Source: an uncultured Lachnospiraceae bacterium (GTDB lineage Bacteria > Bacillota > Clostridia > Lachnospirales > Lachnospiraceae). Taken from it: DNA of 43,099 bases. Of the stretch, positions 1 through 43,099 are shown in pieces. A program made the translations under genes and the position numbers. Numbering within the stretch: the first letter of the stretch is position 1; each line of letters starts with the position of its first letter. Under the pieces are notes generated by a model that did no database searches, was not told the DNA's origin, and saw nothing but the letters and a program-made list of their open reading frames with translations. The stretch lies in contig CAMOGQ010000013.1 in NCBI GenBank assembly GCA_946614165.1, forward strand, positions 1-43,099, in the 5' to 3' direction.

Positions 1-245
1 GCTCCTGTCATGATGGCCAGAGCAGCGCAGATGCCTGCCAGGACGGCCTTATAGATGCCGTCTGCCGCCGATGCGGGGTCCGGCAGGGAGGAGTGGGTTC
101 CCCTTTCTTCTCCTCTGACCACTCTGTCCAGATGTCTGTTATAGGCCTGGACCAGGACAAAGAGAACGATGCCTGCCAGGGCAAAGACAAGAAGCAGGAT
201 CAGGGCCAGACGGCCCGCCGCTTCGCTTATGATCCATGTACGCAT
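1..245 (-). CDS. Partial membrane protein downstream of a LytTR regulator
   Basis: The reading frame opens at an ATG (complement 243-245) with GGAGGG upstream and runs off the left edge, so only about 81 residues are visible. Residues about 11-33 form a strongly hydrophobic helix. A charged loop with HLDRVVRGEERG follows, and a second hydrophobic segment begins near residue 66. It lies 23 bp after the LytTR gene on the same strand and is probably co-transcribed with it. In Firmicutes, small LytTR proteins without a receiver are often followed by a four-helix DUF3021 membrane protein that controls them. The position fits, but the visible part is too short to assign the family. No function is claimed. 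Confidence 0.6.
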   Translation of the reverse strand, partial: MRTWIISEAAGRLALILLLVFALAGIVLFVLVQAYNRHLDRVVRGEERGTHSSLPDPASAADGIYKAVLAGICAALAIMTG

Positions 246-268
246 TAAACTTCCCTCCGTTTTAAATC

Positions 269-718
269 TCAGATGTTAAAGAACCTGCGGAAATCTGTGT
301 AGTAGCTTCTGGTCACGTCCACCAGGCTCCCGTCAGACAGAGTCAGAACAAACTTCATGGTCAAGGCCGGGCGGATCTTTTTGACGCAGCTTTTCGCGAT
401 AATGACGGATTTGCTGATCCTGATAAACTCCCGGGGATCCAGCAGCTCCTCCAGCCGGTAGATCCGGTCCTGGGCATAATAGGTTTCCTGCAGGGTATGG
501 ACCTCGATGTCCTTTCCGAAGGACTCTATATAAAGGATCTGGTCCGCTGAAAGACGCACCGCCCTGCTCTCCTTATCCCGCACATTCAGAAAGCTGTGGG
601 AACGGGGAGTCTCGATCAGTGTATATTCTGCATCTTCGCTGACTTCTATCCCGTGCCGGGCAAGTTCCTCACCGACAGGGGGCTTTTTTTCTTCCGGAAC
701 CGACAGCCGGATCTTCAT
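269..718 (-). CDS. LytTR-family DNA-binding regulator without a receiver domain
   Basis: This 149-residue protein has a LytTR DNA-binding domain over roughly residues 48-148. Recognisable features are SRAVRLSADQILYIES, the FIRISKSVIIA core and a C-terminal LTLSDGSLVDVTRSYY stretch. There is no phosphoacceptor receiver domain; the first ~45 residues are a short alpha/beta leader. Such proteins bind direct-repeat sites and are usually controlled by a partner membrane protein rather than by phosphorylation. The start at 718 was chosen over an upstream in-frame start because AGGAGGG lies just ahead of it and the domain begins soon after. The next gene on the strand is a membrane protein cut by the window edge. 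Its target genes are unknown. Confidence 0.85.
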   Translation of the reverse strand: MKIRLSVPEEKKPPVGEELARHGIEVSEDAEYTLIETPRSHSFLNVRDKESRAVRLSADQILYIESFGKDIEVHTLQETYYAQDRIYRLEELLDPREFIRISKSVIIAKSCVKKIRPALTMKFVLTLSDGSLVDVTRSYYTDFRRFFNI

Positions 719-825
719 AAGGCGCCCTCCTTTCCTGGTAAGACCATTATACAGGCCCCGGAAAAATCTCCGCAAGATACCGGAAACAAGACGCACTTCC
801 GGGCGGCACAAGATGCACAGACTTA

Positions 826-868
826 AAAAAAGCAAAAGAAAAACGGCATGGCCTTTGGGCCATGCCGT
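826..868 (-). terminator. Intrinsic terminator of the galT-galE operon
   Basis: A perfect 11-bp stem (843-853 with 858-868, loop TTTG) is followed on the minus strand by a T-rich run (complement of 827-842). It lies 27 bp past the galE stop codon and would end the galT-galE transcript before the LytTR gene. Confidence 0.85.
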
Positions 869-894
869 AAGTGTTCTTTATGTCAGCAGCTGTA

Positions 895-1911
895 TTATGC
901 GCTGTAGCCTGTAGGGTTTTTGGACTGCCAGTTCCAGGCGTCTCTGCACATATCCTCCAGGTTCTTTTCGGCGGTCCAGCCGATCAGCTCTTTTGCTCTA
1001 GAAGGATCGGAGTAGCAGGTGGCCACGTCGCCGGGGCGTCTTGCCTCGATGACATAGGGAAGGTCCTTGCCGCAGGCCTTGGAGAAGGCTTTGACGATAT
1101 CCAGGACAGAGTAGCCGATGCCGGTGCCCAGGTTGATGACGGACACGCCGGGGAGCTCTTTGATGTGGTCCAGGGATTTGACATGGCCCTTTGCCAGGTC
1201 CACCACGTGGATATAGTCACGGACGCCGGTTCCGTCGGGCGTGTCATAGTCGTTTCCGAAGACATGGACGATGGGCAGTTCGCCGATGGCCACCTTGGAG
1301 ACATAGGGCAGCAGGTTGTTGGGGATGCCCTTGGGATCTTCGCCGATCAGGCCGCTCTCGTGGGCGCCGATGGGGTTGAAGTAGCGCAAAAGAATGACCT
1401 GCCATTCGTTGTCGCTCTTCCACAGGTCGGTCAGGATGCGCTCCTGCATGGCCTTGGTGGCGCCGTAGGGATTGGTGGTCTCGCCCATGGGGCAGTTCTC
1501 CGTGATCGGGATCTCGGCGGGATCGCCGTATACAGTGGCGGAAGAGGAGAAGACGATCTTCTTGCAGCCGTGCTGGCGCATGACGTCGCAGAGGACCAGG
1601 GTGGAGCCGATGTTGTTGGAATAGTATTCCAGAGGCTTTCTGGTGGATTCGCCCACGGCCTTGTAGCCTGCGAAGTGGATGACGGCATCGATGCCTTCCC
1701 TGTCAAAAAGGTCTGTCAGGGCTGCTCTGTCCTGTACGTCGATCTCATAGAAAGCGGGGCGCTTTCCTGTAATGGTCTCGATCCTGTCTACCACCAGGGC
1801 CTTGGAATTATAAAGGTTATCAGCGATGACAACGTCATAGCCTGCGTTCAAGAGTTCAACAACTGTGTGGCTTCCGATAAAACCTGTACCGCCTGTTACG
1901 AGGACTTTCAT
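895..1911 (-). CDS. galE: UDP-glucose 4-epimerase
   Basis: This enzyme interconverts UDP-galactose and UDP-glucose, the last step of the Leloir pathway, and acts in the cytoplasm with bound NAD. The 338-residue length equals the E. coli enzyme. The NAD-binding motif GGTGFIG is at residues 7-13. The catalytic triad sits at Ser124 (in SSSATVYG), Tyr149 and Lys153 (NPYGATK), the same numbers as in E. coli GalE. The start at 1911 has AAAGGAGA five bases ahead; a TTG start further upstream lacks this. It follows galT by 61 bp on the minus strand and ends at a strong terminator, so the two form a compact galactose operon. Confidence 0.97.
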   Translation of the reverse strand: MKVLVTGGTGFIGSHTVVELLNAGYDVVIADNLYNSKALVVDRIETITGKRPAFYEIDVQDRAALTDLFDREGIDAVIHFAGYKAVGESTRKPLEYYSNNIGSTLVLCDVMRQHGCKKIVFSSSATVYGDPAEIPITENCPMGETTNPYGATKAMQERILTDLWKSDNEWQVILLRYFNPIGAHESGLIGEDPKGIPNNLLPYVSKVAIGELPIVHVFGNDYDTPDGTGVRDYIHVVDLAKGHVKSLDHIKELPGVSVINLGTGIGYSVLDIVKAFSKACGKDLPYVIEARRPGDVATCYSDPSRAKELIGWTAEKNLEDMCRDAWNWQSKNPTGYSA

Positions 1912-1972
1912 GTCTTCTCCTTTCAAATCTTAATTTATATTCTTCCTGCTTTGTTATCCTGCTTTTTCTATC

Positions 1973-3541
1973 TTATGCCTTCTGAAGGATCTTTTCGACG
2001 AAAGCGTCGAAGGCGGCTCTGCCTGTTTCGTCGTCCTTGAAGACGCCGCAGTGCTCCAGGACCCTGGCAAAGACCAGACCGATCTCTTCCTTCAGGATCT
2101 GGGTGAATCTGGCTTCGTTCTCCTCGCTCTTCACAACGTTTTCGGGCCTGAACTCGGGATACTTTTCCAGGATCTCCTTTGTCCATGCGGCATGGGGCGC
2201 TGTCAGAAGGAGGTCTGCGGGATCCTTTCCTTCCAGAACGGTATCGCACAGGACCTTCATCTCGTCCTTTAATCTTGCGGGCAGAACGGCCAGTCCCATG
2301 ACTTCGATCAGGCCGATGTTCTCCTTCTTGATGTGATGGAGCTCGGCGTGGGGATGGAAGACGCCCAGAGGGTGCTCCTCGGTGGTCAGATTGTTGCGCA
2401 GGACCAGATCCAGCTCATACTCGTCGCCGTGCATTCTGGCGATGGGGGTAATGGTGTTGTGAGGGGTGCCTTCCGTCTCGGCGAAGATGCCGACGGATTC
2501 GTCGCTGTAGCCTCTCCAGAGGGTCAGGATGGCATCGGACAGATCCACCAGATGGTTGACGTTCTTGCTTCTCAGACGGATGACGGACATGGGCCAGTCC
2601 ACGATGCCGCCGGTCACGTCGTCCCAGTCGCTGAAATAGCCGGTAAAGTCGATCTCCTTCCGGATGGGAGCCTTGGCCATGGCGAAGGTGTAGCAGCCGC
2701 CCTGGAAATGCTCGTGGGTCAGGATGGAGCCGCCGACGATGGGCAGATCCGCGTTGGACCCTACGGTGTAGTGGGGCAGGATGGTCACGAACTGGAGCAG
2801 TCTTGCGAAGGTATCCCGCTCGATCTTCATGGGCCTGTGCTCGCCGGAGAGGACGATGCAGTGCTCATTGTAGTATACATAGGGGCTGTACTGCATGTAC
2901 CACTGCTGGCCTTCCAGCTTCAGGGGGATCAGACGGATGGTCTGTCTGGCGGGATGGTCCAGCCTGCCGGCGTAGCCTGTATTGGTGGGGCACAGGAGGC
3001 AGAGAGGATAGGAATTCTGCTTCTTGGTCAGGGCCGCGGCGATGGCCTTGGGATCCTTCTCGGGCTTGGACAGATTGATGGTGATGTCCAGATCGCCGTA
3101 CCTGGTGGGAGCCAGCCACTTCATGTCCTTTTTGATGCGGTAGGACCGGATATAGTCGGAATCCTTGCTGAGGGCGTAGAAATAATCCGTAGCGGCTTTG
3201 GGGCCCTGGTTCTTATAGAGCTTGTTGAACTTTTTGATGACCTCGGAAGGACGGGGCGTAAGGCATCCCATGATCCTGGTATCGAAAAGGTCTCTGCTGG
3301 CAATACCGCCGTCGATCCGGCCGCGCGCTGCGGCGTCGTCAAGAAGGACGGCCAGGATGTCTTCCAGTTCCATGAACTTGCCGTCATCGGGGAGGAAGGA
3401 ACCGTCGGGTTCGACTCCCAGAACATCGAATACTGAGTTGGCAGCATAGATTGCGTCGGATTCCTTGATCAGATTTGTCCTGAGTCCGTAGGCGATGAGA
3501 GCCTTGACGGCCTCTGTGACAGTCATTGTTTTATCAGCCAT
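1973..3541 (-). CDS. galT: UDP-glucose--hexose-1-phosphate uridylyltransferase, class II
   Basis: GalT transfers UMP from UDP-glucose to galactose-1-phosphate in the Leloir pathway. The 522-residue length and overall sequence fit the long class II form found in Firmicutes rather than the ~350-residue zinc-containing class I form. A THEHFQGG segment in the middle is the likely region of the uridylylated histidine. The start at 3541 (MADKTMTV) is preceded by GGGAGGT at good spacing; an upstream in-frame ATG lies within the RBS region. It is the first gene of the galT-galE operon and is divergent from an AraC regulator. No galactokinase is present in the window. Confidence 0.95.
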   Translation of the reverse strand: MADKTMTVTEAVKALIAYGLRTNLIKESDAIYAANSVFDVLGVEPDGSFLPDDGKFMELEDILAVLLDDAAARGRIDGGIASRDLFDTRIMGCLTPRPSEVIKKFNKLYKNQGPKAATDYFYALSKDSDYIRSYRIKKDMKWLAPTRYGDLDITINLSKPEKDPKAIAAALTKKQNSYPLCLLCPTNTGYAGRLDHPARQTIRLIPLKLEGQQWYMQYSPYVYYNEHCIVLSGEHRPMKIERDTFARLLQFVTILPHYTVGSNADLPIVGGSILTHEHFQGGCYTFAMAKAPIRKEIDFTGYFSDWDDVTGGIVDWPMSVIRLRSKNVNHLVDLSDAILTLWRGYSDESVGIFAETEGTPHNTITPIARMHGDEYELDLVLRNNLTTEEHPLGVFHPHAELHHIKKENIGLIEVMGLAVLPARLKDEMKVLCDTVLEGKDPADLLLTAPHAAWTKEILEKYPEFRPENVVKSEENEARFTQILKEEIGLVFARVLEHCGVFKDDETGRAAFDAFVEKILQKA

Positions 3542-3614
3542 TTCTTTACCTCCCTGATGACTGTTTCCTGTGTTTTCTGTTACATTTATCATGCCATTTC
3601 CGGCAGGGGTTTTC

Positions 3615-3643
3615 TATATAATTTCGTTGAATGCGTATGTAAA
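3615..3643 (-). promoter_or_regulatory. Probable promoter of galT-galE
   Basis: On the minus strand a -35 TTTACA (complement of 3638-3643) is separated by exactly 17 bp from a -10 TATATA (complement of 3615-3620). This puts the transcript start near 3608, about 65 bases ahead of galT. It lies in the intergenic region shared with the divergent AraC gene, where that regulator could bind. A forward promoter for the AraC gene could not be fixed. Confidence 0.6.
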
Positions 3644-3695
3644 AATGTTGCATTGCTTCTTCCGTTCCTTTATGCTGAAAACGGAGGATATGCAG

Positions 3696-4544
3696 ATGGA
3701 AACTTTCAAATTCAGCAATAAGGTGGAACAGCAGGCCATGATGTCCCTGTCCGTCTACAACGTGGGACGGCAGCAGTGCACGGCGGGCTACAAGTGGGGC
3801 CCCGCTGTCCGCGACCACTATCTGATCCACTACATTACGTCCGGCAAAGGGACCTATACGGTGGAAGACAGGACCTTCTCCCTGTCGGCGGGAGACGCCT
3901 TCCTGATCTATCCGGGAAGCCGGGTCTCCTATCAGGCTGACCTGCTGGATCCCTGGAATTATGAGTGGGTGGGCTTTAACGGGAGCGACGCCAGGGCCAT
4001 CCTGAACGCCACCTCCTTTTCCAGAGACCATGTGGTCCTTGAGGGGCTCTCCTGCGGGGAAGAGCTGCAGGCCGGCATCCGCAGGATCTACGAAGCCTTC
4101 GGCAACAGTTTTTCCCAGTCTCTCAAGATGACGGGCCAGCTTTATCTGCTGCTGGAACTTCTGATCGAGGAGACCGGAGAAGAAAAAAGACAGAAGGGGC
4201 GGGATGCGGACGTGGTCCGTTCTGCCATAGGATTTATCGACCAGCGCTATTCCTACGCCATCAGCGTGGAGGACGTGGCGGACTATGCTGGTGTCAGCCG
4301 CAGCACCCTTTTCAGGATCTTTACCAGGTACCTGGAGATATCCCCCAAGGAATATCTGGACCGCTACCGGATCCGCAAGGCCATGTACCTGCTCAGGGAG
4401 ACGGATCTGACCATAGGGGCCATCGCCGTTTCCGTGGGCTATGACAACGGACTCTACTTTTCCAAGGCCTTTCACAAGATGACAGGGAAGAGTCCCAGCC
4501 TTTACAGGACCGGAGGGCAGGAGGAAGATTTTTCCGGAAAGTGA
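3696..4544 (+). CDS. AraC-family transcriptional regulator
   Basis: This 282-residue protein has the sugar-responsive AraC layout. An N-terminal cupin-like sensor (about residues 10-150; GKGTYTVEDRTFSLSAGDAF) is followed by a C-terminal double helix-turn-helix (about 178-275). The first helix-turn-helix reads ISVEDVADYAGVSRSTLFRIF, and the second ends in VGYDNGLYFSKAFHKMTGKSP, the classic AraC signature. The start at 3696 sits 8 bases after GGAGG; the ATG at 3690 is too close to that site. It is divergent from galT-galE, so control of galactose use is the natural guess, but an alpha-galactoside or another sugar is equally possible. Confidence 0.9.
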   Translation: METFKFSNKVEQQAMMSLSVYNVGRQQCTAGYKWGPAVRDHYLIHYITSGKGTYTVEDRTFSLSAGDAFLIYPGSRVSYQADLLDPWNYEWVGFNGSDARAILNATSFSRDHVVLEGLSCGEELQAGIRRIYEAFGNSFSQSLKMTGQLYLLLELLIEETGEEKRQKGRDADVVRSAIGFIDQRYSYAISVEDVADYAGVSRSTLFRIFTRYLEISPKEYLDRYRIRKAMYLLRETDLTIGAIAVSVGYDNGLYFSKAFHKMTGKSPSLYRTGGQEEDFSGK

Positions 4545-4560
4545 TATCCCCTGCTCTTTC

Positions 4561-5055
4561 TCAGGATCTGCGGGGAGGCAGGTGGCCTTCCAGAATCCGC
4601 AGGGCCTTCAGATAATCCCACAGATCGATGCCCTGGCTGTCTTCTATAAATACAAAGTGGCGCTCTATCTCGGGACTGTCCTTAAAGTATTCGTTGTCGT
4701 CGAAGATCACGTAAGCCTCGCAGGGGTGTTCCTCCAGCCAGGCCTTTACTTCATCGTCCCGGCCGCCCATATATATGAGAGGAGTCCAGAAGGTCAGGGG
4801 GGTTCCGTTTTCGGCCATGCGGGTAAAAAGATTGTCCATGATGGCCTTGGTCTCCGGATCGTCCGATCCGATCCCGTCTCTCCAGGAGGAGGACAGGACC
4901 AGTTTGGCCCCGGTCTTTTCCATGAGTTTTTTCAGATATTTCAGAGTCCTTGCGTCGAACTCCATGTTGTAGATCTCCTGATCTTTTTCCAGGGCTTTGT
5001 TCAGACTGCGCTCCGTGCAGATGACGCCGTCCACATCCACGAATATCGCTTTCAT
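4561..5055 (-). CDS. Small HAD-superfamily hydrolase
   Basis: This 164-residue protein starts with a HAD motif I, FVDVDGVI (nucleophile Asp7, acid Asp9). Motif II lies in KLVLSSSWRDG, and an acidic motif FDDNEYF follows near residue 130. The compact fold and SSxW motif resemble the small HAD domains grouped with the Swiss-Army-Knife RNA-repair proteins, although the substrate cannot be read from sequence. The start at 5055 is preceded by GGAGGG; the longer frame upstream has no such site. It converges on the AraC gene with only 16 bp between the stop codons. Confidence 0.8.
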   Translation of the reverse strand: MKAIFVDVDGVICTERSLNKALEKDQEIYNMEFDARTLKYLKKLMEKTGAKLVLSSSWRDGIGSDDPETKAIMDNLFTRMAENGTPLTFWTPLIYMGGRDDEVKAWLEEHPCEAYVIFDDNEYFKDSPEIERHFVFIEDSQGIDLWDYLKALRILEGHLPPRRS

Positions 5056-5212
5056 AGATCCCTCCGGGGAAAACTGCTTTCTTCCATCATAGCATACTTT
5101 GGCAGGGAACGTGACTTCAGATGGACAGGGGATGGGATGCTCTCTTCCGGCCTGTGCCATCTGCCGGGGGACTGCAATCAGTTTTTCTTAGAGATTTATC
5201 GTTTTTATATAT

Positions 5213-5241
5213 TTTACTTAGAAAAGTGCTCCTTTTATACT
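5213..5241 (+). promoter_or_regulatory. Probable promoter of the aldo/keto reductase gene
   Basis: TTTACT (5213-5218) and TATACT (5236-5241) are separated by 17 bp in an AT-rich stretch 70-100 bp ahead of the start codon. The rest of the 256-bp gap between the HAD gene and this gene shows nothing else I can name. Confidence 0.6.
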
Positions 5242-5311
5242 GGTTTCAGAAAGAAACAGGACATGCATGCGGGAAGGCGGGCCTTCCCGATAAAGAAAGG
5301 CGGTATAAAAG

Positions 5312-6166
5312 ATGGATCATCAGGTAAAACTTGCAAACGGAGATATTGTCCCTGCCCTGGGACTTGGCACATGGTATCTGGGAGACAGCCAGGCATCCAG
5401 ATCAAAAGAGATCGAAGCCCTCAGGAGCGGCATCGACGCCGGCATGACTCTGATCGATACCGCCGAGATGTACGGCAGCGGCAGAAGTGAAAAGCTGGTG
5501 GGCGAAGCCATCGCTCCCTATGACAGGGAAAATCTTTTTGTGGTCTCCAAGGTCCTGCCCGGCAATGCCGGCAGAAGAAACATGGTCTCTTCTCTGAATG
5601 CCAGTCTGAAGAGACTGGGTACAGACTACCTGGACCTCTACCTCTATCACTGGAGAGGCTCCATTCCCCTGTCGGAGACCGTGGACTGTCTGGAAGGCCT
5701 GCGGAAAGAAGGCCGCATCAGGGCCTGGGGCGTTTCCAACTTTGATATCGACGACATGGAGGAGCTTTTCCATATCCGGGGCGGCAGAAACTGCCAGGTC
5801 AACCAGGTCCTTTACCATGCGGGATCGAGAGGCATCGAATACAGCCTCCTGCCCTGGATGAGGGAAAACGGGGTGGCTCTCATGTCCTACTGCCCCCTGG
5901 CCCAGGCAGGGAGCCTGAGAAAGGGGCTCTTTACCAATCCCGTGCTTCAGGAGATCGCCGCAGCCCATAACTGCGACGTGACCCAGGTCCTGCTTTCCTG
6001 GAACATCCGGGACGGCCATACCATTGCCATTCCCAGAAGCGGCAGCCGGGCCCATACCCTGCTGAACGCCGGCGCGGACAAGGTCACTCTGACATCGGAA
6101 GAGCTTGCCCGGATCGATAAGGTCTATCCTGCCCCCGGGCGAAAGATCTATCTGGATATGCAGTAA
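5312..6166 (+). CDS. Aldo/keto reductase
   Basis: This NADPH-dependent carbonyl reductase (TIM barrel, cytoplasm) has 284 residues, the normal family length. The catalytic tetrad is visible: Asp49 and Tyr54 (DTAEMYG), Lys80 (VSKV) and His113 (YLYHW). Cofactor-binding segments near the C-terminus are recognisable (HTIAIPRSGS). Family members reduce aldehydes and ketones or sugar derivatives; the substrate is not readable. The start follows AAAGGCGG. The gene stands alone, with its own promoter and a shared terminator after it. Confidence 0.92.
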   Translation: MDHQVKLANGDIVPALGLGTWYLGDSQASRSKEIEALRSGIDAGMTLIDTAEMYGSGRSEKLVGEAIAPYDRENLFVVSKVLPGNAGRRNMVSSLNASLKRLGTDYLDLYLYHWRGSIPLSETVDCLEGLRKEGRIRAWGVSNFDIDDMEELFHIRGGRNCQVNQVLYHAGSRGIEYSLLPWMRENGVALMSYCPLAQAGSLRKGLFTNPVLQEIAAAHNCDVTQVLLSWNIRDGHTIAIPRSGSRAHTLLNAGADKVTLTSEELARIDKVYPAPGRKIYLDMQ

Positions 6167-6254
6167 GCAGAAGCTGCCTGGGAATATACAAAAGGGCCGC
6201 CGGCAGGGATCCCGGCCGGGCTGCCTCGAAAAGATACATACTGCCATGAAAAGA

Positions 6255-6292
6255 AGACCGCCTGCGGACCTGAAAGGGTCCGCGGGCGGTCT
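6255..6292. terminator. Bidirectional terminator between aldo/keto reductase and lysR
   Basis: A 16-bp stem (6255-6270 with 6277-6292, one G-U pair) separates two convergent genes. On the minus strand it is followed by CTTCTTTT, a good terminator for the LysR transcript. On the plus strand the following bases are only moderately T-rich. Confidence 0.75.
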
Positions 6293-6320
6293 TCGATTTC
6301 TGCCTCGTATGTCCGGCTCC

Positions 6321-7241
6321 TCAGAGCATGACTATGTTCTCATACCAGTAATCCCTGGCCAGATCGGTAAAGGTCTTCATGCCCTCCGATACATAGGCGT
6401 CTTTTCTGTGGACGATGCACAGCCTCCAGGAGGGATTGCCGTGGAGACGGTAGTATTTGACGGAAGGATCCGAGAAATCGGCGTAATAGACAGGAATGAT
6501 GCTGCAGCCTATATCCGCCCGGACCATATCCAGCATGGACTGGGTCGAGGAGATCTCCATCAGGATATCCGGCCGGATCCCCTCACGGCGGAACACTTCC
6601 TCCGCAATGGAGCGGAGAGTGGAAGCGGGATTCATGGTGATAAAGGGACGGTCCGCGATCTCCGTCAGGCGGAGGATGGGCAGAGAATCCCCGGTCTCCC
6701 CGTGTCTTGCGCTTACGGACATGGAAGCAGGAACGGCCAGGATCATTTCCTCCCGGACCAGCTCCAGATAGGTGTTGTCATCCTCCTGATCTCTTGTCAG
6801 CATGATAAAGCCGAAGTCCAGCTCGCTCCGTCCAAGGGCAGCCTGCTGGGCCCTGGCCTGCATTTCCAGAGGGGTCAGAGTATAGTTGGGGCACAGACGG
6901 TGGAACTCGGGGTAGATGGAGGTAAACATCCTGAGGCCCCTGCCCGGAGAGAGGCCGATGGTCAGATGGCAGTTCTGGGACCGGATCTGGTCGCCGATCC
7001 TGGCGTAGGTCTCTTCCCTGATATGCATGATCTTTCTGGCTCCCTCCAGATAGATCTCTCCGGCCTTTGTGGGCCGCCAGTTGGTCCTGGAGCGGTGAAA
7101 GAGCTGGACACCCAGTTCCTTTTCCAGTTTCAGAAGCTGCTGGTTCAGGGCTGACTGGGAAATGAAGAGCTTCCGGGCGGCATGGGTGATGTTGTTTTCT
7201 TCCGCAATCCTTAAGATGTATTCGATCTGGCGCAGATCCAT
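6321..7241 (-). CDS. LysR-family transcriptional regulator
   Basis: This 306-residue protein has the LysR winged helix at residues 1-60 (MDLRQIEYILRIAEENN, then AARKLFISQSALNQQLLKLE) and a periplasmic-binding-protein-like effector domain over about residues 90-300. LysR proteins usually act on a divergent or nearby gene; here no divergent neighbour exists. It is the last of three minus-strand genes, 32 bp after the YkgJ-like gene. GGAGGT precedes the start. The effector and targets are unknown. Confidence 0.92.
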   Translation of the reverse strand: MDLRQIEYILRIAEENNITHAARKLFISQSALNQQLLKLEKELGVQLFHRSRTNWRPTKAGEIYLEGARKIMHIREETYARIGDQIRSQNCHLTIGLSPGRGLRMFTSIYPEFHRLCPNYTLTPLEMQARAQQAALGRSELDFGFIMLTRDQEDDNTYLELVREEMILAVPASMSVSARHGETGDSLPILRLTEIADRPFITMNPASTLRSIAEEVFRREGIRPDILMEISSTQSMLDMVRADIGCSIIPVYYADFSDPSVKYYRLHGNPSWRLCIVHRKDAYVSEGMKTFTDLARDYWYENIVML

Positions 7242-7273
7242 GGCGGTACCTCCGGGAGAAAAAGGCTGACAGT

Positions 7274-7912
7274 TCAGGAGAAGGCTCTGCGGATCAGAGA
7301 GAGCCTTTCTTCGAATTCCGCAAAGAAGCCTCTGACCGGATCCCAGGGCTGGACATAGAACTTCTGCAGAATATAAAGGGCAAGCTGCCGGGATCCTTCG
7401 GGATCATGGGACTGCCGCAGGATATGCTGCATGTCTTTTACGAAGTAGTGCCAGGCCGCTGTGAAGGCTTCGTAGGAGGCAAGATCCTCATATCCCAGCC
7501 AGCTGCTGATCCGGACCTTGGATTTGCCCGGCATATCGCAGCCGCCTTCCACTACAAAATAGGAAAAGGAAGTCCCGTCATAGTCTCTTCCCAGGGGAAA
7601 GAGACGGCAGAGGCCGGGACGGAAGCTGTGGACGGAGCAGCGGCCCTCCCTGTCCAGGAAGGTGCAGCAGGGGAGCCCCTTTTCGTCTTCCTTCATCAGC
7701 AGATAGGGAAGGACCAGGCCTTCTTCCGTGCGCAGGGCTACGGAGATATTAAGGAGGTCCGAAAAGGACCGGCCCAGGTTCTCTGTCAGCAGATACAGAT
7801 CGTAGGGATCCAGATGGATGGAGTCGCCCATATCTCTGCAGCAGGCGCCGCATCCCCTGCAGGCTCTGCAGGCGATCTTTGCCATATCTCTGGAGGTGAG
7901 AAGTCTTGTCAT
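7274..7912 (-). CDS. YkgJ-family cysteine-cluster protein
   Basis: This 212-residue protein has a dense cysteine pattern of the YkgJ (CxxCxxxCC) family: CRACRGCGACCRDM near residues 16-29, then PCCTFLDREGRCSVHSFRPGLCRLFPLG. Such proteins are thought to bind zinc or an iron-sulfur cluster; their biochemical role is not established. It sits between a membrane protein and a LysR regulator, with about 20-30 bp on each side, so the three may share a transcript. The start has AAAGGA eight bases upstream. Confidence 0.85.
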   Translation of the reverse strand: MTRLLTSRDMAKIACRACRGCGACCRDMGDSIHLDPYDLYLLTENLGRSFSDLLNISVALRTEEGLVLPYLLMKEDEKGLPCCTFLDREGRCSVHSFRPGLCRLFPLGRDYDGTSFSYFVVEGGCDMPGKSKVRISSWLGYEDLASYEAFTAAWHYFVKDMQHILRQSHDPEGSRQLALYILQKFYVQPWDPVRGFFAEFEERLSLIRRAFS

Positions 7913-7933
7913 GGCAATTCCTTTCGGGAGAGA

Positions 7934-8860
7934 TCAGTTCTCCTGCACAGCGGCGGCTTCCTCCGCGGAGCGGAGGCGGCGCGTACTGCTGCAGGCAGAA
8001 GCGATCTTTTTAATATAGTCCAGTTCCGGGAAGGGGTCGAATTCCAGTGAGGCTGCCGTGGGCTTTTTGGAGACGGTCACGGGCATGGCCAGAAAACGGC
8101 CCCTTATAAAGAGGTCCATTTCGTTTCCGTGCAGGCTCAGGGCAGTATAGCCGGGGGTATAGGCGATCAGGTCCATGAGAGATTTCATAACGGCCGGGGA
8201 AGGCCTCTGGTCTTCCTCGTTCATGGGACGGTACAGAACGGCCTTTCCCTTCAGGGAAGGTTCTCCCAGCTCTGCGTGGAACATGACGGGATCCCTGTCG
8301 AAATAGGCCATGCGGATGGGCGTGGGGACCGCGGTCTCGTCAATAATGCAGTAGCGGTATCCCGAATCGGCAGGCAGCACCACGTGGGTCCAGACGCCCA
8401 CGTCAAAGTGCATCCGGTTCTTTCCGCCTTTTTTCAGCTCGAACTGCTGGGGAATGGAGACGTCGGAGATCTGCAGATGGAAGGGCCCCATATCGCCTTC
8501 CATGCCCCAGAAGAAAGAGGGAGAGCCGTCGCAGGGCATCATGCCGGCTCTTTTTATTGTGGAAGCGTTCAATCCGCCCGTACTCTTTCCGCTCACATCC
8601 TCCGCTCCGATCTTCTTCATGACGGTCAGTTCGATATTGGAGCGATTTACAAGTTCCGTATAGGCTTTCTGCTGCCTGCGGACATAAAAGATATGGAAGA
8701 CCATGGCCAGGCCCAGCAGGGCAAAGGCTGCATACCGGTTTATGAATAGACAGACCAGGGCAGCGATCAGCAGGGCCAGCACGGCCCAGACAGACATCCG
8801 GAATACCCTGTACTGTGAAAGAACTGTTTCAAGTGTAGCGCTGGTCTTCTCTGTTTTCAT
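7934..8860 (-). CDS. Two-helix membrane protein of unknown function
   Basis: This 308-residue protein has two closely spaced transmembrane helices (about residues 22-40 and 44-61), followed by a ~240-residue soluble domain likely in the cytoplasm. The soluble part contains LQISDVSIPQQFELKKGG, VMFHAELGEPSLKGKAV and FIRGRFLAMPV. The layout, two helices and then a beta-rich domain with a FxGxF-like segment, weakly recalls DUF3137 membrane proteins, but I cannot confirm it. GGGAGG lies before the start. It heads a three-gene minus-strand group with the YkgJ-like and LysR genes. Confidence 0.6.
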   Translation of the reverse strand: MKTEKTSATLETVLSQYRVFRMSVWAVLALLIAALVCLFINRYAAFALLGLAMVFHIFYVRRQQKAYTELVNRSNIELTVMKKIGAEDVSGKSTGGLNASTIKRAGMMPCDGSPSFFWGMEGDMGPFHLQISDVSIPQQFELKKGGKNRMHFDVGVWTHVVLPADSGYRYCIIDETAVPTPIRMAYFDRDPVMFHAELGEPSLKGKAVLYRPMNEEDQRPSPAVMKSLMDLIAYTPGYTALSLHGNEMDLFIRGRFLAMPVTVSKKPTAASLEFDPFPELDYIKKIASACSSTRRLRSAEEAAAVQEN

Positions 8861-9058
8861 ATCGGCCTCCCTGCATCGGATCCCCTGCCCGCCTGTTACT
8901 TCATCCGGGGAAAACCCCGTCTTTGCCGATTATAGCATGATTCCCGGACTGTGCAAAAGCCCCGGAAGCAGCCGGGCAGGGCCGACAGCACCCAAAAAGA
9001 GAAAAATCTGAGGAATGTTTATTAATATGAAATGAAAACAGGATACTTACAGCAGTAA

Positions 9059-9076
9059 ATGAAATTATCATTTCAT
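9059..9076. promoter_or_regulatory. Palindrome upstream of the tctCBA operon (copy 1 of 2)
   Basis: ATGAAATTATCATTTCAT has 7-bp inverted arms around a 4-nt spacer, ending 137 bp before the tctC start codon. The same 18-mer, with one spacer base changed, occurs upstream of garR at 16921-16938. This is the expected pattern for an operator shared by two operons of one regulon. The rest of the 353-bp gap 8861-9213 is AT-rich and holds another inverted repeat and a -10 box, listed separately. Confidence 0.7.
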
Positions 9077-9136
9077 AAAAATGAAAGAATGTGCAGGCTC
9101 CAAAAAAAATGCGGGGCATGTTCGGTATCATTGCCA

Positions 9137-9166
9137 GTATTTTTGAAAAATACGTACAGATATAAT
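9137..9166 (+). promoter_or_regulatory. Inverted repeat and -10 box of the tctCBA promoter
   Basis: GTATTTTTGAAAAATAC (9137-9153) is a perfect 8+1+8 palindrome that covers the place where a -35 box should be. A consensus TATAAT lies at 9161-9166, 48 bp before tctC. No TTGACA-like box is found 16-18 bp upstream of TATAAT, so the promoter looks activator-dependent or operator-controlled. No GG-N10-GC sigma54 element was seen. Confidence 0.6.
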
Positions 9167-9213
9167 GAGCATACCTGATAAATATATCAACCAATCTATA
9201 AGGGAGGAAAAAA

Positions 9214-10320
9214 ATGAAGAAATCTGTAAAAAGAATCCTTGCACTGATGACAGCAGCTGTGATGGCTGCCGGCATGATCGGATGCTCCGTAGGCGGCGGC
9301 TCCAGTTCCGCTCCCGCAGCTTCTTCCGAGAATGCAGGCACTGAGGCGGCAGCCGAGTCCGGCACCAGCAGTCTGAAGGGCCAGAACGTCCGTGTCGTCA
9401 TCGGCTCCACATCCACCTCCGGCGACTCCTACATGATCGCTGATCTGGTGACCCGTTATCTGTCCGCAGAGATGGGCTTCAACGGAAAGGTCGACGCCAT
9501 CGGCAACGCAGCAGCTCTGGAAGAGATGCAGAACCAGAAGGGTGACGGCACCACCGTTATGATGTTCCATGACATGACTTTCCTGAGCGTTCTGTTCGGC
9601 GCAGTCGATGAGGCATACAGCCTTGAGAACATGACCGTCGGTCCCCGCATCGGCCAGAACCCCGGCGCATGCTTCGGCGCAGCAGCGGAAGACAACTGGA
9701 ACAGCCTTGCAGACGTAACCAACTATATCAAAGAGACCGGCTCCGATGTTTCCTTCAACATTGAATCAGGCGCCACCTCTCACCTGGCATTTGCAGCTTA
9801 CTATCTGTGGGTCAAGGAGACCGAGGGCGAAGAAGTAGCTTCCCATATCAAGGCGATCGTCGGCGGTACGACCGCTGAAAAGCTCCAGAGACTGTGGGAC
9901 CGCAACGCAGACGTGATCTACGGCGATACTTCCGCATTCCAGCAGTATACAGAAGAAGGCGTTGACGCTCAGCTTAAGATGACCATGTTCGGTACCTGCG
10001 GCGAAGTCGAAGGCCTTGACGTTACTTCCATGGCAGACGAAGGCGTTACCTTTGAAGGCGCTCCTTTCGAATTCGCAAAGGATTTCTGCATGTACTTCCC
10101 CAAGGATATGGACGCAGGCGTTCTTGCCGAGTACGAAGCAGCTATGAAGAAGGTCACAGAGAACCCTGACTTCCAGAAAGATATGGCAGCCCTTTACTAC
10201 AACACTCTGAGCGCTGACGAAGTCGGCGTCGAAGCTTCCAAGGAATACATCTATGCAAAGAGAGAGACCTGCAAGGCTCTGATCGAGCAGGCTCCCAGCC
10301 TTGATGACATCGCTTTCTGA
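9214..10320 (+). CDS. TctC-type solute-binding lipoprotein
   Basis: This is the extracytoplasmic binding protein of a tripartite tricarboxylate-type (TTT) transporter, 368 residues. The N-terminus is a lipoprotein signal: KKSVKR, a hydrophobic stretch, then GMIGCS with the lipidated cysteine at residue 24. A Ser/Ala/Gly-rich tether runs to about residue 54, before the domain starts at VRVVIGSTSTSGDSYM. TctC proteins form a Venus-flytrap fold and bind carboxylates. It is followed by TctB and TctA, and aldarate-degrading genes lie downstream, so a sugar diacid is the likely ligand (inference). GGGAGG precedes the start. Confidence 0.9.
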   Translation: MKKSVKRILALMTAAVMAAGMIGCSVGGGSSSAPAASSENAGTEAAAESGTSSLKGQNVRVVIGSTSTSGDSYMIADLVTRYLSAEMGFNGKVDAIGNAAALEEMQNQKGDGTTVMMFHDMTFLSVLFGAVDEAYSLENMTVGPRIGQNPGACFGAAAEDNWNSLADVTNYIKETGSDVSFNIESGATSHLAFAAYYLWVKETEGEEVASHIKAIVGGTTAEKLQRLWDRNADVIYGDTSAFQQYTEEGVDAQLKMTMFGTCGEVEGLDVTSMADEGVTFEGAPFEFAKDFCMYFPKDMDAGVLAEYEAAMKKVTENPDFQKDMAALYYNTLSADEVGVEASKEYIYAKRETCKALIEQAPSLDDIAF

Positions 10321-10361
10321 TCTTCTCTGACAGGAACTCAAAAAAGAACCAAAAAAAGCGT

Positions 10362-10386
10362 GAGCATGGCCTGCCCGGCCATGCTC
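10362..10386 (+). other. Intercistronic hairpin between tctC and tctB
   Basis: GAGCATGGCC (10362-10371) and GGCCATGCTC (10377-10386) form a perfect 10-bp stem with loop TGCCC. No T-run follows, so it is not a normal terminator. Placed after the binding-protein gene, it could protect the upstream mRNA from 3' decay and keep binding protein above permease levels. Confidence 0.6.
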
Positions 10387-10429
10387 CGCGCTTCCATCCG
10401 CTTGGATTTAGCATTATGAGGGTTAAGTT

Positions 10430-10867
10430 ATGATTAATGTTGTTTATTCAACAGAGCACTGGATCGTTCCCAGGATCGTCATGGGCGTTCTGGTCGTACT
10501 TCTTCTGGCAATCATCATCACGGAAGGCCGCGCCAGAGTGAGTGAAGGCGGGTCCTTCCTTGCAAAGCCCGGCAGATTCTTTATCGACGGCTACGACAAG
10601 GTAAAGCTGTGGGGAACGCTGATCCTCTTTGCCGGCTACATCTTTGTCATCGACAAGGTGGGCTTTACTGTTACTTCCATGATCTTCGTTCTTCTGTTCA
10701 ATCTGCTCTATGCGGGCCTCGGAAAGAAACAGGTCCTGGTCAGCGTGATCATCGCCATCGTTGCGCCGCTTATCATTTCCATTATGTTCGGCGTTGTTTT
10801 CAATATCACGCTTCCCAAGGGAATGTGCAGCATTACGTTCGTAGACTACGGATTTACAATCTATTAA
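10430..10867 (+). CDS. TctB-type small membrane subunit of a TTT transporter
   Basis: This 145-residue protein has four hydrophobic segments (about residues 13-31, 60-75, 79-97 and 101-122), the size and layout of TctB. TctB is poorly conserved and is recognised mainly by its place between TctC and TctA. It pairs with the large permease to form the membrane part of the importer. An RBS (GAGGG) precedes the start. Eighteen bases separate it from tctA. Confidence 0.85.
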   Translation: MINVVYSTEHWIVPRIVMGVLVVLLLAIIITEGRARVSEGGSFLAKPGRFFIDGYDKVKLWGTLILFAGYIFVIDKVGFTVTSMIFVLLFNLLYAGLGKKQVLVSVIIAIVAPLIISIMFGVVFNITLPKGMCSITFVDYGFTIY

Positions 10868-10885
10868 GGAAGGAGGATCTCAAAC

Positions 10886-12364
10886 ATGATTACAATCACC
10901 AAACTTCTTGTTGCGATCCTGGGCGTTGTCGTCGGTATCGTGTTCGGTGCCATCCCCGGCATGACTGCCACCATGGCGGTCGCCGTATTCCTTCCCCTGA
11001 CCTATGCCTATGATCTGGAGACAGCCCTCTGGCTTCTCCTGGCCCTGTATGTCGGCGGTATCTCCGGCGGTCTGATCCCCGCGATCCTGATCAACATTCC
11101 CGGCACACCGTCCTCTATTACCACCACTTTCGACGGCTATCCCATGGCCAAGAGAGGGGAAGGCGAAAGAGCTCTGAAGACAGGTATCGTATCCTCCTTC
11201 ATCGGCGGCATGATTTCTCTGGTGGCTCTGTGGCTGTTCACACCCATCCTTTCTTCGGCAGCACTGAAGTTTTCTTCTGTCGAGAAATTCCTGATCATCC
11301 TCTTTGCCCTGACCGTTATTGCGGCTCTGTCCAAAGGCCAGATGCTGCGCGGCATCTTCGCAGGCTTTCTGGGAGTTCTGGTCACGCTGGCCAACTCTTT
11401 CAGCGTCAACAACCAGTACCGCATGGTGCCTGCTTTCCTGAAATCCAAGATGTCTGACGGCTTCCAGCTGCTTCCCTGCCTGATCGGCCTGTTCGCGATC
11501 GCCCAGATCTTCGAAGAGGCGGAAGAGGGTATGAACTTCAAGATTCAGAAGACGGATTCCGAACTGGAAGGCGATGTCAAGTTCTCCCTGTCCGACTTCA
11601 AGGGACAGGGCGTGAACGTGATCCGGTCCTCGCTGATCGGCACCTTCATGGGCGTACTTCCCGGCGTCGGCGGCTCCGCAGCCTCCATTCTGGCTTATGC
11701 CCAGGCAAAGAACTTCTCCAAGCATCCCGAGCTTCTGGGCACGGGCGTGCCGGAAGGTCTGATCGCCTCTGAATCTTCCAACAACGGTCTGACGGGCGGC
11801 GCTCTGATCCCCCTGCTGTCCCTGGGTATTCCCGGTGACTCCACCACCGCTGTTCTGATCTCCGCATTCATGCTGCAGGGCATTCAGGTAGGACCTCTGT
11901 TCATCACCCAGAATCCTCACACCTGGAACACCATCCTGGTAGCGCTGCTGGCCGCCAACATCATTATGTTCCTGGTCATGTTCTTCCCGATCAAGCTGAT
12001 CAGCAAGATCATTTATATTCCCAGGACAAGACTCTATCCCGTTATCATCATGATCTGCATCGTAGGTGCCTATGCCACCAAGAACGGTCGTATATTCGAC
12101 GTATGGGCCCTTCTGATCTTCGGTATTCTGGGCTATATCTTCGGCAAGATCAAGATTCCTGCATCCTGCTTCCTGATCGGCTTCATTCTGGGCGATGACC
12201 TGGAGAACTATTTCATCCAGTCCATCTCTGCAGCAAACGGAAGTCTGACCGTCTTCTTTACCAGACCCATCGGCTGGGTCATCTGGCTTCTGATCATTGC
12301 CTCCGTCGCATATGCGATCTGGGATGACAGAAAGGACAAGAAGAAAAAGGCAGCAGCAAAATAA
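10886..12364 (+). CDS. TctA-type large permease of a TTT transporter
   Basis: TctA is the ~12-helix permease that moves the carboxylate using an ion gradient. The protein has 492 residues, a typical length. Family signatures are clear: the glycine-rich GIVFGAIPGMTATMAV near residue 20, and INIPGTPSSITTTFDGYPMA around residues 70-90. A second inverted-repeat copy lies mid-protein: MGVLPGVGGSAAS, then LSLGIPGDSTTAVL. GGAGG precedes the start. It completes a tctC-tctB-tctA operon. Confidence 0.95.
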   Translation: MITITKLLVAILGVVVGIVFGAIPGMTATMAVAVFLPLTYAYDLETALWLLLALYVGGISGGLIPAILINIPGTPSSITTTFDGYPMAKRGEGERALKTGIVSSFIGGMISLVALWLFTPILSSAALKFSSVEKFLIILFALTVIAALSKGQMLRGIFAGFLGVLVTLANSFSVNNQYRMVPAFLKSKMSDGFQLLPCLIGLFAIAQIFEEAEEGMNFKIQKTDSELEGDVKFSLSDFKGQGVNVIRSSLIGTFMGVLPGVGGSAASILAYAQAKNFSKHPELLGTGVPEGLIASESSNNGLTGGALIPLLSLGIPGDSTTAVLISAFMLQGIQVGPLFITQNPHTWNTILVALLAANIIMFLVMFFPIKLISKIIYIPRTRLYPVIIMICIVGAYATKNGRIFDVWALLIFGILGYIFGKIKIPASCFLIGFILGDDLENYFIQSISAANGSLTVFFTRPIGWVIWLLIIASVAYAIWDDRKDKKKKAAAK

Positions 12365-12383
12365 GAAGCCATAACACACTTGA

Positions 12384-12428
12384 AAGCGGTTCGGGCGGAC
12401 CATTATGTTCCGGCCGGACCGTTTCTTA
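12384..12428 (+). terminator. Hairpin after tctA, possibly a leaky terminator
   Basis: Bases 12384-12394 pair with 12414-12424 (about 8 strong pairs including one G-U, plus weak outer pairs), followed by TTTCTT. It lies 20 bp after tctA and just ahead of the LarA-like gene. It could give partial termination, so that the isomerase and AEC genes are made at lower level than the transporter. Confidence 0.45.
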
Positions 12429-12444
12429 TTAGGGGAGGAACAAT

Positions 12445-13767
12445 ATGAAGACAGTAGAAAAAAACGGCGTGGTTGCAGGCCTGCTGAAAGATGTGCAGAT
12501 TCCCCGGATGTTCCGGGCCAGGCAGGATTTTCCAAGGCCCCTGATCCGGCCGGAGGAGATCCCGGACGTTGTCTTTAAGGAGCTTTCTCAGGAGAAATTT
12601 GCCTCCAAAGTACAGCCCGGTATGGAGATCGCTATCACAGCCGGAAGCCGGGGCATTGCCAACGTGGATATCATTACCAGGGCAGTGGTGGACTTTGTCA
12701 AAAGCAGAGGGGCTGTGCCTTTTATCGTACCTGCCATGGGAAGCCACGGAGGAGCGACGGCCCAGGGCCAGCTGGAGATCCTGGCGGGATATAAGATCAC
12801 CCCGGAGACCATGGGGTGCGAGATCCGCTCCAGTATGGAGACGGTCTATCTGGGAGAGTCCGGATCCGGCCGCCCGGTCTACATGGACCGGAACGCCTAT
12901 AATGCGGACGGTATTATTATTTCCTGCCGCCTGAAGCCCCACAATGCATTCCGGGGAAGCGTTGAGTCCGGTCCCTGCAAGATGATGACCATAGGCCTTG
13001 GCAAGCAGAAGGGGGCTTCCAACGTCCACGCCGACGGCATGGACCGCATGGCGGTAAACATCCCTTCCATGGCGGAGGTGGTCCTTGCAAAGGCCCCTGT
13101 CCTCTTTGCCATTCCCTGCATGGAGAACGCTTACGACGAGACCTGCAGGATCGAAGCCATCGACGCCTGCGACATTCTGAAGCGGGAGCCTGAGCTTCTG
13201 AAATACGCCTTCTCCAACATGCCTTCCATCCTGGTGGGAAAGGCTGATGTCCTGGTAGTAGACCTGATCGGCAAGAACTTTTCCGGAACGGGAGTGGACC
13301 CCAACATTACGGGGACCTTTTCCACCGACTGCTGCAGCGGAGGCCTGCAGGTCCAGAGGACCTGTTTCCTGGACCTTTCGGAGGAGTCCCACGGCAATAC
13401 TCTTGGCGTAGGTCTTTCCAACGCCATCACCCAGAGAATCTTTGACAAGATGGACCTCAATGCCATGTATCCCAACTGTATTACCAGCACAGTCCTGGCT
13501 TCGGCCCGGATCCCCTGCATCATGCCCTCGGATAAGACGGCCATCCAGATGTGCATCCGGACCACCAACAAGGTGGACCAGTCCCCGGACAAGCTTCGTA
13601 TGGTCAGGATCCCCAATTCCCTTCACGTGGGAGAGATCATGCTGAGCGAATCCTATTATCAGGAGGTCCTGGAAGGAAAATATCCCGGTCTGACCGCCAT
13701 CGACGAGCCCGCTCCCCTGGTCTTTGACGAAGAGGGAAATCTTCTGACCCCTACGGTCCGTTCTTAA
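12445..13767 (+). CDS. LarA-like nickel-pincer isomerase (DUF2088-type)
   Basis: This 440-residue protein matches the lactate racemase (LarA) superfamily, whose members use a nickel-pincer nucleotide to move a hydride at the alpha carbon of 2-hydroxyacids. Candidate active-site residues fall in LarA-like order and spacing: His101 (MGSHGG), His166 (LKPHNAF), Lys179 (SGPCK) and His195 (SNVH). In L. plantarum LarA the corresponding residues are 108, 174, 184 and 200. TAGSRGI near residue 68 probably holds another active-site arginine. It is not LarA itself: the length fits but the sequence is distant, like the uncharacterised homologue groups. It lies between a TTT transporter and an AEC permease in an aldarate locus, so epimerisation of a sugar diacid is inferred. 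LarB, LarC and LarE are not in the window. Confidence 0.7.
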   Translation: MKTVEKNGVVAGLLKDVQIPRMFRARQDFPRPLIRPEEIPDVVFKELSQEKFASKVQPGMEIAITAGSRGIANVDIITRAVVDFVKSRGAVPFIVPAMGSHGGATAQGQLEILAGYKITPETMGCEIRSSMETVYLGESGSGRPVYMDRNAYNADGIIISCRLKPHNAFRGSVESGPCKMMTIGLGKQKGASNVHADGMDRMAVNIPSMAEVVLAKAPVLFAIPCMENAYDETCRIEAIDACDILKREPELLKYAFSNMPSILVGKADVLVVDLIGKNFSGTGVDPNITGTFSTDCCSGGLQVQRTCFLDLSEESHGNTLGVGLSNAITQRIFDKMDLNAMYPNCITSTVLASARIPCIMPSDKTAIQMCIRTTNKVDQSPDKLRMVRIPNSLHVGEIMLSESYYQEVLEGKYPGLTAIDEPAPLVFDEEGNLLTPTVRS

Positions 13768-13854
13768 TAAGGAGGGCGGACTTTCCGGCCTTCCCGGAAG
13801 AATAAGGCCGTAAAGGAAGGGCCGGCAGAAAAGGGAAGAAGAGAAAGAATAAGA

Positions 13855-13883
13855 ATGATCCCCGGCAGAATGCCGGGGATCAT
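13855..13883 (+). other. Intercistronic hairpin between the isomerase and AEC genes
   Basis: A perfect 13-bp stem (13855-13867 with 13871-13883, loop GAA) ends 24 bp before the AEC start codon. There is no T-run, so it is more likely an RNA processing or stability element than a terminator. Confidence 0.6.
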
Positions 13884-13907
13884 ATCAGATAAGGAAAAGA
13901 AAAGCCT

Positions 13908-14843
13908 ATGTCAGCATTATTACACGATCCGGCCCTGGAGGGGCTTCTGGGCCTCATGGGTCAGATGTTTATTTTTGCCGTCTGCGGCATTGTCCTCCGC
14001 AGAAAGAAGATCCTGCCCGACCAGGCCAGGACCATCCTGACAGACCTGGTCATGGATCTGATCCTGCCCGCAAATATCATTCATTCCTTTGAAGTGGAGT
14101 TCTCCTTCAGCATCCTGCAGAAATTCCTGCTGATCCTGGTCATTGCATCGGCGGCCCAGGCAGTCAGCATGGTCTTTGCGGGGACCCTGTGGAAGGGGCA
14201 GCCGGCCCATATGAAGCGGGTCCTTCAGTACGCCACTCAGGTCTCCAACTCGGGCTTTCTGGGAAATCCTGTCTGTGAAGGGGTCTACGGGGCGGAAGGC
14301 CTGATGTATGCCTCGGTCTTTCTGATCCCCCAGCGGATCGTCATGTGGTCCGCCGGCCTTGCCTATTTCACGGATGATCCGGACTGGAAGGGGACCCTGA
14401 AAAAGGTGGCCCGCCATCCCTGCATCATTGCAGTCTATATAGGCATGTTCCTTATGATCACCCAGCTGCCCCTGCCGGATGTGGCTGAAAAGAGTCTTGT
14501 CAGACTGGGCGGCTGCACCATCCCCCTCAGCATGATCCTGATCGGCATGATGATGGCGGACGTGGATTTCAGGACCCTGGTATCTCCTATGGTAGTGGCC
14601 GTTACGGCCATCCGCCTGTTTCTCCTGCCCGGGATCACCTACCTGGGCTGCCTTCTTTTTCATGTGGATCCCCTTCTGACGGGCGTCTCCGTCCTTCTGG
14701 TGGGCATGCCCTGCGGATCCACCACGCCCATTCTGGCCTCCAAGTACGGAGGAGACTATATTTTTGCCAGCAAATGCGTCTTCTTTTCGACGCTCATGTC
14801 CCTGTTTTCCGTACCCGTCTGGTGCATGATCATGGGCGTCTGA
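13908..14843 (+). CDS. AEC-family (auxin efflux carrier-like) permease
   Basis: This 311-residue integral membrane protein has about ten hydrophobic helices arranged as two five-helix halves, as in the AEC family that includes bacterial malate permeases. Typical segments are LVMDLILPANII near residue 50, VSNSGFLGNPV near 120, and GMPCGSTTPILASKYGGD near 275. Bacterial AEC proteins often carry organic acids, so it may export or import a hydroxyacid of this pathway. It ends directly against the stop codon of the convergent regulator gene with no gap. Its RBS (AAGGAAAAG) is modest. Confidence 0.88.
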   Translation: MSALLHDPALEGLLGLMGQMFIFAVCGIVLRRKKILPDQARTILTDLVMDLILPANIIHSFEVEFSFSILQKFLLILVIASAAQAVSMVFAGTLWKGQPAHMKRVLQYATQVSNSGFLGNPVCEGVYGAEGLMYASVFLIPQRIVMWSAGLAYFTDDPDWKGTLKKVARHPCIIAVYIGMFLMITQLPLPDVAEKSLVRLGGCTIPLSMILIGMMMADVDFRTLVSPMVVAVTAIRLFLLPGITYLGCLLFHVDPLLTGVSVLLVGMPCGSTTPILASKYGGDYIFASKCVFFSTLMSLFSVPVWCMIMGV

Positions 14844-16787
14844 TCAGGACTCAAAACTGGCTTCAATGCCGTATTTTTTCATTTTGCGCCAGAGAGTGGT
14901 AGTGCTGATGCCCAGCTCTTCGGCGGTCTGGGCCCGGTTGCCTCCGTTCTTCTGGAGAATGTTCTTAAGCTCCAGGGCTTCTGGCGTTTCATAGACCACC
15001 AGGCGGTTTTCGCCTTCGACCTTCCGGATATTGGGATAAAGATCGTCGTAGGTCTTCTGTATATAGATCTCGTCGACACTGCGTTTTTTGGCGCACAGGA
15101 CCAGACGCTCCACAAAGGAATGCAGCTGGATCCGGTTCCCTTCCCACTGAAGGGAAAGGATCTTTTTTCTGCCCCCTTCTGTCAGTTTCAGGGGCCGCTT
15201 GTAAGTCCTGACGGCTCTGGTAAATTCCTCATCGAAAATAAAAGCCAGGTCCTCCGGCCTCTCGTTCAGAGTCGGGATCTTCAGGGTCAGGCCCTGGAGC
15301 TGGTAGTAGAGGGTGGGAAGGAAGGCCCCGCTGTTCACCTGGTCAAGAAGATCAACGGAGGAGAGGCAGATGATCCGGGCATCCAGGGCCTGAAGGGACT
15401 GGGTATCCGTCCGGAGAATGTTGCCCTGCAGCATGGTCTTGGACAGAAGCATCTGGACGGAAGGCTTTAACTTTCTGATTCCGATGATGAAGAGGGTGCC
15501 GTGGTCCGCCCGGCTGAGGGCTCCCCGGGACCTGTCGGCGCTTTCGGTCCTCTCTTTCCGGCCGAAAAGGACCGGCTCCTGGTCTTCCTGGTCTATGCCC
15601 AGGAGGTTGACGGTCACAAAGGGACCGCCCCGGCGGGCCGAGGAATTGTGTATGGCTTCGGCGATGGCATAGGATTCGACCACGTTGCTGCCGTAGATCA
15701 GGATCGGGCTGTCGGAGAGGGCATAAGCCCTTGCGTTGACCAGCATATCCTGCATGTCTTTATTACGCGTGGTGATGTCGGAAAAGCTGGAGGTGGCCAT
15801 AAATCCGCTGTGCAGCAGTTCCTTGCGGGTCGCCGAGGTCTGCAGGGATGCCGTGCTGACGCCGTGCAGGGAAAGAATGGCGCCGGTCACAGTATCGTTG
15901 TAGCGGATAGAGGTCATGAGGACCATCCAGGCCCGGCTGCGGATGGTGATAGAGGTGGTCAGATCCTCCCTGGCTCCTTCCAGGACCTGGCGGACTGCAT
16001 TGAGGTCGATCTGAGGGAGGACCTCCTGCAGAGGAGCTCCGATGATCTCTGCCGAGGGCCTGCCCAGCAGTTCCTCCACCATCTTGTTGACCACAATGAC
16101 GCTGCAGGAGGTGTTGACCCGGATGATGCCGTTGGCGGAGGTGTCCAGGATGGCTTCGAACTGGGCCGATGAGAGCTTGTCCTTTTCCATGGCGGCAGCG
16201 GTCTGCAGAGCTTCGTGAAAGGCCTCCCGGATGGATTCCTCGGTGGAACTGTAAAAGAGGGCGGGATAGCCGGCCTGGGAGGCCAGAGTGCAGGTGGTGT
16301 CGCCTCCTATGAAAAGATCAGGAGACAGCAGAGACATTTCCCGGATGGTCTCGGGGATCTCCTCACTGGATTCTATGTAGCGTACGTCCAGGGTCACGCC
16401 CAGCAGATTTCCGATATAGGAAATGTTGGAGATCTGATTGCTGAAGGCGATCAGGGCGATGCGGGGCCGCTCCTTCTGCAGGATGGTCTTGGCGCTCTGT
16501 ATGACCAGGGCGATCTCCTGGGCATGGAGTCGCATTTCCACGACAGGGATGTTGGTATAGCGCTCGATCAGACGGGCCTGATAGCCCCTGGCGATCAGAA
16601 GGTCGGCGCCGGCTTCCACGGCGGCACGGGCTTCCGAGATGGTATCGATGGTATCGATGTGCTTGAGGTAAACGACGTTGAGCCGATTGTCTTCGATGAT
16701 CCGGCGGGCGGTCTCTACCATTTCCTGTCTGGGCAGAAGGACGCCCAGGTTCAGGCTGGAGGGCTGGGCTATGACTTTGGTATCCAT
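14844..16787 (-). CDS. PrpR-like regulator with a degenerate sigma54 AAA+ domain
   Basis: The 647 residues have four parts. A PrpR_N-type sensor (about 10-195) is followed by a PAS-like domain (about 205-310), a remnant of the sigma54-activator AAA+ domain (about 335-560) and a C-terminal Fis-type HTH (about 605-645, NRAQTAEELGISTTTLWRKM). The AAA+ domain aligns by eye with NtrC-type domains, but the Walker A motif is IYGSNVVESY (about 364-373) with no GK. The GAFTGA loop is absent after LFGRKERTES, and Walker B reads HGTLFIIGI without the DE pair. It is therefore unlikely to hydrolyse ATP or drive sigma54 promoters. It is divergent from garR and convergent with the AEC gene, so it is the likely regulator of the locus. 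Confidence 0.85.
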   Translation of the reverse strand: MDTKVIAQPSSLNLGVLLPRQEMVETARRIIEDNRLNVVYLKHIDTIDTISEARAAVEAGADLLIARGYQARLIERYTNIPVVEMRLHAQEIALVIQSAKTILQKERPRIALIAFSNQISNISYIGNLLGVTLDVRYIESSEEIPETIREMSLLSPDLFIGGDTTCTLASQAGYPALFYSSTEESIREAFHEALQTAAAMEKDKLSSAQFEAILDTSANGIIRVNTSCSVIVVNKMVEELLGRPSAEIIGAPLQEVLPQIDLNAVRQVLEGAREDLTTSITIRSRAWMVLMTSIRYNDTVTGAILSLHGVSTASLQTSATRKELLHSGFMATSSFSDITTRNKDMQDMLVNARAYALSDSPILIYGSNVVESYAIAEAIHNSSARRGGPFVTVNLLGIDQEDQEPVLFGRKERTESADRSRGALSRADHGTLFIIGIRKLKPSVQMLLSKTMLQGNILRTDTQSLQALDARIICLSSVDLLDQVNSGAFLPTLYYQLQGLTLKIPTLNERPEDLAFIFDEEFTRAVRTYKRPLKLTEGGRKKILSLQWEGNRIQLHSFVERLVLCAKKRSVDEIYIQKTYDDLYPNIRKVEGENRLVVYETPEALELKNILQKNGGNRAQTAEELGISTTTLWRKMKKYGIEASFES

Positions 16788-16918
16788 ATGTATTCCCCTT
16801 TTTATGATGTGATGAAACAGTGTCTGCTGAAGCGGCGATATTACATATTAATAAAAGTAAAGGCGGGACTTCGGAAAGTCAATGGCGGGGCCGGAAAAAC
16901 AGAAAGAAACCGACTGAA

Positions 16919-16940
16919 AAATGAAATTATGATTTCATTT
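16919..16940. promoter_or_regulatory. Palindrome upstream of garR (copy 2 of 2)
   Basis: ATGAAATTATGATTTCAT (16921-16938) is an inverted repeat. Its arms extend to 9 bp on each side (16919-16940). It lies between the divergent regulator gene and garR, 146 bp before the garR start. Copy 1 stands at nearly the same distance before tctC. It is the best candidate binding site for the PrpR-like regulator. Confidence 0.7.
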
Positions 16941-16984
16941 ATTGAAAGAAAATGGATAGTGCAAAAAAAACAGGAGTCATTTCA

Positions 16985-17027
16985 GTGAATGATTCACATT
17001 TAATATTATTCATGAAAATGGAATAAT
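16985..17027. promoter_or_regulatory. Two further inverted repeats in the garR promoter region
   Basis: GTGAATGATTCAC (16985-16997) is a perfect 6+1+6 palindrome. ATTATTC (17005-17011) and GAATAAT (17021-17027) form 7-bp inverted arms around a 9-nt spacer. Both lie in the AT-rich region where the garR promoter must be, 58-100 bp before the start codon. They may be operators or partly chance in AT-rich DNA. No clear -35/-10 pair or -24/-12 pair was found. Confidence 0.4.
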
Positions 17028-17084
17028 AGCATTACAAGAAATTGGTAGCGCCCTCCGGGGCAGGCAGTAAGGAGGAAAATAAAA

Positions 17085-17969
17085 ATGAAAGTTGGATTTA
17101 TCGGACTCGGAATTATGGGCAGACCCATGGCAAAGAACCTGATCAAGGCCGGTTATGACGTAGTAGTATTTGATTTCAACCCCGCAGCAGTCGAGGATCT
17201 GGCATCCTGCGGCGCCCAGAAGGCAGCCTGCGGCAAGGAAGTGGCATCCCAGGCCGATGTAGTCATCACCATGGTTCCCAATTCTCCCCATGTCAGAAGC
17301 GCAGTCTTCGGCGCCAACGGCATTGCGGAAGGTGCTCATGAAGGTCTTGTATTCATCGACATGAGCTCCATCGACCCCGTGGAATCCAAGAAGATCGCAA
17401 AGGATCTTGAGCCCTACAACATCCCCATGCTGGATGCTCCCGTTTCCGGCGGCGAACCCAAGGCCATCGACGGTACTCTGTCCATCATGGTGGGCGGCGA
17501 GAAGGAACTCTTCGACAGGTTCTTTGATCTTCTTTCCGTCATGGGCGGTTCTGTAGTCTATGTAGGCCCTATCGGCTCCGGCAATGTTGCCAAGCTGGCC
17601 AACCAGATGATCGTCGCCATCAACATCGCAGCCTGCGCAGAAGCCTTCACATTCGCCAAGAAGGCAGGCACAGATCCCGAGCTGGTCTATCAGGCCATCC
17701 GCGGCGGCCTTGCAGGCTCCACCGTTATGGACGCAAAGGTTCCCATGATGCTGGACGGCAACTACAAGCCCGGCTTCCGCATCGCCCTGCATACCAAGGA
17801 TCTGACCAATGCCCTGAACGCGGCCCACGCCATCAACAGCCCCGCTCCCTTCACCGCATCCGTTATGGAGATCCTTCAGTTCCTCAACGCTCATGAGTGC
17901 GGCGCCGATGACCATGATGCCATCGTCAAGTACTACGAAGCGATCTCCGGTACCAGCATCGTAAAATAA
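17085..17969 (+). CDS. garR: Tartronate semialdehyde reductase (2-hydroxy-3-oxopropionate reductase)
   Basis: This beta-hydroxyacid dehydrogenase family enzyme has 294 residues. The NAD(P) motif is GFIGLGIMGRPMAKNL at residues 4-19. The substrate-binding DAPVSGG is at 117-123, and the catalytic lysine is Lys170 (NVAKLANQ). In glucarate and galactarate breakdown GarR reduces tartronate semialdehyde to D-glycerate. Relatives act on 3-hydroxyisobutyrate, but the next three genes (aldolase, gudD, garD) make the GarR role very likely. GGAGG precedes the start. It is the first gene of the catabolic operon. No glycerate kinase is present in the window. Confidence 0.9.
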   Translation: MKVGFIGLGIMGRPMAKNLIKAGYDVVVFDFNPAAVEDLASCGAQKAACGKEVASQADVVITMVPNSPHVRSAVFGANGIAEGAHEGLVFIDMSSIDPVESKKIAKDLEPYNIPMLDAPVSGGEPKAIDGTLSIMVGGEKELFDRFFDLLSVMGGSVVYVGPIGSGNVAKLANQMIVAINIAACAEAFTFAKKAGTDPELVYQAIRGGLAGSTVMDAKVPMMLDGNYKPGFRIALHTKDLTNALNAAHAINSPAPFTASVMEILQFLNAHECGADDHDAIVKYYEAISGTSIVK

Positions 17970-17996
17970 AGCAGGGCCCTGCCAACAGAATGAACA

Positions 17997-18026
17997 GCCG
18001 GCCCGGGCCTGGAGGCCCGGGCCGGC
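17997..18026 (+). other. GC-rich intercistronic hairpin between garR and the aldolase
   Basis: A perfect 13-bp, all-G/C stem (17997-18009 with 18014-18026, loop TGGA) ends 14 bp before the next start codon. There is no T-run. It may set relative expression, or stall RNase decay or ribosomes. A separate 12-bp palindrome GCAGGGCCCTGC lies at 17971-17982. Confidence 0.6.
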
Positions 18027-18040
18027 AGGAAGGACAGTAG

Positions 18041-18937
18041 ATGAATACAGACCACATTAAAGGCGTAATCGTTCCTATTATCACGCCCATTGACAAAGAA
18101 GAGAGAATCGATGAAGTCAGGATGCGCAGACAGGTGGATTTCGTCATTGACGGCGGCCTGGACGGTATCCTCGCTTTCGGTTCCAACGGTGAGTTCTATC
18201 AGGTAGAAGAAGATGAGATGGAGCGCGGCCTGCAGATCATGATCGATCAGGCGGCCGGCAGAGTTCCCGTCTATTTCGGCATCGGCGCCATCAACACAAA
18301 GAAATGCGTCCGTCTGGCAAAAATGGCTGCAAAGTATGAGATCGGCGGCATTTCCGTTCTCCAGCCCATGTTCCTTAAGCCTACGGAAGCAGAGCTTTTC
18401 GCTCACTTCAAGGCTATCGCGGACGCTGTTCCGGATACCCCCGTTCTGATCTACAACAACCCCGGCCGCGTGGGCTATACCCTCAGCGCAGGTCTTGTGG
18501 AGAGAATGGCGCATATGATCCCCAATATCGTAGGTATGAAGGATACCTCCGGCGATATGACCCAGACGGAAGAGTTCATCCGCAGGAACCGTGACATCGG
18601 TTTCAAGGTGTTCGGCGGCAAGGATACCCTTCTTTACGTCAGCCTCTGCTGCGGCGCCGTGGGCGGCGTATGCACGGCCGGCAACTTTATGCCCGAACTG
18701 ATCACGGCTGTCTATGACAGATTTATGGAAGGAGATCTGGAGGGAGCAAAAGAGGCCCAGTTCAAGGTCAATCCCGTCCGTCTTGCCATGGATGCGGCTT
18801 CCTTCCCCGTAGCGGCCAAGGATATGGCCAATCTGCGCGGCCTGGATATCGGCGTTCCCTACCTGCCCAGCATGCCTTCTCATCCGGCAGCCTACGAGCA
18901 CATCAAGGACGCCATGGAAAAGTCAGGCCTGATCTGA
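18041..18937 (+). CDS. DapA-family aldolase, probably for 5-keto-4-deoxyglucarate
   Basis: This 298-residue class I aldolase of the dihydrodipicolinate synthase family has GSNGE at 47-51, the catalytic Tyr138 (IYNNPGRVGY) and the Schiff-base Lys167 (GMKDTSGD). It lies between garR and gudD. GudD and GarD both yield 5-keto-4-deoxyglucarate. In E. coli a metal-dependent GarL cleaves it to pyruvate and tartronate semialdehyde, and no GarL is seen here. Because GarR needs tartronate semialdehyde, I infer that this enzyme does the retro-aldol step. The alternative, KdgD-type decarboxylating dehydration, would need a semialdehyde dehydrogenase, which is absent. Confidence 0.8.
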   Translation: MNTDHIKGVIVPIITPIDKEERIDEVRMRRQVDFVIDGGLDGILAFGSNGEFYQVEEDEMERGLQIMIDQAAGRVPVYFGIGAINTKKCVRLAKMAAKYEIGGISVLQPMFLKPTEAELFAHFKAIADAVPDTPVLIYNNPGRVGYTLSAGLVERMAHMIPNIVGMKDTSGDMTQTEEFIRRNRDIGFKVFGGKDTLLYVSLCCGAVGGVCTAGNFMPELITAVYDRFMEGDLEGAKEAQFKVNPVRLAMDAASFPVAAKDMANLRGLDIGVPYLPSMPSHPAAYEHIKDAMEKSGLI

Positions 18938-18993
18938 GATAAGGTTTATTCAGACAAAACGATAACCAGTATTGGGAGAAAGGGTTATATTCA

Positions 18994-20325
18994 ATGAGAA
19001 GAATCGAAAAAATGGAAGTCTATCCCGTAGCGGGACATGACTGTATGGAACTGAACCTGAGCGGCGCCCACGGCCCCTATTTCACCAGAAACGTTGTCAT
19101 CCTGACAGACTCCGAAGGCAACGAAGGCATCGGTGAAGTTCCCGGCGGCGACAAGATCACAGACGCTCTGAACGAAGTCAAGTTCCTTGTAGAAGGCACC
19201 AACCTGGCCGAATACAAGACCACCCTGCGCAAGGTGGAAGAGTACCTGGCAGCCAAGGGCGAAGAGGATGTCCGCGGCAACCAGACATTTGACCTGCGTA
19301 CCGGCGTTCATGTAAAGACAGCCATCGAAGCTCCCTGCCTTGACCTTCTGGGCAAGATGATGGGCGTTCCCGTAGCAGAGCTTCTGGGCGAAGGACAGCA
19401 GAGAGACAAGGTCCGTATGCTGGGCTATCTCTTCTTTGTAGGCGACCCCAACAAGACCGATCTGGAATACATTCATGAGCCCGATGCGGACTGCAAATGG
19501 TACAGGATCCGTCATGAAGAAGCCATGACTCCCGACAAGATCGTTGAATTCGCCGTAGCTACCAAGGAAAAATACGGCTTTACCGATTTCAAGCTCAAGG
19601 GCGGCGTTCTTCCCGGCGACCAGGAGATGGAATGCATCCGCGCCATGAAGAAGGTATTCCCCGAATCCAGATTCGACCTGGATCCCAACGGCGGCTGGCT
19701 CCTTTCCCAGGCCGTGGAATATGTCAAGGGCATGCAGGGCATCCTGACCTACTGCGAAGACCCCTGCGGCGCTGAAGGCGTTTATTCCGGACGTGAGATC
19801 GTATCCGAATTCCGCAGAAAGACCGGCTTCCCCACAGCTACCAACATGATCGCCACCGACTGGAGAGAGGTGGGCCATGCACTGGAGTCCCAGGCTGTGG
19901 ATATCATCCTGGCAGACCCTCATTTCTGGACCATGGCCGGTTCCGTCCGCGTTGCCCAGATGTGCCATGACTTCGGCTATACATGGGGCAGCCATTCCAA
20001 CAACCATTTCGACATCTCCCTGGCCATGTTCACCCAGGTCGGCGCGGCAGTCCCCGGCTTCTACAACGCCCTGGACACCCACTGGATCTGGCAGGAAGGC
20101 ATCGAGCGCCTGACCAAGGAGCCCCTGCAGATCATTGACTCCTGCGTGGAAGTCCCCGCAAAGCCCGGCCTCGGCGTCGAGATCGACAGAGACCAGCTCA
20201 TGAAGGCACATCAGCTGTATCTGGACAAGTGCTACAAGAAGGGCGCCAGAAACGACGCTATCGGCATGCAGTACCTGATCCCCGGCTGGAAATTCGACCC
20301 CAAGAGGCCCTGCCTGGTCCGCTGA
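18994..20325 (+). CDS. gudD: Glucarate dehydratase
   Basis: This enolase-superfamily enzyme dehydrates D-glucarate (and L-idarate) to 5-keto-4-deoxyglucarate. The protein has 443 residues. Active-site residues match E. coli GudD with a constant offset of five: Lys200 and Lys202 (FKLKGG), metal ligands Asp230, Glu255 and Asn284 (DPNGGW, CEDP, TNMI), Asp308 (ADPH) and His334 (GSHSN). A magnesium ion in the cytoplasm is the cofactor. AAAGGG precedes the start. It is third in the garR-aldolase-gudD operon, which ends at a terminator before garD. Confidence 0.96.
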
Positions 20326-20359
20326 TACAAAAAGTAAGGCTTTCGTGTAAAAAACGTGT

Positions 20360-20400
20360 ATGCCGGTGCCTTCGGGAAGCCGAGGGTACCGGCATTTTTT
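20360..20400 (+). terminator. Intrinsic terminator between gudD and garD
   Basis: ATGCCGGT (20360-20367) pairs with ACCGGCAT (20388-20395), with further pairing inside the loop, and is followed directly by six T. garD therefore needs read-through or its own promoter. I saw no convincing promoter in 20401-20459. Confidence 0.85.
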
Positions 20401-20459
20401 AAGGATACTGATAATAAGGAAAAAAGAGAGACGAAATTTCCGGAGAAAGGAAAAAACAA

Positions 20460-21983
20460 ATGGCAAGACGAGTATGTATTCAGATCACTGAAAAGGACAA
20501 CGTAGCCATAGCGATCCATGACATAGCAAAGGGGACAGAGGTCATGCCCGGCGTTGTGACGGCAGAGGATATTCCGCAGGCACACAAGATCGCTTTAAAG
20601 GACCTGCCGGAGGGAAGCGAGGTCATCCGCTACGGCGTGGTTCTGGGAACCACAGACAGGGATATCCCCTGCGGCGGCTGGATCAACGAGACCAACCTGA
20701 TCATGGCCCCGGCTCCCGACCTGGATTCCATGGAATTTGCCACCAATATCCGCACAGATCTGCCGCCCGCTCCCGAACTTTTCTGGGACGGCTACAGGAA
20801 TCCGAACGGAGGCCCCGGTGGCACCAGGAATATCCTGGCCATCAATACCACGGTCCAGTGCGTGGCCGGTGTTGTCAACGTGGCCATCCGCAGGATTAAA
20901 CAGGAGATCCTGCCCAAATATCCGAATGTGGACAATGTCATTGCGATCAACCACCCCTACGGCTGCGGCGTGGCCATTGATGCCCCCGAAGCAAAGGTCC
21001 CCCAGAGGATCCTGCGCAATATCGCCACCCATCCCAATTTCGGCGGTGTTTTCATGCTGGTGGGCCTGGGCTGCGAGAAATTCACCGTGGACCGTTTCTG
21101 TGAGTGGTGGCCAGAGCTCAATACCCCCGAGAATGTCATTGTGCTGCAGCAGCACAGGGGCTATGACGCAATGATAAATGCCATCATGGAGATGGCCGAG
21201 AAGAAGCTGAAGATCCTGAACGAAAGAAAGAGAGAAAAGCTTCCCCTGTCTGATCTTCTGGTGGGCATGCAGTGCGGCGGCTCTGATGCCTTTTCCGGCA
21301 TTACAGCCAACCCCACCGCAGGGTACGCTGCGGACCTGATCGTTTCCGGCGGCGGCACCGTTATGTTCTCGGAAGTTACCGAGGTCCGGGACGGCGTCCA
21401 GTTCATCGCCCATCGCTGCATCAGCGAAGAAGTGGGAAAACGCCTGGTGGAAGAGATGAAGTGGTATGACAATTATCTGAAGATGGGCGGCGTGGACCGC
21501 GGTGCCAATACCACTCCCGGAAACAAGAAGGGCGGCCTCTCCAACATCATAGAGAAATCCATGGGCTCCATCGCCAAGTCCGGTTCCTCCCCTATTGTGG
21601 AGGTCCTTTCTCCCGGTGAAAAACCCACGAAGCACGGCGAGATTTTTGCGGCTACCCCTGCCTCCGATCTGGTATGCGGTCCTTCCCAGCTGGCCTCCGG
21701 CATGGGGCTGGAGGTCTTTATGACCGGCCGAGGCACGCCCTACGGCCTGGCTGCGGCGCCTGTGGTCAAGCTCTGCTCCAGGAACGAGATGAAAGAGCAG
21801 TGGCCGGACATCATTGACTTCAACGCAGGTCCCGCTGCAGTAGGCGACAGAACTATCGCAGAGCAGGGCACAGAGCTTTTCTACTACATCCTGGATGTGG
21901 CCAGCGGACGAAAGAAACCCTATACAGAGCAGTACGGGCTTGAAAACGATCTGTGTGTCTTTAATCCTGCTCCCATTACCTGA
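20460..21983 (+). CDS. garD: Galactarate dehydratase
   Basis: This UxaA/GarD-family enzyme dehydrates galactarate (mucate) to 5-keto-4-deoxyglucarate, joining the gudD route. The protein has 507 residues. A short SAF-like N-terminal domain (about 1-90) precedes the large metal-binding domain: GGTRNILAINTTVQC near 120, NHPYGCGV near 163, GMQCGGSDAFSGITANP near 265, and TGRGTPYG near 425. Altronate dehydratase (UxaA) is the nearest alternative; the glucarate neighbours favour galactarate. The RBS is GGAGAAAGGA. It lies behind a terminator, so it may be regulated apart from gudD. Confidence 0.88.
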   Translation: MARRVCIQITEKDNVAIAIHDIAKGTEVMPGVVTAEDIPQAHKIALKDLPEGSEVIRYGVVLGTTDRDIPCGGWINETNLIMAPAPDLDSMEFATNIRTDLPPAPELFWDGYRNPNGGPGGTRNILAINTTVQCVAGVVNVAIRRIKQEILPKYPNVDNVIAINHPYGCGVAIDAPEAKVPQRILRNIATHPNFGGVFMLVGLGCEKFTVDRFCEWWPELNTPENVIVLQQHRGYDAMINAIMEMAEKKLKILNERKREKLPLSDLLVGMQCGGSDAFSGITANPTAGYAADLIVSGGGTVMFSEVTEVRDGVQFIAHRCISEEVGKRLVEEMKWYDNYLKMGGVDRGANTTPGNKKGGLSNIIEKSMGSIAKSGSSPIVEVLSPGEKPTKHGEIFAATPASDLVCGPSQLASGMGLEVFMTGRGTPYGLAAAPVVKLCSRNEMKEQWPDIIDFNAGPAAVGDRTIAEQGTELFYYILDVASGRKKPYTEQYGLENDLCVFNPAPIT

Positions 21984-22014
21984 CAGACCCATAAGTTACT
22001 CCATAATAGATACG

Positions 22015-22058
22015 GAAACGGCGTCTCTTCCTTCCCCGGGAAGAGGCGCCGTTTCTGT
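22015..22058 (+). terminator. Terminator after garD
   Basis: A stem of about 16 bp (22015-22031 with 22039-22055, one G-U pair) starts about 30 bp after the garD stop and is followed by a short T-rich tract. It separates garD from the convergent DUF1667 gene. Confidence 0.75.
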
Positions 22059-22083
22059 CAGGTGCTGTTATGGATATGGATGT

Positions 22084-22461
22084 TCAGGCTTTGTCGACGG
22101 ATCTGGTCACGATCAGATCCGCGTCATAGCCAAGGACTTTTGAAAGGATGACTGTGCCTTCTTTTACCGGAGCCTCCAGAGTGATTCCACGGATGGCTTC
22201 CATGACCCGGAAGATCTCCTTTTTGGGAACGGGCGCCGTCAGGCGGACGCTGGCAAGGGGCATTTCTCCCCCTTTTACGGCTGCGGAGCTGGCAATGGTC
22301 CTGCGGGGATCCGTCAGTTCCTGACGGACATATTCTTCGCCTCGCCGGCAGGTCTGGCCTTCCACGCTTCTTATAATAAGACTGCCGTCTTCTTTCTTTT
22401 CATAATCTGCCGTGATCCGGCAGCCGTTCGGACATACGATACAGGTAAATTCTCTTTGCAT
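22084..22461 (-). CDS. DUF1667 cysteine-motif protein
   Basis: This 125-residue protein starts with the DUF1667 cysteine motif CIVCPNGC, plus a further cysteine in GQTCRRGEEYV, which probably ligate an iron-sulfur cluster or zinc. DUF1667 proteins are regularly encoded after a GlpA-like dehydrogenase and an FAD oxidoreductase in Firmicutes and are thought to be a small electron-transfer or assembly subunit (established as context, not as biochemistry). It follows the oxidoreductase by 13 bp. Its start has AAGGAGG-type spacing in the preceding gap. Confidence 0.85.
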   Translation of the reverse strand: MQREFTCIVCPNGCRITADYEKKEDGSLIIRSVEGQTCRRGEEYVRQELTDPRRTIASSAAVKGGEMPLASVRLTAPVPKKEIFRVMEAIRGITLEAPVKEGTVILSKVLGYDADLIVTRSVDKA

Positions 22462-22474
22462 CTTTCTTTCCTCC

Positions 22475-23710
22475 TTACTGCGAGATGGATACGGTGATGC
22501 TGCCTTCTCGGGAAAGCTTTTCCTTACGGATCTTCAGCTGGATCATTTCCGCCGGCAGGACCTTTTTCATCTTTCTTTCCAGGATGATATTTTCTCCCTG
22601 GGAGACCTTCAGCCTTACATCCTGCATGGGCCGTCTGGGCCGGAGGGAAAGAAGGAAGTCTCTTTCTCCGCTGACTTTCTGGGGAAGGGCGTGGCCCACG
22701 TTGTCCCCTGCCGTAACGGAAACAAGGCACTCCGGAAGAGAACCCTCCCGCACATAGGCGGCAGCGCCCTCTGCCAGGGCTTCCGCCTCCATGGAGACAA
22801 AGTCTACCAGATCATGGACATGAAGGACGTTTCCGGCGGCAAAGATGCCGGGGATATCGCTCTGGTAGAATTCATCCACCAGGGCCCCTTTGGTATGATC
22901 GTCCAGGGAGGCGCCGGCCCCCAGGGTCAGCTCGTTTTCGGGGATTAGGCCTACGGACAGGATCAGCGTGTCGCAGGCATATTCTTTTTCGGTGCCGGGA
23001 ATGGGCTGCATATGGTCGTCGACCTGTGAGATGGTAACGCTCTCCAGGCGGTCCGTGCCCTTGATATCCGTGACGGTATGGGAAAGGTACAGAGGGATGC
23101 CGTAATCGTTCAGGCACTGTTCGATGTTGCGGGGCAGTCCCGATGCCACGGGCATGACTTCGAAGACGGCTATGACATGGGCCCCTTCCAGGGTCAGGCG
23201 CCTTGCCATGATCATGCCGATATCTCCGGAGCCCAGGATGACGACCTCTTTTCCGATCATGCGGTTCTGGAGATTGATATAGGCCTGAGCTACGCCGGCC
23301 GTCATGACGCCGGCGGGCCGGGTGCCGGGGATGGCCAGAGCGCCTCTGGTCCTTTCCCGGCAGCCCATGGTCAGGATCACGGCCTTTGCCTGCACCTGCA
23401 GAAGGCCCGCTTCCCCTGCTGCCGTTACCAGTTTATCCCTGGTGATCTCAATGACAGTGGTATCCGTGATATAGGGGATCTGCCTTTTTTCCACTTCCCC
23501 TATAAAGCGGGAGGCATACTCGGGGCCGGAAAGACTGACGCCGAAGCGGGTCAGCCCGAAGCCGTCGTGGATGCACTGGCGGAGGATCCCGCCCAGGGAA
23601 TGTTCTCTTTCCAGGATCAGGATATCCCTGATCCCCATATCATAAAGCCGGACTGCGGCGGCAAGGCCCGCGGGGCCTCCGCCTACGATGACTACATCTG
23701 CGTATTTCAT
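22475..23710 (-). CDS. NAD(P)/FAD-dependent oxidoreductase, GlpA partner
   Basis: This 411-residue flavoprotein has a first FAD-binding motif VVIVGGGPAGLAAA at residues 6-19 and a second dinucleotide motif VVILGSGDIGMIMARRL near 175. A C-terminal FAD-contact segment is IPGIFAAGNVLHVHDLVDF. It belongs to the pyridine nucleotide-disulphide oxidoreductase-like proteins that accompany GlpA and DUF1667. It probably passes electrons from the dehydrogenase to NAD or another carrier. The start overlaps the end of the GlpA-like gene by 4 bp (ATGA), a sign of coupled translation. GGGGAGAAG precedes it. Confidence 0.88.
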   Translation of the reverse strand: MKYADVVIVGGGPAGLAAAVRLYDMGIRDILILEREHSLGGILRQCIHDGFGLTRFGVSLSGPEYASRFIGEVEKRQIPYITDTTVIEITRDKLVTAAGEAGLLQVQAKAVILTMGCRERTRGALAIPGTRPAGVMTAGVAQAYINLQNRMIGKEVVILGSGDIGMIMARRLTLEGAHVIAVFEVMPVASGLPRNIEQCLNDYGIPLYLSHTVTDIKGTDRLESVTISQVDDHMQPIPGTEKEYACDTLILSVGLIPENELTLGAGASLDDHTKGALVDEFYQSDIPGIFAAGNVLHVHDLVDFVSMEAEALAEGAAAYVREGSLPECLVSVTAGDNVGHALPQKVSGERDFLLSLRPRRPMQDVRLKVSQGENIILERKMKKVLPAEMIQLKIRKEKLSREGSITVSISQ

Positions 23711-25185
23711 GCTTCTCCCCTTACCTTTCCTGTAAAAATGACCCCGTTTTCTCTCTGGTAGCGGATATCCTCCGGCGCAATGCCCAGCTCCTCTTCCAGC
23801 ATTTTTGTGATCCTGGTCTGGCAGTATCCGCCGTTGCAGCGGCCCATCATGGACCTGGTCCTGTTCTTGATGCCGGTCAGGGTATGGACGCCCAGAGGAT
23901 TGTGAATGGCACTGAGGATCTCTGCCCGGGAGACATTTTCACAGCGGCAGACGATCTGGCCGTAGTCGGGATTTTCCGATATGGCCTTTTTCCGCTCTTC
24001 CATGGTCATCTCCGAAAAGCGCCTTGGGACTTTCCGGCAGGGATCGAAGGAGGCGTTGGGAGAAAGGGGCTTGCCTTCCTTCTCCTGGCGGTCCAGGATC
24101 TTCTGTACGGCCCTTCTGGCCAGAGGCAGAGCGCAGGTCACGCCGGGGGATTCAATGCCCACCAGATTGACGCTGCGGCCCTTTTCCGGATCCGCTTCCA
24201 GGATAAAGTCCAGGACCTCGCCGGTCTTTTCGTCGCAGTTCTTCCAGCGGATGCCCGCAAAGTTGCGGATGAAATAGTCCCGCTTCATCTGATGGAACAT
24301 GATGCTGCCGTCTTTGAAGAGAGAGTCCAGTCTGTCCCTGCGGTTGGCGTAGTCCTCCCGGCCTTCTGTCAGATAAGAGTCGGGACCCACCAGGATATTG
24401 CCGTCCACGGTGGGGGTGGCGTGGGTGGCAAAGCCGCCCTTGTCGTTGGGAGCGGGGTAGACGGGAATGGAAAGATATTTTCCCGCCTTTTTGTCCAGCA
24501 CGTAGTATTCGCCCTTAAAGCCCTTCTGGTAATATTCGGGATAGCCCAGCATGGCAGAGACCATGGGAGAGAAGGCCCCTGCGCAGTTGATGACCCAGCG
24601 GGAGGAGAAATCTCCCTTTTCTGTATGCAGGATCCAGAGGTCCCCGTCACCTGGCCGGTCAATGGAGGCGACGCCTGCACCGAACAGGAAGGAGGCTCCG
24701 TTTTCTGCGGCATTCTCCGCCAGGGCGATGGTATACTGCATGGGATCCAGGATACCGGAGGAAGGCACGTACATGGCGAAATTTCCGCCGGCATACGGCT
24801 CTATGGCCTCTATCTCCTCCCGGGTCTCCAGCATGCGGATGCCCTTTACTCCGTTCCGTTCTCCGTTTTCCCTGAACTTCAGGATATTCTCCCGGTCATG
24901 GTCCGTAAAGCCCACCACCAGCTTGCCGGTCCTTTTAAAGGGGACGGAAAGTTCGGCGGCCACAAGGTCGAATTCCTGGTTGCCTTCCACCGCGCACTCA
25001 GCCTTGAGACTTCCGTTCTTATAGGTGAAGCCCGCATGGAGCATGCCGGTATTGCGGCTGGAGTTGCCCGTGGCCACGTCCAGCTCCTTTTCCAGGACCA
25101 GGATCTTCAGATCCCACCTGGACAGTTCCCTTGCAACGGCGCATCCTACGACTCCCGCGCCGATCACTGCTGCATCATAGATCAT
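23707..25185 (-). CDS. GlpA-like FAD dehydrogenase with a C-terminal [2Fe-2S] domain
   Basis: This 492-residue protein has a DAO-type FAD domain: VIGAGVVGCAVARELS at about residues 7-22, then SSRNTGMLHAGFTYKNGSLKA near 45. A BFD-like [2Fe-2S] domain (about 415-475) carries the cysteine pattern CRCENVSRAE and GRCNGGYCQ. This is the layout of anaerobic glycerol-3-phosphate dehydrogenase subunit A and its relatives; the HAGFTYKNGSLKA segment also recalls L-2-hydroxyglutarate oxidase. No glpK or glpF is nearby, so the substrate is open. The start at 25185 has GGAGG upstream; a GTG-type start further up lies in the RBS. It heads a three-gene operon. Confidence 0.85.
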   Translation of the reverse strand: MIYDAAVIGAGVVGCAVARELSRWDLKILVLEKELDVATGNSSRNTGMLHAGFTYKNGSLKAECAVEGNQEFDLVAAELSVPFKRTGKLVVGFTDHDRENILKFRENGERNGVKGIRMLETREEIEAIEPYAGGNFAMYVPSSGILDPMQYTIALAENAAENGASFLFGAGVASIDRPGDGDLWILHTEKGDFSSRWVINCAGAFSPMVSAMLGYPEYYQKGFKGEYYVLDKKAGKYLSIPVYPAPNDKGGFATHATPTVDGNILVGPDSYLTEGREDYANRRDRLDSLFKDGSIMFHQMKRDYFIRNFAGIRWKNCDEKTGEVLDFILEADPEKGRSVNLVGIESPGVTCALPLARRAVQKILDRQEKEGKPLSPNASFDPCRKVPRRFSEMTMEERKKAISENPDYGQIVCRCENVSRAEILSAIHNPLGVHTLTGIKNRTRSMMGRCNGGYCQTRITKMLEEELGIAPEDIRYQRENGVIFTGKVRGEA

Positions 25186-25215
25186 ATGCTGCCTTCCTCC
25201 TCTCATCAGACAGTT

Positions 25216-25227
25216 CGGACATGTCCG
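25216..25227. promoter_or_regulatory. 12-bp palindrome before the GlpA-like operon
   Basis: CGGACATGTCCG is a perfect palindrome 30 bp upstream of the GlpA-like start on the minus strand, in its probable 5' untranslated region. It could be an operator or a small RNA hairpin. Confidence 0.35.
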
Positions 25228-25333
25228 GATCAGAATGTAATGGTTTTTCTTACGGATTTAAGTGTAGCAGGAAGGCTGCCCGGGAAAAACCGGAGGGACA
25301 AAGATGGGACAGGATGGGCGCTTCAGGATACAA

Positions 25334-25354
25334 TTTTGTACAAATTTGTTCAAA
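25334..25354. promoter_or_regulatory. Tandem TTGTnCAA sites, candidate GntR operators
   Basis: TTGTACAA (25336-25343) is a perfect palindrome within TTTTGTACAAA. A near copy TTTGTTCAAA follows at 25345-25354, about one helical turn on. They lie about 70-90 bp before the GntR gene, in the region shared with the divergent GlpA-like operon. FadR-type GntR proteins bind palindromes of the TTGT...ACAA kind, so control of both directions is plausible. Confidence 0.5.
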
Positions 25355-25422
25355 GAAGAAAGGAAAAGGAATATACTTAAATATGGAAGAAAGAGGGCCT
25401 CTGAAGGAAAGGAGGACTGAGG

Positions 25423-26100
25423 ATGGAAGGCGTGCGCTACAGGACGCTGCCGGAGAAAACGGCAGACGCCCTTTCCGATTATCTTTATCAGGAAAACTAC
25501 CGGGTAGGCCAGAAGCTCCCCAATGAGCTGGAACTGGCAGAGAGCTTTGCGGTCAGCCGGGGGACTCTGCGCAGGGCCGTGGAGATCCTTCAGGAGAGGG
25601 GGATCCTGGAAGTCCGCCGGGGGTCCGGCACCTATATTTCAGGCCGCATGGGCCTGTCCGACGATCCCCTGGGGCTGACTCTGGTCAGCGATAAAAAAAG
25701 ACTGGTCCAGGATATGCTGGATGTCCGCCTTATGATCGAGCCGGAGACCGCCATGCTGGCCGCGGAGCGGATCACGCCCTCCGAGATCCGGGCCCTGGAG
25801 GAGATCTGCCGGAAGCTGGACGCGGCTGTGGAAAAGGGGGAGAGCTACTATCAGCTGGATATCGAGTTCCACCGCTTTATCGCGGGCTGCAGCCGGAATC
25901 TGGTGATCCACAGTCTCTATCCGGCCATCGTAAGGACCATTCTGCTCCAGGAGTCCATTACGGACGTCAGGACAGGAGGGGAGACCTCCCGGGCCCACCG
26001 GGAGATCTGCCGGGCGATCTCCTCCCATAAAGGAAGCGAGGCCGCTTATGCCATGCGGGCCCATCTGATGAAAAACAAGGAAAGATTCCGTGAGCGGTGA
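25423..26100 (+). CDS. GntR-family regulator with FCD domain (FadR subfamily)
   Basis: This 225-residue protein has a winged helix at about residues 8-75 (LPNELELAESFAVSRGTLRRAVEILQERGILEVRRGSGTYI) and an all-helical FCD effector domain at about 95-220. Metal- and ligand-binding residues in FCD are suggested by DIEFHRFIAG and by AHREICRAIS. FCD regulators often respond to carboxylic acids such as lactate, glycolate or sugar acids. It is divergent from the GlpA-like operon and probably controls it; this would favour a hydroxyacid substrate over glycerol-3-phosphate. AAGGAGG lies nearby upstream. Confidence 0.9.
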   Translation: MEGVRYRTLPEKTADALSDYLYQENYRVGQKLPNELELAESFAVSRGTLRRAVEILQERGILEVRRGSGTYISGRMGLSDDPLGLTLVSDKKRLVQDMLDVRLMIEPETAMLAAERITPSEIRALEEICRKLDAAVEKGESYYQLDIEFHRFIAGCSRNLVIHSLYPAIVRTILLQESITDVRTGGETSRAHREICRAISSHKGSEAAYAMRAHLMKNKERFRER

Positions 26101-26135
26101 GAAGCGGATGATTAAATGCTGATCAGGAGCTTTAT

Positions 26136-26921
26136 ATGATGCTTTTATTTTTTGCCATCAGTCTGCTGCCGTCCTTCGCACTTTATTTCCTGATGAGAGG
26201 GCTGAAGAAAGACAGCGGCGAATACAGAAAGATGTGCCGCGGCGCCCTGCTGGCAGGCGCCACATGCGCCGTACCCGTCGTTTTTGCATCCATGTTTCTG
26301 AATATGGCGGAGATCATTCTGGGACGGGTCCTGGGAGAGGATCCGGTCCTGAGAACGGTCTTTCACACCTTTATCACCCTGGCCCTGGCGGAGGAAGGAG
26401 TCAAATGCCTGACCCTCTTCCGTTTCATAAAAAATAAAGCCTGCAGCTGGCTGGACATGGTCTGCTTCATGACTATGATCGGTCTCGGTTTCGGCCTTCT
26501 TGAGGACATTCCCTATGCCATCGGGGCCGGTGCCGGCGTCATGCTGGTGAGAGGGGTCCTTGTCATGCACGGCGGCTACGGATTTATCATGGGCTATTTT
26601 ATGGGAAGAGCCGGGAAGACAGGAAAGAAGGGCTGGGCCGCAGTAGGATTTCTTCTGCCCTGGCTTCTCCACGGAGCCTATGACTGCTGCCTCAGCGATA
26701 CCTTGAATGCTGTCAATGAGGATATCCGCATTATTTCCGTTCTTCTGGCAGGTGCCGCTTTCATTACAGCCATAGTCTGTATTATATTTATTCTGAGAGC
26801 CCGCAGGAATGCCCTGTACACAGAGCCTTTTTTAAGGCAGGAAACATCGGAAGGCCCGGGGGAAGATACCGGCGGGCTGCAGAGCAGGGAATCAGACCCG
26901 GCTGATAATAATAAAGCTTAA
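26136..26921 (+). CDS. PrsW-like intramembrane metalloprotease
   Basis: This 261-residue protein has about seven to eight membrane helices. It carries the PrsW-type motifs: AEEGVKC near residue 88, FGLLEDIPYA near 128, MHGGYGFIMGY near 147 and LLHGAYDCC near 180. The glutamates and histidines are the presumed zinc site. In Bacillus PrsW cleaves an anti-sigma factor; no sigma/anti-sigma pair is in this window, so the substrate is unknown. The C-terminal tail (about 225-261) is hydrophilic. It lies 35 bp after the GntR gene and 37 bp before nadE. AGGAG precedes the start. Confidence 0.82.
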   Translation: MMLLFFAISLLPSFALYFLMRGLKKDSGEYRKMCRGALLAGATCAVPVVFASMFLNMAEIILGRVLGEDPVLRTVFHTFITLALAEEGVKCLTLFRFIKNKACSWLDMVCFMTMIGLGFGLLEDIPYAIGAGAGVMLVRGVLVMHGGYGFIMGYFMGRAGKTGKKGWAAVGFLLPWLLHGAYDCCLSDTLNAVNEDIRIISVLLAGAAFITAIVCIIFILRARRNALYTEPFLRQETSEGPGEDTGGLQSRESDPADNNKA

Positions 26922-26958
26922 AACAGAAAATGAAGCAGGTTTAGGAAGGAGACGCAGG

Positions 26959-27750
26959 ATGCTGAAGAACCCGGAACAGACAAGAGACGAAATCATCGCA
27001 TGGATCAGAAAATACTTTGAGGAGAACGGCCCCTCCTGCAGCGCGGTCATAGGGATCTCCGGAGGAAAGGATTCTTCCGTGGCAGCGGCTCTGTGCGCGG
27101 CGGCTCTGGGAAAAGAGAGGGTCCTGGGCGTTCTGATGCCCAACGGAGTCCAGGCGGATATCTCCGATTCCAGGATGCTGGTGGAAGCCATCGGGATCCC
27201 CTATGTGGAAATGAATATCGAAGCCGGCTTTAAGGGCATGGAACAGATGCTGGAGTCCAACACGGACCTGCAGAAGATCACCGGAACTGCCGAAATGGCC
27301 AGGGAAGCCAGGATCAATCTGGCCCCCAGGCTCCGCATGTCCACCCTCTACGCAGTGGCCCAGATGCTGCCGAAGGGCGGCCGCGTTGTCAATACCTGCA
27401 ACCTGTCCGAAGACTATGTGGGCTATTCCACCAAGTACGGGGACGCCGCAGGAGACTTTTCTCCCATTTCCGCCCTTATGGTCCATGAGGTCCTGCAGGT
27501 GGGCGCGACTTTGGGCCTTCCCGAACAGCTGGTGAAAAAGACTCCCTCCGACGGCCTCTCAGGCATGTCGGACGAAGACAAGCTGGGCTTTACCTACGCG
27601 GAACTGGACCACTATATTTTGACAGGAGAATGTGAGAACGAAGAGCATAAAAAGAGGATCGACCGCCTCCACGCTCTCAATCTCCACAAGCTCCGCCTCA
27701 TGCCCCGCTATATGCCCGAACAGGACAGGGAAAAGAGAGAGTTTGCCTGA
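26959..27750 (+). CDS. nadE: NAD synthetase, ammonia-dependent
   Basis: NadE amidates nicotinate adenine dinucleotide to NAD, using ATP and ammonia. The 263-residue length fits the short form without a glutaminase domain. The PP-loop GISGGKDSS is at 32-40. The substrate-binding NTCNLSEDYVGYSTKYGD near 148 and KKTPSDGLSGMSDEDKLG near 195 are characteristic. I considered the PP-loop enzyme LarE, because of the LarA-like protein in the window, but these motifs are those of NadE. The start follows AAGGAG. Confidence 0.95.
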   Translation: MLKNPEQTRDEIIAWIRKYFEENGPSCSAVIGISGGKDSSVAAALCAAALGKERVLGVLMPNGVQADISDSRMLVEAIGIPYVEMNIEAGFKGMEQMLESNTDLQKITGTAEMAREARINLAPRLRMSTLYAVAQMLPKGGRVVNTCNLSEDYVGYSTKYGDAAGDFSPISALMVHEVLQVGATLGLPEQLVKKTPSDGLSGMSDEDKLGFTYAELDHYILTGECENEEHKKRIDRLHALNLHKLRLMPRYMPEQDREKREFA

Positions 27751-27895
27751 GGGGACGATGCCGGATACCGATGCGGCCGCTGCCCCGGATGAGGCAGTGC
27801 CGGATGCGCCGGTGCGGCCGGCGGCAATAAAATAAAATACAGGAAATATCATTTGGGAAAGCACGGGCCGATCCGTGCGCTTCCCGCCTAAGGAG

Positions 27896-27933
27896 CGGCT
27901 GTCGGACCAATGAGTGGTCCGGCAGCCGTTTTC
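27896..27933 (+). terminator. Terminator after nadE
   Basis: A 14-bp stem (27896-27909 with 27915-27928, one G-U pair, loop ATGAG) is followed by TTTTCT. A weaker imperfect hairpin lies just upstream (about 27855-27885). It ends the GntR-PrsW-NadE unit. Confidence 0.85.
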
Positions 27934-28229
27934 TGGTGCAGCCCTCAGAATGAAACCGGAGGACGAGAGGCGCCTTTTTATACCGGCTGCGGCTGCAGCG
28001 GCCCGGGATTTTTCTTCTGCAAAGTTCACGTTCCTTTTCGTGCATTTCACGACAGGGACCGGTCATCCGCCTTCTGATATGAGATAATCTGTACAGCGGA
28101 TTTTTGACAGCAGGATAAAAGGAGATGCTTTTCTGCCCGCCCGGGGGAAGGGGACGCGCTGTATACGCCTTCGTCCATGCCGGCCCGGCCTGCAGAACAA
28201 GAGGGTGATTAAGAAAACAGTTGCAATTA

Positions 28230-28272
28230 AGCTGTAAATCATTCACAGCTGACAGGAAAATCCTGTTAAAAT
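28230..28272 (+). promoter_or_regulatory. Candidate promoter and operators of the glycan operon
   Basis: The 400-bp gap after the nadE terminator has no gene. Near its end AGCTGT/ACAGCT form an inverted repeat (28230-28250). A perfect palindrome ACAGGAAAATCCTGT (28252-28266) abuts a -10-like TAAAAT (28267-28272). TTCACA (28242-28247) could be the -35, with a long 19-bp spacer. The palindrome in the spacer would be well placed for a repressor. The rest of 27934-28229 shows nothing I can name. Confidence 0.45.
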
Positions 28273-28334
28273 AGAAATGGCGATACTGGCGCGAGGGGCG
28301 CCTTAACGCAAAATATAATATGAAGGAGGATTAT

Positions 28335-31300
28335 ATGAAAGACAAGAAAATTGGTTTGAAGCGCGGTCTTTCGGTCATTCTGGCGTCGGTGTGCGTACTG
28401 TCGCTGTTTGCCTCAAGCATCGCGCAGACCTGGGCAGGAAAGATCAACACTTTCCTGGGGACTTCCAGCTTTGAGACCGTCAAGACCGGTGAGAGCACCA
28501 GCGACGGCATCTACTTCGAGTCCGAATTCCAGAGCGTAAAGGACGTCATCGACGCCAAGGAAGCTCTGGCCCGCGAGATCTCCCAGGAGGGCACGGTGCT
28601 GTTCAAGAACAACGGCGCCCTTCCCCTGGATCCCGCCAGCGAGAAGGTCACCATCTGGGGCCTCAACGCACTGGCTCCCACCTTCGGCGGCCTGATCGGT
28701 TCCACCACCTCTGTCAACTATGAGGCAGGGCAGACCACCGTCACCCTTATCGACGCCCTGAAGGAGAACGGCGTTTCTCTGAACGAAGAGCTGCTGAATC
28801 TCTACAATAGCTCTGCTGCGGATGCCTACCGCCGCAAGGCAGCATTCTTCGGACAGGAGGTTCCCGGCCATTCCCTGATCCCCGTGTTCTGGCCCATGTT
28901 TGAGACGGCTGACAGCTACATGATCGGCGAGCCGCCCGCAAGCTTCTACACACAGGAAGTACTGGACGCCGCAAAGGATACCGCTGCAGTGGTATTCCTT
29001 TCCCGTGACAGCTCGGAGGCTTCTGACTACGCTGTCTCCACCATGAAGGATCCCAACGGCGACAATTTCGAGCGTCCCATGGCTCTGTCCGACAATGAGA
29101 AGGCCATGATCGAACTGGCCAAGGCCAATTCCAACGGCAAGGTCATCGTTGTCCTGAACTCCGACGTTACCATGGAGATCGCAGAGCTCAAGAACGACCC
29201 GGCCATTTCCGCCATCGTATGGGCAGGCCTTCCCGGCGCCTACGGCTTCCGCGGCGTTGCGGACGTGCTGACCGGTGCTGTGAACCCTTCCGGCCACATT
29301 TCCGACACCTATGCGGTCAATTCCGTTTCCGCTCCGTCCATGCAGAACTTCGGCCTGTTCTTCTTTGACGTTGCCGACGGTACAATCGATCCCGGCAACG
29401 ACAAGGGCAACTGGTACATCATCGAGACCGAAGGCATCTATGTAGGCTACAAGTACTATGAGACCCGTTATGAGGACGCTGTTCTCGGACAGGGCAATGC
29501 GGACGGCGCAGCAGGCGTCTTCGCTTCCAACGGAGCATGGGATTATGCCTCCGAAGTGGCCTATCCCTTCGGCTACGGCATGTCCTACACCAGCTTTGAA
29601 CAGAAGCTTGACAGCGTTGAATTCAACATCGGCGGCCAGAGCAAGGCTGTCGTGACCGTAACCAACACAGGTTCCGTTCCCGGCAAGAGCGTGGTACAGC
29701 TCTACGCCCAGGCTCCCTATATCCAGGGCGGCGTGGAGAAGGCTGCCATCCAGCTGGTGGGCTTTGCAAAGACTTCCACTCTGGAAGCCGGCGCCAGCGA
29801 GACCGTGACAGTGGACTTCGACGCCAAGTATGTAGCTTCCTATGATGAGACCGCCGTCAAGGCAGACGGAACCCAGGGCGCATGGATCCTGGATGCAGGC
29901 GACTACTACTTCTCCATCGGCAACGGTGCCCACGAAGCTCTGAACAACGTTCTGGCAGCCAAGCTGGGCAGCGACGAGAAGCTGGTAAAGATCAACGAAG
30001 ACGAAGTGATAAGCGCTGACAACGCCAAGATGGTCTCTGTCGGAGAAAAGGATATCGAGACCTATTCCGCAGGCGTGCAGAACCAGCTGCAGGACGGCGA
30101 TATCCGCAAGCTCCTGCCCGAGCGCGGCGTGGAATTCATCACCCGAAGCGACTGGAGCAAGGGCTGGGATCCCGTATGGGGCATTTCTCCCAGCGAAGAC
30201 ATGCTGAAGAACCTGAAGAACCAGGTCTATGAGCTGACCGAGAACGGCGAAGGCGAGACCTGGGACGCCGGCAACGGCATGCGCCTGATCGACATGGTCC
30301 TTCTGGATGACAACGGCAACTATCAGGGAACCGTCGCCTTCGACGATCCCATGTGGGATACCCTCATCGAGAACGTCACCCTGGACGAGGCGGTCGCCTT
30401 CATGAAGGGTGCCGGCGGCAACTTTGAGCCCCTCAACTCCATCGGCCTGCACATGGTCACCGCTTACGACGGCCCTGTGGGCTTCGTATCTGACCAGGTG
30501 CCCGGCTACACCGCCAACTGGACAGAATCCGAATCCGACGAGCCTACCTATGTAGGTCCCGACAGCGAATACGCCAACTGGCAGATGCCCACCATGCCCA
30601 CTGAGCCGGTGGTCGCCGCCACCTTCAACGTGGATCTGGTAGAGCGCGAAGGCGAGCTCTTCGGCGAAGACTCTCTGTGGTCCAATGCCTGCTCCATCTT
30701 CGGACCCGGCCTGAACAACCACCGTGCGACCTACTGCTCCAGAAACCATGAGTACTATTCCGAAGACTCCATGCTGACCAACATCCTGGGCGTCGCAGCC
30801 TGCAAGGGCGGTAAGTCCAAGGGCCTGATGATGGAGCCCAAGCACTTTGCTCTGAACCATCAGGAAGCCAACCGGTCCGGTACTGCCACCTTCGTATCCG
30901 AGCAGGGCGCCCGTGAAATCGAACTCAGGGGCTTCCAGGGATGCATGGAAGGCAACTATGCACAGGGCGTTATGACTGCCTTCAACCGTCTGGGCTGTGT
31001 CTATGCAGGCGCGCACCGCGGCCTTCTGACCGGTATTCTCCGTGATGAGTGGGGCTACACCGGTTATGTGGTCACCGATATGATCAACGGCGCCGAGTAC
31101 ATGAACTGGCGTGACGTTACCTTCGCGGGCGGCGGCGGATGCCTGACAGAGAACGCCTACGATTCTTCCATCATCGGCGATCCCAATTCCGCCGACAACA
31201 TGAAACTGATCCAGAAGGATACCGTCTTCCAGCAGGAACTGAAGAAGATGCTGAAGTACGATCTTTACACCTTCGCCAATTCCAACACCATGAACGGCGT

Positions 31301-31439
31301 CACCACCGATACCCGCGTTGTCCGTGTCCATCCCTGGTGGGAGAAGACTCTGACCGGCGTCAACTGGGGCAGCGGCATCCTGGCACTTCTGGCATTTGCC
31401 TGGTACCTGTCTTCTGCTCTTCGCAAAAAAGAAGACTAA
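28335..31439 (+). CDS. Membrane-anchored GH3 glycosidase with swapped domain order
   Basis: This 1034-residue protein has the two GH3 domains in reversed order. The alpha/beta-sandwich (C-type) domain comes first (about 60-400; REISQEGTVLFKNNGALPL), then a fibronectin-like segment. The TIM-barrel catalytic domain is C-terminal (about 675-1000), with FGPGLNNHRATYCSRN, KHFALNHQEANR near 836 and the nucleophile Asp near 916 in VVTDMINGAEY. A hydrophobic helix at about 11-30 is a signal or anchor, and a second at about 1009-1028, followed by RKKED, is a C-terminal anchor. Swapped GH3 beta-glucosidases are known from rumen Firmicutes. The start at 28335 has AAGGAGG. The linkage specificity is unknown. 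Confidence 0.88.
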   Translation: MKDKKIGLKRGLSVILASVCVLSLFASSIAQTWAGKINTFLGTSSFETVKTGESTSDGIYFESEFQSVKDVIDAKEALAREISQEGTVLFKNNGALPLDPASEKVTIWGLNALAPTFGGLIGSTTSVNYEAGQTTVTLIDALKENGVSLNEELLNLYNSSAADAYRRKAAFFGQEVPGHSLIPVFWPMFETADSYMIGEPPASFYTQEVLDAAKDTAAVVFLSRDSSEASDYAVSTMKDPNGDNFERPMALSDNEKAMIELAKANSNGKVIVVLNSDVTMEIAELKNDPAISAIVWAGLPGAYGFRGVADVLTGAVNPSGHISDTYAVNSVSAPSMQNFGLFFFDVADGTIDPGNDKGNWYIIETEGIYVGYKYYETRYEDAVLGQGNADGAAGVFASNGAWDYASEVAYPFGYGMSYTSFEQKLDSVEFNIGGQSKAVVTVTNTGSVPGKSVVQLYAQAPYIQGGVEKAAIQLVGFAKTSTLEAGASETVTVDFDAKYVASYDETAVKADGTQGAWILDAGDYYFSIGNGAHEALNNVLAAKLGSDEKLVKINEDEVISADNAKMVSVGEKDIETYSAGVQNQLQDGDIRKLLPERGVEFITRSDWSKGWDPVWGISPSEDMLKNLKNQVYELTENGEGETWDAGNGMRLIDMVLLDDNGNYQGTVAFDDPMWDTLIENVTLDEAVAFMKGAGGNFEPLNSIGLHMVTAYDGPVGFVSDQVPGYTANWTESESDEPTYVGPDSEYANWQMPTMPTEPVVAATFNVDLVEREGELFGEDSLWSNACSIFGPGLNNHRATYCSRNHEYYSEDSMLTNILGVAACKGGKSKGLMMEPKHFALNHQEANRSGTATFVSEQGAREIELRGFQGCMEGNYAQGVMTAFNRLGCVYAGAHRGLLTGILRDEWGYTGYVVTDMINGAEYMNWRDVTFAGGGGCLTENAYDSSIIGDPNSADNMKLIQKDTVFQQELKKMLKYDLYTFANSNTMNGVTTDTRVVRVHPWWEKTLTGVNWGSGILALLAFAWYLSSALRKKED

Positions 31440-31457
31440 GTAAAGGAGGGCTGAACA

Positions 31458-31853
31458 ATGAACAATAACAAAAAGATCACTTTCGGCTTTGTCCTCGCTG
31501 CAGCCTCCACGGTCCTTTCCGTCGTGTGCGCCGTCCTGTACAAATCCGCTATGATGAAGGACGACAGGACCTACATGGTCCTGATCGCTGCCGCAGCTGC
31601 CGGCGCTCTTTCCCTGATCCTGGCAAGGGTCATGGGTAAGGAGATCCCGAACCTGCTGCTCTGCGCCCACGCCGTTCTTCTTATGGCGGCACTGGGTATT
31701 TCCATTGCACCTATGGTCAATGAGATGGGCCTGGTATTCGCCGGCCTGAATCCCCAGACCAACCTTTCCGGATTCATCACCTATGCAGTGGCCGCCGGCA
31801 TCGCCTGGCTGATCTCCGTTGTGGCCTCCTTTGCGGGTGTCACCGGAAAATAA
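31458..31853 (+). CDS. Small four-helix membrane protein after the GH3 gene
   Basis: This 131-residue protein has four predicted membrane helices (about 9-29, 39-59, 65-86 and 105-126) and no motif I recognise. It lies 18 bp after the GH3 gene, has AAAGGAGG ahead of its start, and is followed by a terminator. It may be a partner of the anchored GH3 enzyme, but this is only from position. Confidence 0.75.
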   Translation: MNNNKKITFGFVLAAASTVLSVVCAVLYKSAMMKDDRTYMVLIAAAAAGALSLILARVMGKEIPNLLLCAHAVLLMAALGISIAPMVNEMGLVFAGLNPQTNLSGFITYAVAAGIAWLISVVASFAGVTGK

Positions 31854-31870
31854 TCTTAAACTGTTTCCGT

Positions 31871-31905
31871 AAAGCGGCGGCGGCGTTTGGCTGCCGCCGC
31901 TTTTT
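31871..31905 (+). terminator. Terminator within the glycan cluster
   Basis: AAAGCGGCGGC (31871-31881) pairs with GCCGCCGCTTT (31893-31903), followed by T. It splits the cluster after the GH3/membrane pair. The esterase gene starts 78 bp later, so it needs read-through or another promoter. Confidence 0.85.
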
Positions 31906-31982
31906 CAGATGCCGGGAAAAGCGGGGACCTTATGCTGCCTGCCCATGCCCTTTCCCGGATATGCTTCATCGAGGTGTTTCAG

Positions 31983-33266
31983 ATGAAAGAGAAAAAGGAC
32001 TTTATCATTTTTGACAGGATCGGCCTTACGGTTTTTCTTGCCCTGTGTCTTCTTGCCGCTGTACAGGTATGGAAATACCTGGGCCTTTCCCTGGCCTCAA
32101 TGGCTCTTACGGCCCTTACCCTGGAGGTCCTGATGCTGCTTTTTGCCTGGTCTGCCTGGAAGGGAAGAATGCCTTTCCTCCTGGCGGCCGTGGCAGCCGG
32201 CGGCTTTGTGCTGAACAGCTTTCTGAATTACGGCGATACCACGCACTTCGGTTCGTATTTCGTCATTCAGGCTGTCATTGCCGCGGCGTGGACCCTTCTG
32301 GGAACGGCCTGGATGATTCTGAAGAAAGTAAGGCCCTCAGGGATCCCCTGGGTCCCCCTTGCCCTGGTCCTGGCCATTGCCGCCTGCACGGGATTTCTCT
32401 GGAAGAGCAATGCGGACCGGGACAGAGCCTGGGAGGGCCATGCAAAAAGGATGCTGTGGGCCGTGCCCGCAAAGTTCGATACCGGGGAGACCTCGGAGGC
32501 CGGGACCTTGGAGGAGCTGGTCTATGAGACGAAAGCCTATGCCACGGACGGACGGAGCGTGGAAAAGCGGGCCCTGGTCTATCTGCCCTATGGCTATGAT
32601 CCTGACAAAAACTACAACATCCTCTACCTGATGCACGGTACGGGCGACGACGAGAATTACTGGCTTCAGACCCATGCCTATAACAAGACCATGCTGGATA
32701 ACATGATCGCCCTGGGCGAGATCGATCCTCTGATCGTGGTGACCCCCACCTTCTATGTGGAGGACGACTGCATGGACGGCCTGGACGCCCTGACCTTTTC
32801 CTTCCGTGAGGAGCTCAGGAATGACCTGATGCCCGCAGCGGAATCCAGGTATTCCACCTGGGCAGAGACGGCCGACGATGCGGGCTTTGCCGCATCCCGG
32901 GACCACCGGGCCTTTGCCGGCCTTTCCCGCGGCGCCGTTACCACGGCCAATTCCGTCCTCTGCGGCAGTCTGGACTACTTTTCCTGGTTCGGCCTCTTCA
33001 GCTCCTTCCGTACCACCAGGGAACATATCCTGGAGACCATCCAGTCTGAAGAAGAGAAGGATCTTACGATCCACTACGTCTACGCCACCACCGGCAATTT
33101 TGATTTTGCAACGCCCTACATGGTCCCCGGCTACCGCATGCTCTGCGAAAATGTGCCGCGCCTTAAGGAGGGCGTCAACACCAGCTTCGACATCTTCCCC
33201 ATGCGATATCATTCCATCGGGCACTGGCACCTGTCCCTGTACAACTTCCTTCAGAAAATCTTCTGA
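31983..33266 (+). CDS. CE1-like esterase with an N-terminal membrane domain
   Basis: The 427 residues fall into two parts. Residues 1-145 hold about five membrane helices. Residues 175-427 form an alpha/beta hydrolase of the CE1/esterase-D type, beginning VYLPYGYDPDKNYNILYLMHG near 199. The nucleophile is Ser315 in GLSRG. A likely Asp is at about 374 (GNFDF) and the His in HSIGHWH (410-416). Relatives are feruloyl or acetyl-xylan esterases and cleave ester side groups from hemicellulose. The catalytic part presumably faces outside. The start at 31983 follows GAGGTG; upstream in-frame starts lie in the terminator. Fusion to a multi-helix domain is unusual. Confidence 0.85.
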   Translation: MKEKKDFIIFDRIGLTVFLALCLLAAVQVWKYLGLSLASMALTALTLEVLMLLFAWSAWKGRMPFLLAAVAAGGFVLNSFLNYGDTTHFGSYFVIQAVIAAAWTLLGTAWMILKKVRPSGIPWVPLALVLAIAACTGFLWKSNADRDRAWEGHAKRMLWAVPAKFDTGETSEAGTLEELVYETKAYATDGRSVEKRALVYLPYGYDPDKNYNILYLMHGTGDDENYWLQTHAYNKTMLDNMIALGEIDPLIVVTPTFYVEDDCMDGLDALTFSFREELRNDLMPAAESRYSTWAETADDAGFAASRDHRAFAGLSRGAVTTANSVLCGSLDYFSWFGLFSSFRTTREHILETIQSEEEKDLTIHYVYATTGNFDFATPYMVPGYRMLCENVPRLKEGVNTSFDIFPMRYHSIGHWHLSLYNFLQKIF

Positions 33267-33307
33267 ACTGCCTGAAACACAGGACTGTTTTATACCGGAA
33301 ACTTTGA

Positions 33308-33841
33308 ATGATGAATCATTTACAGAAAACACTTCTTTTGCTGCTGTCTGCGGCTGTGCTGGCCGTTTCCTGGACCGGCGTCAGTTTCAGCCCCGGCTTT
33401 TCGGAGAGCTTTGCCGCTATCTTTATTACGGCCCAGGCGGCCTCGCTGGTCTTCAGGAATGCTTTCGGGCGGGCAGCTGCCCTGGTGGGGGCCCTTTTCC
33501 TTGCCGCGGGAAGCTACATCTACGCTGCCGGAGACGATCATCTGAATACCTGCCTGTGGGCTGCTCTTCTTGGGGCAGCTCTCTGCGCCGTCCTGCAGGC
33601 GAAGCGGCCTATGCCCTTTTCCGAGCGGCTCCTTCGTCCTGTTCTCTTTGGCGCAGCGCTCTTTACTGCCTTCTGCGGGTTCTTCAGCACGGCCCTTCTG
33701 CCGGCCGGATTCGGAGCCATGCTCTGTTTCCTGGCCCGGTATAAGGAAGAGAAGCAGAGCAGGATCGTGATGGCGGGACTGGTGCTTTGCAGTGCCTTTC
33801 TGCTGGCGCCCATGTGCTTTCCGGGAGGTGTATGGTTATGA
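33308..33841 (+). CDS. Polytopic membrane protein in the glycan cluster
   Basis: This 177-residue protein has about six hydrophobic segments (near 8-24, 33-49, 55-73, 80-96, 107-132 and 152-170) and no recognisable motif. There is no good RBS before the tandem ATGs at 33308/33311. The stop codon overlaps the start of the GH43 gene (ATGA), so the two are probably translationally coupled. It may anchor or export the neighbouring enzyme. No function is claimed. Confidence 0.65.
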   Translation: MMNHLQKTLLLLLSAAVLAVSWTGVSFSPGFSESFAAIFITAQAASLVFRNAFGRAAALVGALFLAAGSYIYAAGDDHLNTCLWAALLGAALCAVLQAKRPMPFSERLLRPVLFGAALFTAFCGFFSTALLPAGFGAMLCFLARYKEEKQSRIVMAGLVLCSAFLLAPMCFPGGVWL

Positions 33842-35004
33842 ATCCATGGCTGCACCGCATTGTTTCGGCGGTCATTTCCCTGCTTCTTTTGCTTCATGGC
33901 GGAGAGGCCCTTCATATCAATGACGGCAGGACCGTGGAAGATTCTTTCCTGCCCGGCGCCCTCTGGAATGACACGGAGGGAGAGCCCATCCAGGCCCACG
34001 GAGGACAGGTGCAGTACATGCCGGTTCCCGACGGAGGCGGCGGGCAGGTATGGACCTACGTCTGGGTGGGAGAGAACAAGACCGCAGGCCATACCGGAAA
34101 TCCGGTCTCTGTCTATACTTCGGATGACCTCTATCACTGGACAAACCGGGGAGATGTGCTGCGTCCTCTGGAATCTGCAGAGCAGATCGACAGCGATCCA
34201 TATTTCTTCGAACTGTACGGAGACTGTACAGCTGAGGAAAAGCAGCTGATCTATGACTGTATCGGAACCCATATGGTGATGGAGAGGCCCAAGATGCTCT
34301 ACAACGCCCGCACCGGGAAATATGTGATCTGGTTCCACAACGACGGTCCTACGGAAAAGAACAGCTATTACTACGACATAGGCATGGCGGGACTGGCGGT
34401 CTCCGACTCTCCCTTCGGGCCCTTCCGCTTTGAGGGCCGCTTCCGCCTGTCAAAGTGCCCCGAAGGCCAGATCGACTGCTATCCCTCTTCGAAAGGCGAA
34501 GCAAGGGATATGAACCTCTTTGCCGACGAGGACGGCACAGGCTATATCGTCTATACCAGCGAGAACAACAAGACCATCTATATCTCCCGCCTGAACGAGG
34601 ATTACACAGGCCTGTCCGGGGAGGAATACGGGGTGGACTATATCCGCATCTTTCCCGGTGCCATGCGGGAAGCCCCCGTCCTGTGCAGGGCGGAGGGCCG
34701 CTATTATCTCATGACCTCGTCTACCACCGGCTGGGGCTCCAACCAGGCCCGGGTCTGGTCGGCGGATGCCATCTTCGGCAGATGGAAGAACGACGGGAAC
34801 CCCTGCATCGGCAGGGGGCGGGGCGTTACCTTTGACACCCAGTCCACCACCCTCTTTCAGGCGCCCGACGGAGGATGGATCTACGGCGGCGACAGGTGGA
34901 AGGGGGAGGACCTGGCGGATTCCCGCTATGTCTGGCTGCCGGCAGCCTTTGAGGACGGCCGCCTGACCATCCGCTGGGAGGATGAATGGAAATGGGAGGA
35001 CTGA
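33838..35004 (+). CDS. GH43-family glycosidase, galactanase-like
   Basis: This 388-residue secreted or anchored enzyme starts with a hydrophobic signal (IVSAVISLLLLLHGG). The five-bladed GH43 propeller follows, with GALWNDTEGEPIQAHGG near 41, VMERPKMLYNARTGKYVIWFHND near 145, ARDMNLFADEDGTGYIVYTS near 222 and MREAPVLCRAEGRYYLMTSS near 280. These motifs resemble GH43 exo-beta-1,3-galactanases more than xylosidases, which would suit arabinogalactan side-chain removal. Start choice: ATG 33838 is nine bases after GGAGG; ATG 33832 is too close. It ends at a strong bidirectional terminator. Confidence 0.85.
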   Translation: MNPWLHRIVSAVISLLLLLHGGEALHINDGRTVEDSFLPGALWNDTEGEPIQAHGGQVQYMPVPDGGGGQVWTYVWVGENKTAGHTGNPVSVYTSDDLYHWTNRGDVLRPLESAEQIDSDPYFFELYGDCTAEEKQLIYDCIGTHMVMERPKMLYNARTGKYVIWFHNDGPTEKNSYYYDIGMAGLAVSDSPFGPFRFEGRFRLSKCPEGQIDCYPSSKGEARDMNLFADEDGTGYIVYTSENNKTIYISRLNEDYTGLSGEEYGVDYIRIFPGAMREAPVLCRAEGRYYLMTSSTTGWGSNQARVWSADAIFGRWKNDGNPCIGRGRGVTFDTQSTTLFQAPDGGWIYGGDRWKGEDLADSRYVWLPAAFEDGRLTIRWEDEWKWED

Positions 35005-35054
35005 CGGATTCCGGGAGATCTCCGCAGCCCGCGCCAATGTAAAAGAGTACAAAA

Positions 35055-35107
35055 AACAGGAGCCGTTCTCATGGAAATAATGAAATTCCATGAGAACGGC
35101 TCCTGTT
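35055..35107. terminator. Long bidirectional terminator
   Basis: A perfect 22-bp stem (35055-35076 with 35086-35107, loop of 9 nt) lies between the convergent GH43 and HAD genes. T-rich tracts flank it on both strands (ATTCTTTTT on the plus strand, TTTTTTGTAC on the minus strand). Confidence 0.92.
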
Positions 35108-35126
35108 ATATTCTTTTTGATCTGCC

Positions 35127-35945
35127 TCAGATATGATCCGGCGCCACAGCAAGGATCCTCTTCAATTCCCGGAGAACGCCTTCGTGCCTTACCGAATGTC
35201 CCACCATGTCAGCGGCGTCGCGGACTTCGCTGCGGGCGCTGGAAACGGTGGCGCTGACCCCTGCCTCCGTAAAGGCGGAGAGATCATTCATGTTGTCGCC
35301 AAAGTAAACGGTCTCTTCCTGGGGGATATCCAGAAGCTCCTGCAGCAGGGCGAAGGCCTCGCCCTTTCCCGCGTTCAGGGCCACGCATTCCAGCCACTTG
35401 GTGCCGGCGCAGAGCAGCTGGACCTTCTTTGCCCAGTCGGACTCTGTCACGGGAGTACAGACTTCTTCGATCCGGTCGCCGGCGTGGAAATAGCTGACCT
35501 TGAGGACCTGGTCCGCAGGGACATCCAGAACGTCCGGAATGTTTTCGATGTTGTAATGGTAGTCGTCATGCATGGTGCGGTAGAGTTCTCCGTCTTCCCC
35601 GCATTCGCAGTAGGTCTTGTCGGGGGTGCAGATCATGACGGAGATGCCGGGCAGTTTTCTGCCCTCCTCCACCAGGGGACGGACATATTCCGCCGGTACC
35701 GGCCAGGTGTAGAGGACCTTTTCCTCCGTACGGAGAATGGTCCCGTTTTCGCTGATGAAATAAAGGGAGTCCGCGATGGGCTCAAAAAGGGTGTGCATGC
35801 TCTGGTAGGACCTGCCGGAGCAGGGGCAGAAGATAATGCCCTTCTTCTGCAGAGCGGGAATCACTTCAAAGTATTCGGGGTTTAAGGCGGGAGCCCCGTC
35901 CGGCACAAGGGTGCCGTCAATATCGCTGGCAATCAGTCTGATCAT
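35127..35945 (-). CDS. Cof-type HAD-IIB hydrolase
   Basis: This 272-residue phosphatase has motif I ASDIDGTLV (Asp7, Asp9), a Cof-type cap domain, the motif III lysine in GKGEAFALLQ near 205 and motif IV YFGDNMNDLSAF near 222. Family members remove phosphate from sugar phosphates and cofactors such as FMN or pyridoxal phosphate. The start at 35945 puts motif I at the usual place but has only a distant GGAGG; an ATG at 36002 or a CTG between them could be used instead. It converges on the glycan operon. Confidence 0.88.
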   Translation of the reverse strand: MIRLIASDIDGTLVPDGAPALNPEYFEVIPALQKKGIIFCPCSGRSYQSMHTLFEPIADSLYFISENGTILRTEEKVLYTWPVPAEYVRPLVEEGRKLPGISVMICTPDKTYCECGEDGELYRTMHDDYHYNIENIPDVLDVPADQVLKVSYFHAGDRIEEVCTPVTESDWAKKVQLLCAGTKWLECVALNAGKGEAFALLQELLDIPQEETVYFGDNMNDLSAFTEAGVSATVSSARSEVRDAADMVGHSVRHEGVLRELKRILAVAPDHI

Positions 35946-36215
35946 TCTGGTTAAACCGGGCAGTGCCCGTTCCTCCTTTCGGTCGTGCGTGAACTGGAAC
36001 ATAAATGGCGGATGGCCTTATAAATCCTCTGAGATCTCCGGGGTGAACAGGGATAAGGGAATACACAAAGTACCGGATCTCATGATTTACAGAGCAGAAA
36101 ACGGATCCCGGCAGGAATCGGGCATCCGGACTGCTTCCGCAGTCATTCATAATAATACCGGGAAACATGGGCAAAGGCAAATACTCTTTGCGGGTCCGGC
36201 ATTTGCAAGTAACTG

Positions 36216-36245
36216 TGGAATTTCGTCCTGATTCCGTGTTATATT
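36216..36245 (+). promoter_or_regulatory. Weak candidate promoter of the pseudokinase gene
   Basis: TATATT (36240-36245) with a poor -35 TGGAAT (36216-36221, 18-bp spacer) lies about 95 bp before the start codon. The rest of the ~390-bp gap 35946-36338 shows no gene or clear structure. Confidence 0.35.
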
Positions 36246-36338
36246 GAGCTGAGTATGAGACTGTATCAGCAGGCAGACGGAACGAATGCCGCAGAAGCGG
36301 CTTCCTGTATAGCTGCTGTTTTCATTTATGGGGTAAAA

Positions 36339-38465
36339 ATGACAGATCAGAACATAAAGACAATCCTGTGCGGGAAATGCGACGCACTTAATTCAGATCA
36401 TGCCAGGTGGTGCCGGAGCTGCGGCGCGGCTTTTCCGGAGAATCCCATTCGGATTCTGCCGCCGGGGACCATGCTGGAGCATGGACGTTTTACGATCACT
36501 GCCTTTCTGGGACGGGGAGAGTCTGCCCTGACCTACAGGGCCAGGCAGAAGGATTCCCCGGAAGAAGTCGTCATCCGGGAATATTATCCCGAAGGGACAG
36601 CCGTGCGGGGCCGGGACGGATACAAGGTAAGACCGGCATCCCCCGACATGCAGGCGGATTACGAACGGGGCCTTCGGCAGTTCATGCATGCCGGGACGAC
36701 GCTCCAGTCTCTTGGAACCATCCCGGACACTGCCGGTGTCTATGATGTTTTTGAGGCCTGCGGCACTGCGTATGTGACCGGAGAGTATGTGGACGGCCTT
36801 CCTCTTTCCGCAGTTCTCGGGCAGAAGAAAAACTTTGCTTTTGATGAAGCCCTGGACCTTATAGAGCCTGCTGTCCGGGCTCTGATCCGTATGCACGGGG
36901 CCGGCCTTTTTCACAGAAATCTCGATCCGTCCGGGATCCTGATATCGGACGGGAGGGCCTGTCTGACCGATTTCGGCATGGCAGGAAGCCCGGGGAGCTC
37001 CCATGCCCGGGGCTATTCGGCTCCGGAGCAGCTGACGGGCACAGCCGGGGAAGGGGCCCGGACAGATGTCTACGGAATCGCAGCCATCCTTTACCGTATG
37101 ATCACGGGAGACGAGCCGGATGATGCCGGGGCAAGGATGAGCAGGGATCTGCTGCAGCCGCCTGCGGATTTCGTGGCAGGCGTGACAGCGGCCCAGTCGG
37201 ATGTCCTTATGAAGGGACTGGCACTGGACCCGGAGGCCCGTTATGGGAGCATGGAGGAATTTCTGGAGGCGCTCGAATCCTGCAGGGAGAACCGGAAAGC
37301 AGCGGCGGCCGGGGAAGAGACCCGGAAAAAAAGCCCGGCCTCCCTTCAGCCGGAAGTCATTATCCTGATCCTGTGCCTTCTGATCGGCGCGGCCGGCCTG
37401 CTGGCCATAAGGAGCCTGCGTCCCTCCGGCGGATCTTCCTCTGCGGGCAGCGGCAGGAGCGTGTCCGCCCAGGCGGAAAACACAGAGGATGTGGAGCAGG
37501 CTTCTTCCGCGGAAGAGACGCCTGCCCCGGCGGAAATAAAACATCTGAGAGCGGATATTGGGGTGCATGGAGACATGCGTATGGGGGGATATCCCACAGT
37601 CAACGAGTATGTTTTCGGAAACAAGGACTGCAGGCGGAGAGATATTGAGGAGATCACCTTCGTAAACAGCCTGGAAGGAAAACCGGATACGGCCTGGGAT
37701 GTTTCGGAGAAAGGAAACGGAGAGGTCTATGCCTGGACAGAGGGAGGACACCTCTATATAGGCGCGGAGGGCAGGATCAGTCTGCCTCCGGACTGCACGG
37801 GACTTTTCAGTTTCTATACCAGGGTAAAGAAGATCGATTTCGGCAGCGGGGTCGATACCTCCGGCGTCACGGATATGACGTTTATGTTCAAGCAGGACCT
37901 GAAGCTGGAGGGCCTGGATCTGACCTGTTTTGACACGTCCCGCGTAAAAAGCATGGACCGCATGTTTACCCAGTGCAGATCCCTTACCTCCCTGGATCTT
38001 TCGGGCTTTGATACTTCCTCGAACACCAACATGCTGGGCATGTTTGCCCACTGCACCGCTCTTACGGATCTGGATGTCAGCTCCTTTGATACCGCCCTGG
38101 TCACAAATATGGCATTCCTTTTCTATGACTGCAGTGCGGTCCGGGAACTGGACATCCGCAGCTTTGACACCTCCCTTGTAAAAAGCGGCAGGTGTATGTT
38201 CTTCTTCTGCGAAGAGCTCCGGAATCTGTATTTTGACACGGATAAATTCAGAACAGGCAGTATGACCGACATGCATTCCATGTTTTCCTGCTGCAGATCC
38301 CTTACATCGCTGGACGTCAGTCACTTTGAAACCGGCGCTGTCACGGATATGGCGTACATGTTCTACGATGACGCCGGCCTTACGGAGCTGGCCTTTGAGA
38401 AGTTTGATATGAGCCGGGTGGAGAAACGGGAATACATGCTGACGGGAACCTTATGGGAAGAATAG
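36339..38465 (+). CDS. Transmembrane pseudokinase with zinc ribbon and BspA-like (DUF285) repeats
   Basis: The protein has 708 residues. A zinc ribbon comes first (Cys11, 14, 25, 28), then a Hanks-type kinase fold (about 50-315), a membrane helix (about 340-358), a Ser/Ala/Glu-rich linker and an extracytoplasmic region of DUF285 repeats (about 500-690; FDTSRVKSMDRMFTQCRSLT and similar). The kinase lacks key residues. The VAIK lysine is Arg80 (VVIREYYPEG), HRD is HRN (Asn194) and the catalytic-loop Asn is Gly199, although DFG (211-213) is kept. It is likely a non-catalytic signalling or scaffold protein. The start at 36339 (GGGGT upstream) begins just before the zinc ribbon. DUF3842 follows by 21 bp. 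Confidence 0.85.
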   Translation: MTDQNIKTILCGKCDALNSDHARWCRSCGAAFPENPIRILPPGTMLEHGRFTITAFLGRGESALTYRARQKDSPEEVVIREYYPEGTAVRGRDGYKVRPASPDMQADYERGLRQFMHAGTTLQSLGTIPDTAGVYDVFEACGTAYVTGEYVDGLPLSAVLGQKKNFAFDEALDLIEPAVRALIRMHGAGLFHRNLDPSGILISDGRACLTDFGMAGSPGSSHARGYSAPEQLTGTAGEGARTDVYGIAAILYRMITGDEPDDAGARMSRDLLQPPADFVAGVTAAQSDVLMKGLALDPEARYGSMEEFLEALESCRENRKAAAAGEETRKKSPASLQPEVIILILCLLIGAAGLLAIRSLRPSGGSSSAGSGRSVSAQAENTEDVEQASSAEETPAPAEIKHLRADIGVHGDMRMGGYPTVNEYVFGNKDCRRRDIEEITFVNSLEGKPDTAWDVSEKGNGEVYAWTEGGHLYIGAEGRISLPPDCTGLFSFYTRVKKIDFGSGVDTSGVTDMTFMFKQDLKLEGLDLTCFDTSRVKSMDRMFTQCRSLTSLDLSGFDTSSNTNMLGMFAHCTALTDLDVSSFDTALVTNMAFLFYDCSAVRELDIRSFDTSLVKSGRCMFFFCEELRNLYFDTDKFRTGSMTDMHSMFSCCRSLTSLDVSHFETGAVTDMAYMFYDDAGLTELAFEKFDMSRVEKREYMLTGTLWEE

Positions 38466-38486
38466 TCAGAAAGAAAGGACAGGGCC

Positions 38487-38921
38487 ATGTTTCGTATACT
38501 TGTCATTGACGCCCAGGGAGGCGGAATCGGCAAACAGATCATCGCGGGCATCCGGGCCAGGAAGATCCCCGCTTATATTACCGCCGCAGGGACCAATACC
38601 CTGGCCACCACGGCCATGCTCAGGGCCGGGGCGGACGCGGCGGCCACCGGGGAGAACGCTGTAATCGTGGGCTGCCGCAAGGCGGACCTGATCATAGGGC
38701 CCATAGGGATCGTGATCGCGGATTCCCTCTACGGAGAGATCACCCCGGCCATGGCGGCGGCCGTGGGCAGAAGCGATGCCCGCCGCCTTCTAATCCCTGT
38801 CAATAAATGCGACAATATCATTGCGGGTCTTGCAAAGGACGGGAATCTGGGCACCTATATCAGCGACGCGGTCCGGATCGTGGCCGGCATGACCGGAGAG
38901 AGCCAGGAAGAGATCTGCTGA
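38487..38921 (+). CDS. DUF3842 family protein
   Basis: This 144-residue protein starts with a Rossmann-like glycine-rich loop, ILVIDAQGGGIGKQII (residues 4-19). It continues with AAGTNTLATTAMLRAGADAAATGENAV and a C-terminal RLLIPVNKCDNIIAG. This is the DUF3842 family of anaerobic Firmicutes, whose function is not established. AAAGGA precedes the start. It lies between the pseudokinase and the nickel/cobalt importer, and its location makes a metal- or cofactor-related role conceivable. I see no direct evidence for one. Confidence 0.85.
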   Translation: MFRILVIDAQGGGIGKQIIAGIRARKIPAYITAAGTNTLATTAMLRAGADAAATGENAVIVGCRKADLIIGPIGIVIADSLYGEITPAMAAAVGRSDARRLLIPVNKCDNIIAGLAKDGNLGTYISDAVRIVAGMTGESQEEIC

Positions 38922-38936
38922 TCCCGGAATCCATTA

Positions 38937-38966
38937 TTGCGGGAAAAGAGACTTTCATGCTATACT
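38937..38966 (+). promoter_or_regulatory. Promoter of the nickel/cobalt transporter operon
   Basis: TTGCGG (38937-38942) and TATACT (38961-38966) are separated by 18 bp. Transcription would start near 38973 and give a ~170-nt leader before the first gene. Confidence 0.6.
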
Positions 38967-38972
38967 TTGTCT

Positions 38973-39144
38973 GCACCGGGCATAAGGGGCATCCATGCCG
39001 GCAGGAAGCCGGACATCTGCGCAGGAAGCGCTTTTTTCCCAGGGCCGGATGCATAAGGCTGCACACTTTGAAAATGATTCATGCATAAGAAGGCATACAA
39101 ACTCCTTCAGGGGTCTGTATGCCTTTTTTGAAAGGAGAAAGACC
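38973..39144 (+). promoter_or_regulatory. Structured leader with intrinsic terminator (attenuator or riboswitch candidate)
   Basis: Within this leader GCATCC (38989-38994) can pair with GGATGC (39047-39052). The stem encloses two hairpins with identical AGGAA loops: CCGGC-AGGAA-GCCGG (38998-39012) and GCGC-AGGAA-GCGC (39019-39031). The leader ends in a strong terminator, AAGGCATACA (39090-39099) with TGTATGCCTT (39116-39125), running into six T, just before the RBS and the NikMN start. A terminator inside a 5' leader implies conditional read-through. I do not recognise a known riboswitch family; cobalamin-riboswitch boxes are not seen, and NiCo cannot be confirmed. Part of it could also be read as an in-frame N-terminal extension from ATG 38995. 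Confidence 0.6.
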
Positions 39145-40134
39145 ATGCATATGGCTGACGCTCTGGTGATCCCTGCCGTGGCAGGCACCATGTACCTTGC
39201 CTCCTCCGCGGCTGCGGGAGTATCCGTTCATAAGGTGAAGCTGGAAAACGACCCCGGGAAGATCCCGGCCATGGGTGTCATGGGGGCCTTTGTATTCGCG
39301 GCCCAGATGATCAACTTTACCATTCCCGGCACAGGCTCTTCCGGACATCTTTGCGGAGGCCTTCTGCTTTCCGCCATTCTGGGCCCCTATGCGGGATTTC
39401 TGTCCATGATCGGCGTCCTTCTGACCCAGTGCCTCTTCTTCGCGGACGGGGGCCTTCTGGCCCTGGGCTGCAACATCTGGAACATGGCCTTCTACGGCTG
39501 CTTTGTGGGGGCCCTCCTGATCTGGGAGCCCATGATGAGAGGGGGCGCTTCGAAAAAGAAGATCCTTGCGGCATCTGTCCTGGGCAGCGTTCTGACCCTG
39601 CAGATGGGCGCCTTTTCCGTTGTCCTGGAGACCACCCTCTCCGGCATCACCGAGCTTCCCTTCGGAGCTTTTGTCATGGCCATGCAGCCCATTCATCTGG
39701 CCATCGGCCTGGTGGAAGGCCTGATCACGGCAGCGGTCCTGTGCTTTATCTATGACGCAAGGCCGGAGCTCCTCTGGGGCATCGGCGGGGAGGAAAAGGC
39801 AGAGGGAAGACTGACCCTGGGCCGGACTCTGGTTCTTCTGGGCGGCGGTGCGGCTCTGATTGCCGGTGTTCTGTCCCTCTTTGCCTCGGCTCTGCCCGAC
39901 GGCCTGGAATGGGCCATGGAAAGAACGGCAGGCACATCAGAACTGGCCGGCTCCGGCGCGGTCTATGAGGCGGCGGAAGGCATCCAGAGCACCCTGTCTT
40001 TCCTGCCCGATTACGCCTTTAAGGGATCCGAAAGCGCCGCAGGGACCACCGTTTCCGGCCTGGTGGGAGCCCTGATCGTCGGCGTCCTGTGCTTTCTGAT
40101 CGCTGCAGCCTTAAGGCGGCGCAGAAGGGTATAA
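39145..40134 (+). CDS. ECF nickel/cobalt transporter substrate-binding membrane subunit (NikMN/CbiM type)
   Basis: This 329-residue membrane protein begins MHMADALV. In NikM/CbiM proteins the N-terminal amine and His2 bind the metal together with a later histidine, here His68 (GTGSSGHLCGG). About eight helices follow. The C-terminal part carries PDGLEWAMERTAG near 252, the PDGLE motif of NikN/CbiN, so the small subunit is fused (NikMN). The mature N-terminus matters for metal binding, which supports the start at 39145 over a longer in-frame ORF; AAAGGAG precedes it. Nickel and cobalt cannot be told apart from sequence. It is first in an operon with CbiQ and CbiO. Confidence 0.88.
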   Translation: MHMADALVIPAVAGTMYLASSAAAGVSVHKVKLENDPGKIPAMGVMGAFVFAAQMINFTIPGTGSSGHLCGGLLLSAILGPYAGFLSMIGVLLTQCLFFADGGLLALGCNIWNMAFYGCFVGALLIWEPMMRGGASKKKILAASVLGSVLTLQMGAFSVVLETTLSGITELPFGAFVMAMQPIHLAIGLVEGLITAAVLCFIYDARPELLWGIGGEEKAEGRLTLGRTLVLLGGGAALIAGVLSLFASALPDGLEWAMERTAGTSELAGSGAVYEAAEGIQSTLSFLPDYAFKGSESAAGTTVSGLVGALIVGVLCFLIAAALRRRRRV

Positions 40135-40178
40135 GTAGAAAACCGGAAGATCAACGGAAGATGAAGGGAGGGCTGCCC

Positions 40179-40979
40179 ATGAGCAGAATTACGGGCGCGC
40201 TCCGTGAGATGCAGACAATTGAAGAAACATCCTCCAGAGACCAGTGGGTGAACGCCCTTCACCCGCTGGTCAAGTTCTGCGTGACCATTTTTTACCTGGT
40301 CTCGGTGATTTCCTGCGGGAGATATGATCTGACCAGGGTCCTGGGCCTGGCCCTGTATCCCTTTTTCCTTTTTGAAATGGCGGAACTGTCCTTCAGGGAC
40401 GCCCTGGTCCGGCTCCGGATCGTGCTGCCCCTGGTCTGCATCGTGGGGATCTTCAACCCCATCCTGGACAGGCAGCCCGCAGCGGAGTTTCTGGGCTTTA
40501 CCCTGACCACAGGACTGCTGTCCATGCTGACCCTGATGGCCAAGGGGGTCCTGACGGTCCTCTCCTCCTATCTGCTGGCGGCCACGACGCCGGTAAAGGG
40601 GATCTGCACTGCCATGAGGATGGTGCATATTCCCCGCATGATCGTGACAGAGTTCATGCTGATCTGGCGCTACCTCTCCCTTTTTCTGGGGGAGGCCGAA
40701 AAGACCTCCCAGGCCTACAGCCTGCGGGCTCCGGGCCAGAAGGGCATCGCCATATCCTCCTGGGGGTCTCTTCTGGGCAGTATGCTTCTCAGGTCCATGG
40801 ACCGGGCGTCGGAGGTCTATGAAGCCATGTGCCTCCGGGGCTTTACGGGAGACTTTCCCTCTGTCAGGGAGGAGAAAATACACAGAAGGGACATGACCTA
40901 TCTTGCGGCCATGGGGGCGGGGATCCTCTTCCTGCGGCTTGTGCCGGTCCTGTCCCTGATCGGAGGGATCTTTGTATGA
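40179..40979 (+). CDS. cbiQ: CbiQ-type ECF transmembrane coupling subunit
   Basis: This 266-residue protein is the T-component that links the substrate-binding subunit to the ATPase. It has several membrane helices (HPLVKFCVTIFYLVS near 27, a cluster at 50-150, and a C-terminal one) and the paired coupling-helix motifs of the family: SYLLAATTPVKGICTAM, then AYSLRAPGQ and YEAMCLRGF with the Ala-Arg-Gly type signatures. GGGAGGG precedes the start at 40179. It lies 44 bp after the NikMN gene. Confidence 0.9.
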   Translation: MSRITGALREMQTIEETSSRDQWVNALHPLVKFCVTIFYLVSVISCGRYDLTRVLGLALYPFFLFEMAELSFRDALVRLRIVLPLVCIVGIFNPILDRQPAAEFLGFTLTTGLLSMLTLMAKGVLTVLSSYLLAATTPVKGICTAMRMVHIPRMIVTEFMLIWRYLSLFLGEAEKTSQAYSLRAPGQKGIAISSWGSLLGSMLLRSMDRASEVYEAMCLRGFTGDFPSVREEKIHRRDMTYLAAMGAGILFLRLVPVLSLIGGIFV

Positions 40980-41012
40980 GGGCCGTCCCGGCAGAAAGGT
41001 GGAAAGGAAGCT

Positions 41013-41774
41013 GTGAGCCATATCCATATCGAAGTAAAAGATCTGACATTTGCATATGAGAAGGAGCATAAGATCCTGGACGGAGTGACCTTTACGGCCC
41101 GGGAGCAGGACGCCATCGGCATCATAGGAGCCAACGGAGCTGGAAAATCCACCCTGATCAGGATCCTGGTGGGCCTGCTGCTTTCCTTTGAGGGCTCCGT
41201 CAGGGTGGAGGAGATCCCTCTGGAGAAGGCCACTCTGCCCCGGATCCGGGAAAAGATCGGCTATGTCTTTCAGGATGCCGACAACCAGCTCTTTTCCACC
41301 AGCGTCTACGAAGACGTCGCCTTTGGCCCCAGGAATTACGGCCTGCCGGAGAAGGAGGTGGACAGGAGGGTCTCTCTTGCCCTGCAGAAGGTCCGTATGG
41401 AGGGCTTTGAGAAAAAGCCCATTCACAAGCTTTCGGGAGGAGAAAAAAAGCTGGTGTCCATTGCCACCATCCTGTCCATGACGCCGGATATCCTTCTCAT
41501 GGACGAGCCTTCCGCCGCCCTGGACCCCAGGAACAGGAGGAACCTGATCCGGATCCTGAACGAATTCGACCACCTGAAGATTTTGACCTCCCATGACCTG
41601 GATTTCATCTGGGATACCTGCAGCCGGGTCATCCTGCTGGGAGAGGGAAGGATCCTTTACGACGGAGATCCCGAAGAGATTCTGCGGGACCGGAAGACCC
41701 TGGAGGAGAGCGGCCTGGAACTGCCCCTGTCCCTGACGACCAGAGAGGAAAGGGCTGCCTCCGGCAGAAACTGA
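41013..41774 (+). CDS. cbiO: CbiO/NikO-type ECF ATPase
   Basis: This 253-residue ABC ATPase powers the importer. The Walker A motif is GANGAGKS (39-46), the Q-loop glutamine is at 87 (YVFQDADNQLF, typical of ECF ATPases), the signature is LSGGE (140-144), Walker B is ILLMDE (160-165) and the switch histidine is at 194 (LTSHD). It begins at a GTG (41013) with AGGAAG just upstream; no ATG is nearby. It is the last gene of the importer operon and is followed by a terminator. Confidence 0.94.
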   Translation: MSHIHIEVKDLTFAYEKEHKILDGVTFTAREQDAIGIIGANGAGKSTLIRILVGLLLSFEGSVRVEEIPLEKATLPRIREKIGYVFQDADNQLFSTSVYEDVAFGPRNYGLPEKEVDRRVSLALQKVRMEGFEKKPIHKLSGGEKKLVSIATILSMTPDILLMDEPSAALDPRNRRNLIRILNEFDHLKILTSHDLDFIWDTCSRVILLGEGRILYDGDPEEILRDRKTLEESGLELPLSLTTREERAASGRN

Positions 41775-41794
41775 ATTTAAGAAAAGCCAAAAAG

Positions 41795-41841
41795 AAAGCA
41801 GACAGGATGCAGCCGAAAGGGCTGCCGATCCTGTCTGCTTT
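41795..41841. terminator. Bidirectional terminator after the transporter operon
   Basis: AAAGCAGACAGGAT (41795-41808) pairs with ATCCTGTCTGCTTT (41828-41841), with an inner stem. It separates the importer from the convergent membrane-protein gene and would act in both directions. Confidence 0.85.
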
Positions 41842-41858
41842 GTGCTTACTGTCGTTTT

Positions 41859-43099
41859 TTACATTTCTTTGTCCGTATCCCCGGGGACTTCCTCCGGACG
41901 GACATCGTCCTCTTCGGGAGCCGTGCCCGGCTTTTCGAGAGAATAGACGAAGACTTCGTCGGAGATCTGGTCTGTCATTACCACTTCGGTGTCAATGCCG
42001 TAGTGGCCGCTTACGTAAAGGGCGATGGCCTCTGCGGATTCGGGCTTGGTGGAGATGATAAAGACGTTGTCCTTTTCGGCGATCTCCCTGAAAAGGTGGT
42101 CTCCGTCCTCAATACCGAAGGCCTTCACCTGGTCATAATATCTGGGGCTGAACAGGTCCCAGCTGCCCATGCTCAGCTTGTTGTAAAGATACTTGTCCGC
42201 GGTATGGCCGTAGACCGGGATGTTGACATTCAGGTCGTAGGCAATGCCGGAGGTCATGCAGTAGAGATTATCGGGGTGGTCCGTCAGATAGGTCCTGACG
42301 TTTTTGCGCAGCAGTTCATAGTTGCTGTGGCTGACGGAGGACCAGATGGAGGTCCAGAACAGGGTTCCCGTCAGAAGGGCAGCGGCCGTGATCTCGGCCA
42401 GGATGCCCAGATGCCTTCTGGCGATCTTCCATTTGCCGGCAGACTCTCTGTCGTAGTCGGCAGCGGCCGCTCCCAGAATGATGAGCATCTCAAAGGTGCC
42501 CAGGAGGATCACGGGGAGGGTGATGCGCAGGAAGGGACGTTTTCTGAAATAGAGGACGATCAGCAGGCCCAGGGTAAAGAGGGCGGACAAAAGGATGGCC
42601 GCCGTATCCTTTTTCCGGACCCAGACGCACAATGCCATCAGAAGGACCGCCCCCGCAGTGATCAGAAAGCGGATGACATACTGGTCGGTGAAAGTACTTG
42701 TCAGAACGTCGATCACGTCGCAGTTATAGCGCTCCGTGAAATCCTGGACCCCCGACAGGGTGCGGTAGGCTTCGGGACGGAAGACTTCCTGGTCGGCGTA
42801 GTTCCAGTTGAAAGCCAGGTACTGGTCGTTCTCCGTCCAGCCCAGGGTGGAATAGACAGACGCGTACTTTTCCGGATCGGGCTTGGTGAAATCCCGGAAG
42901 GAAGCACAGGCCGAATTCCATTCCCCGTAGGAAGTCCAGCTTCCTCCCAGGTGCTCTGTCCAGTCGGTGCCGGAGGTGGCTCTTCCTGCCACCAGGACGG
43001 TGACAGCGATCACCAGGCCCAGGAACTGGCGGATCAGAGCCTCTTTTTTCAGGCTGTGCAGGATCAGGGGCAGAAGGAGGGCCAGGGTGGTCAGGCATA
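41859..43099 (-). CDS. Partial polytopic membrane protein
   Basis: The reading frame continues past the right edge, so the true start is missing; about 413 codons are visible. Several membrane helices are seen (near the edge, ILHSLKK...LIRQFLGLVIAVTVLVAG; then three clustered around RFLITAGAVLLMALCVW, AAILLSALFTLGLLIVLYF and LPVILLGTFEMLIILG; and LLTGTLFWTSIWSS). An extracytoplasmic C-terminal region of about 165 residues follows. The layout recalls polytopic membrane enzymes or glycosyltransferase-like proteins with a soluble tail, but I cannot name the family. It converges on the transporter operon across a terminator. Confidence 0.75.
   Translation of the reverse strand, partial: CLTTLALLLPLILHSLKKEALIRQFLGLVIAVTVLVAGRATSGTDWTEHLGGSWTSYGEWNSACASFRDFTKPDPEKYASVYSTLGWTENDQYLAFNWNYADQEVFRPEAYRTLSGVQDFTERYNCDVIDVLTSTFTDQYVIRFLITAGAVLLMALCVWVRKKDTAAILLSALFTLGLLIVLYFRKRPFLRITLPVILLGTFEMLIILGAAAADYDRESAGKWKIARRHLGILAEITAAALLTGTLFWTSIWSSVSHSNYELLRKNVRTYLTDHPDNLYCMTSGIAYDLNVNIPVYGHTADKYLYNKLSMGSWDLFSPRYYDQVKAFGIEDGDHLFREIAEKDNVFIISTKPESAEAIALYVSGHYGIDTEVVMTDQISDEVFVYSLEKPGTAPEEDDVRPEEVPGDTDKEM

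Follow-up and report, generated by a model that had tools for sequence, protein, structure and literature searches.

A gene for a LarA-type enzyme in the glucarate/galactarate locus of an uncultured Lachnospiraceae bacterium probably encodes a nickel-dependent C2(C5)-epimerase of hexaric acids (aldarates), judging from its sequence family and its genomic surroundings. The gene lies in a stretch of 43,099 nucleotides (positions 1 to 43,099 of contig CAMOGQ010000013.1, GenBank assembly GCA_946614165.1), which we refer to as the window, and occupies positions 12445..13767 of the plus strand. Its reading frame starts with ATG, is open throughout, and translates to 440 amino acids.

That the product is LarA-like, as stated in the preliminary description of this DNA, is borne out by a match to Pfam Lar_N (29.7 bits; gathering threshold 23.3) and by a match to the NCBIfam model NPN_iso_grp_22 (NF052515), which scores 521.2 bits against a cut-off of 400 over residues 19-409. 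The protein was also said to belong to a distant group of homologs, and this too is the case: the runner-up LarA group in NCBIfam reaches only 24.5 bits. By profile score, the nearest characterized relative is the malate racemase Mar2/LarAH6, and the two malate racemase equivalog models, LarAH5 and LarAH6, score 20.3 and 24.5 bits, far below their cut-offs of 462 and 500. Pfam DUF362 is slightly below its threshold (23.6 vs. 24 bits). Group-22 scores in 293 genomes from the organism's own class are bimodal (either at least 474.8 or at most 52.5 bits, with 17 genomes in the upper set). Sequence searches of the PDB returned no usable match: Mar2 came up at E values of 0.1 and 0.88 and a LarA-like entry at 0.39, alongside NADH peroxidases and further noise. 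NCBI has already cataloged the family as an isomerase without a named substrate, so the family itself is not new; the window protein falls within a compact, aldarate-linked clade of it.

Four residues used by lactate racemase had been picked out from the window sequence, and they stand exactly where they had been placed. His101, His166, Lys179, and His195 are invariant in an alignment (A1) of 50 proteins chosen from the 105 group-22 homologs collected, and are kept in 82 of 82 rows of the close clade (window protein included), in both rows of its sister pair, and in all 20 distant rows of the tree described below. An hhalign comparison of group 22 with 29 other LarA homologs (241 columns, probability 93.8, E 1.8e-7) equates them with LarA His108, His174, Lys184, and His200, respectively. 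By homology, His101 and His166 would be the catalytic pair, and Lys179 and His195 the cofactor and nickel ligands. In the same comparison, Arg69 aligns with LarA Arg75, LarA Asp72 is opposite a gap, and LarA Lys298 falls outside the aligned block. Two further lysines, Lys164 and Lys277, are likewise invariant across group 22 in A1, and Lys277 could be a stand-in for Lys298. Residues equivalent to His174 and Lys298 are absent from some LarA groups, according to the accessible part of an earlier survey (PMC7583248). The dipeptide that follows the second histidine is Asn167-Ala168 in all 82 rows of the close clade; distant group-22 proteins have Thr instead of this Asn in 19 of 20 cases, with mostly Asp (10) or Ala (5) at the next position. 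The sections available of a more recent study give this dipeptide as Glu-Val in the GntEs and Phe-Phe in lactate racemases (PMC11770544), and the window protein has neither signature.

The gene was described as lying between a carboxylate transporter and the genes for glucarate and galactarate dehydration, and so it does. Upstream, after a LysR gene and two further genes on the opposite strand, the plus strand encodes a tripartite tricarboxylate transporter (9214-12364) comprising a TctC-like solute-binding protein (9214..10320), TctB (10430..10867), and the permease TctA (10886..12364), which ends 80 bases before the LarA homolog. TctB and TctA were recognized by Pfam; the TctC-like protein has no match in Pfam or NCBIfam and is named for its position before TctB and TctA, a placement that recurs with homologs in relatives. 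Downstream are an AEC-type permease (13908..14843, plus strand; Pfam Mem_trans) and, on the minus strand, a PrpR-like regulator with PrpR_N, PAS, and sigma-54-activator-like regions (14844..16787; Pfam and NCBIfam). These two genes intervene between the LarA homolog and the GarR-GarD genes, all of which are on the plus strand. The 2-hydroxy-3-oxopropionate (tartronate semialdehyde) reductase GarR (17085..17969) scores 455.8 bits against a cut-off of 397. Next is a DHDPS-family lyase (18041..18937) that falls under every cut-off (dapA 175 bits, KdgD 98 bits); because GarR adjoins it, this protein is likelier to be an aldolase, probably for 5-keto-4-deoxyglucarate, giving pyruvate and tartronate semialdehyde, than a KdgD dehydratase. 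The GudD-type glucarate dehydratase (18994..20325; 703 bits) is 125 bits short of the equivalog cut-off of 828.7, and carries the lysines, metal ligands, and His-Asp pair that we take to be those expected. The GarD-type galactarate dehydratase (20460..21983; 728.6 bits) is about 2 bits under its cut-off of 730.85. Both score far above other members of their families; for GarD, the scores in the class sample drop from 728 to 328 bits.

Beyond GarD is a redox module of three genes on the opposite strand. The DUF1667-like protein (22084..22461, minus; 125 amino acids) matches all 18 members of a cluster (41-59% identity) whose representative matches Pfam DUF1667. It is followed by a Pyr_redox_2 FAD/NAD oxidoreductase (22475..23710, minus; Pfam) and an FAD-dependent oxidoreductase of the LhgO/GlpA type (23707..25206, minus). 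The latter is assigned by its likeness to all 24 members of a cluster (55-71% identity), and its DAO and Fer2_BFD domains were read on the cluster representative.

The PrpR-like regulator raised the matter of sigma-54. Activators of this kind carry Walker A and GAFTGA motifs, and neither motif was found in the AAA domain of this one. No site with at most one mismatch to the familiar −24/−12 consensus occurs in the window, and rpoN has no match in the genome (88% complete), so sigma-54 control was dropped for this organism. A scan of the window for sigma-70 promoters was uninformative (10 sites vs. 10.3 expected). Terminator-like sites are in excess of expectation in the window (29 vs. 15.5).

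A nickel-pincer (NPN) enzyme needs its cofactor made, and the preliminary description asked whether larB, larC, and larE exist elsewhere in the genome. All three were found side by side on a contig (C7) other than that of the window, each scoring above its cut-off (LarE 326.6 bits, LarB 282.5, LarC 200.2, with an additional LarC2 match at 136.4), which disposes of the objection that the genome might have no maturation genes. The window gene is the sole Lar_N match at E 0.001 in this 88%-complete genome of 3.78 Mb; thus, no other client of larB, larC, and larE was found in it. Among the 293 genomes of the class, LarC occurs in 15 of the 17 that carry group 22, versus 119 of the 276 that do not (Fisher p 2.5e-4). 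Two group-22 genomes lack LarC: G062, where an in-frame stop interrupts the group-22 gene, and G172, where that gene is intact. For the close clade, 46 of 50 genomes searched have a LarC match (none for L065, L071, L072, and L086). Two distant group-22 genes (L107, L116) have lar maturation genes no more than about 3 kb away, and so do two plasmid relatives.

To see how far the aldarate context extends, we turn to close relatives. Scanning 84,980 species genomes yielded 97 of them, of which the best 80 loci (63-100% identity) were kept; the reach of this survey is thus that of close relatives. It should be noted that many of these loci end early at contig ends, and that their gene labels rest on likeness to window genes or on one scanned representative per cluster. 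Of these best 80 of 97, 43 show at least one of GudD, GarD, GarR, and DHDPS in the fetched DNA, and in 33 of the 80 an aldarate gene is directly beside the LarA homolog on the same strand, with a median gap of 63 bases. Over the 80 loci, the neighbor positions of the LarA homolog are held by DHDPS-family genes 11 times, GarD 10, GudD eight, AEC permeases seven, and GarR five. One of the loci (L012, Lachnospiraceae bacterium UBA3287) encodes a protein 100% identical to that of the window and is the same locus. In another assembly (L008, 91% identical), TctCBA is directly upstream, and DHDPS, GarR, and GudD are in the fetched DNA. The long operon of L077 reads TctB2-TctA-RpoN-LarAH-DHDPS-AEC-GarR-GlyK-GudD-GarD. 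There is also a second GudD paralog (51-53% identity). The possibility that it is an inactive, GudX-like form was examined, but the catalytic residues sought in it are intact.

The fetched DNA of 37 loci includes no aldarate gene. With L012 set aside as the window's own locus, whole-genome searches of the 36 others found GudD and GarD together in 32 (in two of the 32, one gene is partial) and neither in four (the genomes of L026, L071, L080, and L081). The background in the class is low, with GudD in eight and GarD in nine of 293 genomes; the Fisher value for GarD enrichment (6e-32) is overstated because the genomes share ancestry. By phylum, the 80 loci comprise 66 from Bacillota, seven from Synergistota, five from Actinomycetota, one from Spirochaetota, and one unplaced; the fetched DNA shows an aldarate gene in 38, three, zero, one, and one of these, respectively. 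For Actinomycetota, whole genomes are informative: both dehydratases are present with L070, L073, and L074, and neither with L071 and L081. The link to aldarates is stronger than a reading of a single locus could show, and the tie of this distant LarA homolog to aldarate catabolism, first suggested from the window, is supported by 43 of 80 loci and 32 of 36 further genomes; the host, in addition, has the maturation genes.

Assignment by profile search and tree, which had been proposed as a check, places the protein in group 22 and in a compact clade. The tree was computed by a quick method from 104 group-22 proteins (several distant rows are long-branched; L120, with an in-frame stop, was excluded; L040 and L108, the same gene drawn from two collections, stand as two rows), and 82 rows form one clade with SH-aLRT support of 100. 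The sister pair L106/L109 (support 98) likewise resides in gar operons. Loci with aldarate genes occur in every main branch of the clade and those without are interspersed, a clustered but patchy pattern. The clade, which we found in Clostridia, Negativicutes, Erysipelotrichia, Synergistota, Spirochaetota, and gut Actinomycetota, shares 37-53% identity with the rest of the group-22 proteins that were sampled.

The idea that all of group 22 is an aldarate family was rejected, as true GarD and GudD each occur in only four of the 17 group-22 genomes of the class. The three genomes with a member of the close clade or sister pair (G000, G101, G142) all have both dehydratases, whereas the other 14 include a single genome with GarD (G180) and a single one with GudD (G117). 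The tie therefore belongs to this clade and not to group 22 at large; it holds for proteins of at least 63% identity plus L106 and L109. A more distant protein, L102 (46% identical), also has GarR and DHDPS genes nearby. Five of the nine GarD genomes of the class have no group-22 gene, and thus the enzyme would be an addition to the pathway rather than a required step. Elsewhere in group 22, sugar acids appear to be the common theme, as distant members lie beside uxaC, araD-type genes, altronate-type dehydratases, and sugar-acid transporters. Examples are the loci of Sporomusa termitida (MR/MLE-TctCBA-LarAH-UxaA-UxaA), a Paenibacillus plasmid (uxaC-LarAH-SDR-larE-larB-larC, with gndA and zwf about 6 kb away), and Pseudosulfitobacter (araD-DHDPS-altronate dehydratase-LarAH-LarC), and other neighbors include GntP, KdgT, TRAP, or zinc-type dehydrogenase genes (gluconate-type and KdgT-type transporters at L111 and L116). 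There are exceptions: L114 and L116 adjoin a CoA-transferase gene, and L110 is within a branched-chain-type ABC transporter operon.

For the window protein we infer cofactor loading, a substrate, and, from its homology with LarA, a mechanism. Because its residues align with those of LarA, proton-coupled hydride transfer via NPN would carry over. Aldarates would be imported via the Tct or AEC transporter. A hydride would then pass from the 2-hydroxy carbon to NPN, which Lys179 would anchor while His195 co-binds the nickel; His101 or His166 would accept the proton, and the resulting 2-keto intermediate would be reduced again from the opposite face. GudD would draw on the glucarate class and GarD on the galactarate class (see below), and their products would continue through the DHDPS-family aldolase, GarR, and glycerate kinase.

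The classes follow from stereochemistry. Either end of a diacid may be used, and linking hexaric acids whose difference lies at C2 or C5 sorts the ten of them into three closed classes. These are the glucarate class {D-glucarate, D-mannarate, L-idarate}; the galactarate class {galactarate, D-altrarate, L-altrarate, allarate}; and the mirror image of the first, {L-glucarate, L-mannarate, D-idarate}. Glucarate and galactarate are in different classes, and a 2-epimerase therefore cannot replace either GudD or GarD, which fits their co-occurrence in the 32 genomes. An epimerase that feeds both dehydratases would open seven of the ten hexaric acids, a reason to expect one such gene here. Whether the whole clade consists of nickel-pincer hexarate 2(5)-epimerases that funnel these seven stereoisomers into two dehydratase substrates is, in our judgment, an even call; if so, anaerobes would need only GudD and GarD to use mannarate, altrarates, idarate, and allarate. 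The enolase-superfamily glucarate and galactarate/talarate dehydratases interconvert glucarate and idarate, and galactarate and talarate, during catalysis, by magnesium-assisted proton abstraction, unlike the nickel hydride mechanism. As GudD itself interconverts glucarate and idarate, there would be less need for a separate epimerase. Caution is also in order when reading substrates from neighborhoods, as genomic context mispredicted the substrate of several LarA homologs (2020; PMC7583248, in the part available). Also weighing against the hexarate reading are the four genomes with neither dehydratase, those that lack LarC, the five GarD genomes with no group-22 gene, and the group-22 member of Haloferax volcanii (see below).

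Other substrates must be weighed against hexaric acids. It is unlikely, in our view, that the substrate is a 2-hydroxy acid further down the pathway, whose handedness the enzyme would set for the aldolase, GarR, or glycerate kinase. The pathway does hold suitable compounds (C2 of 5-keto-4-deoxyglucarate, tartronate semialdehyde, and glycerate), and the 11 DHDPS-family and five GarR adjacencies are in keeping with them; however, at other loci the LarA homolog adjoins GarD (10) or GudD (eight), and three distant plasmid relatives are accompanied by sugar-acid or uronate genes with no annotated GarR in the stretch shown. A precedent is LarAH43, which prefers glycerate, but is a member of the lactate racemase group (PMC11770544, accessible sections). 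We consider it quite improbable that the protein is a GntE-like aldonate 2-epimerase (e.g., of mannonate/gluconate or altronate). The uxaC, gndA, and zwf surroundings of the Paenibacillus plasmid relative and the transporters of L111 and L116 point that way, but these are distant proteins (37-45% identical, within group 22), whereas the link of the window clade is to aldarate genes (both dehydratases in 32 of 36 genomes searched), and this clade has Asn-Ala where GntEs have Glu-Val.

Given the redox module within the window (22084-25206), the enzyme might instead make the 2-hydroxy-acid form that the flavoenzyme oxidizes, a role we find distinctly doubtful. The FAD gene occurs in 24 of the 80 loci, 11 loci have a module gene as the immediate same-strand neighbor of the LarA homolog, nine have the module but no aldarate gene in the fetched DNA, and the FAD representative resembles L-2-hydroxyglutarate oxidase (222 bits, below the cut-off of 299). 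Yet the fetched DNA of 56 of the 80 loci contains no FAD gene of the module, L054, L056, L076, L078, and L086 have a full aldarate operon without it, and all nine module-only loci are in genomes that carry GudD and GarD. There is, finally, only a very slim chance that the LarA fold was kept and NPN use lost. This would agree with the very weak likeness to solved LarA enzymes (the best phmmer match is Mar2, E 0.1) and with the unmatched Asp72, but the catalytic histidine pair is invariant, as are Lys179 and His195, and the genome maintains larC, larB, and larE even though no other Lar_N gene was found. A hexarate epimerase thus remains the reading we prefer.

If correct, this reading would provide a substrate class for one clade of LarA group 22, add hexaric acids to the main substrates of NPN enzymes, and give gut anaerobes a simple route to broaden their diet of sugar diacids. 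The stereochemical classes make precise predictions: glucarate should yield mannarate and idarate alone, galactarate should be converted solely to altrarates and allarate, and the two classes should stay separate. Aldarate epimerization may also help in the production of chiral diacids.

The suggestion that an aldarate-specific LarA enzyme would be new is upheld in part. Within the open-access literature searched, we found no hexarate-specific LarA enzyme, nor any activity for a group-22 enzyme, assuming that the group numbers of NCBI are those of the 2020 paper. The family, however, is cataloged, and aldarate epimerization itself has been raised before: conversion of glucarate to mannarate was proposed for GntE1 of group 19 (Desguin 2020; PMC7583248, available part). 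GntE1/LarAH19 of Corynebacterium glutamicum and GntE2/LarAH20 of Thermotoga maritima are D-gluconate 2-epimerases, thus also NPN sugar-acid 2-epimerases, but of other LarA groups. Moreover, weak C2-epimerization of the pentaric acids ribarate, arabinarate, and xylarate was measured for LarAH32 (kcat/KM 13), although this Geobacter metallireducens enzyme is a 2-hydroxyglutarate racemase that handles its main substrate about a thousandfold better, and malate racemases weakly epimerize tartrate (Urdiain-Arraiza 2024; PMC11770544, accessible sections). Haloferax volcanii also carries a group-22 member, and lactate racemase activity was reported for this archaeon in 1995, according to a row in the table of a review (PMC7700177).

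The PrpR/DhaR-type regulator in the window (14844-16787, - strand) has an AAA domain, in which neither a Walker A nor a GAFTGA motif was found. Because these motifs were not found, rpoN has no match in the source genome (88% complete), and no -24/-12 site was found within the window, the protein probably descends from a sigma-54 activator but works independently of sigma-54. Among the loci of relatives of the group-22 gene (the LarA homolog, a nickel pincer cofactor-dependent isomerase), there are 10 in which rpoN adjoins or is near that gene, inside the aldarate cluster (L054, L056, L058, L068, L069, L076, L077, L079, L082, and L085; the L076 gene was scanned and the other nine were assigned by cluster). 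From this placement, sigma-54 looks like a factor reserved for the aldarate cluster in these loci.

A second GudD paralog shares the locus with the group-22 gene in L018, L020, L036, L043, L053, L055, L056, L058, and L078. It is 51%-53% identical to the GudD of the window, all catalytic residues looked for are intact, and it may act on a different aldarate from that of the window-type enzyme. Close to the end of the aldarate cluster in L019, L034, L054, L056, and L077 is a gene for a DUF362 protein (scanned in L056, assigned by cluster in the other loci). A 2024 paper (PMC11770544) took DUF362 as the outgroup for its tree of the LarA superfamily, so it is possible that one pathway includes two LarA-like proteins, DUF362 being the second.

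Convergent with garD in the window is a three-gene redox module (22084-25206, - strand) comprising an FAD oxidoreductase with a BFD-like end, a Pyr_redox_2 protein, and a DUF1667-like protein. In 11 of 80 loci (the best 80 of 97 relatives), a gene of this module is the immediate neighbor of the group-22 gene. The module may oxidize a 2-hydroxy acid of the aldarate pathway, which is a candidate substrate.

A cobalt or nickel uptake component, a CbiM plus PDGLE protein encoded in the window (38995-40131, + strand), is a possible source of nickel. In genome G062, a distant group-22 gene (L120) is interrupted by an in-frame stop, and the cofactor maturation protein LarC was not found in that genome; decay of the gene once the cofactor genes had been lost would account for the stop.

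The hypothetical protein at 7934-8860 of the window (- strand) has no match in a Pfam search. Homologs occur in 8 of the best 80 of 97 relatives, where the gene adjoins that of the TctC-like solute-binding protein in seven cases and GudD in the other (L053).
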